Source of the DNA: Aureimonas pseudogalii
Lineage (GTDB): Bacteria; Pseudomonadota; Alphaproteobacteria; Rhizobiales; Rhizobiaceae
Length of the DNA: 64,000 nt
Assembly (NCBI RefSeq): GCF_014196835.1
Contig: NZ_JACIEK010000012.1
Span: forward strand, 1 to 64,000
Direction: 5' to 3'
Under the pieces are notes generated by a model. The model had not been told where the DNA came from. It saw only the letters and a program-made list of their open reading frames with translations, and did not search any database. Below, piece after piece: positions 1-64,000 of this stretch (within the stretch, counting starts at the first letter, position 1; each line of letters opens with the position of its first letter). The position numbers and the translations under genes were made by a program.

Positions 1-23
1 GCGACATTCGGCGCTAACCTTCA

Positions 24-3000
24 TCAGCCCGCTTCAGTTCGAGAGACAAGCCGCGTAATATCGAAACCGCTCTCCACTTTCCCGGGGTAAGTCCACTTCG
101 GCGTTCCAATGGCCAGAGCGTTGATCGCCCAAGCGGGCGAGACGCGGCGACCGATGATGCGCTCCCCTTCGTCGGTCTGGAGCCGATAGACGCGCGTCGA
201 CTCGTCCGGAAGCCGCTTCCAAATCGGCAGCAGCAGCCCCGCGACCATGTGGAAGATCGAGTCCGTGAACTCCGGCACTTCGGCCAGTTCGGCTTCCCAG
301 GCGGCGGCGAAGGCGGTGCGGTCAGCCTCCATCCAGTGACTCTCGGCGAGCGCGCCGAGCGGCATGCCAAGTGCTTCCATCGGCCGGACGAGGCGGATCC
401 GGCGCTCGATCTCGCCATCGTCGAGCATCAGCGAGGGCGCGGCCGTTTGCACGGCGGCCCGGCACGATCGCTCGTTGACGAGCAGCCGGGCGTGACGCTC
501 GCCAAGCCGAGACAGCGCCTCTTCGACTGTCACCGGCCGGTTCCGGCGGCGCTCCGTGATGGCGAGCAGTCGCGTTTCGGCGCAGGTGCGTGGATGGGTG
601 TAGATCGTCTGCCGATCCGTGACGGTGAAGCTCTCTGCCGTCAGCGTCTCCAGCCCGGCGTCGAAGATGCCGGCCGCGACCGCGCCCTCGATCTTGGCGG
701 CGAGCAGTTGTTCAAAGGCGGTGAAGAGAACGCCCTGAAGCTCGATTGTGAGCGCCAGCAGGCGGTTGAGGAAGGTGGTGATCGGGGGCAGTTCGTCCTT
801 GATGCCGCCGGAGCGATCCATCAGTTCCAGCCCGGTCGCCGCTTCGAAACGCTCGAGCGAGCAGCCCTCGATCTTGCCGCGGATCAGCAGCAGGTAGAGC
901 TGGCGCAGCGCGGCGCGGGCATAGGGGCTTTCCAGATTGTCCTCCGGCCGGAACAGCCCCTGACCGCCGGTCTGCCGCGACCCGCGCGTGATCGCGCCGA
1001 GCGTGTCGAGCCGCCGGGCGATCGTGGAGAGGAAGCGCTTTTCCGCCTTCACGTCGGTCGCGATCGGGCGAAAGAGCGGCGGCTGGGCCTGATTGGTTCG
1101 GTGGGTGCGGCCGAGCCCCTGGATCGCGGAATCGGCCTTCCAGCCGGGCTCCAGCAGATAGTGGACACGCAGCCGCCGGTTCCGCGCCGACAGTTCGGCG
1201 TGGTAGGAGCGGCCGGTGCCGCCGGCGTCCGAGAACACCAGCACGCGCTTGGCGTCGTCCATAAAGGCGGCCGTCTCGGCAAGATTGGCGGACGCCGCCC
1301 GGTTCTCGACCGCCAGCCGGTCGTACCCGCCCGAGCCGGATTTGCGCACGATGCGGCGCGAGCGGCCGGTGACTTCGGCCACGACCTCCGTGCCGAAGTG
1401 CTGGACGATCTCGTCGAGCGCGCCCGGCACGGGATCGAGCGAGGCCAGCCGCTCGATCAGGTCGTCGCGCCGCCGGACGGCCTCGCGGCTCTCGACCGGC
1501 TGGCCGTCGCGGAAGACGGGCCGCGAGAACAGGTTGCCCTCGGCATCGGTGTAGGGCTCGTAGAGCTGCACCGGGAAGGAATGCTGGAGATAGGTGAGCA
1601 CGTATTCGCGCGGCGTGATGTCGACGCGAACGTCGTTCCACTCCTCGGTCGGGATCTCGGCGAGCCGGCGTTCGGTCAGCGCCTCGCCGGTCGAGACGAT
1701 CTGCACGACGGCGGCGTGTCCGGCGGCCAGATCCGCCTCGATCGAGCGGATCAGCGTCACCGTCTTCATGCCGGTGAGGAGATGGCCGAAGAAGCGCTGC
1801 TTGGTGCTTTCGAAGGCCGAGCGGGCGGCGGACTTCGCCTGCCGGTTCAGCGTGCCGGACGCGCCGGTGATGTTCGCCGCCTGCATCGCGGCGTCCAGAT
1901 GGTTGTGGATGACGGCGAAGGCGTCGGCATAGGCGTCGTAGATGCGGCGTTGCTCATCCGTCAGCGCGTGCTCGACCAGCTCGTATTCGACGCCGTCGAA
2001 CGACAGCGAGCGGGCGGTGTAGAGACCGAGCGCGCGCAGGTCCCGCGCCAGCACCTCCATCGCCGCGACGCCCCCGTCCTCGATCGCGGTGACGAATTCC
2101 GCGCGGGTCGCGAAGGGAAAGTCCTCGCCGCCCCAGAGGCCGAGGCGCTGCGCATAGGCGAGATTGTGGACGCTGGTCGCGCCGGTCGCCGAGACATAGA
2201 CGATGCGCGCGTTCGGCAGCGCGTGCTGAAGGCGCAGGCCCGCACGTCCCTGCTGCGAGGGGGCGACATCGCCGCGCTCGCCCTTGCCGCCGGCGGCGTT
2301 CTGCATGGCATGGCTCTCGTCGAAGACGATCACTCCGTCGAAGTCGGAGCCCAGCCATTCCACGATCTGCCTGACGCGGGAAAGCTTCTCCCCGCGGTCG
2401 TCGGAGCGCAGCGTGGCATAGGTGGTGAAAAGAAAGCCCTCGGGCAGCGTGATCGGCCGCCCTTGCGCGAATCGCGACAGCGGGGTGACCAGCAACCGCT
2501 CCAGCCCGAGCGCGGCGACATCCCGCTGGGCGTCCTCGATCAGCTTGTCGGACTTGGAAATCCAGACCGCCTTGCGCCGTCCCTGCAGCCAGTTGTCGAG
2601 GATGATGGCGGCGGACTCGCGTCCCTTGCCGACGCCGGTGCCGTCGCCGATCATGAAGCCCTGACGGAAGCGCACGGCGTTCGCGGCGTCGTCGGATGCG
2701 GCGGAAACGAGGTCGAGCGTCTCGTCCACGATCCAGGACCCGGCGAGATGGGCGGCATGCGCCTCGCCGGCATAGATCACGGTTTCCAGTTGCGCCTCCG
2801 ACAGGCGGGCGAGGATGTCCTTCGGCAGGGTCGGGCGATAGCCGGGCCGGGGCGGCGCCACCGACGCCATGGCAGCGGACTGCACGAGCGTCGTCGGGTG
2901 CGGCTGCGCACCGGGAATGCGGATCGACTGCAATCCGTAGGTCTCGTAGATCGCATCGGTGAGGTTCGCACCATCGGGAGGCGTCCAGTCGACCGTCTCG

Positions 3001-4157
3001 TACGCGAGCGGTACGCCCTCGACGTCCAGCGCCGCGTGCTGCAGCCGGCGAGTGTTGGCGACCGGGCGGGTCGAGCGGCTCCGCAGCCAAGAGGTCACAC
3101 CGCGCGGCGCGGCCGTCGCCGCGACCGGCACCGCTGGCAGCAAGACAGGCCGACGCGGCGGCACGTTCGCCTCGATCCAGCCGAGCAGCGTGGCGGCGTC
3201 GGGTGCCCTGCCTGGCGAGACCGGAAAGTTCGTCGGATCGTCGGCGGGCACCTTGTCGACGACGGTGAGCCGCGTCGGGAAGGTCGTGCCGTGCTTCGCG
3301 TAGACCGAACCGGCGATCGTCGCGGTGAACACCACGCGACCGCTGGCCTGAAGCCCGGCGAAGGCGTCGCGCCAGTCCGGCATGTCGGGACCGACGTTCG
3401 CGCCGGTGATCGCGACGAGGCGTCCGCCCTCGGCGAGACGCGCAAGCGCCGAGGCGATATGGCGGAAGCCCGCATCCTGTACGCGGCCGGAGACATTCGC
3501 CATCGCCGAGAAAGGCGGGTTCATCAGCACCACGGAGGGCACCGCCGAGGACCCGAGATGATCGTCGATCTGCGCGGCGTCGAAGCGGGTGACCGTCAAG
3601 GCCGGAAAGAGCGCGGCGAGCAGGCCGGCGCGCGTGTCCGCCAGTTCGTTGAGGATCAGCGACGCTCCGGCCGTCTCGGCGAGGATGGCGAGCAGGCCGG
3701 TGCCGGCGGATGGCTCCAGCACCCGGTCGGCGGGCGTGATCGCGGCCGCGGTCAGTGCCGCGAGCCCGAGCGGCAACGGCGTCGAGAACTGCTGGAACGT
3801 CTGGCTCTCCTCCGAGCGACGGGTGTGCGTCGGCAGAAGCGCCAGCACTTTCGCCAAGACGGAGAGCCGTGCAACCGGAGACGCGGCTTTGCGGAACAGC
3901 GCCGTTCCGTATTTGCGCAGGAACAGGACCGTCGCGACCTCGCCCGCCTCGTAGGCGGCCTTCCAGTCCCAGATACCGGTCGCGTCGAATGCGCCGAAGG
4001 CGCTCTCCATCGCCGCGCGCAGGGCTGCGGCATCGACGGCGTCACCCCGTTCGAGGCGGGGCAGGATCTGGCGGGCGGCGGCGAGGATGGGCGCTGCCGG
4101 ATCGGGGCCAAGCGAAGCCGGTGCGACCGGCGCGGTGACGGGCAACATGACGTTCAT
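24..4157 (-). CDS. Methyltransferase-helicase fusion, strawberry notch family
   Basis: This 1377-residue protein carries an N-terminal class I SAM-dependent methyltransferase domain (motif I VLEPSAGTGLL near residue 145, motif IV LMNPPFS near 212, the NPPF form typical of N6-adenine enzymes). A large SF2 helicase-like domain of the strawberry notch type follows. It has a modified Walker A (GDGTGVGKGRE, near residue 505), a DEAD-box-like FDESHAMQN and a C-terminal GRTHRTNQ motif. Such fusions are a common backbone gene of alphaproteobacterial ICEs and plasmids; their role is not established, but DNA modification or protection during transfer fits. The ATG is preceded by a structured leader shared with three other element genes. 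The frame appears intact. Confidence 0.85.
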   Translation of the reverse strand: MNVMLPVTAPVAPASLGPDPAAPILAAARQILPRLERGDAVDAAALRAAMESAFGAFDATGIWDWKAAYEAGEVATVLFLRKYGTALFRKAASPVARLSVLAKVLALLPTHTRRSEESQTFQQFSTPLPLGLAALTAAAITPADRVLEPSAGTGLLAILAETAGASLILNELADTRAGLLAALFPALTVTRFDAAQIDDHLGSSAVPSVVLMNPPFSAMANVSGRVQDAGFRHIASALARLAEGGRLVAITGANVGPDMPDWRDAFAGLQASGRVVFTATIAGSVYAKHGTTFPTRLTVVDKVPADDPTNFPVSPGRAPDAATLLGWIEANVPPRRPVLLPAVPVAATAAPRGVTSWLRSRSTRPVANTRRLQHAALDVEGVPLAYETVDWTPPDGANLTDAIYETYGLQSIRIPGAQPHPTTLVQSAAMASVAPPRPGYRPTLPKDILARLSEAQLETVIYAGEAHAAHLAGSWIVDETLDLVSAASDDAANAVRFRQGFMIGDGTGVGKGRESAAIILDNWLQGRRKAVWISKSDKLIEDAQRDVAALGLERLLVTPLSRFAQGRPITLPEGFLFTTYATLRSDDRGEKLSRVRQIVEWLGSDFDGVIVFDESHAMQNAAGGKGERGDVAPSQQGRAGLRLQHALPNARIVYVSATGATSVHNLAYAQRLGLWGGEDFPFATRAEFVTAIEDGGVAAMEVLARDLRALGLYTARSLSFDGVEYELVEHALTDEQRRIYDAYADAFAVIHNHLDAAMQAANITGASGTLNRQAKSAARSAFESTKQRFFGHLLTGMKTVTLIRSIEADLAAGHAAVVQIVSTGEALTERRLAEIPTEEWNDVRVDITPREYVLTYLQHSFPVQLYEPYTDAEGNLFSRPVFRDGQPVESREAVRRRDDLIERLASLDPVPGALDEIVQHFGTEVVAEVTGRSRRIVRKSGSGGYDRLAVENRAASANLAETAAFMDDAKRVLVFSDAGGTGRSYHAELSARNRRLRVHYLLEPGWKADSAIQGLGRTHRTNQAQPPLFRPIATDVKAEKRFLSTIARRLDTLGAITRGSRQTGGQGLFRPEDNLESPYARAALRQLYLLLIRGKIEGCSLERFEAATGLELMDRSGGIKDELPPITTFLNRLLALTIELQGVLFTAFEQLLAAKIEGAVAAGIFDAGLETLTAESFTVTDRQTIYTHPRTCAETRLLAITERRRNRPVTVEEALSRLGERHARLLVNERSCRAAVQTAAPSLMLDDGEIERRIRLVRPMEALGMPLGALAESHWMEADRTAFAAAWEAELAEVPEFTDSIFHMVAGLLLPIWKRLPDESTRVYRLQTDEGERIIGRRVSPAWAINALAIGTPKWTYPGKVESGFDITRLVSRTEAG

Positions 4158-4187
4158 GGGGGAACCTCGGGAGAGCTGAGACAGGAC

Positions 4188-4225
4188 GAGCCCCGCCGAC
4201 GCTCTCTCTCGATCCGCCGGGGCTC
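4188..4225 (-). ncRNA. Leader stem-loop, radC RNA motif-like (methyltransferase-helicase gene)
   Basis: On the minus strand the arms GAGCCCC and GGGGCTC enclose the conserved core TCGAGAGAG, about 30 bases upstream of the methyltransferase-helicase start. The same core within different but complementary arms precedes ardB, parB and the DUF932 gene. The radC RNA motif is known from 5' leaders of alphaproteobacterial genes for methyltransferases, anti-restriction proteins and RadC, and the gene set here fits. The assignment is from memory of that family, not a covariance search. Confidence 0.5.
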
Positions 4226-4261
4226 ACCCCCTTCCGGCCCCACTCGGGCTCTCATCGGCCC

Positions 4262-4299
4262 GGCAAAGGAAAAGCGCGCCACCTTCGCGGCGGCGCGCT
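4262..4299 (-). terminator. Rho-independent terminator after ardB
   Basis: Read on the minus strand, AGCGCGCC and GGCGCGCT form an 8-bp stem directly followed by TTTTCCTTT. It starts 20 bases past the ardB stop and precedes the leader of the next minus-strand gene, so each backbone gene seems to be its own transcription unit. Confidence 0.7.
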
Positions 4300-4318
4300 G
4301 GACAGAAACGGGCTGAAC

Positions 4319-4750
4319 TCAGTTGATCGCGCCGAAGATCGCGCGCGATTCCGGGTGGTCGACCGCGAAGGCGTAGAGGCGCGCATAGGCGTTTGCCATG
4401 CGCTCGGAGCGATCCCGGAACGACAAATGAGAGAAGGCGAACAGCGTCGCGATGATGCCGGCGGCGTCTGCCGACACCTCGCCCTCGTAGTCGTTGGTCG
4501 TGCAGTGGATGCGGAACCGACCCTCTGACGCCGGGCGGAGATACAGCGGCGCGCCATCCTGTTCGAGGAACTCCCAGAACCCGCCGCCATAGTCGGGGCT
4601 GAGCCTGTCCAGGAAATGATAGACGGTGTGCTCGCCGACGATCAGCAGCGACAGGCCGAACAGGGCCGGCAGGAAATCCATGCGCCGCTCCTCGGGGACG
4701 GGGGTGGCAGCGAGTGGCGCGTTCGCGGTGACGGAAGTGGAGGCGGTCAT
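4319..4750 (-). CDS. ardB: ArdB/KlcA-family anti-restriction protein
   Basis: The 143-residue product matches the ArdB/KlcA family: MDFLPALFG near the N-terminus, then a YGGGFWEF segment and a YLRP motif typical of the fold. Proteins of this family relieve type I restriction of incoming DNA without mimicking DNA, and are carried by conjugative elements to protect them on entry. I chose the ATG at 4750 because GGAGAA sits a few bases before it; a longer reading upstream would run through the leader stem-loop. A T-tailed hairpin terminates it. The frame is intact. Confidence 0.85.
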   Translation of the reverse strand: MTASTSVTANAPLAATPVPEERRMDFLPALFGLSLLIVGEHTVYHFLDRLSPDYGGGFWEFLEQDGAPLYLRPASEGRFRIHCTTNDYEGEVSADAAGIIATLFAFSHLSFRDRSERMANAYARLYAFAVDHPESRAIFGAIN

Positions 4751-4781
4751 CGAGGTTCTCCGGGGGAGCGGGAGGGATCGG

Positions 4782-4816
4782 GAGCCGCGCGGCGCTCTCT
4801 CGACCCGCACCGGCTC
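4782..4816 (-). ncRNA. Leader stem-loop, radC RNA motif-like (ardB)
   Basis: On the minus strand GAGCCG pairs with CGGCTC around the core GGTCGAGAGAG, 30-65 bases before the ardB start. The arms differ in sequence from those of the other three leaders while pairing is kept, which is what a conserved RNA structure would show. Confidence 0.5.
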
Positions 4817-4940
4817 GTCCCCGTTCCGGCCCGCCTCTCACTCTCACGCCGTATGGCGGCGCGGACGCCGCGTTGAAGTGGACCGCCGGACAATCTAAAC
4901 GCCGCAGCGCCATCGCCCGTCACTTGGAAAGGGATCGACC

Positions 4941-5198
4941 GTGGAGGTTTCCGTCGCCGACGCGAAGGCGCAACTCACCGAACTCGTGCGCCTCGCCGAA
5001 GCGGGCGAGCACGTCGTGCTGACACGGCACGGGCGCCCGGCGGTGACGCTCGTGCCGGTGGAGCGGATCGTCTCGCCGCCCGAGCGCCGCGCGCTGTTGG
5101 AAGAACTGCGTCGCGTCGCTTCCGCTAAGGCGAAGCCCGGCATGAGTGCCGCGCGCAGCCAGGATGATCTCTACCGCGAGGACGGTCTGCCGCGATGA
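4941..5198 (+). CDS. vapB: Phd/VapB-type antitoxin
   Basis: This 85-residue protein has the Phd/YefM-type N-terminus (EVSVADAKAQLTELVRLAEAGE, then VVLTRHGRPAVTLVP), a DNA-binding fold that represses its own operon. The C-terminal tail would wrap and neutralise a PIN-domain toxin. The start is GTG at 4941. The stop overlaps the vapC ATG as ATGA, the normal coupled arrangement. Because the toxin frame is broken, the antitoxin may now be an orphan. It is the only plus-strand unit in the first 18 kb and looks like a cassette dropped between minus-strand backbone genes. Confidence 0.85.
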   Translation: MEVSVADAKAQLTELVRLAEAGEHVVLTRHGRPAVTLVPVERIVSPPERRALLEELRRVASAKAKPGMSAARSQDDLYREDGLPR

Positions 5199-5577
5199 TC
5201 GTCGTGGACACGTCGGCGCTGATGGCGATCCTGCTCGGTGAGCGGGAGGCTGATGCCTGCATGACCATGCTCGAGAAGACCCGCTCCCTGACGATCTCGA
5301 CGGCGACGGCGGCCGAGGCGTTGATCGTGGCGAATCGCCGTGGTGTCGGCGCGGAAATGCAGCGCCTTTCGACGGGCTCGATTTCGGGTTCGAGGCACCG
5401 TCTCAGCACGAAGCGCAACGCGTGGCAGAGGCCTATGCCCGCTGGGGCAAGGGTGTGCATTCGACGGGCCTGAACTTCGGCGACTGCTTTGCCTATTCGC
5501 TGGCGATGTCGTTCGACGTACCGCTCCTCTTCGTCGGCGACGCCTTCGCCCGGACGGATGTGCGCTCGGCGCTTTAG
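5195..5577 (+). pseudogene. vapC: VapC PIN-domain toxin, frameshifted
   Basis: The start encodes MIVVDTSALMAILLGE with the first catalytic Asp and, near residue 43, the AAEAL Glu. The frame then breaks near 5366-5369, where CGC-CT-TTC reads as if one base has been lost. In the shifted frame the family resumes without a gap (FDGLDFGF, then NFGDCFAYSLA with the third acidic residue, then LLFVGDAFARTDV) and stops at 5577. The restored length would be 127 residues, normal for VapC. As it stands, the translated product keeps only half of the active site. A sequencing error or slippage could restore function. Confidence 0.8.
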
Positions 5578-5805
5578 GCCGAAACATAGCCTGCAGACGA
5601 CGTAGATTACACCCGCACCTTCACCTCGCTCCGCAGCGCAGATGAGATCGCGGCCGCGCCGTTCGTCGATAGGGTGCGGCAGTTCGTGCCGGTAGGCGGC
5701 CGGTTTTCTGAAGTCTCTTCCGGAGTCATCCGTTTGATCTATGGGCAAGGACGGCACGCCTTTTGATTCCATACGCGCGTAGGTCCTGGTCGCCGAGTAC
5801 CGGGC

Positions 5806-7770
5806 TCAGCCAAATCCGGCCGAAATCCATGCTTGCGGCACGAGCGCCTGTCCGCGCCATTCTTCGATCAATTTAACGCCAGGCAAATCCCCCCAGATAT
5901 CCTCGTCTGCGTGATCCAAGACGATAATCTGGAGACGTGACTTCGCTGCTATGACCTCAGCGCCCAAAAGTGCGAAGATCTTTCTCACAGCAACCACGTC
6001 CTGATCCCTCCACACAATGAGGTCCGGTGCGTCGTTGCCGGCGGCCCGTTTTGGAAAATAAACTTGGCTGGGCTGATCAAAAATCAGGAGACCGGGGACG
6101 GGATGATGAGGCTCGGCAAGAAAGTAGTGTTGAAGAGCGAGCATCAGCGCGACGTGATAGGCGAGCCAATTGGCACCGCTGCCGATCTCCCAGAGGTAGT
6201 CTTCTCGCGTACCGCGGGTCACCTTGACGGTAAGGTCGTCGATCAACAATCTGATTGGCGCCTCGGGCCACTCCGCGTCAAGCTGAGGAACCAGCCGATT
6301 GGCGTGGTGAGCAACCTGATTTAGGGCGTTGAAAAGCTTGCGCTGAATGTCGGCCTCAGAAATCGTCCTTTGCAGCGTCGCGATATCGGCCAGCAGCGTA
6401 GCAATTTCTTGCCGCAAGTCTGACGATTGGTCCGCGCGATCGTAGAGATGGAGCGCTTGTTCCAATCGGCCGAGGAAGCGTTCGAGCCGATCGAAGCGAT
6501 TGACCTCATCTCGAGCGGCGTCCGAGTCCTGTTCGAGCGTCGAGATCTCGCTACGCACCTCGTTCAGTTCGGAGAGTACTGCTTCGGCGGCGCCGCGCTG
6601 GCGCAGGATTTCTTTGTCGAGGGTGTTGGACAGGGCCGGGTGTGTCCGAAGCCTGATTTCCAAACCGTCGAGACTGTCGCAAAGGGCCAAAATTTTCTCG
6701 CGGCCGCCGTCCCCGAGAGCGACCAAGGGGTCGAGGGATTCGTCGGCCAAATCTCGCAGCCACGTTGATAGGCCCAAACGGTCACGTTGGATGCGCATGG
6801 CGTCTCCATACGCCTCGCTGCTCTCAACCAGACGGCGCAGTTCGTTCAGCCGCTGACGATGCTCTGTTAGGCGCGAGGCAAGTTCGGTTTCCAGCGCTCG
6901 AAGGATATCCAGACGCGTAAGCACGACATCAATGCCGGCTAGGCTTGGTCGAGCCAGGCTGGAATTGCTGTTCGAAATCCGCCGAAGCATGTCGACGACG
7001 TCGATCCAGTCTTTCGGCACTTCTATGGAGGGATCGACTAGGCCGAGTTCTACCGCCTGCCGCAGCCACGCCTCCGCCTCGGCCCGCCAAGCGTCAGTCG
7101 CTGACATGATCGCGCGAAGCTCAGCCTCCTTTCGGCGGAGATTGCGCTGAAGTCGGTCGATCTCGAACCGTGCCTGGAGAGTTTTTGCGTTCACCGCGCC
7201 CAGCACATACGGGAAGATGGTCTTCAGTTTCTCCCGATGTTCCGTGGTGTCGGCTTTGAAGAACATTACGTCGGGGTTCGCGACTACGTTCTGAGGTTGG
7301 AATGTGAAGGCCATAAGGTCACGGAAGCTTGGCCTCTGCTTAAATCCGTTCTCTGTCCCCGGTTCGAAGTCGAGGTCTGTCAGGCCTGCGAGGCGATTCA
7401 TCGCACGCTTGACGGTATCGACATTGGTTGTCTTTTCGGTGATGGTCTCTGGGATTTCGACCTCGGTGCCTTCCAGCAGCACCATGTCGCCTGTGCTTTG
7501 TTGGTCGCCCGGCTCGCGTCGCGCCAAGAGTTTCTGGCCCTCCAGCGTATCGATTAGAATGCCGAACCAGTTGCAGTTTTCCCGGATCACGCCCACCGGG
7601 ATCGCGCACTTGTCCGAGCCCAGACAGTAATCGATGATCGGGACAACGGCGGATTTCCCTGTCTTCGACGCTCCGCTGATGACGTTGACGACGCCAGGCT
7701 CGAACGTGACCACCCGCGGCACCGTACCATTGCGCGGCCAAAGGATCAGTTTTCGAAGCTGGAAGTACAT
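5806..7770 (-). CDS. DUF3732 ABC/SMC-like ATPase of an ABC-3C system
   Basis: This is a 654-residue SMC/Rad50-like ATPase of the DUF3732 type. Walker A is GASKTGKSA near residue 32, followed by DYCLGSDKC. The middle (about 190-480) is a long coiled-coil region with no zinc-hook CxxC. The distal part holds GSGANWLAYH and a Walker B/D-loop region LLIFDQPSQVYFP near residue 580. DUF3732 proteins are the ATPase component of ABC-three-component conflict systems, where the ATPase is thought to sense foreign or aberrant nucleic acid and license an effector. It is the last gene of a tight minus-strand operon: its ATG follows the TAG of the middle component directly. Base composition looks more AT-rich than the flanking backbone, consistent with separate acquisition. 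Confidence 0.85.
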   Translation of the reverse strand: MYFQLRKLILWPRNGTVPRVVTFEPGVVNVISGASKTGKSAVVPIIDYCLGSDKCAIPVGVIRENCNWFGILIDTLEGQKLLARREPGDQQSTGDMVLLEGTEVEIPETITEKTTNVDTVKRAMNRLAGLTDLDFEPGTENGFKQRPSFRDLMAFTFQPQNVVANPDVMFFKADTTEHREKLKTIFPYVLGAVNAKTLQARFEIDRLQRNLRRKEAELRAIMSATDAWRAEAEAWLRQAVELGLVDPSIEVPKDWIDVVDMLRRISNSNSSLARPSLAGIDVVLTRLDILRALETELASRLTEHRQRLNELRRLVESSEAYGDAMRIQRDRLGLSTWLRDLADESLDPLVALGDGGREKILALCDSLDGLEIRLRTHPALSNTLDKEILRQRGAAEAVLSELNEVRSEISTLEQDSDAARDEVNRFDRLERFLGRLEQALHLYDRADQSSDLRQEIATLLADIATLQRTISEADIQRKLFNALNQVAHHANRLVPQLDAEWPEAPIRLLIDDLTVKVTRGTREDYLWEIGSGANWLAYHVALMLALQHYFLAEPHHPVPGLLIFDQPSQVYFPKRAAGNDAPDLIVWRDQDVVAVRKIFALLGAEVIAAKSRLQIIVLDHADEDIWGDLPGVKLIEEWRGQALVPQAWISAGFG

Positions 7771-8283
7771 CTAAAACTCCACACGCAACAGGTTGGCCAC
7801 TTGGGCAGTCCCCAGCTTCGAAAACCAGAAGCCTAATTTCTCCGAGGCCGGTCCAACGTGCTTGACGCGCTCCGGGAGCACCAGCTTCTTCGGTTTTGGT
7901 TCTGGCGTGTTCGCTCTCAAGGTCGCATCCTTGTAGTCCACCGATAGAAGGCGCCCGCTCACACCTACAGCGACAGACTGCAACGTCAGCGAGCGCAGCA
8001 GGAGCGCCCGCTCATGGACGGCTAGGAGCTGTTCTCGTTCCTTTCCTAGTTTGGCCGCAAAGAGGGCCAGCCCGGAGGGCCGGTTTGTCGAGGTCACGAT
8101 GTCGAGCGTCGCGCGATGCAGGATGATCGGAAGCAAAAGAAACGCCAGGGCGAATGGCACCGGGCGTTCGTCCTCAGCCTGAAAGCCTTGGCCAAACCGC
8201 CACAATGCAAACGCCCCGAGTCCCGGATTCTGGACTATCGCGAGGTCGCTGAGCGGCGGGCGCGATTGACCGATCTCAGTCAA
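7771..8283 (-). CDS. ABC-3C system middle component
   Basis: The 170-residue protein begins with IVQNPGLGAFALWRFGQGF and continues with an LLLPIILH segment and a C-terminal ERVKHVGPASEKLGFWFSK. This is the pattern of the small middle components that bridge ATPase and effector in three-component ABC systems. It has no catalytic motif that I can recognise. Its start overlaps the stop of the upstream nuclease gene by four bases (ATGA), and its stop abuts the ATPase start, so the three proteins are almost certainly made in fixed ratio. The assignment rests on position and N-terminal resemblance. Confidence 0.75.
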   Translation of the reverse strand: MTEIGQSRPPLSDLAIVQNPGLGAFALWRFGQGFQAEDERPVPFALAFLLLPIILHRATLDIVTSTNRPSGLALFAAKLGKEREQLLAVHERALLLRSLTLQSVAVGVSGRLLSVDYKDATLRANTPEPKPKKLVLPERVKHVGPASEKLGFWFSKLGTAQVANLLRVEF

Positions 8284-9446
8284 GTTGCCGGCCCCAGCAG
8301 GGTCTTATAGTCAGGGTGCCAGCCGAGCCTCAGTCCGTGGGCGAGGGCGTTGAACGATCCGTGAACGAAATGACCGGGGACCACCCGGCCGTCGAGGGGA
8401 GGCTGCAACTGAGCGCAGCGCCTGTAGACGATTCTACCGCGCACCGTTGCAGGGTGCCCAGCCTGCACGTCTTGGACCTCAGCGCTGACGTGCTCATAGC
8501 GACTGACAAGATCATCGTCCCAGTCGCTGAGGTTCTTCTCAAAGATCAGCCCGCTTTCGCCCCAAATGGAGATGTCGGCGAGAGTCCTAAGGTAGTCACT
8601 GACGGCTCGAACGCACGCTTCGTCTCCGACCTCAATAAACTCCAACTGACGGACAAAGGCCGGGCGGTCGGCAATCAACTGCTCGACAGCCTCAAATGGT
8701 GGCTGGTCAGTGAATGATGCAAGCAATCCTGGCAAATTGTTCTTTTGAACAAACGCCCGTTGCTCGGCCCTAAAAGAATCGGCATTCAAGATGGCGGGCT
8801 TGCCGGCCCTTATCAGCCTGTCCGCCGCCTCCTTCGCTGCGCCGATCGCGCGTTCACATACCAGGTCGAGGATGAGCGGGGACACGGTAGGCTTGAAGAT
8901 CGCGCGGATTGGCTCAACGGGATCTGCATCGACGCTGATGATTGTGAGATTCTTGACCAACGCCGTGCGATAAGCCGCATCTGCGGTGAGGAAAGTCTGG
9001 ACGTCGACGTCGCAGGCTGGAGGCGCTTTCAGCTTGCCGTGGGCCTTGACGAGATTGGCAAGCAGCGCCTCGACTTCGTCGTCCGTCTTCGCATCGTTCA
9101 GCGCGGTTGCGAATCCGCCCGCCTTTACGGGCGTGACATAGAGCCGGAACCGGCTGGTCGTCGGATCAATTTCGCCAGCCGCCATGAAGCTTAGCCAGTT
9201 AGCCAGTGACTTCCACAAGTCGGTAGCCCAATCAGACAGCGGATTCTGCTTCAGTGCGCTCTTGCTTTGCTCAAGGATGACTTCGCCGCCTGCGAGATGA
9301 ACGGCCACATCGTCGAGATGCTCGAGAGAAACGGAGGCGCCGTCCGGCGCGTTTAGCAGGTGAAAGCAAAGACGGACGGGTTGCAGCGCATAGCCGAGGT
9401 ATTGGCCAGCGGCACTATGTTTGCCCGTTTGCGTCATCGCATTCAT
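8280..9446 (-). CDS. ABC-3C effector with Cap4-like nuclease domain
   Basis: This is the first gene of the ABC-3C operon, 388 residues from the ATG at 9446 (upstream frame residues look non-coding). The N-terminal 100 residues (GQYLGYALQPVRLCFHLL, SLEHLDDVAVH, GGEVILEQSKSALKQ) resemble the Cap4/DUF4297-type restriction-endonuclease fold, with the acidic D-D and E-x-S-K residues as probable metal site. The remainder, ending GRVVPGHFVHGSFNALAHG, corresponds to the ABC-3C C-terminal domain that docks onto the middle component. The inferred role is DNA cleavage on activation by the ATPase, as defence against phage or other elements. A GGGAGG lies about 15 bases before the start; the ATG nine bases further in is an alternative. 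Confidence 0.75.
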   Translation of the reverse strand: MNAMTQTGKHSAAGQYLGYALQPVRLCFHLLNAPDGASVSLEHLDDVAVHLAGGEVILEQSKSALKQNPLSDWATDLWKSLANWLSFMAAGEIDPTTSRFRLYVTPVKAGGFATALNDAKTDDEVEALLANLVKAHGKLKAPPACDVDVQTFLTADAAYRTALVKNLTIISVDADPVEPIRAIFKPTVSPLILDLVCERAIGAAKEAADRLIRAGKPAILNADSFRAEQRAFVQKNNLPGLLASFTDQPPFEAVEQLIADRPAFVRQLEFIEVGDEACVRAVSDYLRTLADISIWGESGLIFEKNLSDWDDDLVSRYEHVSAEVQDVQAGHPATVRGRIVYRRCAQLQPPLDGRVVPGHFVHGSFNALAHGLRLGWHPDYKTLLGPAT

Positions 9447-9625
9447 TGCCCAGCCCCAACCCTCCCGAGTCACAGTCTCGATGAGAAAACAGGAGGATAG
9501 TGGTGCAGATTCGCGTTGCTTACAATCGGCCCCCACGCAGGGGGCCCAAAAGCTCGTCGAGCTTACACACGATGTTTTCCCTACCGCCAAGCCGTCGCCT
9601 GAGCGTAACCGCCTTGGAGGGAGGC

Positions 9626-9872
9626 TCAGTCGCCCGACTCCAGAGGCCCGAAGAAGATGCTGGGCTTCGTCCCTGCACCGCCGCCGAACAGGCGAACCGG
9701 CACGGTGCGCAACTCGATGCTAAGGGTCGTGCAAACGGTTTCGAAGTCGGAAAAAACGGCCTCTTATCAGTCGCGGTCGGAGCCGATCTTGTGGAACCAG
9801 TCGCGGGCAGTGTCGCGGGCGACCGCGTTCAGCTCGACGATGAGATAGGCGGATTTCGATGATCTCAGGCAT
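9626..9872 (-). pseudogene. Decayed ICE accessory gene (fragment)
   Basis: From the ATG at 9872 the reading MPEIIEI breaks by a frameshift and resumes as AYLIVELNAVARDTARDWFHKIG. It then meets two consecutive stop codons (TGA TAA, 9764-9769) where the pattern suggests Trp-Tyr, and continues in frame as AVFSDFETVCTTLSIEL and VRLFGGGAGTKPSIFFG before another stop at 9626. The order resembles a small conserved protein of ICEs sometimes annotated as an 'antitoxin of toxin-antitoxin stability system', whose C-terminal half is missing here. The break lies just upstream of the ABC-3C operon, as if that cargo had inserted into this gene. The identification is from memory and moderate. Confidence 0.55.
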
Positions 9873-10284
9873 GATCGATCTCCCCGGCATCGAGGCGCTC
9901 GCTCAACCAGCGGACGGCATCGACCGAGGCGAGGATACGCCCGGTGCCGAGATCGAGAAGATGCGCGCCGCCGCCGATCGCATCCGGTTCGGAGCGATCG
10001 GGGATACGCGCGTAAGCGAAGCCTCAGAGGCCGCCGAGGCCGAAGAGCCGGGCGCAATGGAGGGCGAAGCGGATGACGCCGTCCGGATTGCCGCCGTCCT
10101 CGTCGCGGATCCATAGCGTCGAAGGCCCGTGATCCGGCTCTATCGAAAGGCGGAAGGCGCGTGGGAGCGGCACGGCGCGCGTGTCGTCTCCGGACAGCGC
10201 GACATAGGCATCGAGCGCGCGGGCGGCGTTGGCAGGACTGCCGACGTGGAGCAGGCAGGAAAAGCGGATGTGGGAATTGGCCAC
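9865..10284 (-). pseudogene. Conserved ICE protein interrupted by an in-frame TGA
   Basis: From the GTG at 10284 the product reads MANSHIRFSCLLHVGSP, VALSGDDTRAVPLPRAFRLSIEPD, WIRDEDGG and FALHCARLFGLGGL. It then meets TGA at 10024-10026 and continues in the same frame as GFAYARIPD, GGGAHLLDLGTGRILASVDAVRWL to a natural stop at 9865. The TGA most likely replaces a TGG (Trp). The full reading would be 139 residues; function unknown. It overlaps the next pseudogene by a few bases, indicating a former operon. Confidence 0.6.
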
Positions 10285-10294
10285 GACAGGCTCT

Positions 10295-10333
10295 GGAAAC
10301 GAAAGCGGCCCGGCGCTGCAAGGCGACCGGGCC
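10295..10333 (-). terminator. Terminator-like hairpin
   Basis: On the minus strand GGCCCGG pairs with CCGGGCC and is followed by GCTTTCGTTTCC. It lies between two minus-strand accessory genes, after the stop at 10406. The T-tract is imperfect. Confidence 0.5.
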
Positions 10334-10405
10334 GGAAGAGAAGGAATGATGCGGAAGCCGGTGCGAGCGGCGGGTGTCGCCCGCGCCGACGGCGTTGGCA
10401 GGCGC

Positions 10406-10878
10406 TCAGGCGGCGCGGCGCCCTTCGATCGTGTCGGCTGCGGCCTCGTCGGCCGAGACCTCCTCGATGCGGGCGCGGCTGTAGCGGTTCCTCGCCAGCC
10501 AAAGCTCGGCCGCCTCGCGGCTTTCGGCGAGATGGAGAAGCTCGGCATCGTGACCGATTTCCTGAAGGACGCGGATCGCGCCGAGCGGCGGATGCTCGGC
10601 GATCTCGAAGCGAAGATCGTTGTCGAGCGGGAAGGTGCGCGACACCGTGACGATGATGACGCTGCCGTCGCCGAAGTCGCCCTCGTGCAGCGTGAATGAT
10701 GGCGGCGAGACGTAGGTCGGGCGCTCCCGTGCGGGCTGCTTGCGCGTGAGACGGCCGATGCCGTTGCGCTGCCGCCAGGCGGCGAGCTTCTTCGCGAAGC
10801 GGGCGGCCGGGGCATGCCGTCGAAGTAGCGCACGAGTGCGCCGAGCGGCGCGGCGTCGAAGATCAGATGGGCGGACAT
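10406..10878 (-). pseudogene. Conserved ICE hypothetical protein, frameshifted
   Basis: The ATG at 10878 starts MSAHLIFDAAPLGALVRYFDGMPRPP. Near 10800-10806 one base seems to be missing, and the sequence continues in the next frame as RFAKKLAAWRQRNGIGRL, PTYVSPPSFTLHEGDFGDGSVIIVTV, LLHLAESREAAELWLARNRY and IEEVSADEAAADTIEGRRAA to the stop at 10406. The restored protein would have 157 residues. Both halves look like real coding sequence and join without overlap or gap, so this is a single gene broken once. Function is unknown. It is flanked on both sides by terminator-like hairpins. Confidence 0.65.
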
Positions 10879-10891
10879 GGATGGGCTCCTT

Positions 10892-10934
10892 GGAAAACGG
10901 GAAGCGCCCGGCGATCCATGGGACGGCCGGGCGC
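10892..10934 (-). terminator. Terminator-like hairpin after the parB-like gene
   Basis: On the minus strand GCGCCCGGC and GCCGGGCGC form a 9-bp stem, then TTCCCGTTTTCC. It sits between the parB-like stop (10989) and the start of the next gene (10878), and could serve as terminator for one and leader for the other. Confidence 0.55.
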
Positions 10935-10988
10935 GGATCGAGATGAAGGATGGAGAAAGCCGGGGCGCGAGCCGGCCCCGGCCTGCGG

Positions 10989-13187
10989 TCACTCCGCTGC
11001 GACGGCGTGGACGAACTCGTCCCCGTCGTTGGCGGCCGGATCGTCGCCGATCGCGGGCTCGTCGCCCATGTTGGCGAGGAAGGCCGGCAGCACGTCGGCC
11101 TCGCCTTCCGCGCCAGTGCCCTCGGTTTCGATCGCCGCATCTGCCGCGATCCGCTCGTCGCCGAGATTGGCCAGGCGCAGCGGTTCGGGCAGCCAGCCGC
11201 TGTCGGCCAGCAGGCGCTCGGCCTCCTTGGCCATGTCGCCCTTCTTCAGGTGATCGATGAGCTGCGCGGCCCGCTCGCCCGCGCCCTCACGCACCGCCTC
11301 GACAATGCGGGCCTTGGTGACGGTGCCGAGATAGTTGCGCACCGTCGGCCGCCAGCCGGCCTCCACCATGTCGAGCCCGGTCGCCCGCGCCAGCCGGTCG
11401 GCCTCGGCGAGGCGCACCCGCAGGCCTTGCTCCGAGACCCCGCTGCCACCGAACGGGTTCGGCTTCTGATAGAGCGCGTTGACGCCGTAGCTGACGCAGT
11501 GCGCGAGGAGCGCCATGCGGCTGGCCTCGTCGAGCGCGGCGAGCCAGTCCCAGAGCGCTTCGTCGTCCTCCGGAAGGTCGGCCTTCCAACCCTCGTGCCG
11601 CTCGTCCACCGACCGCGCCGAGGCGCTGTCCTTCAGATCGTCGGCCTGGACGGCCAAGTAGACCTCGCGGACGCTGGCCTCGATCGCTCCGGTGGTCGAG
11701 CCCAGGCCGAAGGTGTCCCGGACGAGCTTGTGCAACAGCGCGGTCATCGCGACATGCGGGTTGCCCGCCACGGCGTCGCGAAGCGCCAGCGTCCGGTGGG
11801 CGGTCAGCTCGGAGAGCAGCCGGTCGGGGAGCGGCCTGATGCCGTCTTCCTCCTCCGGCTCGGGTTGAACCACCGGCGCGCCGCCGACCGTGACGACGGC
11901 GCGCTGGACGATCGGCGCGAAGGCCGCCTCGCCATCCCGCAACTCGGCGCTGTCACTGGCCGAGGAGACCGCGCGATCGTCCGCGTCCGCCACGGCCGGC
12001 GCCTCGTCCTCGGGACGGACATAGCCGCGATCGACCACCAGCGAGCCGTCGCTGCCGATCGAGACAAAGACCCCGGCGCGCGCGATCTCGGCCGGATCGT
12101 ACTGGACGGGGCGCTCGTCGAAGGCGGCCAGCGCCGTCTCGATCTCTCCGAGCCGTTCGTCCACGTCGTCGGGCAGCTCGGGTGCGTCTTGGTACTCGGC
12201 TTCCAACCGCTCCAGTTCGGCGTTGAGCGCGTCGACCGTCGCCTGCTCCTCGTCGGTGAGATCGACTTGCGGCCCGACCAGATCGCGCAGGCCCTGATTG
12301 ACGCCATAGGGCAGGCTGATGGCCGCCTCGATCCACTTCCAGCCCTCGCCGGCGATCTCGTCGGCGATCACCCTCAGCCGGTCGGCCGCGAGCCGGTCGA
12401 GGAGTGCGGCATCCTGCAGCCAGCCGCCGTCGTCGGACTCGAACAGGTCGCGCAGCACCACGCCCCCTTCGGTCTCGTAGGCCTCGATCCCGACGAACCG
12501 CGCCCGCTTGTCGGATGCCCGCACCGCGGTCTCGGTCAGCATCCGCCGGACCTGCCAAGGCTCTCGGCCGTAGGACTTCTTGATGGCCTCCCAGACCTGT
12601 TCCTGCCGCGCATGGTCCGGCGAGACCGTGAAGGCCATGAGCTGCTCCAGCGTCATGCCGTCCTCGGCGTAGAGATCGAGCAGCACCGGTGACACCGCAG
12701 CCAGCCGCAGCCGCTGCTTCACCACGTTGACGCCGACGAAGAAGGCGGCGGCGATACCTTCCTCGGTCATGCCCTTGTCGCGCATCGCCTGGAAGGCGCG
12801 ATACTGGTCCAGCGGATGCAGCGGCGCGCGCTCGATGTTCTCTGCCAGCGACACCTCGTCGATCAGGACGCCGCTCGCGGCATCCGACACGACGCACGGC
12901 ACCGGGGCGGTCTTGTTCAGGCGCTTCTGCTTCACCAACAGTTCCAGCGCGAGGTAGCGGCGCCCGCCCGCCGGCACCTCGAACATGCCGGTCTCTGCCC
13001 CCTCGGCGTCGAGGACGGCCCGGACATGCAGCGACTGGATCAGGCCGCGCCGGGCAATGGATGCGGCCATCTCCTCGATCGAGACGCCGGCCTTCACCCG
13101 CCGGACGTTGGACTGTGAAAGCACCAGCTTGTTGAAAGGAATGTCGCGCGCGGACGCGAGGGTGATCTTCTGAACGGCTGTCGCCAT
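10989..13187 (-). CDS. Large ParB-like partition protein
   Basis: This 732-residue protein has an N-terminal ParB/Spo0J-type domain: LVLSQSNVRR near residue 25, SLHVRAV, the PAGGRRYLALELL box, then SLAENIERAPLHPLDQYRAF. An HTH-like EEGIAAAFFVGVNVVKQRLRLAAVS follows. The long C-terminal part is acidic and specific to ICE and plasmid homologues, more than twice the length of chromosomal ParB. ParB proteins load on centromere-like sites through CTP binding; no parA is visible nearby, so it may act as a regulator or in element maintenance. The ATG at 13187 was chosen because it follows the structured leader at the usual distance; upstream codons fall inside that leader. The frame is intact. Confidence 0.85.
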   Translation of the reverse strand: MATAVQKITLASARDIPFNKLVLSQSNVRRVKAGVSIEEMAASIARRGLIQSLHVRAVLDAEGAETGMFEVPAGGRRYLALELLVKQKRLNKTAPVPCVVSDAASGVLIDEVSLAENIERAPLHPLDQYRAFQAMRDKGMTEEGIAAAFFVGVNVVKQRLRLAAVSPVLLDLYAEDGMTLEQLMAFTVSPDHARQEQVWEAIKKSYGREPWQVRRMLTETAVRASDKRARFVGIEAYETEGGVVLRDLFESDDGGWLQDAALLDRLAADRLRVIADEIAGEGWKWIEAAISLPYGVNQGLRDLVGPQVDLTDEEQATVDALNAELERLEAEYQDAPELPDDVDERLGEIETALAAFDERPVQYDPAEIARAGVFVSIGSDGSLVVDRGYVRPEDEAPAVADADDRAVSSASDSAELRDGEAAFAPIVQRAVVTVGGAPVVQPEPEEEDGIRPLPDRLLSELTAHRTLALRDAVAGNPHVAMTALLHKLVRDTFGLGSTTGAIEASVREVYLAVQADDLKDSASARSVDERHEGWKADLPEDDEALWDWLAALDEASRMALLAHCVSYGVNALYQKPNPFGGSGVSEQGLRVRLAEADRLARATGLDMVEAGWRPTVRNYLGTVTKARIVEAVREGAGERAAQLIDHLKKGDMAKEAERLLADSGWLPEPLRLANLGDERIAADAAIETEGTGAEGEADVLPAFLANMGDEPAIGDDPAANDGDEFVHAVAAE

Positions 13188-13201
13188 GTTCCGTACTCCG
13201 C

Positions 13202-13241
13202 GACGGGCGCCGAGAGCCACTCTCTCGACCCAAAACCCGTC
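13202..13241 (-). ncRNA. Leader stem-loop, radC RNA motif-like (parB)
   Basis: Outer arms GACGGG and CCCGTC enclose an inner CGAGAG/CTCTCG pairing and the shared TCGAGAGAG core, ending about 15 bases upstream of the parB ATG. It is nearly identical in layout to the DUF932 leader. A GCTTCGCT box just upstream on the minus strand is also shared by the two. Confidence 0.55.
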
Positions 13242-13267
13242 ACGAAGCGAAGCGCCGCCCTCTTCCT

Positions 13268-14146
13268 CTAAACCGCTGCCGCCAAGGGTGATGGATCGCG
13301 CTGCCGCGCCTCCAATCGCACGCCCAGCGAAGAAAGCACTTTCATGACGGTCATAAACTCGGGGTTTCCGCCGGCATCAAGGGAGCGGTAAAGACTTTCC
13401 CGCGCGAGGCCGGTTTCGCGAGCGACTTGGCTCATTCCTCGATCCCGGGCTATGGCACCCAGAGCATCGATGATCTGCGCGGCATCGCCCGAGGTCAGAG
13501 CGGCGTTCAGCGTCTCGATCGTTGCCGCTGATTGGGGCGCAATCTGAGGCTCGATGTTGCGATCTGCGCCAGCCCCGGTTGAAACATCGTGATCGAGCAG
13601 GCTCGCCTGTGGATCAGATTCGACAAGTGACCATTCCTGCGATGTCGCCCGTTCCCTCAGATCGGCGCGAAAGGCGGGATCGCAGCGCTGTATGAAGTCA
13701 CGATACTGATCGACGGTCTTGACGTTAACGGCCAGTTTGTCGGGCACGTTGAAGAGTACGGAAATCTTGCCCTCCTGCACGAGGCGCAGAACGTTCAGCA
13801 CCGTACCAGGGCTTTTGCCATCCCAGATCATCAGGCCGAAATCGGCCTCACGCGCCATCTCCCGATCCTTGGCGGCGTAGAACTGAAAGCCTTTCGTTCC
13901 TTTGGGAACATCGACATGATGCGTGGTCCACGATCCAAGATTGTTGCGCGGGGCATCGCCCGAACAGAAGACGGTCACGTTGGAGTAATGGGCGTCTAAA
14001 AAATGCTTCTGAACGGCCTTGTCGGCACCGTTCGCATCTCCGACGATGACCTGATGGTGGCTGGCGATGACATTGTCGAGGCGCTTCTTAACCTCGATCG
14101 GTAAACGGGAAACGTGTCGCGACCCTCCGATGAAGATAGTATTCAT
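13268..14146 (-). CDS. SLOG-like domain fused to HigA-type antitoxin HTH
   Basis: The 292-residue product has two parts. Residues 1-150 resemble a SLOG/YspA-type Rossmannoid nucleotide-binding domain: MNTIFIGGSR, VIVGDANGADKAVQ, CSGDAPRNN, then EADFGLMIWDGKSPGT. Residues 205-285 match the 'addiction module antidote' HTH (LNAALTSGDAAQIIDALGAIARD, MSQVARETGLARESLYRSL, FMTVMKVLSSLGVRLEA), normally a stand-alone antitoxin. No HigB/RelE toxin is adjacent. The gene overlaps the stop of a phosphoribosyltransferase gene as ATGA. SLOG-type domains recognise or cleave nucleotide-like ligands, so a nucleotide-responsive regulator is plausible; that is inference. Domain calls are by motif only. Confidence 0.65.
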   Translation of the reverse strand: MNTIFIGGSRHVSRLPIEVKKRLDNVIASHHQVIVGDANGADKAVQKHFLDAHYSNVTVFCSGDAPRNNLGSWTTHHVDVPKGTKGFQFYAAKDREMAREADFGLMIWDGKSPGTVLNVLRLVQEGKISVLFNVPDKLAVNVKTVDQYRDFIQRCDPAFRADLRERATSQEWSLVESDPQASLLDHDVSTGAGADRNIEPQIAPQSAATIETLNAALTSGDAAQIIDALGAIARDRGMSQVARETGLARESLYRSLDAGGNPEFMTVMKVLSSLGVRLEARQRDPSPLAAAV

Positions 14147-14736
14147 TGGTTGCTCCGGGTTTTGGTGATGGTCAGGGCGCGCACGACGGCTGCCTGACCA
14201 GGATCGATCAGAACCTCCGTGATTGCGTTCATCGTCGTGCCCGAGCGGAAGAGATCATCGAAAAGTAAAATCTTGCGGCCGCGCGTCTGCACTTTGTCGA
14301 TGGCGTAAAGTCCCCTGACATGCTCCTTGCGCTCGTCTGGATCGGTGATGTTCTTGAGTTGGCCCGTCGGGCGGGTTGTGGCTATGCAAGACAGAACGGG
14401 TACACCCAGAATTTTGGCTATTCCCTCAGCTAGAACGATTACGGGCTGTAGAGCGCGTTGATGTGATGGCGGAACGGGAACAATGCAGTCGAACTTTTCA
14501 CGATGACGAGACAGGTAGTTGGCCGTGGTTTCGATAATGGGATCGGCGGCTGAACGATCTGCCTTGTTTTTGAGGCGATAGAGACATTCCGCGATCTCAG
14601 GCCGAACCGTATCGAATTGCATATGACCGAATTCATTATAGCCGGTCGGTGTGCTGCTCGTCGTATGAAGATCGAGCGCAACACCGGACTTCCACAGACC
14701 AGCTATTTTGGTCGGATTGATAGCAACGATCGCCAT
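14143..14736 (-). CDS. ComF-like phosphoribosyltransferase
   Basis: This 197-residue protein carries the ComF/type I PRTase pattern: DCIVPVPPSHQRALQP, LAEGIAKILGVPVL, then a TGQLKNITDPDERKEHV segment and the PRPP-binding loop KILLFDDLFRSGTTM. Enzymes of this fold move a base onto, or off, phosphoribosyl pyrophosphate. The first ~70 residues (MAIVAINPTKIAGLWKSGVALDLHT) are not typical of ComF. It is translationally coupled to the SLOG-HTH gene, which points to a shared nucleotide-related task rather than competence. The ATG at 14736 was chosen since upstream codons do not look like protein. The base composition is more AT-rich than parB. Confidence 0.75.
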   Translation of the reverse strand: MAIVAINPTKIAGLWKSGVALDLHTTSSTPTGYNEFGHMQFDTVRPEIAECLYRLKNKADRSAADPIIETTANYLSRHREKFDCIVPVPPSHQRALQPVIVLAEGIAKILGVPVLSCIATTRPTGQLKNITDPDERKEHVRGLYAIDKVQTRGRKILLFDDLFRSGTTMNAITEVLIDPGQAAVVRALTITKTRSNQ

Positions 14737-14822
14737 TCGCCGGCTCCTTTTGCTCACTGTGACCCATGGGCTACAAATAAGCAAGGCTAGCGAATGGCTT
14801 CAAGCGATCATGGCTTGAAGGC

Positions 14823-14862
14823 GCGAAGCCGGAGATACGGAAGGACGCATCTCCGGCTTCGC
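14823..14862 (-). terminator. 14-bp perfect hairpin after the DUF932 gene
   Basis: GCGAAGCCGGAGAT and ATCTCCGGCTTCGC form a 14-bp perfect stem with a 12-base loop, only five bases beyond the native DUF932 stop at 14868. There is no clear T-tract. A second weaker hairpin (CTTCAAGC/GCTTGAAG, 14799-14820) follows. Its position supports 14868 as the true end of the DUF932 gene. Confidence 0.55.
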
Positions 14863-14867
14863 GGATT

Positions 14868-16057
14868 TCAGGCGGCGCGGTCGAGCAGCTTCTTTGCCTT
14901 TGCCTCCATGTCGAGGCGGGCGTCCTGGTGCGGCTTGTCGCGCGCGATGGCGGTGATGCCCTGCACGAAATCGAAGATGCTCTCGGGCGGGCGGCCTTCC
15001 TCGGCCAGCACCGTTTCGATGATCCTGGCGTATCCGCCTTGGAGAAGTTGCGCCGCCGCAGGAAGTCGGTGCGGTCCTCATCGGTACGCGCGACAATCCG
15101 TTCCCGCGCCGCCTTGATGCCGTTGACGAACGGCATCGGCGACGAGTTGGCGAAGTTCATGAGGGCGGGCGCGGCCTCGTGCGCGAAGCGATTGGCGGCG
15201 TATTTGGAATGCCGGATCGAGATTTCCTCGAAGTCCTCGACGCCCCAGAGGTTTCGATTCTGGCACACGGCGCGCAGGTAGAAGCTCGCCATGCCGAGCG
15301 TCTTGGCCCCGACCTCGGAATTCCAGGCGTAGAAGCCACGGAAGAACAGATCGGGCGAGCCGTCCGGCAGTCGCCCCGCCTCGATCGGGTTCAGATCGTC
15401 GACCAAGAACAGAAAGACATCGCGATCCGAGGCGTAGAGCGTGGTCGTGGCCGTGGTGATGTCGACACGCGGATTGTAGATGCCGGTCGACCAGTCGAGC
15501 ACGCCAGGCACCTTCCAGCGGGTATCGCCCGTGCCGTTACCGGCGATGCGCTGCACGGCTTCCACCAGTTCATGGTCGTAGATGCGGCCGTAGTCCGGCC
15601 CGGTGACGGCGCGCAGCTCGGTGCGGCCGTCCTCGGTCTCGAAGGTCTTGATCTGCTCGGCGCGATTGGACGTCAGGCCGAATTGCAGGTTGATGGCGGC
15701 GAGCGGCGCGGGTAGCTGGCGCAGATAGGCGGCGGGAGCGCCGACCTGGGCGGCGAGCTGGCCGAAGCTCCAGTGCGTCGGCGCGACCGGGGCGTCGGCG
15801 CCGGGCAGGATCAGCGACAGCCGCTCGGGATCGTTGCGGCTCGCCTCGACATGGATGAGGGCGCTTTCGACGATGCGGGTGCGACTGCGATCGGCGCGGT
15901 CGCGCACCGAGCGCGCGAGGTCCGACAGCGACAGGAAGCGCTCGTCCGCCGGCCGCGAGAACCATTCCGACGATACGCGGCCGATCCTCTGGCCGCGCGA
16001 CACATCCACCTTGTAGCCGCCGCTCGTATCGCGGCGCGCATCGAGAACCTGGGTCAT
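14868..16057 (-). pseudogene. DUF932 protein, frameshifted near the C-terminus
   Basis: The first 340 residues follow the DUF932 phage/plasmid family (MTQVLDARRD, THWSFGQLAAQVGAPAAYLRQLPAPLAA, VTGPDYGRIYDHELV, LYASDRDVFLFLVDD, RAVCQNRNLWG). Near 15034-15038, after RRRNFSKA, one base appears to be missing. The natural continuation YARIIETVLAEEGRPPESIFDFVQ lies in the adjacent frame and ends at the stop 14868, giving 396 residues. The uncorrected frame runs on through a hairpin to 14771 with non-protein-like sequence. DUF932 proteins are widespread on mobile elements; function unknown. Only the last ~55 residues are affected, so partial activity cannot be excluded. Confidence 0.8.
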
Positions 16058-16070
16058 GGGAGATCTCCAT

Positions 16071-16109
16071 GACGGGCGCCGAGAGCCTCTCTCTCGAACC
16101 TGACCCGTC
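16071..16109 (-). ncRNA. Leader stem-loop, radC RNA motif-like (DUF932 gene)
   Basis: Outer arms GACGGG/CCCGTC, inner CGAGAG/CTCTCG and the TCGAGAGAG core lie 14 bases before the DUF932 ATG at 16057. Differences from the parB leader fall in loops (for example TCAGGT in place of TTTTGG), while the paired arms are unchanged. Confidence 0.55.
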
Positions 16110-16188
16110 ACGGAGCGAAGCGGCATTCCCTCGCTCTATTGGAGACGGGTCAGCCCTGATGCTGGACCCAGACCGGTCACTTGACCGA

Positions 16189-16724
<536 letters not shown>

Positions 16725-16831
16725 GGAGTTCGGCGGGTTTACGCCGAGAATTGACTATCGGCAATCTGAATATTTCGATCGTTAAAATAGATACTTCTTG
16801 ATTCTAATCAGATGAATAGCCGCAGACATGC

Positions 16832-18136
16832 TTACGTATATAGGCGCCGGGAGCGTTTGAGACTGTCAGCGAGGGCGGAGGCTACGGCTGGGCATTCGCT
16901 TTCGACAAGATTGGCGACACCAATACGCACTGCCGGCTTGCTTTTAATGCGGAACACCTCGCCTGCCTGAATAGACCAGCCACGAGATAGCATGGCCTGA
17001 ACAACATCGCCTTCTCGCTCGACGGGAACCCAGACGTGCAGGCCGGATGAGCCGAATGCTTCGATGCCGTTGGAGGCAAGCTGCTCGATCAGGGATCGAC
17101 GACGTGCCTCGTAGCTGCGCGCTGCGGCCCTCATGAGAGCGGTGGTTTCGGGTGCTGACCACATCTCATAGGCGAGACGCTGGAGTATATGGCTGACCCA
17201 CCGTGGGCCTAGCGCTTGCTGATCCCGGACCCGGGCGATGGTTACGCTGTCACCGGCAGCCAAGGCGAGCCGAAGATCAGGCCCGAGGAACTTAGAAACC
17301 GATCGGATCGTCATCCAAGGCCGCTTCTCCGGATCGGAGGGTGCGGAACTGACCGGCAACGCACCGGACACTTCGCCAGCGTGATCGTCTTCCAATAGGA
17401 GAACGCCTGGATTCACATCGAGAACTTGACCAAGTTCGGCAGCTCGATCAGCTGTCATCCGCCTGCCACTCGGATTTTGCGCGCGCGGTGTCAGCACGAC
17501 TGCGCAGGCGCCTTTTTTCACGGCGTCTGACAATGAGTCGGGTCGAACGCCATCCTCGTCCATCTGCAACGCGATGATCGGAAATTCCATCGCCCGAAGC
17601 AGGTGCAATACGGAAACGTAACCGGGATCCTCCACGGCCACCGCACTTTCGGGAGATAGGCGAGCACGCAATGCCCGTTCGATCGCATCGATCGATCCGG
17701 AGATGACCGCGATCTCGGTCGCCGGCAAACCATCGGCGACGAAGCGTGAGCGTCCGAAGGAAACGAGACGCTCCTCGTCGTCAGCCATCTCGTACCCGCC
17801 AGGGGCGTGCGCAAGGTGGCCAAGATAGGCATCGAGCCGTGGCAGGAATTGTGGATCGACGTTGCCAGACGCCAGGTCTCTTACGTCCAAGGGATGGCTT
17901 ACGCTTTCACTCGGTATCAACGCTACGCGCGAGCCTTGCCGGCCAGCTCCTATGATCAGCCCTGCGTCACGAAGCCTTGAGTATGCCGAGGTTACCGTAT
18001 TTCGATTCACGCCCAGCCGATCCGCGACTTCGCGAACAGGCGGCAATTGCTCGCCCGCTTCAATCTGACCTTGGCGAATCGCAATCTCCAGATTGCGGGC
18101 GATCTCAGCCGATGTCCGCCCTTCCAGTATGTCCAT
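16832..18136 (-). CDS. MocR-type regulator (GntR HTH plus aminotransferase fold)
   Basis: This 434-residue protein has an N-terminal GntR winged helix (GQIEAGEQLPPVREVADRLGVNRNTVTSAYSRLRDAGL) and a fold-type I aminotransferase-like domain. The latter includes the PLP-lysine segment RSVSKFLGPDLRLA and the NPSGRRM motif. MocR regulators use PLP (or its imines) as effector and often control vitamin B6 or amino-acid genes. The start at 18136 follows a clear GAGGAG; the longer reading upstream lacks one. It is divergent from the diiron oxygenase operon across a 435-base region with repeated TGGCAT motifs, so control of that operon is likely. It resembles PtsJ-like members, but the symbol is not certain. 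Confidence 0.85.
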   Translation of the reverse strand: MDILEGRTSAEIARNLEIAIRQGQIEAGEQLPPVREVADRLGVNRNTVTSAYSRLRDAGLIIGAGRQGSRVALIPSESVSHPLDVRDLASGNVDPQFLPRLDAYLGHLAHAPGGYEMADDEERLVSFGRSRFVADGLPATEIAVISGSIDAIERALRARLSPESAVAVEDPGYVSVLHLLRAMEFPIIALQMDEDGVRPDSLSDAVKKGACAVVLTPRAQNPSGRRMTADRAAELGQVLDVNPGVLLLEDDHAGEVSGALPVSSAPSDPEKRPWMTIRSVSKFLGPDLRLALAAGDSVTIARVRDQQALGPRWVSHILQRLAYEMWSAPETTALMRAAARSYEARRRSLIEQLASNGIEAFGSSGLHVWVPVEREGDVVQAMLSRGWSIQAGEVFRIKSKPAVRIGVANLVESECPAVASALADSLKRSRRLYT

Positions 18137-18571
18137 CTTCGCTCCTCGACAACACATTCCAAGCGCTTTGCTCAATCAATTGGCATAGGTCAATTTTGTT
18201 GACGTCGTCTCTACGCCTCTTTGCGCTGTGATGCGAGCCTAGAGCAGAAAACGATTTGTAACGCGGCCTGTCCCACCCTGACCGCGGGTGATTCCTATGG
18301 AATATAAGTACCTAAACGCCCGGTCAAAAGGTGCTTTCGCCGGTTGCGGTATGTCGCTCGCCCGCTGTCAAACCGACTGGCTGAGCGGTCTCCATTACCT
18401 ACGAGGTCGCAGCAGGGATACTTTTCCCATCAGCTTATGTGGACATGGCCCTTCAGTTTTGGCATGGGCCATTTTGCCATGATGCTTATGCCATTAAGCG
18501 AGTCGCGGGCTTCCCTCGGCGATCGTGAAGTCTAGCGAGGCCAATGAGCAGAAGGCAGGAGGGTATGAACC
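18137..18571. promoter_or_regulatory. Divergent control region with TGGCAT operator-like repeats
   Basis: This region without a gene separates the MocR gene from the oxygenase operon. TTGGCAT occurs at 18180-18186 and 18459-18465, TTGCCAT at 18474-18480 and TATGCCA at 18487-18493, forming direct and inverted half-sites near both start points. AGGAGG lies at about 18556-18561 before the oxygenase ATG. Between roughly 18240 and 18450 I see no coding frame or strong structure. The operator role is inferred from position and repetition. Confidence 0.45.
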
Positions 18572-19537
18572 ATGGATGCAAGTCTGATTGGATATGACCA
18601 CCACGACGAGCCGTCACAGTCGCGGCAGTTGCTTCTTCGGATCAGCGAGAGCTGGAACACGCGAGCCAAGGTTCGCCGAGAGGCGCTTGATCTCACATTC
18701 GAGCCAGCACGGGACGATTTTCTCGAAACCCTGCTCCCATTCCATCAGCACCCACTTTATCAAGCGTTGAGCGAATGCGACCGGCAGCGCATCCTGTCGT
18801 GCGGCTGGCTGATCTACAACGACAAGACGGTTGCCATCGAAACTGCCATCGTCACACCGAGTTGCAACGACGCTCTCGAAGGACGCATTCCTGGCTTGGA
18901 AGGCGGGCTGATGCGAAAGCTGGTCTGCGAGACGCTGGTGGATGAGGCCTATCATCTCCTGCTGGTCGAGAATGCCAGCCGCATCACACGGCATTATCGC
19001 GGATTGGGCGACATTCGCATTCCGACCTTCAACCTCGTTCGCTTCATGGAAGAAGCGAAAGCCGGCTGCTCCGAGGGCTGGCAGCGCACGCTTGTTCAGT
19101 TGGCTACCTCCGTCGTGTCGGAAATCTTCGTCAGCGACTATCTGCATCAGCTATCCGACTGCCATACGATCCAGACACTGAACCGCGCCACCGTTGCCGC
19201 GCACCGTCACGATGAACTGGCTCACAGCAAGGTCTTCACCGGCCTCGCCGAAACCTTCTATCCCGCCTTGGATCGCAAACAGCAGGCATTCTTCGCCGAG
19301 GTTCTGCCCAAACCGATCGAGTGGTTCGCCGACATGGAGTTGGACATCTGGGATGACGTCTTAGCGCAATTGGGCATTGTGCAGGGTCGGACGATCGTTG
19401 CCGACTGCCGCCCGATGAATGCCAATGCTGTCCGGCGGGTCGATTATTCAGGCGTCGTGAATCTCGGGCGCAACATCGGCGTCTTCGACACGATGAACGG
19501 GCGGGATAGTTTCGGACTTCTGGGAATCGCAGCCTGA
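18572..19537 (+). CDS. AurF-type diiron N-oxygenase
   Basis: This 321-residue protein shows all seven AurF diiron ligands with near-identical spacing: Glu90, Glu125 and His128 (DEAYH), Glu184 (VVSEIF), His211, Glu215 and His218 (HRHDELAH). AurF-family enzymes are soluble diiron oxygenases that oxidise amines, such as p-aminobenzoate, to hydroxylamine and nitro products, mostly in natural-product pathways. The substrate here cannot be read from the sequence. A rubredoxin and a FAD reductase gene follow, supplying electrons from NAD(P)H. The ATG follows AGGAGG by about ten bases; a nearer ATG in another frame runs quickly to a stop. The transcription unit diverges from a MocR regulator. Confidence 0.85.
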   Translation: MDASLIGYDHHDEPSQSRQLLLRISESWNTRAKVRREALDLTFEPARDDFLETLLPFHQHPLYQALSECDRQRILSCGWLIYNDKTVAIETAIVTPSCNDALEGRIPGLEGGLMRKLVCETLVDEAYHLLLVENASRITRHYRGLGDIRIPTFNLVRFMEEAKAGCSEGWQRTLVQLATSVVSEIFVSDYLHQLSDCHTIQTLNRATVAAHRHDELAHSKVFTGLAETFYPALDRKQQAFFAEVLPKPIEWFADMELDIWDDVLAQLGIVQGRTIVADCRPMNANAVRRVDYSGVVNLGRNIGVFDTMNGRDSFGLLGIAA

Positions 19538-19566
19538 AGCCTCGCTGAAATGCTGGAGACGATATC

Positions 19567-19761
19567 ATGATCGCCAATGTCCAGGCAGACTATATGCTCC
19601 CGATCTATGCCTGCATCCTATGCGAATATGTATATGATGAAAAAATGGGTTTACCTGAAGAAGGTATTCCTCCCGGCACCGCATGGAAAGATATCCCAGA
19701 AGACTGGTGCTGCCCGGATTGCGGCGCCACGAAGCATGATTTCGTGGTCAAGGATTACTGA
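19567..19761 (+). CDS. Rubredoxin
   Basis: A 64-residue protein with the two CxxC iron ligands of rubredoxin: [12 protein letters not shown] and [13 protein letters not shown], with the usual [15 protein letters not shown] between them. The N-terminal extension of about ten residues is short. Rubredoxin is a one-electron cytosolic carrier. It lies 29 bases after the AurF-like gene and before a pyridine-nucleotide-dependent reductase, so it most likely feeds the diiron enzyme, as alkane hydroxylase rubredoxins do for their oxygenase. Confidence 0.92.
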
Positions 19762-19855
19762 AATCGCGGCAGAGCCTCCGGAGGCGGAAGATCTATCTCG
19801 TGGCATTGCGATGCCGCCCGCCATCCATCGGGCGGGATCGATCTACGGAATCCAT

Positions 19856-21091
19856 ATGACCATGCAATTCGATATTATAATCGTAGGCGGCGGCCACGGG
19901 GGTGCCCACACCGCAGTCGCGTTGAGGCAATCCGGTTTCAAGGGAAGCATCGCGATCCTGACTGCCGAAGCAGATGCGCCCTACGAACGACCACCGCTGT
20001 CCAAGGAGTATCTCGCAGGTCGCAAGCCGTTCGAACGACTCCTGATCCGTCCCCCGGAATTCTGGGCGGACCGTGCTGTAACACTCCGCACTCACGAGCG
20101 TGTCGTCGCGATCGACGCGGCGAGGAGACAGGTCACCACCGAAAGCGGTGTCAATTTCGGATACGGTGATCTCGTATGGGCCGCAGGCGGCGAAGCGCGA
20201 CGCTTAAGCTGCGGTGGTCACGACCTAGATGGGGTTCATACGGTTCGGACCAGAGCGGATGTTGACCGGCTGCACCGGGACATGGCGATCAGCGAACGGG
20301 TGATCATTGCCGGAGGTGGCTATATCGGCCTCGAAACGGCGGCAACCCTTACCGGGTTGGGGAAGCAGGTCACCGTCATTGAAGCCAGTCCGCGCCTTCT
20401 GTCGCGTGTCGCCGGGCCATCTATTTCGCGGTTCGTAGAACGCGAGCATCGCTCCAACGGCATCGATGTCCGACTTTCGAGTGTGATTGATCGTGTCGAG
20501 GGAGTTGCCGGGCGGGCATGTCGCGTTGTGCTGGCGGATGGCGAGTCGTTGTCAGCCGATCTCGTGATCGTCGGCATCGGCATCGATCCGGTAGTCGAGC
20601 CGCTTCGCATAGTCGGTGCGGCCACCGGAAATGGCGTGATCGTTGACGAACTCGGAATGACGATGCTTCCCAATATCCATGCGATAGGCGACTGCGCGCT
20701 TCAGCCCCATCCTTTCGCATCGGGTCGCTTGATCCGGATCGAGTCGGTGCAGAACGCCGTCGAGATGTCGGGAACCGTCGCGAGGGCGCTCTGCGGTGAG
20801 GCTCCTGTTGCCCGTAGTGTTCCATGGTTCTGGTCGCACCAGAACGACCTGCGGCTCCAAACGATCGGCTTCGCGCTCGACCACGACAGAGAGGTGATCC
20901 ATGGCAACATGGCGGATGGGCGCTTTTCTGTCGCCTATGTGCGAGACGACCATGTGATTGCGATCGACTGCGTCAATGATCCCAGGTCCTTCGTGGAGGC
21001 TCGCTCACTATTCTCGGCGCCAACTGAAAATCAACGACTCGATCAGCGCTTCCTGATCAGCACATCGGAGACGACCAGCACAGAGAGATAG
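19856..21091 (+). CDS. FAD-dependent rubredoxin/ferredoxin reductase
   Basis: This 411-residue flavoprotein has an N-terminal FAD-binding GGGHGGAHTAVALR (residues 9-22), the PYERPPLSKEYL motif, a NAD(P)H-binding IIAGGGYIGLETAATL (about 145-160) and the second FAD motif IHAIGDCA (about 275). A reductase C-terminal domain follows (FWSHQNDLRLQTIGF). It belongs to the oxygenase-coupled NADH-ferredoxin/rubredoxin reductase family. The start MTMQFDIIIVGGG is placed at 19856 because the preceding frame overlaps rubredoxin and is not protein-like. It closes a three-gene unit (oxygenase, rubredoxin, reductase) and converges with the LysR gene nine bases away. Confidence 0.9.
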   Translation: MTMQFDIIIVGGGHGGAHTAVALRQSGFKGSIAILTAEADAPYERPPLSKEYLAGRKPFERLLIRPPEFWADRAVTLRTHERVVAIDAARRQVTTESGVNFGYGDLVWAAGGEARRLSCGGHDLDGVHTVRTRADVDRLHRDMAISERVIIAGGGYIGLETAATLTGLGKQVTVIEASPRLLSRVAGPSISRFVEREHRSNGIDVRLSSVIDRVEGVAGRACRVVLADGESLSADLVIVGIGIDPVVEPLRIVGAATGNGVIVDELGMTMLPNIHAIGDCALQPHPFASGRLIRIESVQNAVEMSGTVARALCGEAPVARSVPWFWSHQNDLRLQTIGFALDHDREVIHGNMADGRFSVAYVRDDHVIAIDCVNDPRSFVEARSLFSAPTENQRLDQRFLISTSETTSTER

Positions 21092-21100
21092 AGGGGTTAG

Positions 21101-21706
21101 TCACCTCCGATCGGCAGTGTAGATCTGTTCTTGACCTCCAATCGTTCCGCCGGAGAAGAGACAGATCAAAGGGTTTCCGTCGAACTTGCCAAAGAGATCG
21201 ATCAATTCGGCGCCTTTACTCTTGGACCTTTCAAGAACGATCCCGCATTGCGCGTCGCGCGCAACCGGGAGCAGGGCTAAATCAATCGGAGATGTTCGCA
21301 GGGCTGTGAGAAGCGCTTCGATGATGGCTATCAAAACGCTTGGGGTTATTTCTGCCAAGTCCGCAAGGGAGATCTCGTCAGCGACGTTATCAGTATCGAT
21401 TGCTGGATCTGTGTCCGGACATTTCGATCGCCTCTCCTCGCGCAGCAACGTGAATGAAACGTCACGCGCTCGAGTCAGACAGTCGAGCGCCTCACGAGCG
21501 TGTGCGATGAACCCCTGACCGGAAGCGGTTACCTGAACCCCGCCGCTGCTCCGCACGAAGATCTTGACGTCCAGCATCGCCTCCAGATCCCGAATGCGTC
21601 GGCTGACGGAGGAGGGGCGAACCCCGAGCGCCCCGGCCGCGCGCCGGAAACTGCCATGGTCGGCGGCAGCGAGTGCGCAGCGGAGATGGCGTAGCTCGAT
21701 GGTCAC
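21101..21706 (-). CDS. Short LysR-type regulator
   Basis: This 201-residue protein has a standard LysR winged helix (LRHLRCALAAADHGSFRRAAGALGVRPSSVSRRIRDLEAML). The effector-binding part is much shorter than the usual ~200 residues, and the last 100 residues (ALLPVARDAQCGIVLERSKSKGAELIDLFGKF) only weakly resemble the family. It may be a truncated regulator that still binds DNA. Its start overlaps the pyridoxal kinase stop (ATGA), making it the last gene of the minus-strand B6 operon. Confidence 0.75.
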   Translation of the reverse strand: MTIELRHLRCALAAADHGSFRRAAGALGVRPSSVSRRIRDLEAMLDVKIFVRSSGGVQVTASGQGFIAHAREALDCLTRARDVSFTLLREERRSKCPDTDPAIDTDNVADEISLADLAEITPSVLIAIIEALLTALRTSPIDLALLPVARDAQCGIVLERSKSKGAELIDLFGKFDGNPLICLFSGGTIGGQEQIYTADRR

Positions 21707-22521
21707 ATGCGGTCCGGGCGCATCTTCTCGATCACCACCATTTCGGCGCGGCCCTCGGCAGCCGTCCGCCGAAGAACGTCGTTCATTCGCTCAACGGCTC
21801 CCGCTGCTGCCGTGGGTAGCGAACGACCCTCTCCCAGAGCGCCGATCATGAAGGCCGTCAGCAGGTCACCCGTCCCGGCAGGCCGGATGTCCAGACGGCG
21901 CGACCGAAGGAAGGTCATGCCGTCCGGCTCACAAACGACCGTCGTCAGTTCGTCGGCCCGTTCGCCGACGAAGTGGCAACCTGTCACAACGGCGCGCGGG
22001 CAGCCAGCCACTACCAGACGAGAACGGGCACCCGCGAGGTCCTCTCGCGTCGCGATCGACCTTCCCGTCAGCAGTTCCAGTTCGAACTGGTTCGGCGTGA
22101 CAATGTCGGCGGCCGGCACAAGGCGGCCAGCGAATACCTCAAGGATGCCGTTGGCGACATAGACGCCGGTATCGCTGTCGCCCATTACGGGATCGCAGAC
22201 ATAGGTGAGCTTCGGGTTGTGTGCCTTCGCGCGTGCCACGAAATCCGCAACAACCTCGGCGATCGCCGCCGATCCGAGATAGCCGGTTACGAGGAACGAG
22301 GCTTCCTCGATGATCCCACGCTCCTCGACGCCGAGCAGCAGGTCGGCGACGAGCGCGGCATCGAGCACCTGCCCGCGCATGGTCGGATAGTGCGGGTGGT
22401 TCGACAGAAGCGTGGTCGGCACAGCCGCGACCTCGATGCCCGCCGCCTGCATCGGAAAGACCGCAGCGCTGTTGCCGACATGACCGTGGACGACCTGGCT
22501 CTGGATCGAGATCACCTTCAT
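21703..22521 (-). CDS. pdxY: Pyridoxal kinase
   Basis: The 272-residue protein follows the PdxY/PdxK ribokinase-fold pattern: MKVISIQSQVVHGHVGNSAAVFPMQ at the start, NHPHYPTMRGQ, VCDPVMGDSDTGVYV, DIVTPNQFELELLTG and the catalytic GTGDLLTAFMIGAL. It phosphorylates pyridoxal to PLP in the salvage pathway. The ATG at 22521 gives the canonical N-terminus. It lies between glyA and the short LysR gene, and supplies cofactor for the PLP enzyme and the two PLP-type regulators of this cargo region. It is probably an extra copy carried on the element. Confidence 0.92.
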   Translation of the reverse strand: MKVISIQSQVVHGHVGNSAAVFPMQAAGIEVAAVPTTLLSNHPHYPTMRGQVLDAALVADLLLGVEERGIIEEASFLVTGYLGSAAIAEVVADFVARAKAHNPKLTYVCDPVMGDSDTGVYVANGILEVFAGRLVPAADIVTPNQFELELLTGRSIATREDLAGARSRLVVAGCPRAVVTGCHFVGERADELTTVVCEPDGMTFLRSRRLDIRPAGTGDLLTAFMIGALGEGRSLPTAAAGAVERMNDVLRRTAAEGRAEMVVIEKMRPDRM

Positions 22522-22597
22522 GGCGCATCTTTTCGCAGGCGAAGCTGCCAGGAACAGGCAGGCAGGATGAAACGCTTTGTCGGGCGGCGCATTCTCC

Positions 22598-23875
22598 TCA
22601 CCGTTCGATCGGATGAGAGGCGGTGAGGCGTGCAACAGATCCACGGATACCCGCTTCGTCGACCGATCCGGCACGAACGCCGTTCAACACGGCGAGGATC
22701 AACGTCCCGACCTCTTCGAACTGCGAGATCCCGAAGCCGCGCGAAGTCGCGGCAGGCGTACCTACGCGGATACCCGACGGGCGTGCCGGCGGATGCAGGT
22801 CGAAGGGAATGGCGTTCTTGTTCACGGTCAGCCCGACACGCTCCAAAGCTTCGGCCGCGGTGCGGCCGTCGATGCCGAAAGGCGTCACGTCCACGAGCAG
22901 CAGATGGCAATCGGTACCGCCGGTGACCAGGCGCAGGCCGCCCTCCTGAAGCACGCTGCCGAGCGCCTGCGCATTGTCGATGACTTGCGCAGAGTAGCGT
23001 CGGAAGTCGGCGCCCAGCGCCTCGCCGAAGGCAACCGCCTTTGCGGCGACGACGTGCATCAGAGGCCCCCCCTGGATCCCCGGGAATACCGCCTTATCGA
23101 CGCGGCGCCCGATTTCCTCGTCGTTTGAGAGAATGATGCCACCGCGGGGACCGCGCAGCGTCTTGTGCGTTGTCGAGGTCACGACATGGGCATGCGGAAC
23201 GGGGCTGGGATAGAGGTCCGCTACGATCAGGCCGGCATAGTGGGCGATATCGGCCACGAGGAAAGCGCCGACCTCATCGGCAATGGCGCGAGCACGAGCG
23301 AAGTCGATGCGTCTTGCATAGGCCGATCCTCCCACGAGGATCAGCTTCGGCCGCGTCTGCCGCGCGATCCTGGCGAGATCGTCATAGTCGATGTGTTCGT
23401 CGTCGCGCCGCACCTGGTAGGTCACGGCCTTGAACCAGCGGCCCGACACGGTGACGGGCGAGCCGTGGGTCAGGTGGCCGCCGCAGGCCAGATCGAGGCC
23501 GAGAATCGTATCGCCCGGCTGCAGGAGCGCGAAGAAGACCGCGAGATTGGCACTCGCACCGCTATGCGGCTGAACATTCGCCCAGACGGCGTCGAACAGC
23601 CGGCGAACGCGGTCGATCGCCAATTGCTCGATTCGGTCCGACGGGCCGCACCCCCCATAGTAGCGGCGTTCCGGATAGCCCTCGGCATATTTGTCGGTGA
23701 AGACGGAGCCTTGCGCTGCGCGAACCGCACGGCTGGCGATGTTCTCCGAGGCGATCAGTTCGATGCCGTCATGCTGCCGGGCCTCCTCAGCCTCGATGGC
23801 CATCAGCACTTCGAGGTCGCCAGCAAGCGAGTGAAGATCGAGCGCAGTTTCGACCATGGGTACGGCTGACGTCAT
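22598..23875 (-). CDS. glyA: Serine hydroxymethyltransferase (GlyA paralogue)
   Basis: This 425-residue PLP enzyme carries the main SHMT signatures: [70 protein letters not shown] and the Schiff-base lysine segment [18 protein letters not shown] interconverts serine and glycine with tetrahydrofolate. Because it sits in a B6 operon on an island rather than with housekeeping genes, it may be a specialised paralogue (for example an aldolase or alpha-methylserine enzyme). I cannot tell these apart by eye. The start MTSAVPM at 23875 gives the normal N-terminal length. Confidence 0.88.
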
Positions 23876-23895
23876 CGCAAATCCTTCGATATACT

Positions 23896-24597
23896 TTAGG
23901 CAATCGGGGCGGGTGGCGTGCCATCGAGGCGCGGGCTCCAGTCCTCGACGGTTCGGGTGGAAAGGCGGTGTTCCGCGAGACGCCGCCAGCTTTCCGGCAG
24001 TCCTGGCAAGGCGGCCATGCCGGTCAGTTCGCCGCGATCGAGCGGGGCGACGTAGAGGAGGTGCCACAGGCGGTGGAGTGACCAGCCGGGCAGGCGCCGG
24101 TCGAGGAGCAGGAGGGTATCACCCGGTGAGACCAAGCCATCCTCCAGAACGCGATAGTACCAGCCGGTGCGCCCGGTCGTCTGGACGCGCCGCGCCATGT
24201 CGGCGACGCCGAAGCGATGATTGAGCTTCCAGCAGGGCTGCCGGCCCTGCGAGACCTCGATCACCGCGGAGCCGAGCCGGAAGACGTCGCCGATCGCGAC
24301 CGTTTCTTCGGTCAGGCCGAGGGTCGACAGATTCTCGCCGAACGCACCCGGCGCGGCGAGCACGTCGCGCGTCCCGATCTCCCTCAGCCACTTGGCGTAG
24401 TGCTCGAACGGATAATGATGGACAGCTTTGTCGGGGCCGCCATGGCGCTTTCGGTCGCCTTGCGCGTCGCCGGAGAAGCCGTCGCGGCGCAAGCGAACCG
24501 GGGCTTGCACGGGTCGCTTGTCGATACCGCTCGGTATGCGCGTTGGACCGAACGGGCTGATATCGCCGACGAGAAGCGCGCCCAAGACAGTCTTCAT
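23896..24597 (-). CDS. MOSC-domain protein, YiiM-like
   Basis: The 233-residue protein has the MOSC pattern, with [50 protein letters not shown] and [14 protein letters not shown], where the Cys is the putative molybdenum ligand. E. coli YiiM, of this subfamily, uses molybdenum cofactor to reduce N-hydroxylated bases such as 6-hydroxylaminopurine. Its presence next to an AurF-like N-oxygenase suggests handling of N-oxidised compounds, an inference from context. The ATG at 24597 overlaps the amidotransferase stop (ATGA). Confidence 0.85.
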
Positions 24598-25301
24598 GGC
24601 ACGCGTAGGTCGCCGAGCCATTCGGCGAACATCGCGCGGCCAGCGTCCCGCAGGCGAAGCCCATGGCGCTCGGCGTCTGCCCTCAAGGCTCGCGGATCGA
24701 CGCCGACGGCCGCCAGTTCGTGAGCATGCCCGATCAGCCAGCGTTCGAAACCGGCCGCGGCATCGACTTCCGGGTGGAACTGCACACCCATCACGTTGCG
24801 TCCGTGCGCGAAGGCCTGGTTAGCGCAGACCGCCGTCTCCGCAAGGCGGTCTGCGCCATCGGGAATGTCGAACATGTCGCCATGCCAGTGCAGCACCGGC
24901 ACATCCTTGAGATGACGCAGGACGAACGCTTCGCCTCCCGTGGTCAGGTCCAGGGGAGCGAAGCCGATCTCCTTGGTGCCCGTCGGGCGAACCTTGGCGC
25001 CGAGCGCGGCAGCGATCAGCTGGGCGCCGAGGCAGATGCCGAAGGTCGGGCGATCCGCCGCAAGCCGGGTTCGCAGGAAATCAAGCTCGTCGGCGAGGAA
25101 CGGATAGGTCTCGGTCTCATAGACCCCGACCGGGCCGCCGAGCACGATCACAAGCTCCGTCTTCACCGGTTCCAAGGTCCAGATCTCGTGGACGCCGATG
25201 TCGTAGTAGTGGACCTTGTAGCCGGCGGCCGCGAGCACCGCCTCGAAGGACCCGAGATCCTCGAACGCCACATGGCGCAGCGCCACCGCCGTCTTCAGCA
25301 T
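24594..25301 (-). CDS. Class I glutamine amidotransferase
   Basis: This 235-residue protein is a stand-alone class I glutamine amidotransferase. It has the nucleophile Cys in TFGICLGAQLIAAALG and the His-Glu pair in GVQFHPEVD, with LVIVLGGPVGVYE upstream. It resembles the GMP synthase-like amidotransferases (YfeJ and gamma-glutamyl hydrolase relatives). It may release ammonia for an unknown partner or hydrolyse a glutamyl conjugate. It is coupled to both neighbours (TGATG with the glutaredoxin-like gene, ATGA with the MOSC gene). Confidence 0.85.
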   Translation of the reverse strand: MLKTAVALRHVAFEDLGSFEAVLAAAGYKVHYYDIGVHEIWTLEPVKTELVIVLGGPVGVYETETYPFLADELDFLRTRLAADRPTFGICLGAQLIAAALGAKVRPTGTKEIGFAPLDLTTGGEAFVLRHLKDVPVLHWHGDMFDIPDGADRLAETAVCANQAFAHGRNVMGVQFHPEVDAAAGFERWLIGHAHELAAVGVDPRALRADAERHGLRLRDAGRAMFAEWLGDLRVP

Positions 25302-25540
25302 CAGCGCGACTCCAGCGCCGAGAGGTCGGCTCCGTGGTTGATGTGATAGGCGGCACCATCGATCACGAGAGCCGGGACGGAGCGCACGCCTGCCGCCTTC
25401 GCTTCCGCGACACGAGCCGGAGCCTCGCCGAGGTGGACGCTCTCCACCTCGTAGCGGCTAAGGTCCAAGGCGCCGGCGACGTGCTGCTCCGCATCGACAC
25501 AGACCGGGCAGCCCGCGTGATAGAAGATCGCTTTGGTCAT
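25301..25540 (-). CDS. Glutaredoxin/thioredoxin-like small protein
   Basis: A 79-residue thioredoxin-fold protein with a CPVC redox motif (FYHAGCPVCVDAEQHV) and the conserved cis-proline segment VRSVPALVIDG. It is shorter than glutaredoxin but complete for the fold. It is the first gene of the six-gene minus-strand operon, back to back with a MocR-type regulator. Likely role: thiol redox control or delivery of reducing power to an operon enzyme. Substrate unknown. Confidence 0.8.
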   Translation of the reverse strand: MTKAIFYHAGCPVCVDAEQHVAGALDLSRYEVESVHLGEAPARVAEAKAAGVRSVPALVIDGAAYHINHGADLSALESR

Positions 25541-25601
25541 GATGATCGTCCTTTGGATTGTCGGCGGGAACGATCTATGGCCTACGTTGGTCGTGGCTGG
25601 T

Positions 25602-27086
25602 ATGGATGTGCCGGTTTCGAGAATAGAGCTAGGCCGGTCGATGCTGGAGATCGCGTTCGAGTTGGACGAGCACTCAGCGGCGCCGGTCTTCCTCCAACTC
25701 AGCCGGGCCATCATTGCGGCGATCGACGCCGGCCGACTGGAGCCGGGCCGAAAGTTGCCCGGCACGCGGGCGCTGGCCGTGTCTTTGAAGATCCACCGCA
25801 ACACGGTCGATGCCGCCTATCACGAGGCGGTCATGCAGGGCTGGCTCGTCGCCGAGCCATCGCGCGGCACCTTCGTCGCTCGCGATCTGCCGGCGATGCC
25901 GACCGCCGGTTCGATCCATCCCGGTCCTGCAGCGGAAAAAGGTCGGGTTCGAAGCACGGTCTCTCTGCCGACGTGCGGTGGGCCACCGATGCTGTTCTTC
26001 TCGGACGGCGCGCCCGACGCGAGGCTGCTGCCGCGGGCGGAACTGGCAAGGGCCTTCAGGCGCGCGCTGACGACGCCGGAGTTCCTACGCGCCTCGGGCT
26101 ATGGCGACCCCCGCGGCGCACTTGCACTGCGGGAGGCGCTCTGTGAGCATCTCTCGGCGGAACGCGGCCTTGCGCTGGCGCCCGCCGACATCCTCGTGAC
26201 ACGCGGCAGTCAGATGGCGCTGTTTCTGGCCGCCGGCGCATTGCTCGAGCGGGACGAGGTGATCGCAGTGGAAGAGCCGGGCTATCCGCTTGCCGTCACC
26301 GCTTTCCGTGCGGCGGGCGCGCGGGTCGTGGGCGTTCCCGTCGACGCCGACGGATTGTCGGTCGAGCATCTCGAGCGCTTGGCGGTATCCGAGCAGAAGC
26401 TGCGTGCCGTCTACGTCACGCCGCACCACCAATATCCGACGACGGTGACGATGGGCGCCGGGCGCCGGATCCGTCTGCTGGACGTGGCGCGTCGTCACGG
26501 TCTGACGATCGTCGAGGACGACTACGATCACGAGTATCGCTTCGACGGCAAGCCGGTTCTGCCGCTCGCCTCGCGCGCAGGTGACGTGCCGGTCCTCTAT
26601 GTCGGATCCCTGTCCAAGGTGCTCGCGCCGGGCATACGCCTTGGCTACGCGACGGGACCGGTCGACCTGCTCCAACGCATGGCCGACGATCGTCAGGCGA
26701 TCGACCGCCAGGGAGACGTGCCACTGGAGCACGCCGTCGCGATTCTCCTGCGGGAAGGTGACCTCGGCCGCCATGCTCGCAAGACGCGGAGAATCTATCA
26801 GGCCCGGCGTGATCTCTTGGCGCGCTCGTTGACGAGCAAGCTCGGCGCTTACCTCGATTTTGCGATCCCGCCGGGTGGTCTCGCGCTGTGGACGCGATTG
26901 CTACCCGGGCTCGACGCTGAACGATGGAGCCACGAAGCACGGCGTCACGGTTTGGCTGTCACGCCTGCGATGTCGCAATGCCTTGACCTCGTGCGTGCCC
27001 CGCAAGCCTTTCGGCTAGGCTTTGCGAGCCTTGACGACGTTGAAACGAGCCGAGCTGTCGAAATCCTCGCAATGACGATGCCATAA
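25602..27086 (+). CDS. MocR/PdxR-type regulator
   Basis: This is a second GntR-aminotransferase fusion regulator, about 494 residues. The HTH (RLEPGRKLPGTRALAVSLKIHRNTVDAAYHEAVMQGWL) is followed by a fold-type I aminotransferase-like domain with YVTPHHQYPTTVTM, IVEDDYDHEYRF and the PLP-lysine segment LYVGSLSKVLAPGIRLGY. Its DDYDxEYR and SKxLxPxLR motifs are typical of PdxR-like MocR proteins, which sense PLP. It is divergent from the glutaredoxin-amidotransferase-MOSC-glyA-pdxY-lysR operon and likely controls it. The start is uncertain: MDVPVSR (25602) or MLEIAFEL (25641). The reading from 25533 overlaps the divergent gene. Confidence 0.85.
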   Translation: MDVPVSRIELGRSMLEIAFELDEHSAAPVFLQLSRAIIAAIDAGRLEPGRKLPGTRALAVSLKIHRNTVDAAYHEAVMQGWLVAEPSRGTFVARDLPAMPTAGSIHPGPAAEKGRVRSTVSLPTCGGPPMLFFSDGAPDARLLPRAELARAFRRALTTPEFLRASGYGDPRGALALREALCEHLSAERGLALAPADILVTRGSQMALFLAAGALLERDEVIAVEEPGYPLAVTAFRAAGARVVGVPVDADGLSVEHLERLAVSEQKLRAVYVTPHHQYPTTVTMGAGRRIRLLDVARRHGLTIVEDDYDHEYRFDGKPVLPLASRAGDVPVLYVGSLSKVLAPGIRLGYATGPVDLLQRMADDRQAIDRQGDVPLEHAVAILLREGDLGRHARKTRRIYQARRDLLARSLTSKLGAYLDFAIPPGGLALWTRLLPGLDAERWSHEARRHGLAVTPAMSQCLDLVRAPQAFRLGFASLDDVETSRAVEILAMTMP

Positions 27087-27321
27087 CGTATGGGAAAAGC
27101 ATCTTCGATGGCAGGTGTCTCAACCTCTACACTCCTGGTTCGAGAACATCCTCCGAAACAGGCGGTCGGATCGTACGATGCATTCTGTGGTGAGCACGAC
27201 AGGCTTTGCCTCGCTCACCGGATCGCTGATCGTTTGATCGCATCCTCATCGATTTCCACGTCACCTCCACCAGCGCGAATCCGGAAGGGACCTGTCATTC
27301 GAGAATCTGACCTCTGCCAGT
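27087..27321. other. Intergenic, no gene seen
   Basis: The 472 bases between the MocR stop and the tRNA hold no convincing reading frame. This first half shows nothing I can interpret; the second half carries the repeat cluster and tRNA terminator listed separately. No integrase remnant is recognisable. Confidence 0.5.
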
Positions 27322-27507
27322 TTGTCTCCACAGGTGGCCGTTGTCTCCACAGGCGCCGACTCATGTCTCCAATAGCGTATCGGGCAAAAGGTGAGACGGC
27401 AGCGGAAGTGGGGCCGTAAACGCTACCGTATCCGAAAGCCGCCGTGAGCTAGCGTTCCGCTGGAGACAATATGGAGACAAGCCGCATCCTCACAGGATAT
27501 GTCTCCA
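27322..27507. repeat. Six TGTCTCCA copies near the tRNA-Gly end
   Basis: TTGTCTCCACAGG occurs twice as a perfect 13-base direct repeat (27322-27334, 27341-27353; spacing 19). Further TGTCTCCA copies lie at 27364-27371 and 27500-27507, with inverted copies TGGAGACA at 27461-27468 and 27472-27479. Clustered short sites just inside an element end resemble integrase arm or excisionase sites. That role is inferred. Confidence 0.6.
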
Positions 27508-27527
27508 GAAAAGATCCCGCAGGGATC
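27508..27527 (-). terminator. Rho-independent terminator of tRNA-Gly
   Basis: Read from the tRNA (minus strand), GATCCC-TGC-GGGATC is followed at once by TTTTCT, about 32 bases beyond the CCA end. Confidence 0.65.
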
Positions 27528-27558
27528 CTCATATATGATTGAATTTATACGTAAAATT

Positions 27559-27633
27559 TGGAGCGGGCGATGGGATTCGAACCCACGACCCCAACCTTGG
27601 CAAGGTTGTGCTCTACCACTGAGCTACGCCCGC
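27559..27633 (-). tRNA. tRNA-Gly (anticodon GCC), putative attachment site
   Basis: The 75-base minus-strand gene begins GCGGGCGTAGCTCAGTGG, has the anticodon stem-loop CAACC-TTGCCAA-GGTTG with anticodon GCC, the T-loop GGGTTCGAATCCC and an encoded CCA end. All four stems pair. Its 3' end faces the mobile-element genes, the standard geometry for tRNA-targeting integrases. On the other side lie core chromosomal genes. The tRNA itself looks complete and functional. Confidence 0.95.
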
Positions 27634-27899
27634 CCGCTCCCCGCTGGCGTCGCCGTGTGGCGTGCGCTGCGGATGAGCGGCTTATCGCCGATTCGGATTT
27701 AGATTGCAACAGGGAAAAGACGGTCGATGCGTCGGTTCGTCGTTCCCTCTGCCGCGGAGGAGGGGCGGGCGCCGCGACGCCGCGGAGCGGGAGGCGTCGG
27801 GCGCGCCATCCGGGTCCGGCTTGACGATCGGGCGGCCTGCGCGCCATGGAGGCGGGGAACGATCCGAGGGGCTTGCAAGGCCGGCAGGGAGAGGACGAC

Positions 27900-28481
27900 A
27901 TGATGGACGGCGATCGCGACGCGCCCTTCTCGCATCCCGACGCGGCGATGGCGGCGCTCGCGCCCGAACTCGCCGCCTTCCTCGATGCCGCCGGCTTGAC
28001 CACGCGCACGCTGGCGCACGAGGCGGTGCACACGGTGGAGGAATCGCGCGCACTGCGCGGGCGCATCACCGGCGCGCACACGAAGAACCTGTTCCTGAAG
28101 GACAAGAAGAGCCGGCTCTTCCTCGTGGTCGCCGAGGAGGGCACGGCGGTGGATCTGAAGACCCTGCACGGGCGCATCGGCGGGCAGGGCCGCCTCTCCT
28201 TTGCCGGCCCCGACCAAATGCGAACCCATCTCGGCGTCGAGCCGGGCTCGGTGACCGCCTTCGGCACGCTGAACGACCGCGACGGCGCGGTGCGGCTCGT
28301 CCTTGATGCCGCGCTGATGGCGTCCGATATCTGGAACTGCCACCCGCTGACGAACCGGGCCACCACCTCGATCGCCCGCGACGATCTCATGCGCTTCTTC
28401 GCCGCCACCGGGCACGAGCCGCTGGTCGCGGTACTGGAGGCGACGACCGCAGACGAACCTTCGAACGGATCAATCCGATGA
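27900..28481 (+). CDS. Prolyl-tRNA editing protein, ProX/YbaK family
   Basis: This 193-residue protein belongs to the YbaK/ProX deacylase family, with HEAVHTVEESRALRGRITGAHTKNLFLKDKKSRLFLVV and VEPGSVTAFGTLNDRDGAVRLVLD. It hydrolyses Ala-tRNA(Pro) (ProXp-ala type) in trans, correcting prolyl-tRNA synthetase errors. The ATG at 27900 is preferred over 27846 because GGGAGAGG lies just before it. The stop overlaps the thioredoxin gene start (ATGA). It is the first core gene beyond the tRNA. Confidence 0.9.
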   Translation: MMDGDRDAPFSHPDAAMAALAPELAAFLDAAGLTTRTLAHEAVHTVEESRALRGRITGAHTKNLFLKDKKSRLFLVVAEEGTAVDLKTLHGRIGGQGRLSFAGPDQMRTHLGVEPGSVTAFGTLNDRDGAVRLVLDAALMASDIWNCHPLTNRATTSIARDDLMRFFAATGHEPLVAVLEATTADEPSNGSIR

Positions 28482-29488
28482 GTGACAATCCCTACGGTGC
28501 CGGCCTCGGCGGCGGCTACGGACGGCAGACCACCACCGGCGCCGCGGCTCCGGCCGCCGCTCCCGCAGGCATGCCGGGCATGGGCGCCCCCACGGCCGCG
28601 CCGGCCCCGGGCGATCTCGTGAAGGACACGACCACGGCGAACTTCTCGGCCGACGTGGTGCGCGAATCGCGCAGACAGCCGGTGCTCGTGGATTTCTGGG
28701 CGCCGTGGTGCGGCCCCTGCAAGCAGCTGACGCCGATCCTCGAGCGCGCGGTGCAGGCCGCCGGCGGGCGCGTCAAGCTCGTGAAGATGAACATCGACGA
28801 GCATCCCTCCATCGCCGGCCAGCTCGGCGTCCAGTCGATCCCGGCCGTCTTCGCCTTCGTCGACGGGCAGCCGGTGGACGGATTCATGGGCGCGCTGCCC
28901 GAGAGCGAGGTCAAGGCCTTCATCGACCGGCTGACCGCGGGCGTCGCGGCCCCGGGCGGCGATCCCGTGGCCGAGGCGTTGGCGCAGGCGCGCGAGGCGC
29001 TGGGCGCGGGCGATCTCGCAGGCGCCGCGCAGATCTTCGGCGCCGTGCTGCAGCACGATCCCGAAAGCGCCCCGGCCGCCGCGGGTCTTGCCGAATGCTA
29101 CCTCGCGGCCGGCGACACGGAGCGCGCGAAATCGGTGGTGGATCAGGTGTCGCCGGCCATGCTCGACGACGCCGCCTTCGCCACCGTGAAGACGCGGCTG
29201 AAGCTCGCCGAGGAACTGGCGGGGCTCGGCGACGCCGCCACGCTGCAGGCGCGCCTCGAGGGCGATCCCGACGACCACCAGGCGCGCTACGATCTGGCGC
29301 TCATCGCGCAGGCGCGCGGCGAGCGCGACACGGCGGCCGGCCATCTCCTCGAGATCATCCGCCGCGACCGCGCCTTCGACGACGACGGCGCCCGGCGCAA
29401 GCTCGTGGAGTTCTTCGAGGTCTGGGGGCCGATGGACCCGGCCACGAAGGAGGGCCGCCGCAAGCTCTCCTCGCTGCTCTTTCGCTAG
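28478..29488 (+). CDS. Thioredoxin with TPR domain (CnoX/YbbN-like)
   Basis: The 336-residue protein starts with a flexible Gly/Ala/Pro-rich stretch (residues 1-45). A thioredoxin domain with the active site FWAPWCGPCKQLTP (about residues 69-82) and cis-Pro IPAVFAF follows, then a TPR region from about 170 to the end. This is the layout of the chaperedoxin CnoX/YbbN, which protects proteins from oxidative aggregation and passes them to chaperones. Unlike E. coli CnoX, it keeps the full WCGPC redox motif, as in Caulobacter-type proteins. Confidence 0.88.
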   Translation: MSDNPYGAGLGGGYGRQTTTGAAAPAAAPAGMPGMGAPTAAPAPGDLVKDTTTANFSADVVRESRRQPVLVDFWAPWCGPCKQLTPILERAVQAAGGRVKLVKMNIDEHPSIAGQLGVQSIPAVFAFVDGQPVDGFMGALPESEVKAFIDRLTAGVAAPGGDPVAEALAQAREALGAGDLAGAAQIFGAVLQHDPESAPAAAGLAECYLAAGDTERAKSVVDQVSPAMLDDAAFATVKTRLKLAEELAGLGDAATLQARLEGDPDDHQARYDLALIAQARGERDTAAGHLLEIIRRDRAFDDDGARRKLVEFFEVWGPMDPATKEGRRKLSSLLFR

Positions 29489-29653
29489 GGCGGTTCCCGC
29501 CGTGCTGCCGTCGCGCGGCGCGGCCCATGCGGGACGAGGCGGGCCGGGGCAGCGATCCTCGATCCGGGCCGCGACGCCGTTTCGCGGCGTCGCATCCCCT
29601 TGAGTTCGTCGGGTGCCGCGCCAGTTCCGGTGGACGCCAAGGGGAGACATGCA

Positions 29654-30334
29654 GTGGTTCAGGCCGGAAACGTCAACTATCGCCGCGAGGACGATCTGCC
29701 GGACGTGGTGGCGGTCTTTCCGCTGACCGGCGCGTTGCTGCTGCCGGGCGGGCAGATGCCGCTCAACATCTTCGAGCCCCGCTATCTCGCGATGATCGAC
29801 GAGGCGATGGGCGGCTCGCGCGTCGTCGGAATGATCCAGCCCCGGCTCGACGGTGCGGTGCGCGCCGACGACGAGCCGGAACTCTGCGCCGTCGGGTGCC
29901 TCGGGCGCATCACCTCGCTCACCGAGACCGGCGACGGGCGCTATCTCCTGAACCTCCAGGGCATCGTGCGGTTTCGCGTGCTCGAGGAACTGGATGACGA
30001 TCTGCCCTACCGGACGTGCCGGGTGGCGCCCTTCGCGGGCGATCTCGAGCTCGGCGAAGGCGCGGACGAGGTGGACCGAGACGCGCTGCTTAAGGCCTTC
30101 CGGCAGTATCTCGACGCCAACCAGCTGGAGGCGGACTGGGACAGCGTGGTGAAGGCCTCCAACGAGACGCTCGTCAACGCGCTGTCGATGATGTCGCCCT
30201 ACGGGGCCGCCGAGAAGCAGGCGCTTCTGGAGGCGCCCGACCTCAAGACCCGCGCTGCGACGCTCGTCGCCATCACCGAGATCTCGCTGGCGCGCGAGAG
30301 CTCCGAGGACGGTGGCCCGCAGATCCTGCAATAG
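29654..30334 (+). CDS. LON peptidase N-terminal domain protein
   Basis: This 226-residue protein consists of the Lon N-terminal (LAN/PUA-like) domain without ATPase or protease: [35 protein letters not shown], then [30 protein letters not shown]. Its function is unknown; substrate binding or regulation of proteolysis is assumed. The GTG at 29654 is preferred because GGGGAGA precedes it by eight bases; a TTG at 29600 would add 18 residues of poor quality. In related genomes it sits between the thioredoxin and Trm112 genes, as here. Confidence 0.85.
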
Positions 30335-30515
30335 GCGGACGCTCGCGGGCGGCTCCTCGGCTAGGCGCACGCGGGCCCTAACCCGGTCGGCAGCTCGTTC
30401 GGACCTTGGACCGGAACCGCAGGGCTTTGGACCAGAACCGTTCCGAGGCCAGGTCGGAGATCCGCCGAGCCCGGACCGTGCCCAACCCGAAAACCCACTG
30501 GACGAGAACGAGACG

Positions 30516-30707
30516 ATGACCGACGAGACGACCCGACCGCGACCCGACCCCAAGCTGCTGGAGCTTCTCGTCTGTCCGCTGACGAAGACGGTGCTGCGCT
30601 ACGATCCCGAGCGCGCCGAACTCGTATCGGTCGCCGCCAAACTCGCCTATCCCATCCGCGACGGCATCCCGATCATGCTGCCATCGGAAGCGCGCGAGTT
30701 GGACTGA
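30516..30707 (+). CDS. Trm112-family protein
   Basis: This 63-residue protein has the Trm112/YcaR pattern: [37 protein letters not shown]. Trm112 proteins activate methyltransferases in eukaryotes and archaea; the bacterial role is less clear. Only one of the usual Cys pairs is present (VCPLTK), common in alphaproteobacterial members, so zinc binding is unlikely. It lies downstream of the LON-domain gene, probably in the same transcription unit. Confidence 0.88.
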
Positions 30708-30969
30708 GGCGGGGCACTGCGACGCCGACGCTCGCTCCTCATGGGGCGGGCAACGGCGACACGCTGGACGCGCCCGTGCTGTCAGCGAGGCAGGCTGTGG
30801 CTGCTCCGACTCAAGTGAAGTCGGGGGGCGGTCGTGCCAAGAGCGATTTCGGCGGCCACGGGTCGGGGAGGGCGCACCTTTCGAGCCTGACCCTCGTCGC
30901 TGTCCGGCGATGGAGCGCGTCCGCAAAGACTAGGGACGGTCGCGACGTGCACGTCTCACACCGCCGGGT

Positions 30970-32790
30970 TCAGATGCCCATGCCGTCGCGCACGTCGGTC
31001 GGGTCCACCGGGCGGTTTTCGGTCTCGGCCGGCACCATCAGCCGGCGCAGGAGCGGGCGCAGCGTGAAGTCGAGGACGCCGAGGATCACGGCCTTCCAGA
31101 GCGCCAGTCCGAGGATCAGCGCGAGGATCGCCATGCCGATGGCCGCCGCGCCGCGGAACAGCGTGACGCCACGCGCGCGCGCGGGATCGGCGGCGAGCGA
31201 GGGACCGAGCCATTCCGCGCGGAACCGCTCGGTCGCGGTGCGCGGCGGCAGCGTTGCGGTGGCCGAGGCGCTGGCCGGAAGAGCAGCCACCTCCGGCTCG
31301 GGCTCGCGCGGCACGCTGGTGACGACGCCGAGCGCCACCGTCTCGTTCGTCAGCTGGTCGATGAGGATGAAGGCGCCGAGCTCGCGGCTCTCGGCATAGG
31401 TGGTGGAGACCGGCGGCCGGTCGAAGGCGAGCGTGATGCGGCCGATCTCGTTCATCAGAAGCGCGTTGGCGGGGCGCGGCTCGTAGGAATGGATGTCGAC
31501 GGCCTCGTTGAGCGCGCGCACGTTGGCGGGCGTCTGCGCGGAGCCTATCCGCGCCACGAAGCGCCCGCCCGCGACGAGCGGCCGCTCCACCATCCAGAGG
31601 ATCTCGGCCTCCACCAGCTTGTGCGCAGCGATGGGATCGTCGACGCGCACGATGACGTCGCCGCGCGAGGCGTCGATCTCGTCGTTGAGCGTCAGCGTCA
31701 CCGCCTCGCCGTCGCCGGCCTGATCGACCTCGCCGCCGGGCCCGTAGACGGCGCGCACGGTGGAGCGCTGGCGGCTCGGCAGCGAGAGCACGCTGTCGCC
31801 CTTGGCGATGCGCCCGCCGGCGATCGTGCCGCAGAAGCCGCGGAAGTCGAGATTGGGGCGGTTGACCCACTGCACCGGCAGGCGGAAGCGGCTCGAGCCC
31901 GCCTGCAACGTCGTCGGCTGGACGCTCTCCAGCGTCTCGATCAGGGTCGCACCGCGATACCAGGGCGTGTTGGCCGAGCGCGTGATGAGGTTGTCGCCGT
32001 TCTTGGCCGAGAGCGGGATGTAGGTGACCTCGGTGAAGCCGAGCTGGCCGCGGATGGCCTCGTAGCCGGCGACGATGTCGTCGAAGGTCGTCTGGTCGAA
32101 ATCGACCAGATCCATCTTGTTGATCGCCACCACCACCGACTTGATGCCGACCATCGAGGTGATGAAGGAATGGCGGCGCGTCTGCGGAAGGATGCCCTTG
32201 CGCGCGTCGACGAGGATCACGGCGAGCTCGGCCTGGGAGGCGCCGGTCGCCATGTTGCGCGTGTACTGCTCGTGGCCGGGCGTGTCGGCGATGATGAAGG
32301 CGCGGTGCGCGGTCGAGAAGTAGCGGTAGGCGACGTCGATCGTGATCCCCTGCTCGCGCTCGGCCGTCAGCCCGTCGACGAGGAGCGCGAAGTCGAGATC
32401 CTCGCCCGTGGTGCCGAACTTGCGCGAATCGCGCTTCAGCGCGTCCATCTGGTCGTCGAACACCGAGTTGGTGTCGAAGAGCAGGCGCCCGATCAGCGTC
32501 GACTTACCGTCGTCCACCGAGCCGCAGGTGATGAAGCGCAGGAGCGAGGCCTTCGGCGCGGCGATGGCGGGCGCGTCGGGGATCGGGACGGCGGCCGGTG
32601 CGGGCTCCGAAACGGGAGCGACGAGGGCCGCCTCCAGCGGCGCCACGGCTTCGTCGGGCGCGGGGCCGGCGAAGATTTCCGCCTCGCGGATGGCAGCAGG
32701 GTTGGTGGTGGCCGCCAGCACGGCGTCGCCCTCGGGCTCGTGCGCGACGTCGAGATCGCGGGAAGCGTCGGTCCGGGTCGTGGCGGACAT
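30970..32790 (-). CDS. cysN: Sulfate adenylyltransferase large subunit with membrane tail
   Basis: This 606-residue GTPase subunit of ATP sulfurylase has GSVDDGKSTLIGRLL (P-loop), EQGITIDVAYRYF, ADTPGHEQYTRNMATGAS and NKMDLVDF. It drives APS formation by CysD. Two features are unusual: an Ala/Pro/Glu-rich N-terminal extension of about 80 residues and, after the core, a hydrophobic segment (AAAIGMAILALILGLALWKAVI) near residue 555 that looks like a membrane helix. The APS kinase domain of CysNC fusions is absent, consistent with a CysH that uses APS directly. The start overlaps the cysD stop (TGATG). Last gene of the operon. Confidence 0.9.
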   Translation of the reverse strand: MSATTRTDASRDLDVAHEPEGDAVLAATTNPAAIREAEIFAGPAPDEAVAPLEAALVAPVSEPAPAAVPIPDAPAIAAPKASLLRFITCGSVDDGKSTLIGRLLFDTNSVFDDQMDALKRDSRKFGTTGEDLDFALLVDGLTAEREQGITIDVAYRYFSTAHRAFIIADTPGHEQYTRNMATGASQAELAVILVDARKGILPQTRRHSFITSMVGIKSVVVAINKMDLVDFDQTTFDDIVAGYEAIRGQLGFTEVTYIPLSAKNGDNLITRSANTPWYRGATLIETLESVQPTTLQAGSSRFRLPVQWVNRPNLDFRGFCGTIAGGRIAKGDSVLSLPSRQRSTVRAVYGPGGEVDQAGDGEAVTLTLNDEIDASRGDVIVRVDDPIAAHKLVEAEILWMVERPLVAGGRFVARIGSAQTPANVRALNEAVDIHSYEPRPANALLMNEIGRITLAFDRPPVSTTYAESRELGAFILIDQLTNETVALGVVTSVPREPEPEVAALPASASATATLPPRTATERFRAEWLGPSLAADPARARGVTLFRGAAAIGMAILALILGLALWKAVILGVLDFTLRPLLRRLMVPAETENRPVDPTDVRDGMGI

Positions 32791-33692
32791 CAGAAATACC
32801 CTTCCTGCTTCTTCTCTTCCATCGAGGCGCCGCCGTCGCGGTCGATCACCCGGCCCTCCCGCTCCGAGGAGCGCGAGGAGCGCATCTCGGCGATGATCTC
32901 GGGCAGCGTCGCGGCATCGGAGCGCACCGCGCCGGTCAGCGGATAGTCGCCGAGCGTGCGGAAGCGCACCAGCATCTCCTCGACCTCCTCGCCCGGCAGC
33001 AGCTTCATCCGGTCGTCGTCGCGCATGATCAGCGTGCCGTCGCGCCGCACCACGGGGCGGGGCTTGGCGAAGTAGAGCGGCACCACCGGCACGTTTTCGA
33101 GCGCGATGTAGTCCCAGACGTCGGCCTCGGTCCAGTTGGACAAGGGGAAGACGCGGAAGCTCTCGCCCTGGCGCTTGCGGGTGTTGAAGAGGTGCCAGGG
33201 CTCGGGGCGCTGGTTCTTGGGCTCCCAGCGGTGCTCGGCCGAGCGCAGCGAGAAGACGCGCTCCTTGGCGCGGCTCTTCTCCTCGTCGCGCCGCGCGCCG
33301 CCGAAGGCCGCGTCGAACTTGTGAATGTTCAGCGCCTGCTTGAGCGCCTCGGTCTTCATCACGTCGGTGTGGACGCGCGAGCCGGAATCGAAGGGGTTGA
33401 TGCCCGCCTTCAGCCCTTCCTGGTTGGTGTGGACGATGAGGTCGAGGCCATATTCGCGCGCGATGCGGTCTCGGAACTCGATCATCTCCCGGAACTTCCA
33501 GGTCGTGTCGACATGCATGAGCGGGAAGGGCAGCTTGCCCGGCGCGAAGGCCTTCATCGCCAGATGCAGCATGACGGCCGAATCCTTGCCGATCGAATAG
33601 AGCATCACCGGGTTCTCGGCGGTGGCCGCCACCTCGCGGATGATGAAGATCGACTCGGCTTCCAGCCGCTGCAGATGGGTCATCGGTGTCAT
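32790..33692 (-). CDS. cysD: Sulfate adenylyltransferase small subunit
   Basis: This is the 300-residue catalytic subunit of ATP sulfurylase, with the PP-loop [49 protein letters not shown] and the C-terminal [23 protein letters not shown]. It forms APS from sulfate and ATP with CysN. The start [15 protein letters not shown] at 33692 gives the normal length; the inner ATG three codons later is possible. It follows cysH by 92 bases and is coupled to cysN. Confidence 0.95.
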
Positions 33693-33784
33693 GGGGATCT
33701 CTGGAACCTCCGGCCCGTCGCGCTCTCGAAGCGCGTCCGGCGTCGCATGGAAAGCGCCCGGCGACGAGGCCGGGCGAAAGAAAA

Positions 33785-34573
33785 TTAGGACGGGATGGTC
33801 TCGAAGGCGCTGTCGCCCGGCGCCGGGCCGCCGTCCTCGGCGCGCACCGGCTGGCCCTCGCCGTCGACATGCAGCCCGCATTCGCGGCGCGTCTCCTCCT
33901 CCCACCACCAGCGGCCGGCGCGCTCGACCTCGCCGGGGCGGATCGCCCGCGTGCAGGGGGCGCAGCCGATGGAGAGGAAGCCCTGCGCGTGAAGCTCGTT
34001 GACGGGAACCGCGTTCTCCTCGGTGAAGAGGCGGATCTCGTCGCGCGTCCAGTCGAAGAGCGGATTGGCCTTCACCACCTGCCGCGCGCCGTCGAAGGAG
34101 ACGAAGTCCAGCCGCTCGCGGTTGGCCGACTGGTCGCGGCGAAGGCCGGTGATCCAGAGCGCAGCACCATCGAGGGCGCGCGCCAGCGGCTCGACCTTGC
34201 GCACGCCGCAGCAGGCCTTGCGCATCTCCGGCGCGAAATAGAGCCCGTTGATGCCCTGGTCGTCGATCAGCTCTTCCAGCGCCTCGGCCTGCGGGTACTT
34301 GGCCTTGATGCGGCGCCCGTAGGTCTCCTCGGTCTTCTGCCAGAGCGCGTAGGTCTCGGGAAACAGGCGGCCGGTGTCGAGCGTCACCACATTGATCGGC
34401 AGCGCGTTGCGGAAGATCAGATGGGTGATCATCTGGTCCTCGATGCCGAGCGAGGTGGTGAAGACAATGCGACCGGGCACCTCGGCGACGAGGCGCTGCA
34501 GACGCTCCAGCGGCGTCAGCGCCGCGAAGGCCTCGTTCAGGTCCGCGGCGATGGTCTCGAGCGTCCGGTCCAT
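33785..34573 (-). CDS. cysH: Assimilatory APS reductase
   Basis: The 262-residue enzyme has the PP-loop-like [25 protein letters not shown], the Cys-Cys pair in [14 protein letters not shown] and the second pair in GCAPCTRAI. These four Cys bind the [4Fe-4S] cluster that marks APS reductases rather than PAPS-specific enzymes. It reduces APS to sulfite using thioredoxin. The usual C-terminal catalytic Cys is in the [10 protein letters not shown] segment. It lies four bases after the DUF934 gene in the sulfur assimilation operon. Confidence 0.93.
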
Positions 34574-34577
34574 GGGG

Positions 34578-35090
34578 TCAGGTCCCCCGCGCCGCGGCGA
34601 GGCGCTTCTGCAGGATGCTCGCATCCTCGCCGTAGCCGGTCTGGTAGTGGTCGTGGACGATGGACCGGGCCTTCACCCACTGCCCGGCGGGCTGGCGCGC
34701 GGCCATCTCGGCGGGCACGGCCACCTCGTCGAAGCCGCAGGCGAGCGCCTCGGCGAACTGGTCGGCGATCAGCGGCCCGCTGGCGCGCAGCGTGCCCGAA
34801 AAGCCGGCACGGCGCAGGCGCTTGGCGAGCGACAGCCCACGCCCGTCCGAGAAGGAGGGAAAGCCGATCGAGATCAGCGCCACCGCGCCGAGATAGGGCT
34901 CCACCGCCGAGACCGGCGTGTCGTTGGCGACATGCAGGCCGAGCGGCGCGTTGCGCCGGTCGGCGATGGCCTGATCGATCACGGTGAGCGGCACGATCAC
35001 GGCGCCGGGATGCAGCGACAGCGCGGCCCCGTCCTCGATCCGCTCGAAGGCGTCGTCCTTCGGGCCGGTTGCGTCCACGAGCAGCGTCAT
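34578..35090 (-). CDS. DUF934 protein of the sulfite reductase operon
   Basis: This 170-residue protein of the DUF934 family has ISIGFPSFSDGRGLSLAKRLRRAGFSGTLRASGPLIADQF as its conserved block. The family is found next to cysI and cysH in proteobacteria and is thought to assist sulfite reduction, but no activity is proven. Its start overlaps the cysI stop (ATGA). Confidence 0.88.
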   Translation of the reverse strand: MTLLVDATGPKDDAFERIEDGAALSLHPGAVIVPLTVIDQAIADRRNAPLGLHVANDTPVSAVEPYLGAVALISIGFPSFSDGRGLSLAKRLRRAGFSGTLRASGPLIADQFAEALACGFDEVAVPAEMAARQPAGQWVKARSIVHDHYQTGYGEDASILQKRLAAARGT

Positions 35091-36766
35091 GCCGGCTCTC
35101 CGACGCGGGCGACATAGGCGGTGAAGCCCTGCTTGAAGGGCTCGAGGCCGGTGCGGCGCACGGTTTCGATGAACTCCTCGCCGGCCTGCCGCTCGCTCAT
35201 GTAGACGGCCACCAGCGCCTCCACGGCGCCGGGCACCTGGTCGCCGTCGATGCCGGGGCCGACGCGCTCGCCGAGCGCCGCGTGCTCGGAGGCGTCGCCC
35301 CCCACCGTGATCTGGTAGTTCTCGCGGCCGGACTTCTCCAAGCCGAGAATGCCGATATGGCCGACATGGTGGTGGCCGCAGGCGTTGATGCAGCCGGAGA
35401 TCTTGATCTGCAGGGGCCCGAGCTCGCGTTGGCGCTCCTCCGAGGCGAAGGTCGCGGCGATGTCCTGCGCGATGTTGATCGAGCGGGCGGTGGCGAGCGC
35501 GCAATAGTCGAGGCCGGGGCAGGCGATGATGTCGGTGACGAGCCCGGCATTGGCGGTGGCGAGCCCCGCCGCCTTCAGCGCGGCGTAGACGGCCGGCACG
35601 TCGTCCTGGCGCACATGCGGCAGCACGAGGTTCTGCACGTGCGTGACGCGCAGCTCGTCGAACGAGAAGCGCTCGGCGATGTCGGCGAAGGCGCGCATCT
35701 GGTCATGGCTCATGTCGCCGGGCACGCCGCCGATCGGCTTCAGCGAGACGGTGAGCGCGACGTAGCCGGGCTGGCGATGGGCGAAGCCGTTCTGCTCCAC
35801 GAAGCGGTCGAGCTCGGGGTCGGCAGCGCGGGCCCTGGCCAAGACGTCGGAGGTGTCGGGCAGCGTCTCGTAGGCGGGCGGCGCGAAGTAGCGCGCGATC
35901 CGCTCGACCTCTTCGGCCGGCGCGTTGACGGTCGGCCCGTTCAGCTGGGCGTATTCGTGCTCGACGCGGGCGGTGAACTCGTCGGTGCCGATCTCGTGGA
36001 CGAGGATCTTCACCCGCGCCTTGTACTTGTTGTCGCGCCGCCCTTCGGCATTGTAGACGCGCATCACGGCTTCGAGATAGGCGAGGAGCTCGCCCTTGGG
36101 CAGGAAGTCGCGGATCACCTTGCCCACCATCGGCGTGCGCCCGAGGCCGCCGCCGACGATCACCTCGTAGCCGACCTCGTCCGTCTCGGGATGGCGCAGG
36201 ATGCGCAGGCCGATGTCGTGCACCTTGATCGCCGCGCGGTCGTGCTCAGCGCCGGTGACGGCGATCTTGAACTTGCGCGGCAGCCAGGAGAATTCCGGGT
36301 GGAGGCTCGACCACTGGCGGATCAACTCGCCCGTCGGACGCGGGTCTTCCACCTCGTCGGCGGCGACGCCCGCGAACTGGTCGGCCGTGACGTTGCGGAT
36401 GCAGTTGCCGGAGGTCTGGATGCAGTGCATCTCGACGTCTGCCAGGAGATCGAGGATCTCCGGCACATCCTTCAGCTTCGGCCAGTTGTACTGGAGGTTC
36501 TGGCGCGTGGTGAAATGCGCGTAGCCCTTGTCGAACGTCTTGGCGATGTGCGCCATCTGGCGCAGCTGCTTCGAGTTCAGCGTGCCGTAGGGCACGGCGA
36601 CGCGCAGCATGTAGGCGTGGAGCTGGAGATAGAGCCCGTTCTTCAGTCGCAGCGGCTTGAACTCGTCATCGGACAGCGAGCCGTCGAGGCGCCGTTCCAC
36701 CTGGTCGCGGAACTGGGCCACCCGCTCGCGCACGAAGCGCTCGTCGAACTCGTCGTAGCGATACAT
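35087..36766 (-). CDS. cysI: Sulfite reductase hemoprotein (nitrite/sulfite reductase family)
   Basis: The 559-residue protein is of the siroheme and [4Fe-4S] reductase family. It has the first ferredoxin-like half with HFTTRQNLQYNW and TSGNCIRNVTADQFAG, and the cluster ligands in ACPGLDYCAL and KISGCINACGHHHVGHIG. It reduces sulfite to sulfide with six electrons. No flavoprotein CysJ is nearby, so ferredoxin or another donor is likely. It is followed by coupled DUF934 and cysH. Confidence 0.92.
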   Translation of the reverse strand: MYRYDEFDERFVRERVAQFRDQVERRLDGSLSDDEFKPLRLKNGLYLQLHAYMLRVAVPYGTLNSKQLRQMAHIAKTFDKGYAHFTTRQNLQYNWPKLKDVPEILDLLADVEMHCIQTSGNCIRNVTADQFAGVAADEVEDPRPTGELIRQWSSLHPEFSWLPRKFKIAVTGAEHDRAAIKVHDIGLRILRHPETDEVGYEVIVGGGLGRTPMVGKVIRDFLPKGELLAYLEAVMRVYNAEGRRDNKYKARVKILVHEIGTDEFTARVEHEYAQLNGPTVNAPAEEVERIARYFAPPAYETLPDTSDVLARARAADPELDRFVEQNGFAHRQPGYVALTVSLKPIGGVPGDMSHDQMRAFADIAERFSFDELRVTHVQNLVLPHVRQDDVPAVYAALKAAGLATANAGLVTDIIACPGLDYCALATARSINIAQDIAATFASEERQRELGPLQIKISGCINACGHHHVGHIGILGLEKSGRENYQITVGGDASEHAALGERVGPGIDGDQVPGAVEALVAVYMSERQAGEEFIETVRRTGLEPFKQGFTAYVARVGEPA

Positions 36767-36853
36767 CTCGTCCTCCTGGCGCGTCGCACGGGATCCCGGC
36801 GCCGCTGGGGCGGGGCGGGGAGGGCGCGTCCGCCGCTCCTCACCCCCGCATCG

Positions 36854-37192
36854 TCAAAAATCGGCCTGCTTGCCGTACTGCGTCAGGACCGTCGGGCCCT
36901 TCTGGCGGATCGCCTCGCGAAAGTGCGAGGCCACCGGAAAGCCGTCGGCCGCCCGCTCCACCGGCACGAGATAGGGGTCGACGATCCGGTTGGCCTTGAA
37001 GCCCGCGCGGCCCTCCTCCTCCATCCAGGCGGCGGTCTCGGCGTCGTCGGCAATGAGCGCAGCGTGCGGATCGAAGCTCCAGCCCGCGCGCGTCAAAAAC
37101 ACCACCTCGCCGTCGAGAAGGTCGTTGGCGGTCATGATGACGGGGAGCTTCGGCCCCTTCACCTTGGCATTCGCCTTGACGTCGCTGACCAT
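36854..37192 (-). CDS. DUF2849 protein
   Basis: This 112-residue protein of the DUF2849 family has PVIMTANDLLDGEVVFLTRAGW, AALIADDAETAAWME and a C-terminal FREAIRQKGPTVLTQYGKQADF. It typically lies just upstream of cysI in alphaproteobacteria, as here (87 bases away), and is the first gene of the sulfur assimilation operon in this window. The cysG-type siroheme synthase often found before it is not present. Function unknown. Confidence 0.88.
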   Translation of the reverse strand: MVSDVKANAKVKGPKLPVIMTANDLLDGEVVFLTRAGWSFDPHAALIADDAETAAWMEEEGRAGFKANRIVDPYLVPVERAADGFPVASHFREAIRQKGPTVLTQYGKQADF

Positions 37193-37410
37193 CGTGCGTT
37201 CGGTTCCCTGTCTCGAATGGCACGCGCCATGCGCTCGTGCCGACGCCTACGGCCCGGACGCTGGTCCGGACGCTGCGGGCGTTTGTATCGGTTCTAGATA
37301 GGCAAAGGCCAGAGCGGTTGCACCGCCGCCCGTTCCAAAGGCCCCGCCCTCAGCGGATAAATTTGCTCCGGCACCCCGTCCCCCGCGCAAACCTAGGGGG
37401 CGCGTGCCGC

Positions 37411-38682
37411 TCAGATCGCCTCGCCCTGCAGCAGGCGCGGCGAGGGGCCGCCGGTCAGTCCCGCCGCCTGCCGGATGAAATGGGCCTTGGCGAAGGGCGC
37501 GCGATCGACGAGCGACAGGCCGAAGGTGCGCAGGCCCCGCAGCAGCGGATTGTCGTTGGAGAAGAGCCGGTTGAGGAGGTCGGTGGTGACGCCCATCTGC
37601 ACCGTGTCGAAGCGGCGCCAGCGGCTGTAGGTCTCCAAGACGTCGAGCGCGCCGATGTCGCGGCCGAGGCGTGCGGCCTCGACCACGACCTCGGCGAGCG
37701 CCGCGGCGTCCTTGAAGCCGAGATTGAGGCCCTGGCCGGCGATCGGGTGGATGCCGTGCGCGGCATCGCCCGCCAGCGCCACGCGCGGGCGCACGAAGTC
37801 CCGCGCGATGGTGAGCCCGAGCGGGAAGGCGCGCGGGCGCCCCTCCACTTCGAGGCGGCCGAGCTTCAGGCCGAAGCGCTGCTCGAGCTCGAGCTCGAAC
37901 ACCATGTCGTCGGCCCGCAGCAGCCGCTCGGCGTCGGCGGTGGATTCGGTCCAGACGAGCGAGGAGCGGTTGCCCTTCAGCGGAAGGATGGCGAAGGGGC
38001 CGGCGGGCAGGAAATGTTCCTCGGCGCGGCCCTCGTGCGGGCGCTCGTGGCGCACGGTCACGACGATGCCGGACTGGCCGTAGTCCTGGTGCACGGTGCG
38101 GATGCCCGCCATGTCGCGGATCGCCGACTTCACGCCGTCGGCGGCCACGAGCAGGCGCGTCTCGACACTCTCGGCCCCCAGGTGCACGAGAAGGCCGGCG
38201 GGGCGCTCCTCGATCGCGGTGACGGCGGTGCCTGAGCGCACGTCTATGCCGAGTTCGAGCGCGCGCCGGCGCAGCGCGCCGTTCAGCGCCACGTTCGGCA
38301 CCATGCGCGCGAAGGGCTCGCCCGCCTGCGGCTCGCCGCCGAAGGTGAGGAACACCGGGCGCACGGGGTCGGCGGTGCGCGAATCCGTGACGATCATCTC
38401 GCGGATCGGCTCGGCCTCGCCGGCGATCTCCGGCCAGACGCCGAGTTCGCCGAGCATGCGCACCGCGGCGGCCGCCACGGCCGAGGCGCGGGTGTCGCGC
38501 TCCCAGACGCCGTCGGGCGCCGCGTCCACCACCACGACCTCCAGGCCCGGCGCGGCCTGCTTGATCGCGACGGCCACCGACAGGCCGACATAGCCGGCCC
38601 CGGCGACGACGATGTCGGGACGCGAGGGGTCGGCGCGCGCGGGGGAGCCGTCGAGATCGTCGGGCGGGGAGATGGCGGACAT
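37411..38682 (-). CDS. UbiH/UbiF-family FAD monooxygenase
   Basis: This 423-residue flavoprotein hydroxylase has the FAD-binding DIVVAGAGYVGLSVAVAI near residue 24, the DG motif LLVAADGVKSAIRD and the GDAAHGIHPIAGQGLNLGFKDAAAL motif of ubiquinone hydroxylases. It probably carries out a ring hydroxylation in ubiquinone synthesis; which position (UbiH, UbiF or UbiL) cannot be assigned. It is a separate minus-strand unit 218 bases upstream of the sulfur operon. Confidence 0.88.
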   Translation of the reverse strand: MSAISPPDDLDGSPARADPSRPDIVVAGAGYVGLSVAVAIKQAAPGLEVVVVDAAPDGVWERDTRASAVAAAAVRMLGELGVWPEIAGEAEPIREMIVTDSRTADPVRPVFLTFGGEPQAGEPFARMVPNVALNGALRRRALELGIDVRSGTAVTAIEERPAGLLVHLGAESVETRLLVAADGVKSAIRDMAGIRTVHQDYGQSGIVVTVRHERPHEGRAEEHFLPAGPFAILPLKGNRSSLVWTESTADAERLLRADDMVFELELEQRFGLKLGRLEVEGRPRAFPLGLTIARDFVRPRVALAGDAAHGIHPIAGQGLNLGFKDAAALAEVVVEAARLGRDIGALDVLETYSRWRRFDTVQMGVTTDLLNRLFSNDNPLLRGLRTFGLSLVDRAPFAKAHFIRQAAGLTGGPSPRLLQGEAI

Positions 38683-38849
38683 GGGGCGGGTTCCTCTCGT
38701 CGAGGGGAGACTTAAGGCTGCGGGGGACGGTCGGCAACGGGCGGCACCGCGCCGGCGTTGACCGCGCGGCGGCGACCTGCTGCAACGCGCTCTCCTCCCA
38801 GCGTGCCGGGCACGAGAGATCGGGCACCAGGGATTAGGAAAGAGCGGAC

Positions 38850-39710
38850 ATGAACGACAGCGTCGCCAGCCTCATCCGCACGCTCGATCTCGAGCGTATC
38901 GAGGAGAACCTCTATCGCGGCAACAGCCCCGACGTCGGCTGGCAGCGCATCTTCGGCGGGCAGGTGATCGCGCAGGCGCTGGTGGCCGCGCAGCGCACCG
39001 TGCCGGAGGATCGCCCGGTGCACTCGCTGCACGGCTATTTCGTGCGGCCGGGCGATCCGCGCGTGCCGGTGATCTACGAGGTGCGGCGCATCCGCGACGG
39101 CGGCTCCTTCACCACGCGCATCGTGGTGGCGATCCAGCACGGCGCGGCGATCTTCACGCTCTCGGCCTCGTTCCAGCGGGAGGAGGAGGGGCTCGACCAT
39201 CAGGTGGAGATGCCGGGCGTGCCCGGCCCGGACGAGCTGCCCTCGGGCGAGGCGCTGACGCGCGAGATCCTGGCGCGCGCGCCCGAAGCGATCCGGCGCT
39301 ACTGGACGCGGCCGCGCCCGATCGAGTTCCGGCCCGTCTCGACCGAGCATTATTTCACGCAGGAGAAACTGCCGCCGCGCCAGCACATCTGGGTGCGCGT
39401 CCTCGGCGAGATCGGCGACGAGCCGGCGCTGAACGCCGCGGTGCTGGCCTATCTCTCGGACATGACGCTGCTCGACACCTCGCTCTTCGCGCACGGCCTC
39501 TCGGTGTTCGACGCCGGCATCCAGGCGGCGAGCCTCGACCACGCCATGTGGTTCCACCGGCCGGTGCGCGTCACCGACTGGCTGCTCTATGCGCAGGACA
39601 GCCCGTCGTCCTCGGGCGGGCGCGGCCTGACGCGCGGTTCGCTCTTCACGAGGGCGGGCGTGCTCGTCGCCTCGGTGGCGCAGGAAGGGCTGATCCGACC
39701 CCGGCGCTGA
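38850..39710 (+). CDS. tesB: Acyl-CoA thioesterase II
   Basis: A 286-residue double-hotdog thioesterase II: YRGNSPDVGWQRIFGGQVIAQALVAAQRTV, SLHGYFVRPGDPRVPVIYEV, then DYTLLDTSL-like MTLLDTSLFAHGL and LDHAMWFHRPVRVTDWLLY in the second half. It hydrolyses medium and long acyl-CoAs to free acids. It stands alone, divergent from the UbiH-like gene. Confidence 0.93.
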   Translation: MNDSVASLIRTLDLERIEENLYRGNSPDVGWQRIFGGQVIAQALVAAQRTVPEDRPVHSLHGYFVRPGDPRVPVIYEVRRIRDGGSFTTRIVVAIQHGAAIFTLSASFQREEEGLDHQVEMPGVPGPDELPSGEALTREILARAPEAIRRYWTRPRPIEFRPVSTEHYFTQEKLPPRQHIWVRVLGEIGDEPALNAAVLAYLSDMTLLDTSLFAHGLSVFDAGIQAASLDHAMWFHRPVRVTDWLLYAQDSPSSSGGRGLTRGSLFTRAGVLVASVAQEGLIRPRR

Positions 39711-39863
39711 CACGAATCTGCCATCTTTCCTGCCGGAAAGATGATCATCTGCCGAAAACTTGAGCAGCAGGCTTCGATATTCCCGGCCAAGGCTGTTCAG
39801 CCGGCGGGCATGTCGGCCCTTTGCGCCGCACCATTCGGGTCGGTGGCGCCGCTCTTCGCCCAA

Positions 39864-39880
39864 TTGGCACGCATCTTGGT
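39864..39880 (+). promoter_or_regulatory. Sigma-54-like promoter of glnK-amtB
   Basis: TTGGCACGCATCTTGGT fits the sigma-54 pattern TTGGCACG-N4-TTGCW, except that the -12 GC is GG. It lies about 100 bases before glnK, the expected control for nitrogen-regulated glnK-amtB under NtrC. Confidence 0.6.
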
Positions 39881-39885
39881 TATAA

Positions 39886-40317
<432 letters not shown>

Positions 40318-40334
40318 GGGGATACGACATCATC

Positions 40335-41711
40335 ATGCGTCTCTTGAAGATTCCGACCCTGGCCCTCGCCGCGAACGCCCTGTTCGCCGCGCTCGCCTTC
40401 GCGCAGGACACCGGCATCGCGCCGGCGCCCGAAGCCGTTCCGGCCGACGTCGCCGCCGTGGTGGCCGACGCAATGGACAAGGGCGACGTCGCCTGGATGC
40501 TCGTCTCCACGGCGCTCGTCCTGTTCATGATCATCCCCGGCCTCGCGCTGTTCTACGGCGGCCTGGTGCGCGCCAAGAACATGCTGTCGGTGCTCATGCA
40601 GTGCACCATGATCACCGCCGTGGTGATCATCATCTACACGCTCTACGGCTACTCGATGGCCTTCGGCGGCTCCACCAGCCCGTATTGGGGCGGCCTCGCG
40701 AAGGTCTTCCTCTCGGGCGTCGACGCCTCGTCGATGTCGGCGACCTTCACCAAGGGCGTGGTGATCCCGGAATACGTGTTCATCGCCTTCCAGATGACCT
40801 TCGCCTGCATCACGCCGGCGCTGATCGTCGGCGCCTTCGCCGAGCGCATCAAGTTCTCGGCGGTGGTGCTGTTCACCATCCTCTGGGTGACCTTCGCCTA
40901 CTTCCCGATCGCGCACATGGTGTGGGACGCCAACGGCCTGATCTACGGCTGGGGCGCGCTCGACTTCGCCGGCGGCACGGTCGTCCACATCAACGCCGGC
41001 ATCGCGGCGCTCATCGGCTCGTTCATGGTCGGCAAGCGCCAGGGCCTCGGCCGCGACAACATGGCCCCGCACTCGATGACGCTGACCATGGTCGGCGCCT
41101 CGATCCTCTGGGTCGGCTGGTTCGGCTTCAACGCCGGCTCCAACCTCGAGGCCAATGGCGGCGCCGCGCTCGCCATGATGAACACCTTCACCGCCACGGC
41201 CGGCGCCATCGTCGCCTGGGCGCTCATCGAGACCTTCGCCCGCGGCAAGGCCTCGATGCTGGGCGCGGCCTCCGGCCTCGTCGCCGGCCTCGTCGCCGTG
41301 ACGCCGGCGGCGGGAACGGTGGGCCCGGTCGGCGCCATCGTGCTCGGCGCCATCGCCTCGGCGGTCTGCTACTTCTTCGTGGCGGTGGTGAAGCCGAAGT
41401 TCGGCTACGACGACTCGCTCGACGTCTTCGGCATCCACGGCGTCGGCGGCATCATCGGGGCGGTCGGCACCGGCATCTTCACCGCGCCCTCGCTCGGCGG
41501 CACGGGCGCGGCGGCCGGCGCGGAATACGCCATGGCCGCCCAGACCGTCACTCAGGTCTGGGGCATCGGCGTCACCGTCGTCTGGACCGCGATCGTCGCC
41601 GTGGTCGCCTACAAGATCGTCGATCTGGTGGTCGGCCTGCGGCCGAGCGTCGAGGCCGAGCGCGAAGGTCTCGACCTCACCTCGCACGGCGAGGTCGCCT
41701 ACCACTCCTGA
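40335..41711 (+). CDS. amtB: Ammonium transporter
   Basis: The 458-residue channel has a short N-terminal signal-like segment, then about eleven membrane helices. Hallmarks are LALFYGGLVRAKNML, DFAGGTVVHINAGIAALIG with the first pore His, and DVFGIHGVGGIIGAV with the second. It conducts ammonia and is blocked by GlnK under nitrogen excess. The C-terminal cytosolic tail (GLRPSVEAEREGLDLTSHGEVAYHS) is standard. A strong terminator follows. Confidence 0.95.
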   Translation: MRLLKIPTLALAANALFAALAFAQDTGIAPAPEAVPADVAAVVADAMDKGDVAWMLVSTALVLFMIIPGLALFYGGLVRAKNMLSVLMQCTMITAVVIIIYTLYGYSMAFGGSTSPYWGGLAKVFLSGVDASSMSATFTKGVVIPEYVFIAFQMTFACITPALIVGAFAERIKFSAVVLFTILWVTFAYFPIAHMVWDANGLIYGWGALDFAGGTVVHINAGIAALIGSFMVGKRQGLGRDNMAPHSMTLTMVGASILWVGWFGFNAGSNLEANGGAALAMMNTFTATAGAIVAWALIETFARGKASMLGAASGLVAGLVAVTPAAGTVGPVGAIVLGAIASAVCYFFVAVVKPKFGYDDSLDVFGIHGVGGIIGAVGTGIFTAPSLGGTGAAAGAEYAMAAQTVTQVWGIGVTVVWTAIVAVVAYKIVDLVVGLRPSVEAEREGLDLTSHGEVAYHS

Positions 41712-41738
41712 TCCCTCGGGACTACTCGCGAACCGGAA

Positions 41739-41775
41739 CGGCAGGCGGAGCGATCCGCCTGCCGTTTCTCGTTTC
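41739..41775 (+). terminator. Rho-independent terminator after amtB
   Basis: CGGCAGGCGGA and TCCGCCTGCCG form an 11-bp perfect stem with a GCGA loop, then TTTCTCGTTTC. Confidence 0.85.
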
Positions 41776-41789
41776 GGGTGCGGCCGCCG

Positions 41790-42095
41790 TCAGCCGTGCG
41801 GAGCCGCCTCGGGGCGAAGGTCCGCGTAGCGCTCGGGATGGCGCTCGAACAGGGCGCGCACGTAGGAGCAGGCCGGCACCACCTTGCGACCCGTCTCGCG
41901 GGCATGGGCCACCGCCCGCTCCACCAGCGCCTCGGCGATGCCGCGGCCGCGCAGCGAGGTCGGCACGAACGTGTGGTCGAAGACGAGCGCCTCGCCCCGC
42001 CCGGCCGGGGAGTAGGTGAGCTCGGCTTGCTCAGGGCCCTCGCCGAAGGTAAAGCGGCCACGGCCCGGTCCCGCTTCCTCGTGAACGATCTCCAT
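41790..42095 (-). CDS. GNAT-like N-acetyltransferase (YjdJ type)
   Basis: This 101-residue small GNAT-fold protein has ALVFDHTFVPTSLRGRGIAEALVERAVAHARETGRKVVPACSYVRALFERHPERY. The RGRGIA acetyl-CoA loop and the VxPxCSYVxxxFxxHPE block are typical of the YjdJ/NATD1 family. Substrate unknown. It converges with the amtB terminator. Confidence 0.85.
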   Translation of the reverse strand: MEIVHEEAGPGRGRFTFGEGPEQAELTYSPAGRGEALVFDHTFVPTSLRGRGIAEALVERAVAHARETGRKVVPACSYVRALFERHPERYADLRPEAAPHG

Positions 42096-42309
42096 CGCGC
42101 CATCCTCCTGTGGTGCGGGCCCGTGCGGCCCTTCGGCGCAAGACGTGGGCGCGGAGCAAGCGTTCCGCAATCACTTTGCGGCCGCGGATTTGCCGCCCTC
42201 CGGACCTTCATCCCTGCCCGTTTCTCTCCAGCCGCTCGCTACCGTCGCGACCTTCACCACTCGCTCCACTGCCCTCGGGGCCCGGCCGAAGGCCAAGCTG
42301 CCGGCAGGG

Positions 42310-42325
42310 TTAATGCCGCCTTAAC
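42310..42325 (+). promoter_or_regulatory. CtrA-type box upstream of ftsK
   Basis: TTAA-N7-TTAAC, the full CtrA recognition pattern, with another TTAAC half-site at 42336-42340, about 130 bases before ftsK. CtrA is the alphaproteobacterial cell-cycle regulator and division genes are known targets. The remaining 358-base gap between the GNAT gene and ftsK shows no gene. Confidence 0.6.
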
Positions 42326-42453
42326 CCGCCCTCGCTTAACCTTCGCTCCAAGGGGATCGGACCCCCACGGCACCGTCGGGCACGGCGCCGCGGCGGACGA
42401 TTCGGGAAGGGCGGACGCCGGGATCCGCCCGCAAGGTTTCAGGGCTCAAGGGC

Positions 42454-45400
42454 ATGACGATGGCATCGATCGACGCGAGGCACGAATCGACGGGCGCGCT
42501 CCGGCGCCCTGCGCGCAGGGCGCTCGGCGCTGCGCTCGTGGCGGGCGCGGTGTGGCTGGGGGTGGCCTTCGCCACCTGGACGATCGACGATCCCTCGCTG
42601 AGCTATGCCAACGGCAACGCGGTGCGCAATCTCGCGGGCGGCGCCGGGGCGGTCGCGGCCGATCTCGGCATGCAGGTCTTCGGCCTCGCCTGCGTGCTGC
42701 TGCCGCTCGTCCTCGCCATTCGCGGCATCCTGATGCTCGTCGGGCGCCGCGTCGGGCGCTCGGGCAGCCGCGCCTGGTGGGCGCTCGGCGGTCTGGTGCT
42801 CGCCTCGGCGGCGCTCGGCTCGCTGGAGGCCCCCGCCGGTTGGCCGCTGCCCATCGGCCTCGGCGGCATCGCCGGCGACGTCGTCCTGAAGGTTCCCGCA
42901 ATCGTCACCGGCGCCTACCCGACGGGCGCGCTCGGGATGATCCTCGCCGTGCTCTTCGCGCTGCCTGCCGCCTGGTGCCTCCTCACCGGCGCCGGCCTCG
43001 TCGGCCGCGTGCCCGAGACGCTTGCGCCGGGTGAGCACGGCGCGCCCGGTGAGCGCGAGCGCTTCGCGAGCGACGACGAGGAGGACGAGCGCGAGGGCCG
43101 GTTCCAGCTTCTGGCAGGCGTCGCCGGGCACTGGGCCTATGCCGCCCGCTCGGCCGTGACGCGCCGGGTCGGCGATTTCGCCGAGATGCGCCGGCGCCGG
43201 GCCGATCCCTTCGCGCACCGCGAATGGGACGCCGAGGCGCCGCTGCTGCCGCCCGCGCCCGAGCCGCGGCTGCGCGATCCCCAGCGCGGCGCTCCCGCCG
43301 CCGCCGCCGCCGCCGTGCGCGAGGTCCGCGTGGTGCAGCCGCCCTATTTCGACGATGCCTTCGGCGAGGTCGATCCCGACGAGGCCGGTGATTTCGTGAT
43401 GCCGGCCCCGGCCGCGCGCACTGCCGCCTCCGCGGCCGCCTTCGCCGCGACGGGAACCGCCGCCGGCGCGGCGATGCCAGCCCTTGAAGCGCCCGAGCCG
43501 CAGGCGGCGCGCCGCACCGTCGACACCAGCCGCGCCACGGTGCGCCACGGGCGCTCCGACTGGAACGGCTCCTACAAGGTGTCGCAGCGCGACGCCCGCC
43601 AGGCGGCGAAGGGCGGCGAGCCGCATCCGGACGACCGCGACGATCCGCGCTTCGACGACGAGACCGACGGCGAGATCGATCAGGCCGGTCCCTTCGGCGC
43701 GCGCGAGACGTTCGACGAGCCCCGCGCCTTCGAGGCCGACACCGATGCCGACGCCTACGAGGACGACGTGCGCGAGGATTGGCACGACGAGGCGGACGAG
43801 CGCGAGCGCACCGCCGATCTCGGCGACGAGACCCTGCCGACGCTGGAGGAGCGGATCGCCGCCGAGGCCGACGAGTCCGCGCTCGACATGGCCGGCGAGC
43901 GCCGCGAGCCCGCCGACGAGCCGGAGGCGAACGGCGGCTGGCGCGGCTTCCTCGCCAACAACATCGTGGCCTTTCCCGGCCTGAAGCGCGCCGCGCGCCC
44001 CGAGCCCGAGCCGGTACGCGCTCCCGTGCTGCCGCGCCCGGCCGCGCCGCCCGCCCGCCCGCAGCCGAGCGACGCACGCCCCACGGCGCCCCTTCGCCCG
44101 CAGGCCGCGCCGGTGCGCGTCGTTAGCGCCGCGTCCGGCGACGGCGTCTCGCGCCAGTCCTCGCGCGCCCGTCTCGCCGAGCTCGGCAACCCCGAGATGA
44201 ACGCGCGCTTCGAGCTGCCGCCGATCGACCTCCTGTCGCCGCCGCGCCCGCGCACCCGCGACAATTCGCTGACGCCCGAGATCCTTCAGGAGAACGCGCG
44301 GCTGCTCGAAGGCGTGCTCGACGATTTCGGCGTGAAGGGCGAGATCATCGAGGTGCGGCCCGGCCCGGTGGTGACGCTCTACGAGCTGGAGCCCGCGCCC
44401 GGCATCAAGTCGAGCCGCGTCATCGGCCTTGCCGACGACATCGCCCGCTCGATGTCGGCGATCGCGGCGCGCGTCGCCGTCATTCCCGGCAAGAACGCCA
44501 TCGGCATCGAACTGCCGAACCAGCGCCGCGAGACCGTCTACTTCCGCGAAATGCTGGCCTCCGAGACCTTCACCGGCACCAAGGCCAAGCTGGCGCTGGC
44601 GCTCGGCAAGACGATCGGCGGCGAGGCCGTGATCGCCGATCTCGCCAAGATGCCGCATCTCCTCGTCGCCGGCACCACGGGCTCGGGCAAGTCGGTGTCG
44701 ATCAACACGATGATCCTGTCGCTCCTCTACCGGATGACCCCGGCTGAGTGCCGGATGATCATGATCGACCCCAAGATGCTGGAGCTCTCGATCTACGACG
44801 GCATCCCGCACCTTCTCTCGCCGGTCGTCACCGACCCGAAGAAGGCCGTGGTGGCGCTGAAATGGACGGTCCGCGAGATGGAGGACCGCTACCGCAAGAT
44901 GTCGAAGGTGGGCGTTCGCAACATCGACGGCTTCAACGCGCGCGTCGCCGGCGCCATCGAGCGCGGCGAGACGATCTCGCGCACGGTGCAGACGGGCTTC
45001 GACCGCGAGAGCGGCGAGCCGATCTTCGAGTCCGAGGAGTTCGACCTCGCGCCGCTGCCCTACATCGTCGTCATCATCGACGAGATGGCCGACCTGATGA
45101 TGGTCGCAGGTAAGGACATCGAGGGCACGGTGCAGCGCCTCGCGCAGATGGCGCGCGCCGCCGGCATCCACGTCATCATGGCGACGCAGCGCCCCTCGGT
45201 CGACGTCATCACCGGCACGATCAAGGCCAACTTCCCGACCCGCATCTCCTTCCAGGTGACCTCGAAGATCGATAGCCGCACCATCCTGCAGGAGCAGGGC
45301 GCCGAGCAGCTGCTCGGCATGGGCGACATGCTCTTCATGGCCGGCGGCGGGCGTATCCAGCGCGTCCACGGTCCCTTCGTCGACGACGCCGAGGTCGAGG

Positions 45401-45726
45401 AGGTGGTGCGCCATCTCAAGTCGCAGGGCGTGCCCGACTATCTCGACGCGATCCTCGAGGACGAGGACGAGGAGGGCGGTGCACCCGGCAAGGACGGCGG
45501 GGCCAAGGACGGCGGCGGCATGGACGAATCGGCCGACCTCTACGACCAGGCGGTGGCCGTGGTGCTGCGCGACGGCAAGGCCTCGACCTCCTACGTCCAG
45601 CGCCGGCTGCAGATCGGCTACAACCGCGCGGCCTCGATCATCGAGCGCATGGAGCGCGAGGGCATCGTCGGCCCCGCCAACCACGCCGGCAAGCGCGAGA
45701 TCCTGGTGCCGACCGACAACGCCTGA
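42454..45726 (+). CDS. ftsK: DNA translocase FtsK
   Basis: This 1090-residue septal DNA pump has four N-terminal membrane helices (about residues 25-190), a long acidic and Arg/Pro-rich linker to about 590, and then the RecA-like motor. The motor contains [16 protein letters not shown] (Walker A), [20 protein letters not shown] and [15 protein letters not shown] (Walker B). A C-terminal winged-helix gamma domain ([21 protein letters not shown]) reads KOPS-type sequences. It clears chromosome dimers at the division septum. The linker is longer than in many alphaproteobacterial homologues but the protein is intact. Confidence 0.95.
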
Positions 45727-45930
45727 GCGACGCCCGTGTCCGGCGCCGGAGCCGGACACGATCTCGCGATGGGTTTGCGAGGCCGAGACCGGCGCCCCAT
45801 TTCGAGATGGACGACGTCGGCGTCGCAATGATGCCGGATCGGCCCGCTAGGCTCGATGCCGACGAACGAGACGATCGGACCGCCGTGTCGGCGACGAGCC
45901 GCCACGGTTTTCCGCGAACGAGGATCGACC

Positions 45931-46581
45931 ATGACGACCATCCCCCGTGCTTTCCGCACCACTCTTCGCGCCGGGTTGGCCGTGCTCGCCCTCGCCGGGC
46001 CGCTCGCGGTCGCCGTCGCGCCTGTCGCGGCCCAGGCCCAGGAGGCTGCAACCGCCCAGAAGGTCGCCGACCACTTCTCCAACGTGAAGTCGATGAGCGG
46101 CAATTTCGTGCAGTTCGACGCCGCCGGCAACCAGACCGAGGGCACGTTCTCGATGGAGCGGCCCGGCAAGATCCGCTTCGACTACAAGGGCTCGCCGGTG
46201 CGCGTCATCGCCGACGGCTCCCAGGTCGCGGTGAACAACCGCAAGCTCAACACCTGGGACCTCTATCCCCTGTCGAAGACGCCGCTGAAGCTGCTGCTCG
46301 ACCAGCGCATCGACCTTTCGGCCGCCAACATCCAGTCGGTGAAGCAGACCTCGGATCTCACCACCATCGTGATGGGCGACAAGTCGGTCTTCGGCAATTC
46401 GCGCATCACCATGATGTTCGACCCCGCCACCTACGACCTGCGCCAGTGGACGATCCGCGATGCGCAGGGCAAGGACACGACCGTGATGGTCTATGACGTG
46501 AAGAGCGGCGGCTCGATCGACAACGACCTGTTCAGCATCCCCTACCAGCAGATCGCCGCCGGACAGACCGGCAAGCGCTGA
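45931..46581 (+). CDS. lolA: Outer-membrane lipoprotein carrier LolA
   Basis: This 216-residue periplasmic protein has a signal peptide (TLRAGLAVLALAGPLAVAVAPVAAQAQ) followed by a LolA core: VADHFSNVKSMSGNFVQFDAAGNQTEGTFSMERPGKIRFDYKG, NNRKLNTWDLYPL and TTVMVYDVKSGGSIDNDLFSI. It shuttles lipoproteins across the periplasm. The ATG at 45931 is chosen as it starts the signal peptide; the frame continues upstream without coding character. It lies downstream of ftsK, a common order. Confidence 0.92.
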   Translation: MTTIPRAFRTTLRAGLAVLALAGPLAVAVAPVAAQAQEAATAQKVADHFSNVKSMSGNFVQFDAAGNQTEGTFSMERPGKIRFDYKGSPVRVIADGSQVAVNNRKLNTWDLYPLSKTPLKLLLDQRIDLSAANIQSVKQTSDLTTIVMGDKSVFGNSRITMMFDPATYDLRQWTIRDAQGKDTTVMVYDVKSGGSIDNDLFSIPYQQIAAGQTGKR

Positions 46582-46604
46582 GCGCGCGACGCCGAACGGG
46601 TGAC

Positions 46605-46636
46605 GCGGGGCAAGGCGGCGTTCCGCCTTGCCCCGC
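46605..46636 (+). terminator. 14-bp hairpin after lolA
   Basis: GCGGGGCAAGGCGG and CCGCCTTGCCCCGC pair perfectly around CGTT, 23 bases after the lolA stop. There is no T-tract, so the terminator role is probable only. Confidence 0.6.
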
Positions 46637-46800
46637 GCTGCCCCGCGTCAGGCCCATCGAGGAGCGCAGACGCCGCGCGGCGAGCGACGGCCAGCGCCTG
46701 CCTCCGGCGACGAAGCCGCGGGCGCCCAGCCTTGCAAGGCCCCTGCGGCTCCCGGCCCCGCGACCGCCCGCAGATCGCGACCGCCCATCCCAGGATCTCC

Positions 46801-47919
46801 ATGTTCCACCTCGTCTTCGCGCTGCCGAGCCTCTATGTCCTCGCACGGTTCGTCTGGCCGCTGAGCGCGCCGTTCGCCATCAAGCTCGCGCTCGCCGTGC
46901 TGATTCTCGGCGCCTCGCAGTTCCACCTCTGGAACCGCCTGTCCTCCGGCTCGGTCTTTGCGCCCGAGTTTCCCCGCGCGCTGATTCTCCTCTTCAACGG
47001 CGCGTTCGGGGCCATCCTGCTGCTCGCCCTGATGCAGATCGCCCTCGATCTCGCGGCTCTCGTCGTGCTGGCGGTGCGGCGCAGCCCCTGGCTCATACCG
47101 GACGGCTTGCGCGTCGCTGCCGGGGTCGCCGCGATCGCTCTGGCGGCGCTCGGCGTCTTCCAGGCGACGCGCGTTCCCGAGCTCAAGGACGTCGAGATCG
47201 CCATCCGCGGGCTGCCGCCGCAGTTCGACGGATACCGGCTGCTGCAGCTCACCGACCTCCACATCACCCGCCTGTTTCCCGCGTCCTGGACGCGCAGCGT
47301 GGTGGAGCGCTCCAACGATCTCGGCGTCGACCTGATCGTGGTGACCGGCGACCTCATCGACGGGACGCTCGACATGCGCCGCGCCGACGTCGAGCCGCTG
47401 CGCGGGCTCCGCGCGCCGGACGGGGTCTGGGTGATCCCCGGCAACCACGAGTACTTCTTCGGCTACGAGGCATGGATGCGCCATTTCGCGGAGCTCGGCA
47501 TGCATCCGCTCGCCAACGGGCACACGGTGCTGCGGCGGGGCGAGGGCGCCCTCGTGCTCGCCGGCGTCACCGACGTCTCGGCCGCCGAGACCGGCGATCC
47601 CGGACCCGACCTCGGGGCCGCGCTCGCCGGCGCACCAGCGGGAGCGCCCGTCCTGCTGCTCGACCACCAGCCGCGCAACGCGGCGGAGGCGGCCGCGCGC
47701 GGCGTCGCGCTGCAGCTTTCCGGTCACACCCATGGCGGGATGATCCTCGGGCTCGACCGCATCTTCGCGCTCGCCAACAACGGCTTCGTCTCCGGTCGAT
47801 ATCCGGTCGGCGACATGGTGCTCTACGTCAGCAACGGCACCGCCCTCTGGCCGGGCTTCGCGCTGCGTCTCGGGCGCCCGTCCGAGCTGACCCGCATCAC
47901 GCTGCGCGCCGCGCCCTGA
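46801..47919 (+). CDS. Membrane-anchored metallophosphoesterase
   Basis: The 372-residue protein begins with about four hydrophobic helices (residues 1-120). A calcineurin-like metallophosphoesterase domain follows: [52 protein letters not shown]. This resembles the YkuE/YaeI group of membrane-bound phosphoesterases. Substrate unknown; lipid or envelope phosphate esters are likely from its location. The ATG at 46801 matches the first membrane helix. Confidence 0.88.
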
Positions 47920-48039
47920 CGCCGGCTCGGAGAGGCGGGTTCGCAGGGTCCGCAAGGCCGGCCGGCTCGTTTCTCGACAACCGATCCCCGCCATGGGCGT
48001 TGTGATGGAAAGGTTCGCCCGCCGACCGGAGCTTCAGCC

Positions 48040-48297
48040 ATGCCCACCCGCCTTCTCCTCCTCGCCGCCGCGCTCGCGCTGCTGACGGGCTGCGTCACGA
48101 GCGATCCCGCGGAGCGGCGGGCGCGCGACGAGGCGACCTGCTCCAGCTACGGCTTCCGCAAGGGCACGGACGGGTTTGCCGCGTGCCTGCAGCGCATCGA
48201 CCTCGCCCGCGCGCTCGACCGGCGCCAGCGCCTCTACGACGATCTCGGCTATCCCGGCGGCGTGGTGCCGGGCGCCGGCTACGGACGGGTCTGGTAG
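48040..48297 (+). CDS. Small lipoprotein
   Basis: An 85-residue protein with a lipoprotein signal (LLLLAAALALLTGC, lipobox LTGC at residue 17) and a conserved CSSYGF...FAACLQRID segment containing two Cys that may pair. Families of this size are common in Hyphomicrobiales envelopes; function unknown. Confidence 0.82.
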   Translation: MPTRLLLLAAALALLTGCVTSDPAERRARDEATCSSYGFRKGTDGFAACLQRIDLARALDRRQRLYDDLGYPGGVVPGAGYGRVW

Positions 48298-48331
48298 GGG
48301 CACTCCGGCAGTTCGCGTCGCCGGTCCGTCG

Positions 48332-49213
48332 TCAGCGCTCGAAGAAGTCGAGGAGCGCGTCCAGCGTCTCCTCCGGCGCCTCCTCCACGAGGAAGTGTCC
48401 GGCGTCGATCGCGCGGCCCTCGACGTCGCCTGCCCAGTCGCGCCAGATGGCCAGCGGATCGCCCGAGGCGGCCGGCGTTCCGTCCGAACCCCATAGGACG
48501 AGCATCGGGCAGGCGATGCGCCCGCCCGATGCTCTCGTCGCCTCGTCGTCGGCCCGGTCCTGCGTCGCGCCGGCACGGTAGTCTTCGCAGGCCCCGTGCA
48601 CGGCGCCGGGACGCGAGAAGCACTTGCGGTATTCGGCCAGCGCCTGCGAGCCGAAGGGCGCGGTGGAGCGGCCCTTGGTCCAGCTCGCTAGCGTGTGGTC
48701 GAGGTAGAACACCGGGTCGGCCGAGATCAGGCGCTCGGGCAGGGGGTTCGGCTGTGCCAGGAAGGCCCAGTGGTAGGACGAGACCATGCGCGCGGCATCC
48801 ACCCGGTCCCACATCTCGCCGGTGGGAATGATGTCGAGCAGCGCCAGACGCTCCACGGCGTCCGGGTGATCCAGCGCCATGCGGTAGGCGACGCGCCCGC
48901 CGCGGTCGTGGCCGGCGAGGCGGAAGCGCGCGTGCCCGAGCCCGCGCATGATCGCGATCATGTCGGCGCCCATGCGGCGCTTGGTGTAGCCCTCGCCGCC
49001 GGTGGAGTCGGGGATCGAGGAATGGCCGTAGCCGCGAAGGTCGGCCGCCACCACGGTGAAGCGCTCGGCCAGACGCTCCGCGATGCCCGCCCACATGGCC
49101 GAGGTCTGCGGATAGCCGTGGAGCAGCAGCAGCGGCTCGCCCGTGCCCGCGATGCGGCAGAAGATCTCGGCGCCGTCGCCGGCGAGGGTTCGCGTCTCGA
49201 AGCCTTCGAACAT
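48332..49213 (-). CDS. Haloacetate dehalogenase-like alpha/beta hydrolase
   Basis: This 293-residue alpha/beta hydrolase shows the fluoroacetate dehalogenase residue set: nucleophile Asp with Arg in GHDRGGRVAYRM, the halide-binding His-Trp pair in SYHWAFLAQP, Tyr in CEDYRAGAT and the catalytic His in DAGHFLVEEAPEE. Such enzymes hydrolyse haloacetates, though many relatives act as epoxide or ester hydrolases. A second similar gene is at 50690-51601. It is divergent from a VOC-domain gene. Confidence 0.85.
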   Translation of the reverse strand: MFEGFETRTLAGDGAEIFCRIAGTGEPLLLLHGYPQTSAMWAGIAERLAERFTVVAADLRGYGHSSIPDSTGGEGYTKRRMGADMIAIMRGLGHARFRLAGHDRGGRVAYRMALDHPDAVERLALLDIIPTGEMWDRVDAARMVSSYHWAFLAQPNPLPERLISADPVFYLDHTLASWTKGRSTAPFGSQALAEYRKCFSRPGAVHGACEDYRAGATQDRADDEATRASGGRIACPMLVLWGSDGTPAASGDPLAIWRDWAGDVEGRAIDAGHFLVEEAPEETLDALLDFFER

Positions 49214-49366
49214 GGTGGCGTCTGGTCTCCCCTCGGGCGAGCGTCCCGTCCGCGTCGCCCGTCCTCCAACGCGGGGGCGATCGATCCGTTGCCAGGCGCG
49301 CCGGCTCTTTCCACGCGCACGGGCTGCAGCAGTTTGGATGCAGCAGGGGAGGGAGAAAGGCGAGAC

Positions 49367-49744
49367 ATGATCGACGGGATCGACCATTTCGTGCTGACGG
49401 TCGCCGATCTGGAGGCGACGCTCGGCTTCTACGAGCGCACGCTCGGCATGCGCCGGCACATCGAGGAGGGGCGGCCCGCGGCGCTCCTCTTCGGCGGGCA
49501 GAAGATCAACGTGCACGCCGCCGACCACACCTTCGAGCCGAAGGCGCGACGTCCGACGCCCGGCGCCGCGGATTTCTGTTTGGTGATGCGCCATCCGCTG
49601 CGTGAAATCGTCGAGCGGCTCGGGCATGCGGGCGTCGCCGTCGAGCTCGGACCGGTCGAGCGCACCGGCGCGCGCGGCCCGATGCTCTCGGTCTACTTCC
49701 GCGATCCCGACGGCAATCTGGTGGAAGTCTCGCGCTACGAGTGA
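49367..49744 (+). CDS. VOC-family (glyoxalase-like) protein
   Basis: A 125-residue single VOC module (IDGIDHFVLTVADLEATLGFYERTLGM, SVYFRDPDGNLVEVSRYE), with the metal-ligand His and Glu in place. It may act as a dioxygenase, isomerase or resistance protein; the substrate is unknown. The start follows GGAGGGAGAAAGG. Confidence 0.88.
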   Translation: MIDGIDHFVLTVADLEATLGFYERTLGMRRHIEEGRPAALLFGGQKINVHAADHTFEPKARRPTPGAADFCLVMRHPLREIVERLGHAGVAVELGPVERTGARGPMLSVYFRDPDGNLVEVSRYE

Positions 49745-49825
49745 GAGCGCTGCCGCTGGCCTTGTGGGGAGGGAAGGCTTCGCCTAACCCGGTCGGCGAC
49801 CCCTGCCAGCGCTTCGAAAGCCGCC

Positions 49826-50629
49826 ATGCCCTTCACGATCGCCACCTGGAACATCAACTCGGTGCGTCTGCGCCTGCCGATCGTGGAGACCTTCCTCCGG
49901 CGCTTCGAGCCCGACATCCTGTGCCTGCAGGAGACCAAGTGTCCGAACGACCTGTTTCCGCACGCCGCCTTCGAGGCGATCGGCTACCCGCATGTCGCGA
50001 TCCACGGGCAGAAGGGCTATCACGGCGTCGCGACGATCTCGAAACTTCCCTTCGACGACGTGGTGCGCCAGGATTTCTGCGCGGTCGGCGACGCGCGTCA
50101 CCTCTCGGTGCGAGTGGAGGCGGGAGAAAAGCGCATCCGCATCCACAATCTCTACGTTCCCGCCGGCGGCGACGAGCCCGACCCGGCGGTCAACCCGAAG
50201 TTCCGCCACAAGCTCGACTTCCTCGAGGAGATGCGGGCGATGCGCGCCTCGGGCGAGCCCGGCGTTTCCTCGATCCTCGTCGGCGATCTCAACATCGCGC
50301 CCTTCGAGGCCGACGTCTGGTCGCACAAGCAGCTCCTCAAGGTCGTCTCGCACACGCCGGTGGAGACCGAGGGCATGATCCGCGTCATCACTGAGGGCGG
50401 CTGGGCCGACCTGATGCGACACGCCATCCCCGTGCCCGAGAAGCTCTACACCTGGTGGAGCTACCGCGCGAAGGATTGGGACGCCGCCGACAAGGGCCGC
50501 CGGCTCGACCATGTCTGGGGCTCGGGCGATCTCGTCGCGGATCTGCGAGGGATCGAGGTGCTGCGCGAGGCTCGCGGCTGGGAGCGCCCATCCGACCACG
50601 TGCCGGTGATCGCCCGCTTCGATCTCTAG
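49826..50629 (+). CDS. xthA: Exodeoxyribonuclease III
   Basis: This is a 267-residue ExoIII/AP endonuclease: TIATWNINSVRLRLP, ILCLQETKCPNDLFP (metal-binding Glu), HNLYVPAGGDEPD, ILVGDLNIAPFEADVW, YTWWSYRAKDWDAADKGRRLDHVW and SDHVPVIARFDL. It acts in base excision repair. It stands alone between two dehalogenase-like genes. Confidence 0.95.
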   Translation: MPFTIATWNINSVRLRLPIVETFLRRFEPDILCLQETKCPNDLFPHAAFEAIGYPHVAIHGQKGYHGVATISKLPFDDVVRQDFCAVGDARHLSVRVEAGEKRIRIHNLYVPAGGDEPDPAVNPKFRHKLDFLEEMRAMRASGEPGVSSILVGDLNIAPFEADVWSHKQLLKVVSHTPVETEGMIRVITEGGWADLMRHAIPVPEKLYTWWSYRAKDWDAADKGRRLDHVWGSGDLVADLRGIEVLREARGWERPSDHVPVIARFDL

Positions 50630-50689
50630 AGTCTTTCCCGTGGAAGCCGGGTCGGCCTCCACGCCCGGACGATGCACCGAGACAGGGCT

Positions 50690-51601
50690 CTAGCCGGCCG
50701 GATCGGTTGGCGGCGGATCGGCTGGCGGTGACCCGGCAATGCCCGGACGGGCGAGGAAGGCGAGGAGCTCCGCGGCGAGTTCGTCCGGGGCCTCCTCGGC
50801 CATGTGGTGGCCGCAGTCGAGGCCGCGGCCCGTCAGCGTGCGCGCCCACGGCTGCCACACGGCCAGGACGTCGCCATGGAGGCTCTCGAGATCGTCGCGC
50901 CGCGACCAGAGGACGTGGACGGGCGCCTCGACGCGCCGCCCGAGGGCACGGTCCTCCTCGTCGTGGCGCCGGTCGATGCCGAGCCCGGCGCGGTAGTCCT
51001 CCAGCATCCCGTGCACCACGGCGGGATCGCGCGTCGCGTCGCGGAAGTCGCGGTGGTTTTCCTCGCCCATCGCCTCCGGCGTCCCGGCGTACCAGCGGTC
51101 GGGATCGGCGAGGATCGCGCGCTCGGGCCTCTCCGGCTGGGCGAAGAAGAACCAGTGCCACCAAGCCGCGGCGAAGCGCGCGTCGCAGCGCTCCAGCGCC
51201 TCGACGATCGGCACGGCGTCGAGAACCGCCAGATGCGTGATGCGGCCGGGATGGTCCATCGCCATACGGAAGGCGGTGTAGGCGCCGCGATCGTGGCCGA
51301 CGACGGCGAAGCGCTCGAAGCCGAGCGCCGCCATCAGCTCGACGCCGTCCCGCGCCTTTTCGCGCTTCGACGACAGGCGATGGTCCGGCGTGTCGGTCGG
51401 TTGCGAGGATCGCCCGAAACCGCGCAGGTCCGGGCAGACGACGTGATGATGCCGCGCCAGAAGCGGCGCGACGCGCCACCAGGTCGTGTGGGTGCGGGGG
51501 TGTCCGTGCAGGAGGAGAACCGGTGGTCCGTTGCCTGCGTGCCGCACGCGCAGCCGCGCGCCCGAGACGTCGCGCTCTTCGAGATGGAAATCCTCGAACA
51601 T
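50690..51601 (-). CDS. Second haloacetate dehalogenase-like hydrolase
   Basis: A 303-residue alpha/beta hydrolase with the same residue set as its neighbour at 48332-49213: GHDRGAYTAFRM, WWHWFFFAQPERPERAI, LEDYRAGLG and CGHHMAEEAPDE. The C-terminus ends in a Pro-rich tail. The two share order of motifs but differ widely elsewhere, so this is an old paralogy rather than a recent duplication. It lies downstream of the cyclic-nucleotide-binding gene. Confidence 0.85.
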   Translation of the reverse strand: MFEDFHLEERDVSGARLRVRHAGNGPPVLLLHGHPRTHTTWWRVAPLLARHHHVVCPDLRGFGRSSQPTDTPDHRLSSKREKARDGVELMAALGFERFAVVGHDRGAYTAFRMAMDHPGRITHLAVLDAVPIVEALERCDARFAAAWWHWFFFAQPERPERAILADPDRWYAGTPEAMGEENHRDFRDATRDPAVVHGMLEDYRAGLGIDRRHDEEDRALGRRVEAPVHVLWSRRDDLESLHGDVLAVWQPWARTLTGRGLDCGHHMAEEAPDELAAELLAFLARPGIAGSPPADPPPTDPAG

Positions 51602-51630
51602 GGTCGAACGCTCCTCGGACGATGCAGGGC

Positions 51631-52113
51631 TCAGGCCCCGTTCGGCGTCTCGTCCTCGTCGTCCTCGAACACGTCGGACAGCGCCAGGATGCGGGCGCTC
51701 ATGTCGAGGAACTCGGCGCGGATCTGCTCGTGGAGGGCGAGCGCGATGTCGGGATATTCCTGCAGCATGCGCCGGAACAGCGGGCGCGAGACGCGGATGA
51801 GGTCGCAGTCGGTGGCGGTGACGGCGGAGGTCGGGCGCCGCGTGTCGGCCATCAGCGCCATCTCGCCGAGCAGCGTGCCGCGCCCGAGCGTTCTCGCCAC
51901 CGTGCGCTCGGTGCCCTCGCCGAGCACGAGATGCACTTCGCCCGACGCGATCACGAAGCCGGCGTCGGCCCGCGCCTCGGCCCGGAACAGGATCTCGCCC
52001 TGGCGCAGGAAGCGATGCTCGGCGCCGAAGGCGAGAAGGCGCAGCTGGTCGCGCGTCAGGTTCCGGAACAGGGAGACGTCGCCGAGAACCTCCATGTCGC
52101 TTTCGAGGCTCAT
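51631..52113 (-). CDS. Cyclic nucleotide-binding domain protein
   Basis: The 160-residue protein is a single CAP-type effector domain (LFRNLTRDQLRLLAFGAEHRFLRQGEILFRAEARADAGFVIASGEVHL, GTLLGEMALMADTRRPTSAVTATDCDLIRVSR). There is no DNA-binding HTH, so it is not a Crp/Fnr regulator itself. The PBC motif GEMALMADTRRPTSA suggests cAMP or cGMP binding. Role unknown; possibly an adaptor near the response regulator just upstream. Confidence 0.88.
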   Translation of the reverse strand: MSLESDMEVLGDVSLFRNLTRDQLRLLAFGAEHRFLRQGEILFRAEARADAGFVIASGEVHLVLGEGTERTVARTLGRGTLLGEMALMADTRRPTSAVTATDCDLIRVSRPLFRRMLQEYPDIALALHEQIRAEFLDMSARILALSDVFEDDEDETPNGA

Positions 52114-52332
52114 GCCGGGTCGTTCATCCTTCGCTCAACGCCTGACCGAACCGCTTGAAAGCCCGTACGCCGCCGGGTGGCGACGCGACGGAGGGGTCGT
52201 GTTCTCCCGTGATCGCAAGAAACGCGGCGAACCGAAAGCCTTTTCGCGGTCGCCAGCGGGTCGGCGCGCTGGAAACCCATCAAATGCGACCGACGCGTTT
52301 CCGCTCTGCCACACGGCCGGGGCGGACACCTC

Positions 52333-53016
52333 TCAGGGCATCAGCTTGTAGCCGCCCGATTCGGTGACGATCAGCCGCGCGTTGGAGGGCTCGGGCTCGA
52401 TCTTCTGGCGCAGGCGGTAGACATGGGTTTCCAGCGTGTGGGTGGTGACGCCGGAATTGTAGCCCCACACCTCCTCGAGCAGCACGTCGCGCGTCACCAC
52501 GCGCCGGTCGGCCCGGTAGAGGTAGCGGATGATCGCCGTCTCCTTCTCGGTCAGCCGGATCTTGCCGCCCTTGTCGTCGATCAGCACCTTCTGGCTCGGC
52601 TTGAACACGTAGGGGCCGACCTGGAAGGTGGCGTCCTCGCTCTGCTCGTGCTGGCGCAACTGGGCGCGGATGCGCGCGAGCAGCACTGCGAAGCGGAAGG
52701 GTTTGGTGACGTAGTCGTTGGCGCCCGCCTCCAGCCCGAGGATCGTGTCGGCATCGGCGTCCTGGCCGGTGAGGATGATGACGGGAGCCTTGAAGCCGGA
52801 CTTGCGCAGCAACTTCACGGCCTCGCGCCCGTCCATGTCGGGCAGGCCGACATCCATGATCACGAGATCGACGATGCCGGTGCGCGCGGCGTTGATGCCC
52901 TTGGTGGCGGTGGGCTCCTGCGAGACGACGAACTCTTCATGCAGCGACAGCTGCTCGACGAGGGTGGTGCGCAGATCGTCGTCGTCGTCGACGACCAGAA
53001 TGCTACGTGCGCTCAT
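52333..53016 (-). CDS. OmpR-family response regulator
   Basis: This 227-residue regulator has a receiver domain with VVDDDDDLR, phosphoacceptor Asp55 in LVIMDVGLPDMDG and the YVTKPF Lys near 105. An OmpR-type winged helix follows (IRLTEKETAIIRYLYRADRRVVTRDVLLEEVWGYNSGVTTHTLETHVYRLRQKIEPE). No histidine kinase is adjacent. The ATG at 53016 gives the usual start. It is divergent from the L,D-transpeptidase. Confidence 0.92.
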   Translation of the reverse strand: MSARSILVVDDDDDLRTTLVEQLSLHEEFVVSQEPTATKGINAARTGIVDLVIMDVGLPDMDGREAVKLLRKSGFKAPVIILTGQDADADTILGLEAGANDYVTKPFRFAVLLARIRAQLRQHEQSEDATFQVGPYVFKPSQKVLIDDKGGKIRLTEKETAIIRYLYRADRRVVTRDVLLEEVWGYNSGVTTHTLETHVYRLRQKIEPEPSNARLIVTESGGYKLMP

Positions 53017-53100
53017 GCATGGGTCCCGTGCTAGGGGCGACGGCGACCGGCCGACGCGGCGAGGACGCGAGGGCCCAACCTGAAACAATTTGTGAGCGGC

Positions 53101-53661
53101 ATGTCGGTTTTTCCAGTCTTGAATCCTCGAAAAATGCGGTTCGGCCCCGAAATCGTCGTGCGCGCCTCGCCGCTCGACCCGCGTCGCGGCGTTCTCGTCG
53201 CCGGCCCGCTACGCCTGCCCTGCGCGCTCGGGCGCTCCGGAATCGGCTGGCGCAAGCGCGAGGGCGACGGGCGCACGCCCTTGGCCTCGATGGCAGTGCT
53301 CTCCGGCTTCTGGCGGCCGGGCCGGGCGCGGCCCGCCGGCTGCCCGCTGCCGCTGAAGCCCATTCGCGGCCGCGACGGCTGGTGCGACGCGCCGGGGCAC
53401 GCCGCCTACAACCGCCCGGTGCGCCTGCCCTTTCCCGCCAGCACCGAGGCGATGCGGCGCGCGGATCGGCTCTACGACGTGGTGGTGGTGCTCGACTGGA
53501 ACGTCCGGCGCCGGATGCGCGGGGCGGGCAGCGCGATCTTCCTCCATGTGGCGAAGGCCGGCTACGCGCCGACGGAAGGGTGCATCGCCGTCTCGCGCCG
53601 CGACATGGAGCGCCTCGCGCCGCTGCTGCGACCGGGCGTGCGGATCGACGTCCGCCGCTAA
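53101..53661 (+). CDS. L,D-transpeptidase family (YkuD-like) protein
   Basis: This 186-residue protein has the catalytic block IFLHVAKAGYAPTEGCIAVSRRDM with the active Cys, and an upstream GIGWRKREGDGRTPLA typical of this small YkuD subgroup. It would link or modify peptidoglycan or lipoproteins. No clear signal peptide is visible, as is frequent in this subgroup. The ATG at 53101 or that at 53134 could be the start. Confidence 0.85.
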   Translation: MSVFPVLNPRKMRFGPEIVVRASPLDPRRGVLVAGPLRLPCALGRSGIGWRKREGDGRTPLASMAVLSGFWRPGRARPAGCPLPLKPIRGRDGWCDAPGHAAYNRPVRLPFPASTEAMRRADRLYDVVVVLDWNVRRRMRGAGSAIFLHVAKAGYAPTEGCIAVSRRDMERLAPLLRPGVRIDVRR

Positions 53662-53791
53662 AAGCCGGAAGGCAGCGTTTCTCCGGTCGCGGCGTCGCAC
53701 CGGGGAACCCGCATCGCTCCCCTGCGATTGTACCGGCATCGCCGCTGCACTCTTCTGGCCTGCATCGCGCGACGCCACAGGATGGATGACC

Positions 53792-56125
53792 ATGGATCGC
53801 AGCGAGCTTCAGTCCAAACCCCGCGTCGAACCCTACGAGCACCCGACGGGCGGCTGGGGCTCGGTGAAGTCGCTGGCGACGAAGAGCATCGCGGAAGGGC
53901 TGGCGGTCTCGACGATCTGGAACACTTTGTTCAAGCAGAACAAGGCCGACGGCTTCATGTGCGTCTCCTGTTCGTGGGCCAAGCCCGCCGACAGCCACGC
54001 CTTCGAGTTCTGCGAGAACGGCGCCAAGGCGACGATCTGGGAGCAGACCAAGAAACGCACCGACAAGGACTTCTTCGCCCGCCACCGCGTCAGCGAACTC
54101 CTGAGCTGGACCGACTACGAGCTGGAGAAGAACGGGCGCCTCACCTCGCCGCTGCGCTACGACGCCTCGCTCGACCAGTACGTTCCCGTGACTTGGGAGA
54201 GCGCCTTCGCCGAGATCGGGCGCGAGCTGCAGGCGCTCGATCCCAAATCCACCATCTTCTACGCCTCGGGCCGCGCCTCGCTCGAGACCACCTTCATGTA
54301 CCAGCTGCTGGCGCGCATCTACGGCCACGCCAACCTGCCGGATTCCTCCAACATGTGCCACGAGTCGACATCGGTCGGCCTGCCGCTGTCGATCGGCTCG
54401 CCGGTCGGCACGATCCAGCACGAGGATTTCGAGCAGTCGGACATGATGCTCTTCTTCGGGCACAACACCGGCACCAACGCGCCGCGCCTGCTGCACCCGT
54501 TGCAGGAGGCGAGGAAGCGCGGCGTTCCCGTCTACACGTTCAACCCGATCGAGGAACGCGGGCTGATGCGGTTCAAGAACCCGCAGGCGCCCACCGAGAT
54601 GCTCTCCCCCGACGAGGGGACGAAGATGTCGACGGACTATTTCCAGGTGCGCTGCGGCGGCGACATCGCCGCGATCACCGGCATCGCCAAGGCGGTGTTC
54701 GCGCTCGACGACGCGGCGCGCGAGGCGGGCCGCGAGCGGGTGCTCGACACCGCCTTCATCAAGGAGCACTGCCACGGGTTCGAGGCGTTCGAGCGTTTCG
54801 TGCGGGCCGCCGAGTGGGATGAGATCACCCGCGTCGCGGGCCTCCCGCAGGGCGATCTCGAAGAGGTCGGTCGCGTCTACGCCCGTTCCAAGGCCGTCAT
54901 GGCGCATTACGGCATGGGCCTCACTCAGCACCGGCACGGCGTGGAGAACGTGCAGATGCTGGTGAACCTCCTCCTCATGCGCGGCAATATCGGCAAGCCC
55001 GGCGCCGGCATCTCGCCGATCCGCGGGCATTCCAACGTTCAAGGACAGCGCACGGTCGGGATGACCGAGAAGCCCGAGCTCGCGCCGCTCGACAAGTTCG
55101 CCGAGTTCTACGGCTTCGAGCCGCCGCGCGAGAAGGGCATGGCGACGGTGGAAGCCTGCGAGGGCATCATCGACGGCTCGGTGAAGGCCTTCATCGGCCT
55201 TGGCGGCAATTTCTCGCGGGCGGTCCCCGAGACCGCCAAGATCGAGGAGGCGTGGCGCCGGCTGCGGCTGCACGTGCAGATCTCCACCAAGCTCAACCGC
55301 AACCACCTGCTGCCGGGCGAGGTCACCTACATCCTGCCCTGCCTCGGCCGCATCGAGCGCGACACGCAGGCGACCGGCGACCAGACGGTGTCGATCGAGG
55401 ACTCCACCGCCTGCATCCATGGCTCCAAGGGCTGGCGCCCGCCGGCCTCGCCCGAACTCCTGTCGGAGACGAAGATCGTCGCAGAGCTCGCCAAGGCGAC
55501 AGTGGCGGGCAAGAGCACCATTCCCTGGGACGACTGGGTGGCCGACTATTCGCGCGTTCGCGACGAGATCGAGCGCTGCTATCCCCAGTATTTCAAGGAT
55601 TTCAACGCGCGCTTCCTGCAGCCCGGCGGCTTCCACCGCGACCTGCCGGCCTGCCGGCGCGATTGGAAGACCGAGAGCGGCAAGGCCAACTTCCTGCTGC
55701 CCGAGGACGGGTTCGACGTCGATCCCGACATCAGCGTCGAGGGCCACGACGTCTTCAAGCTGATGACGCTGCGCTCCAACGACCAGTTCAACACCACGGT
55801 CTACGGCTACGACGACCGGCTGCGGGGCATCTCGGGCTCGCGCGAGATCCTGCTGATGAACAAGGACGACATGGAGCGCATGGGCCTGCGCGATCAGGAC
55901 TTCGTCGACGTCGAGACCCATGCCGACGACGGCGTGGAGCGACGCGTCGAAGGGCTTCGGGTCCACTCCTACAAGCTGCCGAAGGGCAATGTCGGCGGCT
56001 ACTATCCCGAGCTCAACAAGCTCATCCCGCTCTGGCACCACGAGAAGCAGGCGCATGTGCCGGCTGCGAAATCCGTGCCGATCCGCGTCGTGCGTGCCAT
56101 CCCGCAGGCGGTGGCGGCGGAGTAG
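53792..56125 (+). CDS. FdhF/YdeP-family molybdopterin oxidoreductase
   Basis: A 777-residue protein of the formate dehydrogenase alpha-like family, YdeP branch. The N-terminal Cys motif FMCVSCSWAKPADSHAFEFCENG could bind an Fe-S cluster. Pterin-binding segments follow (SNMCHESTSVGLPLSIG, LFFGHNTGTNAPRLLHPLQEARK, MRGNIGKPGAGISPIRGHSNVQGQRT) and a C-terminal beta-barrel. The selenocysteine/cysteine of true formate dehydrogenases is not at the expected site. In E. coli YdeP is linked to acid resistance; the reaction is unknown. It is an orphan, without beta/gamma subunits or FdhD nearby. The start could also be 53786. Confidence 0.88.
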   Translation: MDRSELQSKPRVEPYEHPTGGWGSVKSLATKSIAEGLAVSTIWNTLFKQNKADGFMCVSCSWAKPADSHAFEFCENGAKATIWEQTKKRTDKDFFARHRVSELLSWTDYELEKNGRLTSPLRYDASLDQYVPVTWESAFAEIGRELQALDPKSTIFYASGRASLETTFMYQLLARIYGHANLPDSSNMCHESTSVGLPLSIGSPVGTIQHEDFEQSDMMLFFGHNTGTNAPRLLHPLQEARKRGVPVYTFNPIEERGLMRFKNPQAPTEMLSPDEGTKMSTDYFQVRCGGDIAAITGIAKAVFALDDAAREAGRERVLDTAFIKEHCHGFEAFERFVRAAEWDEITRVAGLPQGDLEEVGRVYARSKAVMAHYGMGLTQHRHGVENVQMLVNLLLMRGNIGKPGAGISPIRGHSNVQGQRTVGMTEKPELAPLDKFAEFYGFEPPREKGMATVEACEGIIDGSVKAFIGLGGNFSRAVPETAKIEEAWRRLRLHVQISTKLNRNHLLPGEVTYILPCLGRIERDTQATGDQTVSIEDSTACIHGSKGWRPPASPELLSETKIVAELAKATVAGKSTIPWDDWVADYSRVRDEIERCYPQYFKDFNARFLQPGGFHRDLPACRRDWKTESGKANFLLPEDGFDVDPDISVEGHDVFKLMTLRSNDQFNTTVYGYDDRLRGISGSREILLMNKDDMERMGLRDQDFVDVETHADDGVERRVEGLRVHSYKLPKGNVGGYYPELNKLIPLWHHEKQAHVPAAKSVPIRVVRAIPQAVAAE

Positions 56126-56281
56126 CGGGGAGAGCAATCGAGCAATCGAGCGAGCGACGGGCGGGCTTTCCCGCACCGTTCGTTCGGTGCACCGAGAGGC
56201 AAGTCCGCTTGAGGCTTGCCTCCCGGTGCGGGGTCGGTCGATGCGGCTAAACTTGCCGATGCATCGTCCGGTGTCGCCGCG

Positions 56282-56914
56282 TCAGGCCGTCCGGCGCCAG
56301 CCGAGAGCGAGGAGCCCGGCGGCGATCATCAGCGTGCCGCCGGTGCGGTTCACCGCGCGGCGGACACGGGGCTGGCGAATGCGCTGGCGCGCGGCGAAGG
56401 CGAGGCCCGCATAGAGGCTGGCATTGATCGTCGCGAGCACGAGGAACGTCGCCTCGAAGACGATCATCTGCGGCGCGAGCGGTGCGGAGGCGTCGAGGAA
56501 CTGCGGCAGGAAGGCGACGAAGAAGACGAGGCTCTTGGGGTTCAGCGCCGTCACCGCATAGGTGTGGAGGAAGATCCGTAGCGCGCTGGTCTCCTCGCGG
56601 GGATCCTCTTCCGGCCGTGCATCCTCCGCCACGGGAGCGCGCCAGAGCTTGAGGCCGAGATAGACGAGATAGGCCGCGCCGAGCCATTTCAGCGTGGTGA
56701 AGAGGACCGCCGAGGTCGCGAGCAGGGCGCCGAGCCCGAGCATCGAGGCGGTCATGGCCGTGAAGTCGCCGAGCGCGACGCCGGCCACCGAAGCGCGCGC
56801 GACCCGGCGCCCGTGGGTCAGCGCATGGGAGACGACGAGGAGGATCGTCGGGCCGGGAATGGCGAGAAGCACCGCCGAGGCGGCGGTGAAGGCGAGCCAA
56901 TGTTCGATCGTCAT
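56282..56914 (-). CDS. LysE-family translocator
   Basis: A 210-residue membrane protein with about six helices and the LysE/RhtB signature IPGPTILLVVSHALTHGRRVARASVAGVALGDFTAM, plus ALNPKSLVFFVAFLPQFLD. These proteins export amino acids or related metabolites. The substrate cannot be set from sequence. The ATG at 56914 gives the standard N-terminus. Confidence 0.9.
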   Translation of the reverse strand: MTIEHWLAFTAASAVLLAIPGPTILLVVSHALTHGRRVARASVAGVALGDFTAMTASMLGLGALLATSAVLFTTLKWLGAAYLVYLGLKLWRAPVAEDARPEEDPREETSALRIFLHTYAVTALNPKSLVFFVAFLPQFLDASAPLAPQMIVFEATFLVLATINASLYAGLAFAARQRIRQPRVRRAVNRTGGTLMIAAGLLALGWRRTA

Positions 56915-57063
56915 GGAATGTCTCCGCTTCGGGAGGCCGAGCGATCCACAGGGCGCCGCGCGCCGCAAGAGAGAAAATGACCGTGCGGGCCGGCCGCGCG
57001 AAGGCGGAGCAAGCGCGACAAGTGGCCGTGCCGATCGCGTCCGGTCAGGCTTGCGCCTTCGCG

Positions 57064-57816
57064 TCAGCGCGGCGGCACCCCGCGCCAGCGCCAGACGGTG
57101 GTGCGCTTGATCTCTGCATCCTCCAGGGCCCGCGTCACCGGCACCTCGTAGACGGCGAGGGCCTCGACATGGCCGCGCGGCAGGTAGGCCCGGCCGGGAT
57201 CGCCGACGAGGATCGTGGTTCCCGCCGCGGTCAGCGCATCGAACCAGGGTGTCAGGCGCTCCGCGAAGGCCCGGTCGTAGAACACGTCGCCGGCCAGAAG
57301 CACGTCCGCCGCGACCGGCTCGCCGACGAGGTCGGCGGAGCCGACGTCGAGCGAGACGCCGTTGGCGGCGGCGTTGAGGCGGGCGGCCGCCAGCGCGAAG
57401 GGATCAACGTCCACGGCCCGAACCTCGGCGGCGCCCACGAACACGGCCGCGATGGCGACGAGACCGGACCCGGAGGCGAAGTCGAGGACGCGCCGCCCGC
57501 GCACCTCGCCGGGATGGTCGAGCACGTAGCGCGCGAGCCCCTGGCCGCCGGCCCAGGCGAAGGCCCAGAAGGGCGGCGGCAGGCCGATCTCGGCGAGCTC
57601 CTCTTCCGTGCGGAGCCAGAGGTCGTGCGCCTCGTCGGCGAGATGGAGCGCGATCTCGGGCACGTGCGGCGGCTTTCCCAGCGCCGTGTTGGCGCGCACG
57701 AAGGCGGTTCGCCGGGCAAGCTCCACCTGTCGATCGCCCAGTCCGGCCGTGTCGTCGGAAGAGCGAAATGCTTCCGCCGGCGGGGCGACATGACCGAAGG
57801 GTAAGGCGTCGCTCAT
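57064..57816 (-). CDS. Class I SAM-dependent protein methyltransferase-like
   Basis: A 250-residue methyltransferase with motif I VLDFASGSGLVAIAAVFVGA, AVDVDPFALAAARLN and post-I DVLLAGDVFYDRAFAERL. It resembles the ETFB-lysine / ribosomal protein L11 type methyltransferases (PPFWAFAWAGGQGLARYVLDHP). The target protein is unknown. The ATG at 57816 is preferred over a TTG 13 codons upstream. Confidence 0.85.
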   Translation of the reverse strand: MSDALPFGHVAPPAEAFRSSDDTAGLGDRQVELARRTAFVRANTALGKPPHVPEIALHLADEAHDLWLRTEEELAEIGLPPPFWAFAWAGGQGLARYVLDHPGEVRGRRVLDFASGSGLVAIAAVFVGAAEVRAVDVDPFALAAARLNAAANGVSLDVGSADLVGEPVAADVLLAGDVFYDRAFAERLTPWFDALTAAGTTILVGDPGRAYLPRGHVEALAVYEVPVTRALEDAEIKRTTVWRWRGVPPR

Positions 57817-57897
57817 CTGCGGTTCAGCTTCGAGATCATAGGGTGACCTTATCAAAGGCCGTGCAGGGCATGGCCGACGTGCAAGAGGATCATCTCC

Positions 57898-58296
57898 ATG
57901 AAGAAGTCCATCCTGACGGCGCTCGCCTTCACCCTCCTCGTCTCGCCCTTCGCGGGGATCACCGAGGCCTCGGCACAGAGCCGCCCCGAAATCCGCCGCG
58001 AGCTGCGCGAGGATCGTCGCGAGGTCCGAGAGGGACGCCGCGAGGTTCGGCGCGACCGTCGCGAGCTGCAGCGGGACCGGCGTGAGCTACGCCGCGACCG
58101 ACGCGACGCCCGCCGCCCGGCCTGGCTGCGCAACGGCGGACGCTACGAGCGCGGCGGCGCGTATGTGTCGAATTACCGGCGCTATGGCCTGCGCGCGCCC
58201 GGCCGCGGGCAGCGCTGGGTGCGCTACGGCAACGACTACATCCTCATCACCGCGGCGACGGGACTGATCGGGGCGATCATCGCCGGGAGCCGCTGA
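57898..58296 (+). CDS. RcnB-family periplasmic protein
   Basis: This 132-residue protein has a signal peptide (residues 1-27), a highly basic Arg/Glu-rich repeat region (REDRREVREGRREVRRDRREL) and the RcnB C-terminal motif GQRWVRYGNDYILI ending in a hydrophobic segment. RcnB of E. coli tunes nickel and cobalt efflux; this branch in Hyphomicrobiales has no tested role. Confidence 0.85.
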   Translation: MKKSILTALAFTLLVSPFAGITEASAQSRPEIRRELREDRREVREGRREVRRDRRELQRDRRELRRDRRDARRPAWLRNGGRYERGGAYVSNYRRYGLRAPGRGQRWVRYGNDYILITAATGLIGAIIAGSR

Positions 58297-58330
58297 GCGC
58301 CTGCCGCCCAGGTCTGCTTTCGCGACATGC

Positions 58331-58358
58331 AAGAAAGGCGGCGCCCCGCGGCGCCGCC
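58331..58358 (-). terminator. Terminator after the DUF3072 gene
   Basis: GGCGGCGCC and GGCGCCGCC form a 9-bp stem. On the minus strand it is followed by TTTCTT, 38 bases past the DUF3072 stop. It may also act for the convergent RcnB gene. Confidence 0.65.
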
Positions 58359-58395
58359 CTCGATCGTTCCTGTCCTCGCATCAAGCTTCTAAGCC

Positions 58396-58620
58396 TCAGG
58401 AGGCGTCCTTCAACCGCTTGCTCTTGCCCTGCAGCTCGTCGATCAGCTTGGAGGCGTCGGCCTTGTTGAGCTCGGGGTCGAACGGATGGTCGGTCTCCTC
58501 GCAGAGCGTCTGGAGATAGGAGGCCTGCGCGCCCGTCATCGGCTCGCCGCCGGTGGTCCAGGTGTCCGGGTCCTTCTCGGCATTGGAGGGGGCCTCGACC
58601 TTGGGGTTCTCGCTCATCAT
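58396..58620 (-). CDS. DUF3072 protein
   Basis: This 74-residue protein carries the DUF3072 pattern: DPDTWTTGGEPMTGAQASYLQTLCEETDHPFDPELNKADASKLIDELQ. Function unknown. The two ATG codons at 58620 and 58617 are adjacent; either could serve. Confidence 0.85.
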   Translation of the reverse strand: MMSENPKVEAPSNAEKDPDTWTTGGEPMTGAQASYLQTLCEETDHPFDPELNKADASKLIDELQGKSKRLKDAS

Positions 58621-58660
58621 TTCGTCCACTCCGCAAACCAACTTCGTTTCTGGAATGTTC

Positions 58661-59107
<447 letters not shown>

Positions 59108-59122
59108 CGGGCGCCGCCCTCC

Positions 59123-59413
59123 TCAGGCGTTGGCGGGGTTGTTGACCGTCCAGTTCCAACGCCGCACGGTGACGCTGCCGAAGAGGCCGGCCTTCGCATA
59201 GGGGTCGGCATCGGCAATGGCGCGCGCGGCCTCCGGGCTCTCGGCCTCGACCACGAGAAGGCTGCCCGTGGGCTTGCCCTCGTCGTCGAGAAAGGGGCCG
59301 GCGAAGCGCAGCGTCGGGCCCAGCGCCTTCAGATGCTCCAGATGCACGGCGCGTGTGTCGGCGCGCAGGGGGCCGGCGTCGGGGCGGTCTTCGCAGAGGA
59401 GGGCGTAGAGCAT
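59123..59413 (-). CDS. YciI-like protein
   Basis: A 96-residue YCII-domain protein: LYALLCEDRPDAGPLRADTRAVHLEHLKAL, AGPFLDDEGKPTGSLLVVEAES, IADADPYAKAGLFGSVTVRRW. The Asp-His pair in the DPYAKAGLF and HLEHL segments marks the fold. It usually accompanies gpsA-tsaD in alphaproteobacteria, as here. Function unknown. Confidence 0.92.
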   Translation of the reverse strand: MLYALLCEDRPDAGPLRADTRAVHLEHLKALGPTLRFAGPFLDDEGKPTGSLLVVEAESPEAARAIADADPYAKAGLFGSVTVRRWNWTVNNPANA

Positions 59414-59471
59414 GGGGTCGATCCTTCGTCTTCGGTTGGATGGTGCGGCGCCTATGCAGCGGCGCGGGGGA

Positions 59472-60449
59472 TCAGTCGAACTCGCGCCTGAGCGGACGCG
59501 CCAGAAGCGCCTCCACCACCTCGCGCGGGGCCTGACGGCCCGCCAGCAGCGCCGCGACGCTCTCGATGATCGGCGCCTCGATGCCGCGCTCGCCGGCGAG
59601 GCGCGCGGCGACGGCGGCGGAGGGAACGCCCTCGGCGAGCTTGAGGCCGGAGAGATCGTCGCCCCGGCCGAGCGCCGCGCCATAGGCGAAGTTGCGCGAC
59701 TGCGTGCCCGAGCAGGTGAGCACGAGATCGCCGAGCCCGGAGAGGCCCATCAGCGTCTCCGGCCGGGCGCCGAGCGCCTCGCCGAGCCGGCGCAGCTCCA
59801 CGAAGCCGCGGGTGACGAGCGCCGCGCCGGCGGAGGCGCCGAGGCCGAGGCCGGCGGCCGCGCCGGAGGCGATGGCGAGGACGTTCTTCAGCGCGCCGCC
59901 GGCCTCGACGCCGAGAACGTCGGTGCCGGCATAGATGCGGAAGGCGGCGGCCGAGAGATCGCGGGCCAGCGCGTCGGCGAGGCTCGCGTCCGTGCTGGCG
60001 AGCGTCACGGCGGTCGGCAGGCCGCGCGCGACGTCGGCGGCGAAGCTCGGGCCGGAGAGCACGGCGACGGGATGGCCCGGCAGTTCGGCCGATGCCACGT
60101 CGGAGGCGAAGAGCCCGCTCGCCTGCTCGATGCCCTTGGCGCAGAGCACGAGCGGCACGCCGGCGGGCAGCACGCCGCGCAGCGCGACGCAGATCGCGCG
60201 CAGCGTCTGCGCGGGCACCACGAGGAGCACGAGGCGGGCGTCGGCGACGGCGTGCCGAAGATCCGCCGTCGCTTCGAGCGTCGCGGGCAGCGCGATGCCC
60301 GGCAGATAGCGCGGATTCTCATGGCCTCGGTTGATCGCCTCCACCGTCGCGGTGTCGCGGGCGTAGAGGCGCACGGTCTCGCCGTCGCGGCTCTTCAAGG
60401 TGGCGAGCGCGGTGCCCCAGGCGCCGCCGCCGATCACGGCGATCGTCAT
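59472..60449 (-). CDS. gpsA: Glycerol-3-phosphate dehydrogenase [NAD(P)+]
   Basis: A 325-residue dehydrogenase: MTIAVIGGGAWGTALA (nucleotide loop), LPGHPVAVLSGPSFAADVARGLPTA, EAGGALKNVLAIASG with the catalytic Lys, and LMGLSGLGDLVLTCSGTQSRN. It makes sn-glycerol 3-phosphate for phospholipids. It follows tsaD by 13 bases. Confidence 0.95.
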   Translation of the reverse strand: MTIAVIGGGAWGTALATLKSRDGETVRLYARDTATVEAINRGHENPRYLPGIALPATLEATADLRHAVADARLVLLVVPAQTLRAICVALRGVLPAGVPLVLCAKGIEQASGLFASDVASAELPGHPVAVLSGPSFAADVARGLPTAVTLASTDASLADALARDLSAAAFRIYAGTDVLGVEAGGALKNVLAIASGAAAGLGLGASAGAALVTRGFVELRRLGEALGARPETLMGLSGLGDLVLTCSGTQSRNFAYGAALGRGDDLSGLKLAEGVPSAAVAARLAGERGIEAPIIESVAALLAGRQAPREVVEALLARPLRREFD

Positions 60450-60462
60450 GGCCGGTTGTCCC

Positions 60463-61572
60463 TCATGCCTTCGCACCGCGCTTGCCGAAGCCGACGAGCG
60501 GCGCGGCGCCGCCGTCGAGTGGCCAGCGCGGGCGCACCGGCACGGTGAGAGGATCGACGAGCCCGGCCTCCAGGCGCTCGAGGCCGGCATAGGCGATCAT
60601 CGCGGCGTTGTCGGTGCAGAGCGCGGTCGGCGGCGAGACGAGGCGCACGCCGTGGCGGGCGGCGAGTTCCGCCAGCGCGGCGCGAATGGCGCCATTCGCC
60701 GCGACGCCGCCGGCCACCGCCAGCACGGGGTCTGCGAGGTCGGGGAGCTCGCGCCGGAAGCGCGACAGCGCCAGGTCGACGCGGTCGCGCACCGCCTCGG
60801 CCGCGGCGGCCTGGAAGCCGGCGCAGAGATCGGCGACGTCCGCCTCACGCAGCGGGGCGTTGGCCTGCGCGGCCTGCCGCACGGCGGTCTTGAGGCCGGA
60901 AAAGGAGAAGTCGAGGCGCTTCTCGCCGCGAAGCGGGCGCGGCAGCGCAAAGCGGCGGGGATCGCCGCGCGCCGCCATCCGCTCCACCGCGGGGCCGCCG
61001 GGATGGGGCAGTTCGAGGAGCTTGGCGGTCTTGTCGAAGGCCTCGCCGAGCGCGTCGTCGATCGTCGTGCCCCAGCGCTCGTAGCGCCCGAGGCCGGAGA
61101 CGAGGAGGATCTGCGTGTGGCCGCCGGAGACGAGGAGGAGGAGATAGGGGTAGGCGAGCGCGTCGGTGAGGCGCGGCGTCAGCGCGTGACCTTCGAGATG
61201 GTTGACCCCGACGAAGGGCAGGCCGCGCGCCGCGGCGATCGCCTTGCTCGTCATCGCGCCGACGATGAGCCCGCCGACGAGGCCGGGACCGACCGTCGCG
61301 GCCACCGCCGAAATGCCGGAGAGATCGACGCCGGCCTCATGAAGCGCGGCCCGCACGATGCCGCCGATCGCCTCGGCATGGGCCCGGGCCGCGATCTCCG
61401 GCACGACACCGCCGAAGGCCGCGTGCTCCTCGATCTGGCTGAGGATCACGTTGGAAAGAATGAGCGGGCGCCCGTCGGCGTCCCGCCCGACGACGCTCGC
61501 CGCCGTCTCGTCGCAGCTCGTCTCGATGCCGAGAACGAGCGGGGTGTCGCGGGAGGGGGGGGCTGGGGACAA
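60463..61572 (-). CDS. tsaD: tRNA threonylcarbamoyladenosine synthase subunit
   Basis: A 369-residue TsaD/Kae1/Qri7 ATPase: [17 protein letters not shown], the metal-binding [38 protein letters not shown] and [16 protein letters not shown]. It transfers threonylcarbamoyl to A37 of ANN-decoding tRNAs. No ATG or GTG begins the frame; the TTG at 61570-61572 (TTG TCC CCA GCC) is the only reasonable start, followed by a run of eight C on the coding strand. Confidence 0.93.
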
Positions 61573-61694
61573 GGGCGGATCGCTTCCGGGCCGGCGGGAG
61601 ATGTCCCGCCGACATAGAGCCTGCCGCGCCGCCGCGCCACTCCCCCACGCGTCCCGCGCCGATCCGGCGGCCGGCGCGGCGTGGGCGTCCCGCG

Positions 61695-62327
61695 TCACAT
61701 CGGCGGCACGACGCCCTGCGAACCGACCACGATGTTGCCGGTGCTCAAGCTTCCGTCCGCCGCCTTCTGCGCGGGCACGAACACGGGAACGCCGGCTTTC
61801 AGATCGGCTGCCGTCGCATCCGCGAAGGTCACCACGGGAATGTTCGGCGGCAGCGTCACCTGCTTGGAGCCGGTCGGGTAGGTCAATGTCAGCTCGCGCC
61901 CCGAGACGCTCTCCACCGCGTTGGAGACGGTGGCGTTGGTCATGGTCGAGTTCGGCTGGAGATCCCAGGGGTAGCTGCCCTCGCCCGCGCCCTTCATGGC
62001 GGCGGGGAAGATCAGCACTTCGAGCGCGCCGGCCTTGCCGCCCTCGCCGGGCAGCGAGGCGACGCCGACATAGTCGCCGGGCTTGATGTCGGCGGCCGCC
62101 GCCGCGCGCACGGCGCGCACGCCGACGTCGGGCTTCATCTGGATCGTCACGGCCGGGCCTTCGCGCGAGGTGACGGTGAGCGTGTCGCCGGCGACGGCGG
62201 CGATCGTGCCGCGCACGCGCACGGGCTGGGCGTCCTGCGCGAGGGCCGGCACGGCGGCGGCGAGCGCGAGCGCGCCGGCGAGGAGGGCGGGGGCGAGGAA
62301 GGATTGAGCGAGGAAGGGCTGGCGCAT
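61695..62327 (-). CDS. Periplasmic DUF5666-like protein
   Basis: A 210-residue protein with a signal peptide ([25 protein letters not shown]) and two beta-rich segments reminiscent of DUF5666 ([54 protein letters not shown]). Function unknown. The ATG at 62327 begins the signal peptide. Confidence 0.75.
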
Positions 62328-62548
62328 GGGACGTCTCTGGTCGGGCGGCGCGGGGTCGCGCGAGGCCACTTGGATCGCGCGACAGGCAACTGCGATCACG
62401 TCGGTTTGATGGCCGCCGCGCCGTCTGGGCGCCATGGCACCGTGCGGCCCTTTCGCCGGCGGGCCGTGGCTTTGCCCAAATCGCCCGCATGGGTGTAGGA
62501 AGGCCGCGCCCGCCGCCCTCCCTTGCGGGCGCCCGACGAAAGGCCCCC

Positions 62549-63484
62549 ATGACGCGCTCCTCCCTCGTCCGCATCGGCACCCGCGGCAGCCGCCTGGCGC
62601 TCGCGCAGGCGGAGGAGGTCCGCGCCCGGCTGATGGCCGCGCTCGGCCTCGAGGAGGCGGCGTTCGAGATCGTGGTGCTCTCCACCGCCGGCGACCGGAT
62701 CCAGGACCGGGCGCTCGCCGAGGTCGGCGGCAAGGGCCTGTTCACGCAGGAGATCGAGGAGGCGCTGCTCGACGGGCGCATCGATCTCGCCGTGCATTCC
62801 TCCAAGGACATGGCGACGGCGGTGCCCGACGGACTGGCGCTCACCGCCTATCTGGAGCGCGAGGACGTGCGCGACGTCTTCATCGGGCGCCGGGTGCGCG
62901 CGATTGCCGACCTGCCGCAGGGGGCGCGCGTCGGCTCGGCCTCGCTGCGGCGCCAGGCGCTGTTGCGCCGCATGCGGCCCGATCTCGACCTCGCGATCTT
63001 CCGCGGCAACGTGCAGACCCGCCTCGCCAAGCTGGAGCGGGGCGAGGTCGAGGGCACGCTGCTGGCGCTGGCCGGGCTGAAGCGGCTCGGCATCCCGGAG
63101 GTCGCGACCGAGATCCTCGACATCGCGCGCTTTCCGCCGGCGCCGGGGCAGGGGGCGATCTGCGTGCAGTCGCGGCGCGGCGACGCCCGCACCGACGCGA
63201 TGGCCGCCGCGATCGACCACCGCGACACGCACGAGGTGCTCGTCGCCGAGCGCGCCTTCCTCGCCGTCCTCGACGGCTCCTGCCGCACTCCCATCGCCGC
63301 GCATGGCACGCTCACCGGCGACACGTTCTCCTTCCACGGCATGATCCTCTCGCCGGACGGGCGGCAGGTGCACGAGACGCGGGTGGCCGGCAGCCGGGCC
63401 GATGCGCGGCCGCTCGCCGAGGACGCCGCGACCCGCCTCGTGAGCGAGGCCGGTGCCGCCTTCTTCCGCGCCTGGGCGAAATAG
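62549..63484 (+). CDS. hemC: Hydroxymethylbilane synthase
   Basis: This is the 311-residue porphobilinogen deaminase: [72 protein letters not shown] and [13 protein letters not shown] with the Cys that carries the dipyrromethane cofactor. It polymerises four porphobilinogens in heme synthesis. It is divergent from tsaD, with hemD eight bases downstream. Confidence 0.96.
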
Positions 63485-63491
63485 CCGGGCG

Positions 63492-64000
63492 ATGGCGCGG
63501 GTCCTCGTCGTCCGCGAGGCCGGCAGCGCGCGCGAGACCGCCGAGGCGCTCGCCCGCCGCGGCCACGCCGCGCTGCTGCTGCCGCTGCAGGAGATTCGAC
63601 GCCTCGACCCCGCGCCGCCTGCGGGCGAGGTCGCGGGCGTCGTCGCCACCAGCCGCCACGCCGTTCCCTGGCTGGCGGCGCATCGCGCGGCGCTGCAGGG
63701 GCCGGCCTTCGCCGTGGGGGCGGCGACGGCGGCGCATCTCGTCGCGGCCGGTTTCGCGGACGTGCGAACGGGAAGCGGCACGGCGGCCTCGCTGCCCGCG
63801 CTGCTCGCGGCCGAGCGGGCGTCGCGGCCCTTCCTCTACGCCGCGGGGCGGGTCCGCCGCCGCGATCTCGAAGCCGGCTGCGGCGCGGATGGACCTGCGC
63901 TCCTCGTGGTGGAGGTCTACGACGCCGCGCCGCGCCGTCCCACCCGCGAGGAGGCCGAGGCGGCCTTGTCGGGCGGGCCGCCCGACGCGGCGCTGCTTCT
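63492..64000 (+). CDS. hemD: Uroporphyrinogen-III synthase, partial
   Basis: The first 169 residues of a HemD-like protein (MARVLVVREAGSARETAEALARRGHAALLLPLQEI, GVVATSRHAVPWLAAH) run off the window. The enzyme closes and inverts hydroxymethylbilane to uroporphyrinogen III. Position after hemC with a seven-base gap supports the call, since HemD sequences vary widely. Confidence 0.9.
   Translation, partial: MARVLVVREAGSARETAEALARRGHAALLLPLQEIRRLDPAPPAGEVAGVVATSRHAVPWLAAHRAALQGPAFAVGAATAAHLVAAGFADVRTGSGTAASLPALLAAERASRPFLYAAGRVRRRDLEAGCGADGPALLVVEVYDAAPRRPTREEAEAALSGGPPDAALL

Follow-up and report, generated by a model that had tools for sequence, protein, structure and literature searches.

An AurF-family oxygenase, a rubredoxin and a FAD reductase are encoded by three genes in line on one strand (18572..21091) of the stretch of Aureimonas pseudogalii DNA analysed here (64,000 nucleotides, hereafter the window). 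On a modest balance of probability, we propose that this triad forms the oxidising part of a Dirammox-like cluster that is mobile and driven by rubredoxin, and in which the oxygenase would N-hydroxylate the amide of glutamine or of a glutamine derivative and a class-I glutamine amidotransferase-like protein (GATase) would free hydroxylamine. The proposal starts from genes, motifs, a fold, gene linkage and a grouping of serine hydroxymethyltransferases (SHMTs) that can be read from the sequences and a structural model; the features concerned are collected in Table 1.

Table 1. Features of the cluster and its surroundings, with positions in the window.
Feature	Position	Strand	Evidence
PtsJ-type MocR regulator, divergent from oxygenase	16832..18175	-	NF012025 349 bits, best family, below cut-off 573
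Intergenic region, candidate operator	18176..18571		TTGGCATRKG at 18180 and 18459
AurF/CmlI-family diiron oxygenase (DnfA-like)	18572..19537	+	PF11583, seven ligands, AlphaFold2 model, CmlI/AurF fold match
Rubredoxin, 64 aa	19567..19761	+	PF00301 75 bits; CxxC twice (CILC, CPDC)
NAD(P)H:rubredoxin (ferredoxin) reductase, BphA4/putidaredoxin reductase type	19856..21091	+	Pyr_redox_2 204 bits; Reductase_C 71 bits
LysR-type protein, DNA-binding part only	21101..21706	-	HTH_1 only, 201 aa
Pyridoxal kinase (DnfD-like by family)	21703..22674	-	TIGR00687 230 bits, cut-off 144.5; conserved part from about 22527
Second SHMT (DnfT2-like)	22598..24067	-	NF000586 577 bits
MOSC/YiiM-type protein, candidate reductase of N-hydroxylated compounds	23896..24621	-	MOSC 132 bits; YiiM_3-alpha 51 bits
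Class-I GATase (DnfC-like)	24594..25301	-	NF005458 326 bits, cut-off 250
Second MocR regulator, PdxR type	25533..27086	+	NF052282 340.6 bits, cut-off 320; beyond GATase, opposite strand

The oxygenase (321 aa) belongs to the Pfam family AurF (PF11583), against which it scored 166.1 bits at a curated cut-off of 29.6. Alignment placed its metal ligands at E90, E125, H128, E184, H211, E215 and H218, with spacings of 35, 3, 56, 27, 4 and 3 against 35, 3, 57, 27, 4 and 3 in AurF, exactly the numbers that the initial annotation had given, and the EEHEHEH set is kept in all 19 alignment rows, the window row included. In an AlphaFold2 model of the protein part only (mean pLDDT 86.5), the seven predicted ligands sit on the four helices of a bundle, and all nine PDB matches of the model at E <= 0.001 are chains of CmlI and AurF (E 1.8e-15 to 8.7e-11, TMq 0.75-0.81), a fold match of the predicted structure that lies far beyond chance. 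The complete series of spacings, 56 included, is found in the DnfA-type rows L027 and L036 and likewise in homologues from Burkholderia glumae, G847 and B. stagnalis; we therefore dropped it as a DnfA signature and take from it no pointer to the substrate. A contig search with the single oxygenase protein, a method that sees close relatives only, returned Aureimonas sp. Leaf427 (99%) as the sole relative.

We next placed the enzyme in a tree rooted on G307, G701 and G554, from which the remaining distant matches as well as one Embleya, two Rhodococcus, two Pantoea and one B. glumae plasmid sequence were left out. The window oxygenase and its rubredoxin-linked homologues form a clade of their own (support 93/99), outside both a DnfA-type clade of L027, L036 and Pantoea-type rows (100/100; Alcaligenes DnfA is absent from the tree) and a clade of CmlI, AurF and pab-linked homologues (92/93). 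The sister relation among the three clades had a support of 52/34 and the alternatives were not rejected (AU p 0.283 and 0.351), so that the arylamine clade may still be the sister of the window clade. Pairwise, the window oxygenase is 31% identical to the DnfA-type enzyme of L027 and 32-33% identical to CmlI and the pab-linked enzymes, while the L027 enzyme scored 152-164 bits against the window clade, 127 against CmlI and 99 against AurF. Group-diagnostic alignment columns became weakened as evidence, given that a strict count joins the oxygenase with DnfA-type rows in 11 columns and with arylamine rows in 6, whereas a majority count gives 37 against 53, and 6 against 11 near the ligands.

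The protein shares its fold and its seven metal ligands with CmlI (chloramphenicol) and AurF (aureothin), but differs from them in its identity of 28-33%, its separate clade, its dedicated rubredoxin and its neighbours: a scan of 20 proteins from the 5.1-27.1 kb region revealed no polyketide or peptide synthase, in agreement with the initial annotation, and no chorismate-using gene of the pabB type, which is present at L005, L006 and L035. An arylamine N-oxygenase like AurF or CmlI, whose substrate would be an aromatic amine taken from the surroundings or derived from the shikimate pathway, would suit the fact that these two enzymes are the only solved relatives by sequence and the best by fold, the lean of the majority columns, and the plant aromatics that a leaf-dwelling strain meets, if the name of its relative Leaf427 is a guide. 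We nevertheless hold this to be quite unlikely, as the enzyme falls outside the arylamine clade, the scanned proteins include no arylamine-making neighbour, the matches of the GATase to TrpG/PabA are sub-threshold (24 bits, cut-off 121), and the oxygenase is accompanied by a GATase and an SHMT instead.

The rubredoxin carries both its Pfam domain and two CxxC motifs. The reductase, which likely starts at the ATG at 19856 (a longer mechanical ORF from 19577 crosses the rubredoxin gene in a different frame), has two GxGxxG motifs and matches PDB 3lxd (E 2.3e-120). The earlier description, a diiron oxygenase of the AurF type accompanied by a dedicated rubredoxin and FAD reductase, is supported. 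NAD(P)H reductases of the BphA4/putidaredoxin reductase type work with rubredoxin in electron chains of the alkane hydroxylase type. The window holds the same reductase and rubredoxin families, but the presumed acceptor is a soluble AurF-family enzyme and not membrane AlkB. The view that a dedicated rubredoxin is unusual for such an enzyme is fair for our sample, because rubredoxin adjoins the oxygenase at 6/6 loci of the oxygenase's own clade and at 0/10 other AurF-family loci. The full triad recurs in Tistrella, but in G1031 the oxygenase-rubredoxin pair stands without a reductase in the 19 kb of locus covered. Since, in addition, the window reductase shares 55% identity with a stand-alone enzyme from Sphingomonas against 47% with that of the Tistrella cluster, the case for the reductase as a conserved partner of the oxygenase is weak.

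Contrary to the initial annotation, the triad does not appear to be self-contained, because a GATase and, in most loci, an SHMT and a MocR regulator accompany the oxygenase in other genomes (taxon labels inferred: Pantoea/Pseudomonas for G745, G701 and G554, Burkholderiaceae for G1031 and G847, Delftia for G615 and G1009). The combination of oxygenase, rubredoxin and GATase is present in each of three lineages (Aureimonas, Tistrella and G1031). The Tistrella clusters combine them with SHMT, MocR and reductase, and G1031 has the one-strand order oxygenase-rubredoxin-GATase-MOSC, with no SHMT near the oxygenase in the 19 kb covered. Genes for an NO-inducible flavohemoprotein and an NsrR-like regulator also lie near the G1031 operon, an observation that we counted for the Dirammox-like reading. 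As a control we used related GATase loci without oxygenase (28 of the 30 loci returned, the window and G615 being left out; 28 further matches without a locus lie outside the control). SHMT was near in 5/6 non-window loci with the oxygenase and in 0/28 without it (Fisher p 2e-5 by locus, 8e-4 by lineage), and rubredoxin was likewise near in 0/28 control loci. Pyridoxal kinase was absent from the six other loci searched, L027 and L036 included.

These comparisons also bear on the idea that a single island carries two units without any relation to each other, the oxygenase triad serving as a detoxifying oxidase and the GATase-MOSC-SHMT-PdxY genes serving in the salvage of vitamin B6. The two gene groups of the window do differ in strand and are separated by a LysR fragment, and in the control loci MOSC adjoins the GATase in 4/28 and a MocR-GATase pair occurs in 4/28. 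In Tistrella and G1031, however, GATase and oxygenase share one direction, and in the loci compared SHMT is near the GATase only where the oxygenase is present, which leaves chance company very improbable.

The cluster SHMTs group with the SHMTs beside the dnf-type oxygenases of L027 and L036 (99/98; 14 rows), to the exclusion of the further SHMT copies that these genomes carry; in Aureimonas one further copy, at G000:C5, is 54% identical to the cluster SHMT, whose true start probably lies inside the ORF of Table 1. For the GATases, a single origin of all oxygenase-linked members was rejected (p 0.0097; seven linked rows and 9xfs, with groups named after the tree was seen), and smaller groupings were not (window, Tistrella and G1031, p 0.26; window and L027 type, p 0.31). 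Because the family is widespread (57/398 genomes) and the single clade was rejected, oxygenase loci may have recruited their GATases independently. The window GATase has the triad motifs GICLG and HPE, glutaminase-type domains only in Pfam, and 9xfs as its best PDB match (E 2.1e-72).

Among the other neighbours, the MOSC protein scored 185 bits against NF008577, under its cut-off of 294, and matched yiiM in the PDB (E 2.5e-47); its sole cysteine, C130, lies in QGRQPC with the Gln/Arg spacing of E. coli YiiM Q115/R117/C120. The genome encodes, at another place, a homologue of the pyridoxal kinase with 36% identity; the membership of the LysR-type protein in the unit is doubtful, and the PtsJ-type MocR shares 58% identity with the MocR that accompanies the Tistrella clusters. 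In the intergenic region, TTGGCATRKG has its sole two matches in the window, although the pattern was picked after inspection, and the Tistrella MocR-GATase gap contains a palindrome of the same half-site. The half-site TTGGCAT is not enriched across the window (6 matches against 3.5 expected), and its frequency is at chance level or below in L034, L072 and L073.

The published Dirammox cluster is dnfT1RT2ABCD of Alcaligenes (PMC9136411, PMC9478400, PMC11440038), and its set includes genes for a MocR regulator, an SHMT, a diiron N-oxygenase with an electron-transfer protein, a GATase and a pyridoxal kinase (PMC9136411). Hydroxylamine is described as arising from dnfABC, with glnA required, and DnfC is reported to hydrolyse glutamine and Glu-hydroxamate (PMC11440038, PMC11160463); direct action of DnfA on glutamine is disputed in the same body of work, and the portions of the dnf literature at hand contain no tested role for the PLP-related genes. 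Our own dnf reference consists of two genomes (G615, G1009) and PDB 9xfs, no Alcaligenes genome having been identified among the samples. At L027 the ligands lie at 88, 123, 126, 182, 209, 213 and 216, the residue numbers of Alcaligenes DnfA, beside FNR/Fer2 (DnfB-like) and GATase genes, the latter scoring 339 bits against NF005458.

Measured against this set, the window has two MocR genes as candidate counterparts of DnfR, an AurF-family oxygenase with ligand spacings identical to those of DnfA, a DnfT2-type SHMT, a class-I GATase of the DnfC type in the same NCBIfam family as that of L027 (NF005458) and a DnfD-type kinase (TIGR00687). It differs in that the oxygenase belongs to a clade separate from the DnfA type (Alcaligenes DnfA being known to us by description), in that rubredoxin and a separate BphA4-type FAD reductase stand in place of DnfB (FNR plus 2Fe-2S), in its additional MOSC gene and island-like setting, and in that no SerC-type aminotransferase (DnfT1) turned up in the scan of 20 proteins at 5.1-27.1 kb, which covered the larger ORFs. 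The MocR beside the window oxygenase is of the PtsJ type, whereas that beside L027 is of the PdxR type, like the second window MocR. Because the gene set resembles the dnf cluster, the aryl- or alkylamine or amino-sugar substrate first suggested is less likely than the amide of glutamine and a route to hydroxylamine.

A different use of the same chemistry is offered by the TsnB6/7/9 cassette of trichostatin A, in which, as reported, the AurF homologue TsnB7 acts on the glutamine amide (PMC11160463) and its hydroxylamino-handling partner TsnB9 transfers the hydroxylamino group (PMC13418202). By analogy, the oxygenase and rubredoxin could provide a small metabolite, made with the help of the cluster SHMT, with an N-hydroxy or nitro group, the GATase supplying or transferring NH3 or NH2OH and free hydroxylamine not being the purpose. 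The company of an SHMT paralogue and a GATase would be in keeping with this, and one dnf paper argues for a role in secondary metabolism. Yet the Tsn cassette, known to us by description and not by sequence, has another type of partner enzyme and a polyketide context; the TsnB9 relative SaHAT is described as ATP-dependent (PMC13418202), whereas Pfam shows glutaminase-type domains only in the window GATase; no acceptor-activating, ligase, PKS or NRPS gene is found among the 20 proteins scanned (5.1-27.1 kb); and G1031 lacks a nearby SHMT. We therefore regard a biosynthetic N-oxygenase as a rather unlikely alternative.

For the favoured Dirammox-like cluster we infer the following course, taking the substrate from the neighbouring genes. 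The FAD reductase would take electrons from NAD(P)H and hand them via rubredoxin to the diiron centre of the oxygenase, which would activate O2 and N-hydroxylate a side-chain amide nitrogen, most likely turning glutamine, or a close glutamine-derived compound, into glutamic acid gamma-hydroxamate or its counterpart. The GATase would hydrolyse the hydroxamate and release hydroxylamine, and the YiiM-type MOSC protein would reduce unwanted N-hydroxylated products. The genes linked to PLP may have a protective role, in that the additional SHMT and the pyridoxal kinase would stand in for PLP functions that hydroxylamine damages via oximes, and the PLP-binding MocR proteins would control the unit. 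The cluster looks like part of a foreign, transferable DNA island, which would make it mobile; in a search for an attachment repeat at tRNA-Gly, no exact stretch of at least 14 bases from 27501-27700 recurred elsewhere in the window, and no Rfam element besides tRNA was found in its 5-28 kb region.

More tentatively, it is possible that this represents a second, rubredoxin-driven formation of hydroxylamine from glutamine, arrived at separately from DnfA/DnfB and carried on a transferable island, with MocR regulators that would sense hydroxylamine through its attack on PLP and a spare SHMT, kinase and YiiM-type reductase for protection. The retrieved parts of the literature contained no pairing of Aureimonas or Tistrella with dnfA or dnfABC; one publication reportedly pairs Tistrella with Dirammox (PMC11617194). 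The Dirammox route for oxidising ammonia/glutamine was described only recently and is contested, including on whether DnfA itself oxidises glutamine, and a rubredoxin clade that keeps a GATase and a special SHMT would be a natural comparison, the shared parts being likely to be important and the swapped DnfB replaceable. For an orphan enzyme of the AurF family the cluster further suggests a definite substrate to try, and it would widen the candidate range of Dirammox-like chemistry to Aureimonas and Tistrella.

On the forward strand (18572-21091), genes for an AurF-family oxygenase, a rubredoxin and an FAD/NAD reductase lie in line, and the initial annotation had described them as a self-contained unit. 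Alignment confirmed the seven AurF-type ligands and the spacings that it gave for the window oxygenase. In an AlphaFold2 model built from 12 sequences (mean pLDDT 86.5, pTM 0.83), the ligands fall on four predicted helices, 68-102 (E90), 112-143 (E125, H128), 169-195 (E184) and 202-232 (H211, E215, H218), and a Foldseek search with this model returned nine matches at E <= 0.001, every one CmlI or AurF. The unit itself proved to be larger than the triad, with a MocR gene at its left and a run of GATase (class-I glutamine amidotransferase-like), MOSC/YiiM, serine hydroxymethyltransferase (SHMT) and kinase genes at its right. Thus, the annotation was right about the dedicated rubredoxin and wrong about self-containment, as the triad belongs to a cluster resembling the Dirammox cluster of Alcaligenes (dnfT1RT2ABCD).

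Features of the window in and around the oxygenase triad
Feature	Position	Strand or arrangement
DUF3732 protein, ABC-three-component middle component 3 and CTD7 protein genes, consecutive	5806-9590	-
ParB-like gene and gene annotated DUF932 in plasmid relatives	10989-16126	-
Two-gene segment (~1.5 kb)	13269-14826	
PtsJ-type MocR	16832-18175	divergent, left of triad
TTGGCAT half-site, two direct copies	18180, 18459	MocR-oxygenase gap
AurF/CmlI-family diiron oxygenase	18572-19537	+
Rubredoxin	19567-19761	+
BphA4-type FAD reductase	19856-21091	+
LysR DNA-binding fragment	21101-21706	opposite to triad
Pyridoxal kinase	21703-22674	opposite to triad
SHMT	22598-24067	opposite to triad
MOSC/YiiM	23896-24621	opposite to triad
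GATase	24594-25301	opposite to triad
PdxR-type MocR	25533-27086	pointing away from GATase-MOSC-SHMT-kinase run
tRNA-Gly	27559-27633	

Elsewhere in the same 5.0 Mb genome (G000), there is one more SHMT (54% identical to the window SHMT), and the kinase has other homologues, the best 36% identical; no second GATase was found at E <= 1e-30, with 7 of 10 candidates scored, and the only second MOSC is a distant match (E 2.8e-4). By sequence motif, the window MOSC protein keeps the Cys that is invariant in YiiM. The half-site repeated in the window MocR-oxygenase gap forms a perfect palindrome in the MocR-GATase gap of Tistrella (L004 8975-9002), CACATGCCAA-8-TTGGCATGTG.

Third-position GC of selected ORFs between ~5.1 and 27.1 kb is 0.58-0.82 (0.90 for the ParB-like ORF), whereas most flanking ORFs have 0.81-0.97 and a few are lower; on such sequence features we read this region as a putative genomic island. 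No attachment repeat for it was found in the window. The ParB-like product scores 22.6 bits against PF02195, under the cut-off of 26.3. Of 192 plasmid records, the best 10 share 74.6-80.1% DNA identity with the island, and 27 have their best place, its position not listed, at 95-99%. The three consecutive genes at the left probably form an ABC-3C defence-type system, located with the triad on this island. The two-gene segment encodes a protein with an addiction-antidote-like domain and a phosphoribosyltransferase-like protein (below cut-off); Aureimonas sp. Leaf427 has ~180 bases there (L002 5040-5224).

The oxygenase is 99% identical in Leaf427, the nearest named relative at this locus, and no homologue was found in 60 searched relatives other than G000. 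Only G000 itself carries it in the order sample (1/347 genomes), and the class sample gave matches in 5/385, namely the window's own, three from a single genus at 65-66% and one at 23%. One of these three shares its coordinates with the hit on Tistrella mobilis plasmid pTM3, and on this basis the genus is taken as Tistrella. Eight of 398 genomes matched in the phylum sample, including the window's own, the remainder being 21-32% identical, and in the family of G615 there were 4/349, with G1031 at 55% and the rest at 32-33%. T. mobilis plasmid pTM3 (L004) has a divergent MocR, then GATase, SHMT, oxygenase, rubredoxin and reductase in that order; genomes G222 and G093 (L024, L025) have the same six kinds of gene. 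The G1031 locus (L034) runs oxygenase, rubredoxin, GATase, MOSC and MarR, followed by an NO-inducible flavohemoprotein (526 bits, cut-off 432) and an NsrR-like Rrf2 regulator (116 bits, under the cut-off of 182).

A rubredoxin adjoins the oxygenase in all six loci of the window clade (window, L002, L004, L024, L025, L034), and a tblastn search with that of the window as query gave no match in 10 further AurF-family loci (L005, L006, L007, L026, L027, L028, L029, L030, L035, L036), a count covering neither L011 nor short phylum-sample loci. Within this sample the annotation's view of the pairing as unusual is borne out. In the excerpts available of the open-access literature, nothing suggested that an AurF/DnfA-type enzyme is served by rubredoxin as its redox partner; the 'rubredoxin' in the available part of PMC11160463 is an unrelated zinc-ribbon protein. 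The accessible text of PMC11440038 names dnfABC in Xanthobacter, Delftia, Pseudomonas, Burkholderia and others, not in Aureimonas or Tistrella, and a rubredoxin-type locus may already be within the homologue list of its supplement.

On a Pantoea agglomerans plasmid (L026 5390-11173), the oxygenase is DnfA-type and has an iron-sulfur partner. Next to it are genes for an arylamine N-acetyltransferase, an MFS transporter and an ATP-grasp protein, and a GATase is not annotated there; this is another orphan AurF-family pathway. On a Burkholderia stagnalis plasmid (L007 2940-14622), an AurF-family oxygenase lies within an acyl carrier protein/ketosynthase cluster that also has an iron-containing redox enzyme and a ferredoxin-NADP reductase.

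In PMC9136411 the dnf set comprises seven annotated genes, for a 3-phosphoserine-type transaminase, DnfR (a PLP-dependent aminotransferase-family protein), an SHMT, a diiron N-oxygenase, a 2Fe-2S protein, a GATase and a pyridoxine/pyridoxal/pyridoxamine kinase. PMC9478400 describes DnfB as an FNR-like domain combined with 2Fe-2S and identifies E88, E123, H126, E182, H209, E213 and H216 as ligands in DnfA, spaced exactly as in the window oxygenase. Our dnf reference was the locus (L027) of G615, probably a Delftia, to which that of G1009 (L036) is similar. The L027 oxygenase has the ligands at the same residue numbers as DnfA. SHMT and MocR lie upstream of this oxygenase, and after it come an FNR/Fer2 protein and a GATase that shares its NCBIfam family with the window GATase. 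DnfR is itself reportedly MocR-like. Window and L027 proteins are 31% (oxygenase), 56% (GATase) and 57% (SHMT) identical, and the surroundings of L027 and L036 yielded no pyridoxal kinase. Unlike the dnf cluster, the window set has neither DnfB nor an oxygenase within the DnfA-type clade, and DnfT1 was not seen among the 20 proteins scanned between 5.1 and 27.1 kb, so that, taken strictly, the set does not qualify as a dnf cluster.

For a linkage control, 28 related GATases were taken from the phylum sample, with flanks of up to 8 kb per side, some ended by the contig. None of the 28 had an oxygenase, rubredoxin, reductase or SHMT nearby, whereas MOSC was found near 4/28 and a PtsJ-like MocR (38-39%) near 4/28, three of these from one family. 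SHMT is present in five of the six non-window loci with oxygenase (L004, L024, L025, L034, L027, L036), giving Fisher p 2e-5 by locus and 8e-4 by lineage with the window included (3/4 vs 0/28), where loci were picked by oxygenase and neither loci nor controls are fully independent. GATase-MOSC/YiiM adjacency without oxygenase occurs at L041/L070, L052/L079, L063/L089 and L065/L091.

In the oxygenase tree (19 rows), the window clade of Aureimonas, Tistrella and G1031 (93/99), the L027/L036 and Pantoea-type rows (100/100) and the CmlI, AurF, pab-linked and B. stagnalis rows (92/93) are separate; the best tree joins window and DnfA-type clades at only 52/34, and the alternatives stand (p 0.283 and 0.351). 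In the midpoint-rooted SHMT tree (14 rows), window and Tistrella cluster SHMTs (99/98) join the oxygenase-adjacent SHMTs of L027/L036 (99/98), apart from the same genomes' other SHMTs, including a second one near L027/L036. Among GATases (36 rows), a single clade of the seven oxygenase-linked sequences plus 9xfs, the PDB match of the window GATase, was rejected (p 0.0097); window with Tistrella and G1031 (p 0.26) and window with the L027 type (p 0.31) both stand, and Tistrella GATases group with one unlinked GATase (98/93). The trees indicate that window cluster and dnf-type loci have a special SHMT lineage in common; oxygenase and GATase may have been recruited, or have diverged, separately.

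By analogy, the most likely window pathway would pass electrons from reductase via rubredoxin to the diiron centre, which would activate O2 and N-hydroxylate the glutamine amide or a glutamine-derived compound, and GATase hydrolysis would then free hydroxylamine. In the literature, dnfABC yields hydroxylamine and glnA is required for this (PMC11440038, PMC11160463). According to PMC11160463, DnfC hydrolyses both glutamine and Glu-hydroxamate, and the AurF homologue TsnB7 oxidises the amide of glutamine in trichostatin biosynthesis. Against this proposal, PMC11440038 reports that DnfA bound hydroxylamine, not glutamine, in two groups' work, and its authors infer that glutamine is not the direct DnfA substrate. 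YiiM has a role in reducing an N-hydroxylated base and an invariant Cys, as the available section of PMC5818509 describes.

On balance, we lean slightly towards a window cluster that works like a dnf cluster. Hydroxylamine traps PLP, which would explain the clustering of a PLP enzyme, a PLP-forming kinase and PLP-binding regulators, an account that the available excerpts of the literature on these dnf genes and hydroxylamine do not propose. With the triad placed within a Dirammox-like cluster, the orphan oxygenase has a concrete substrate to test.
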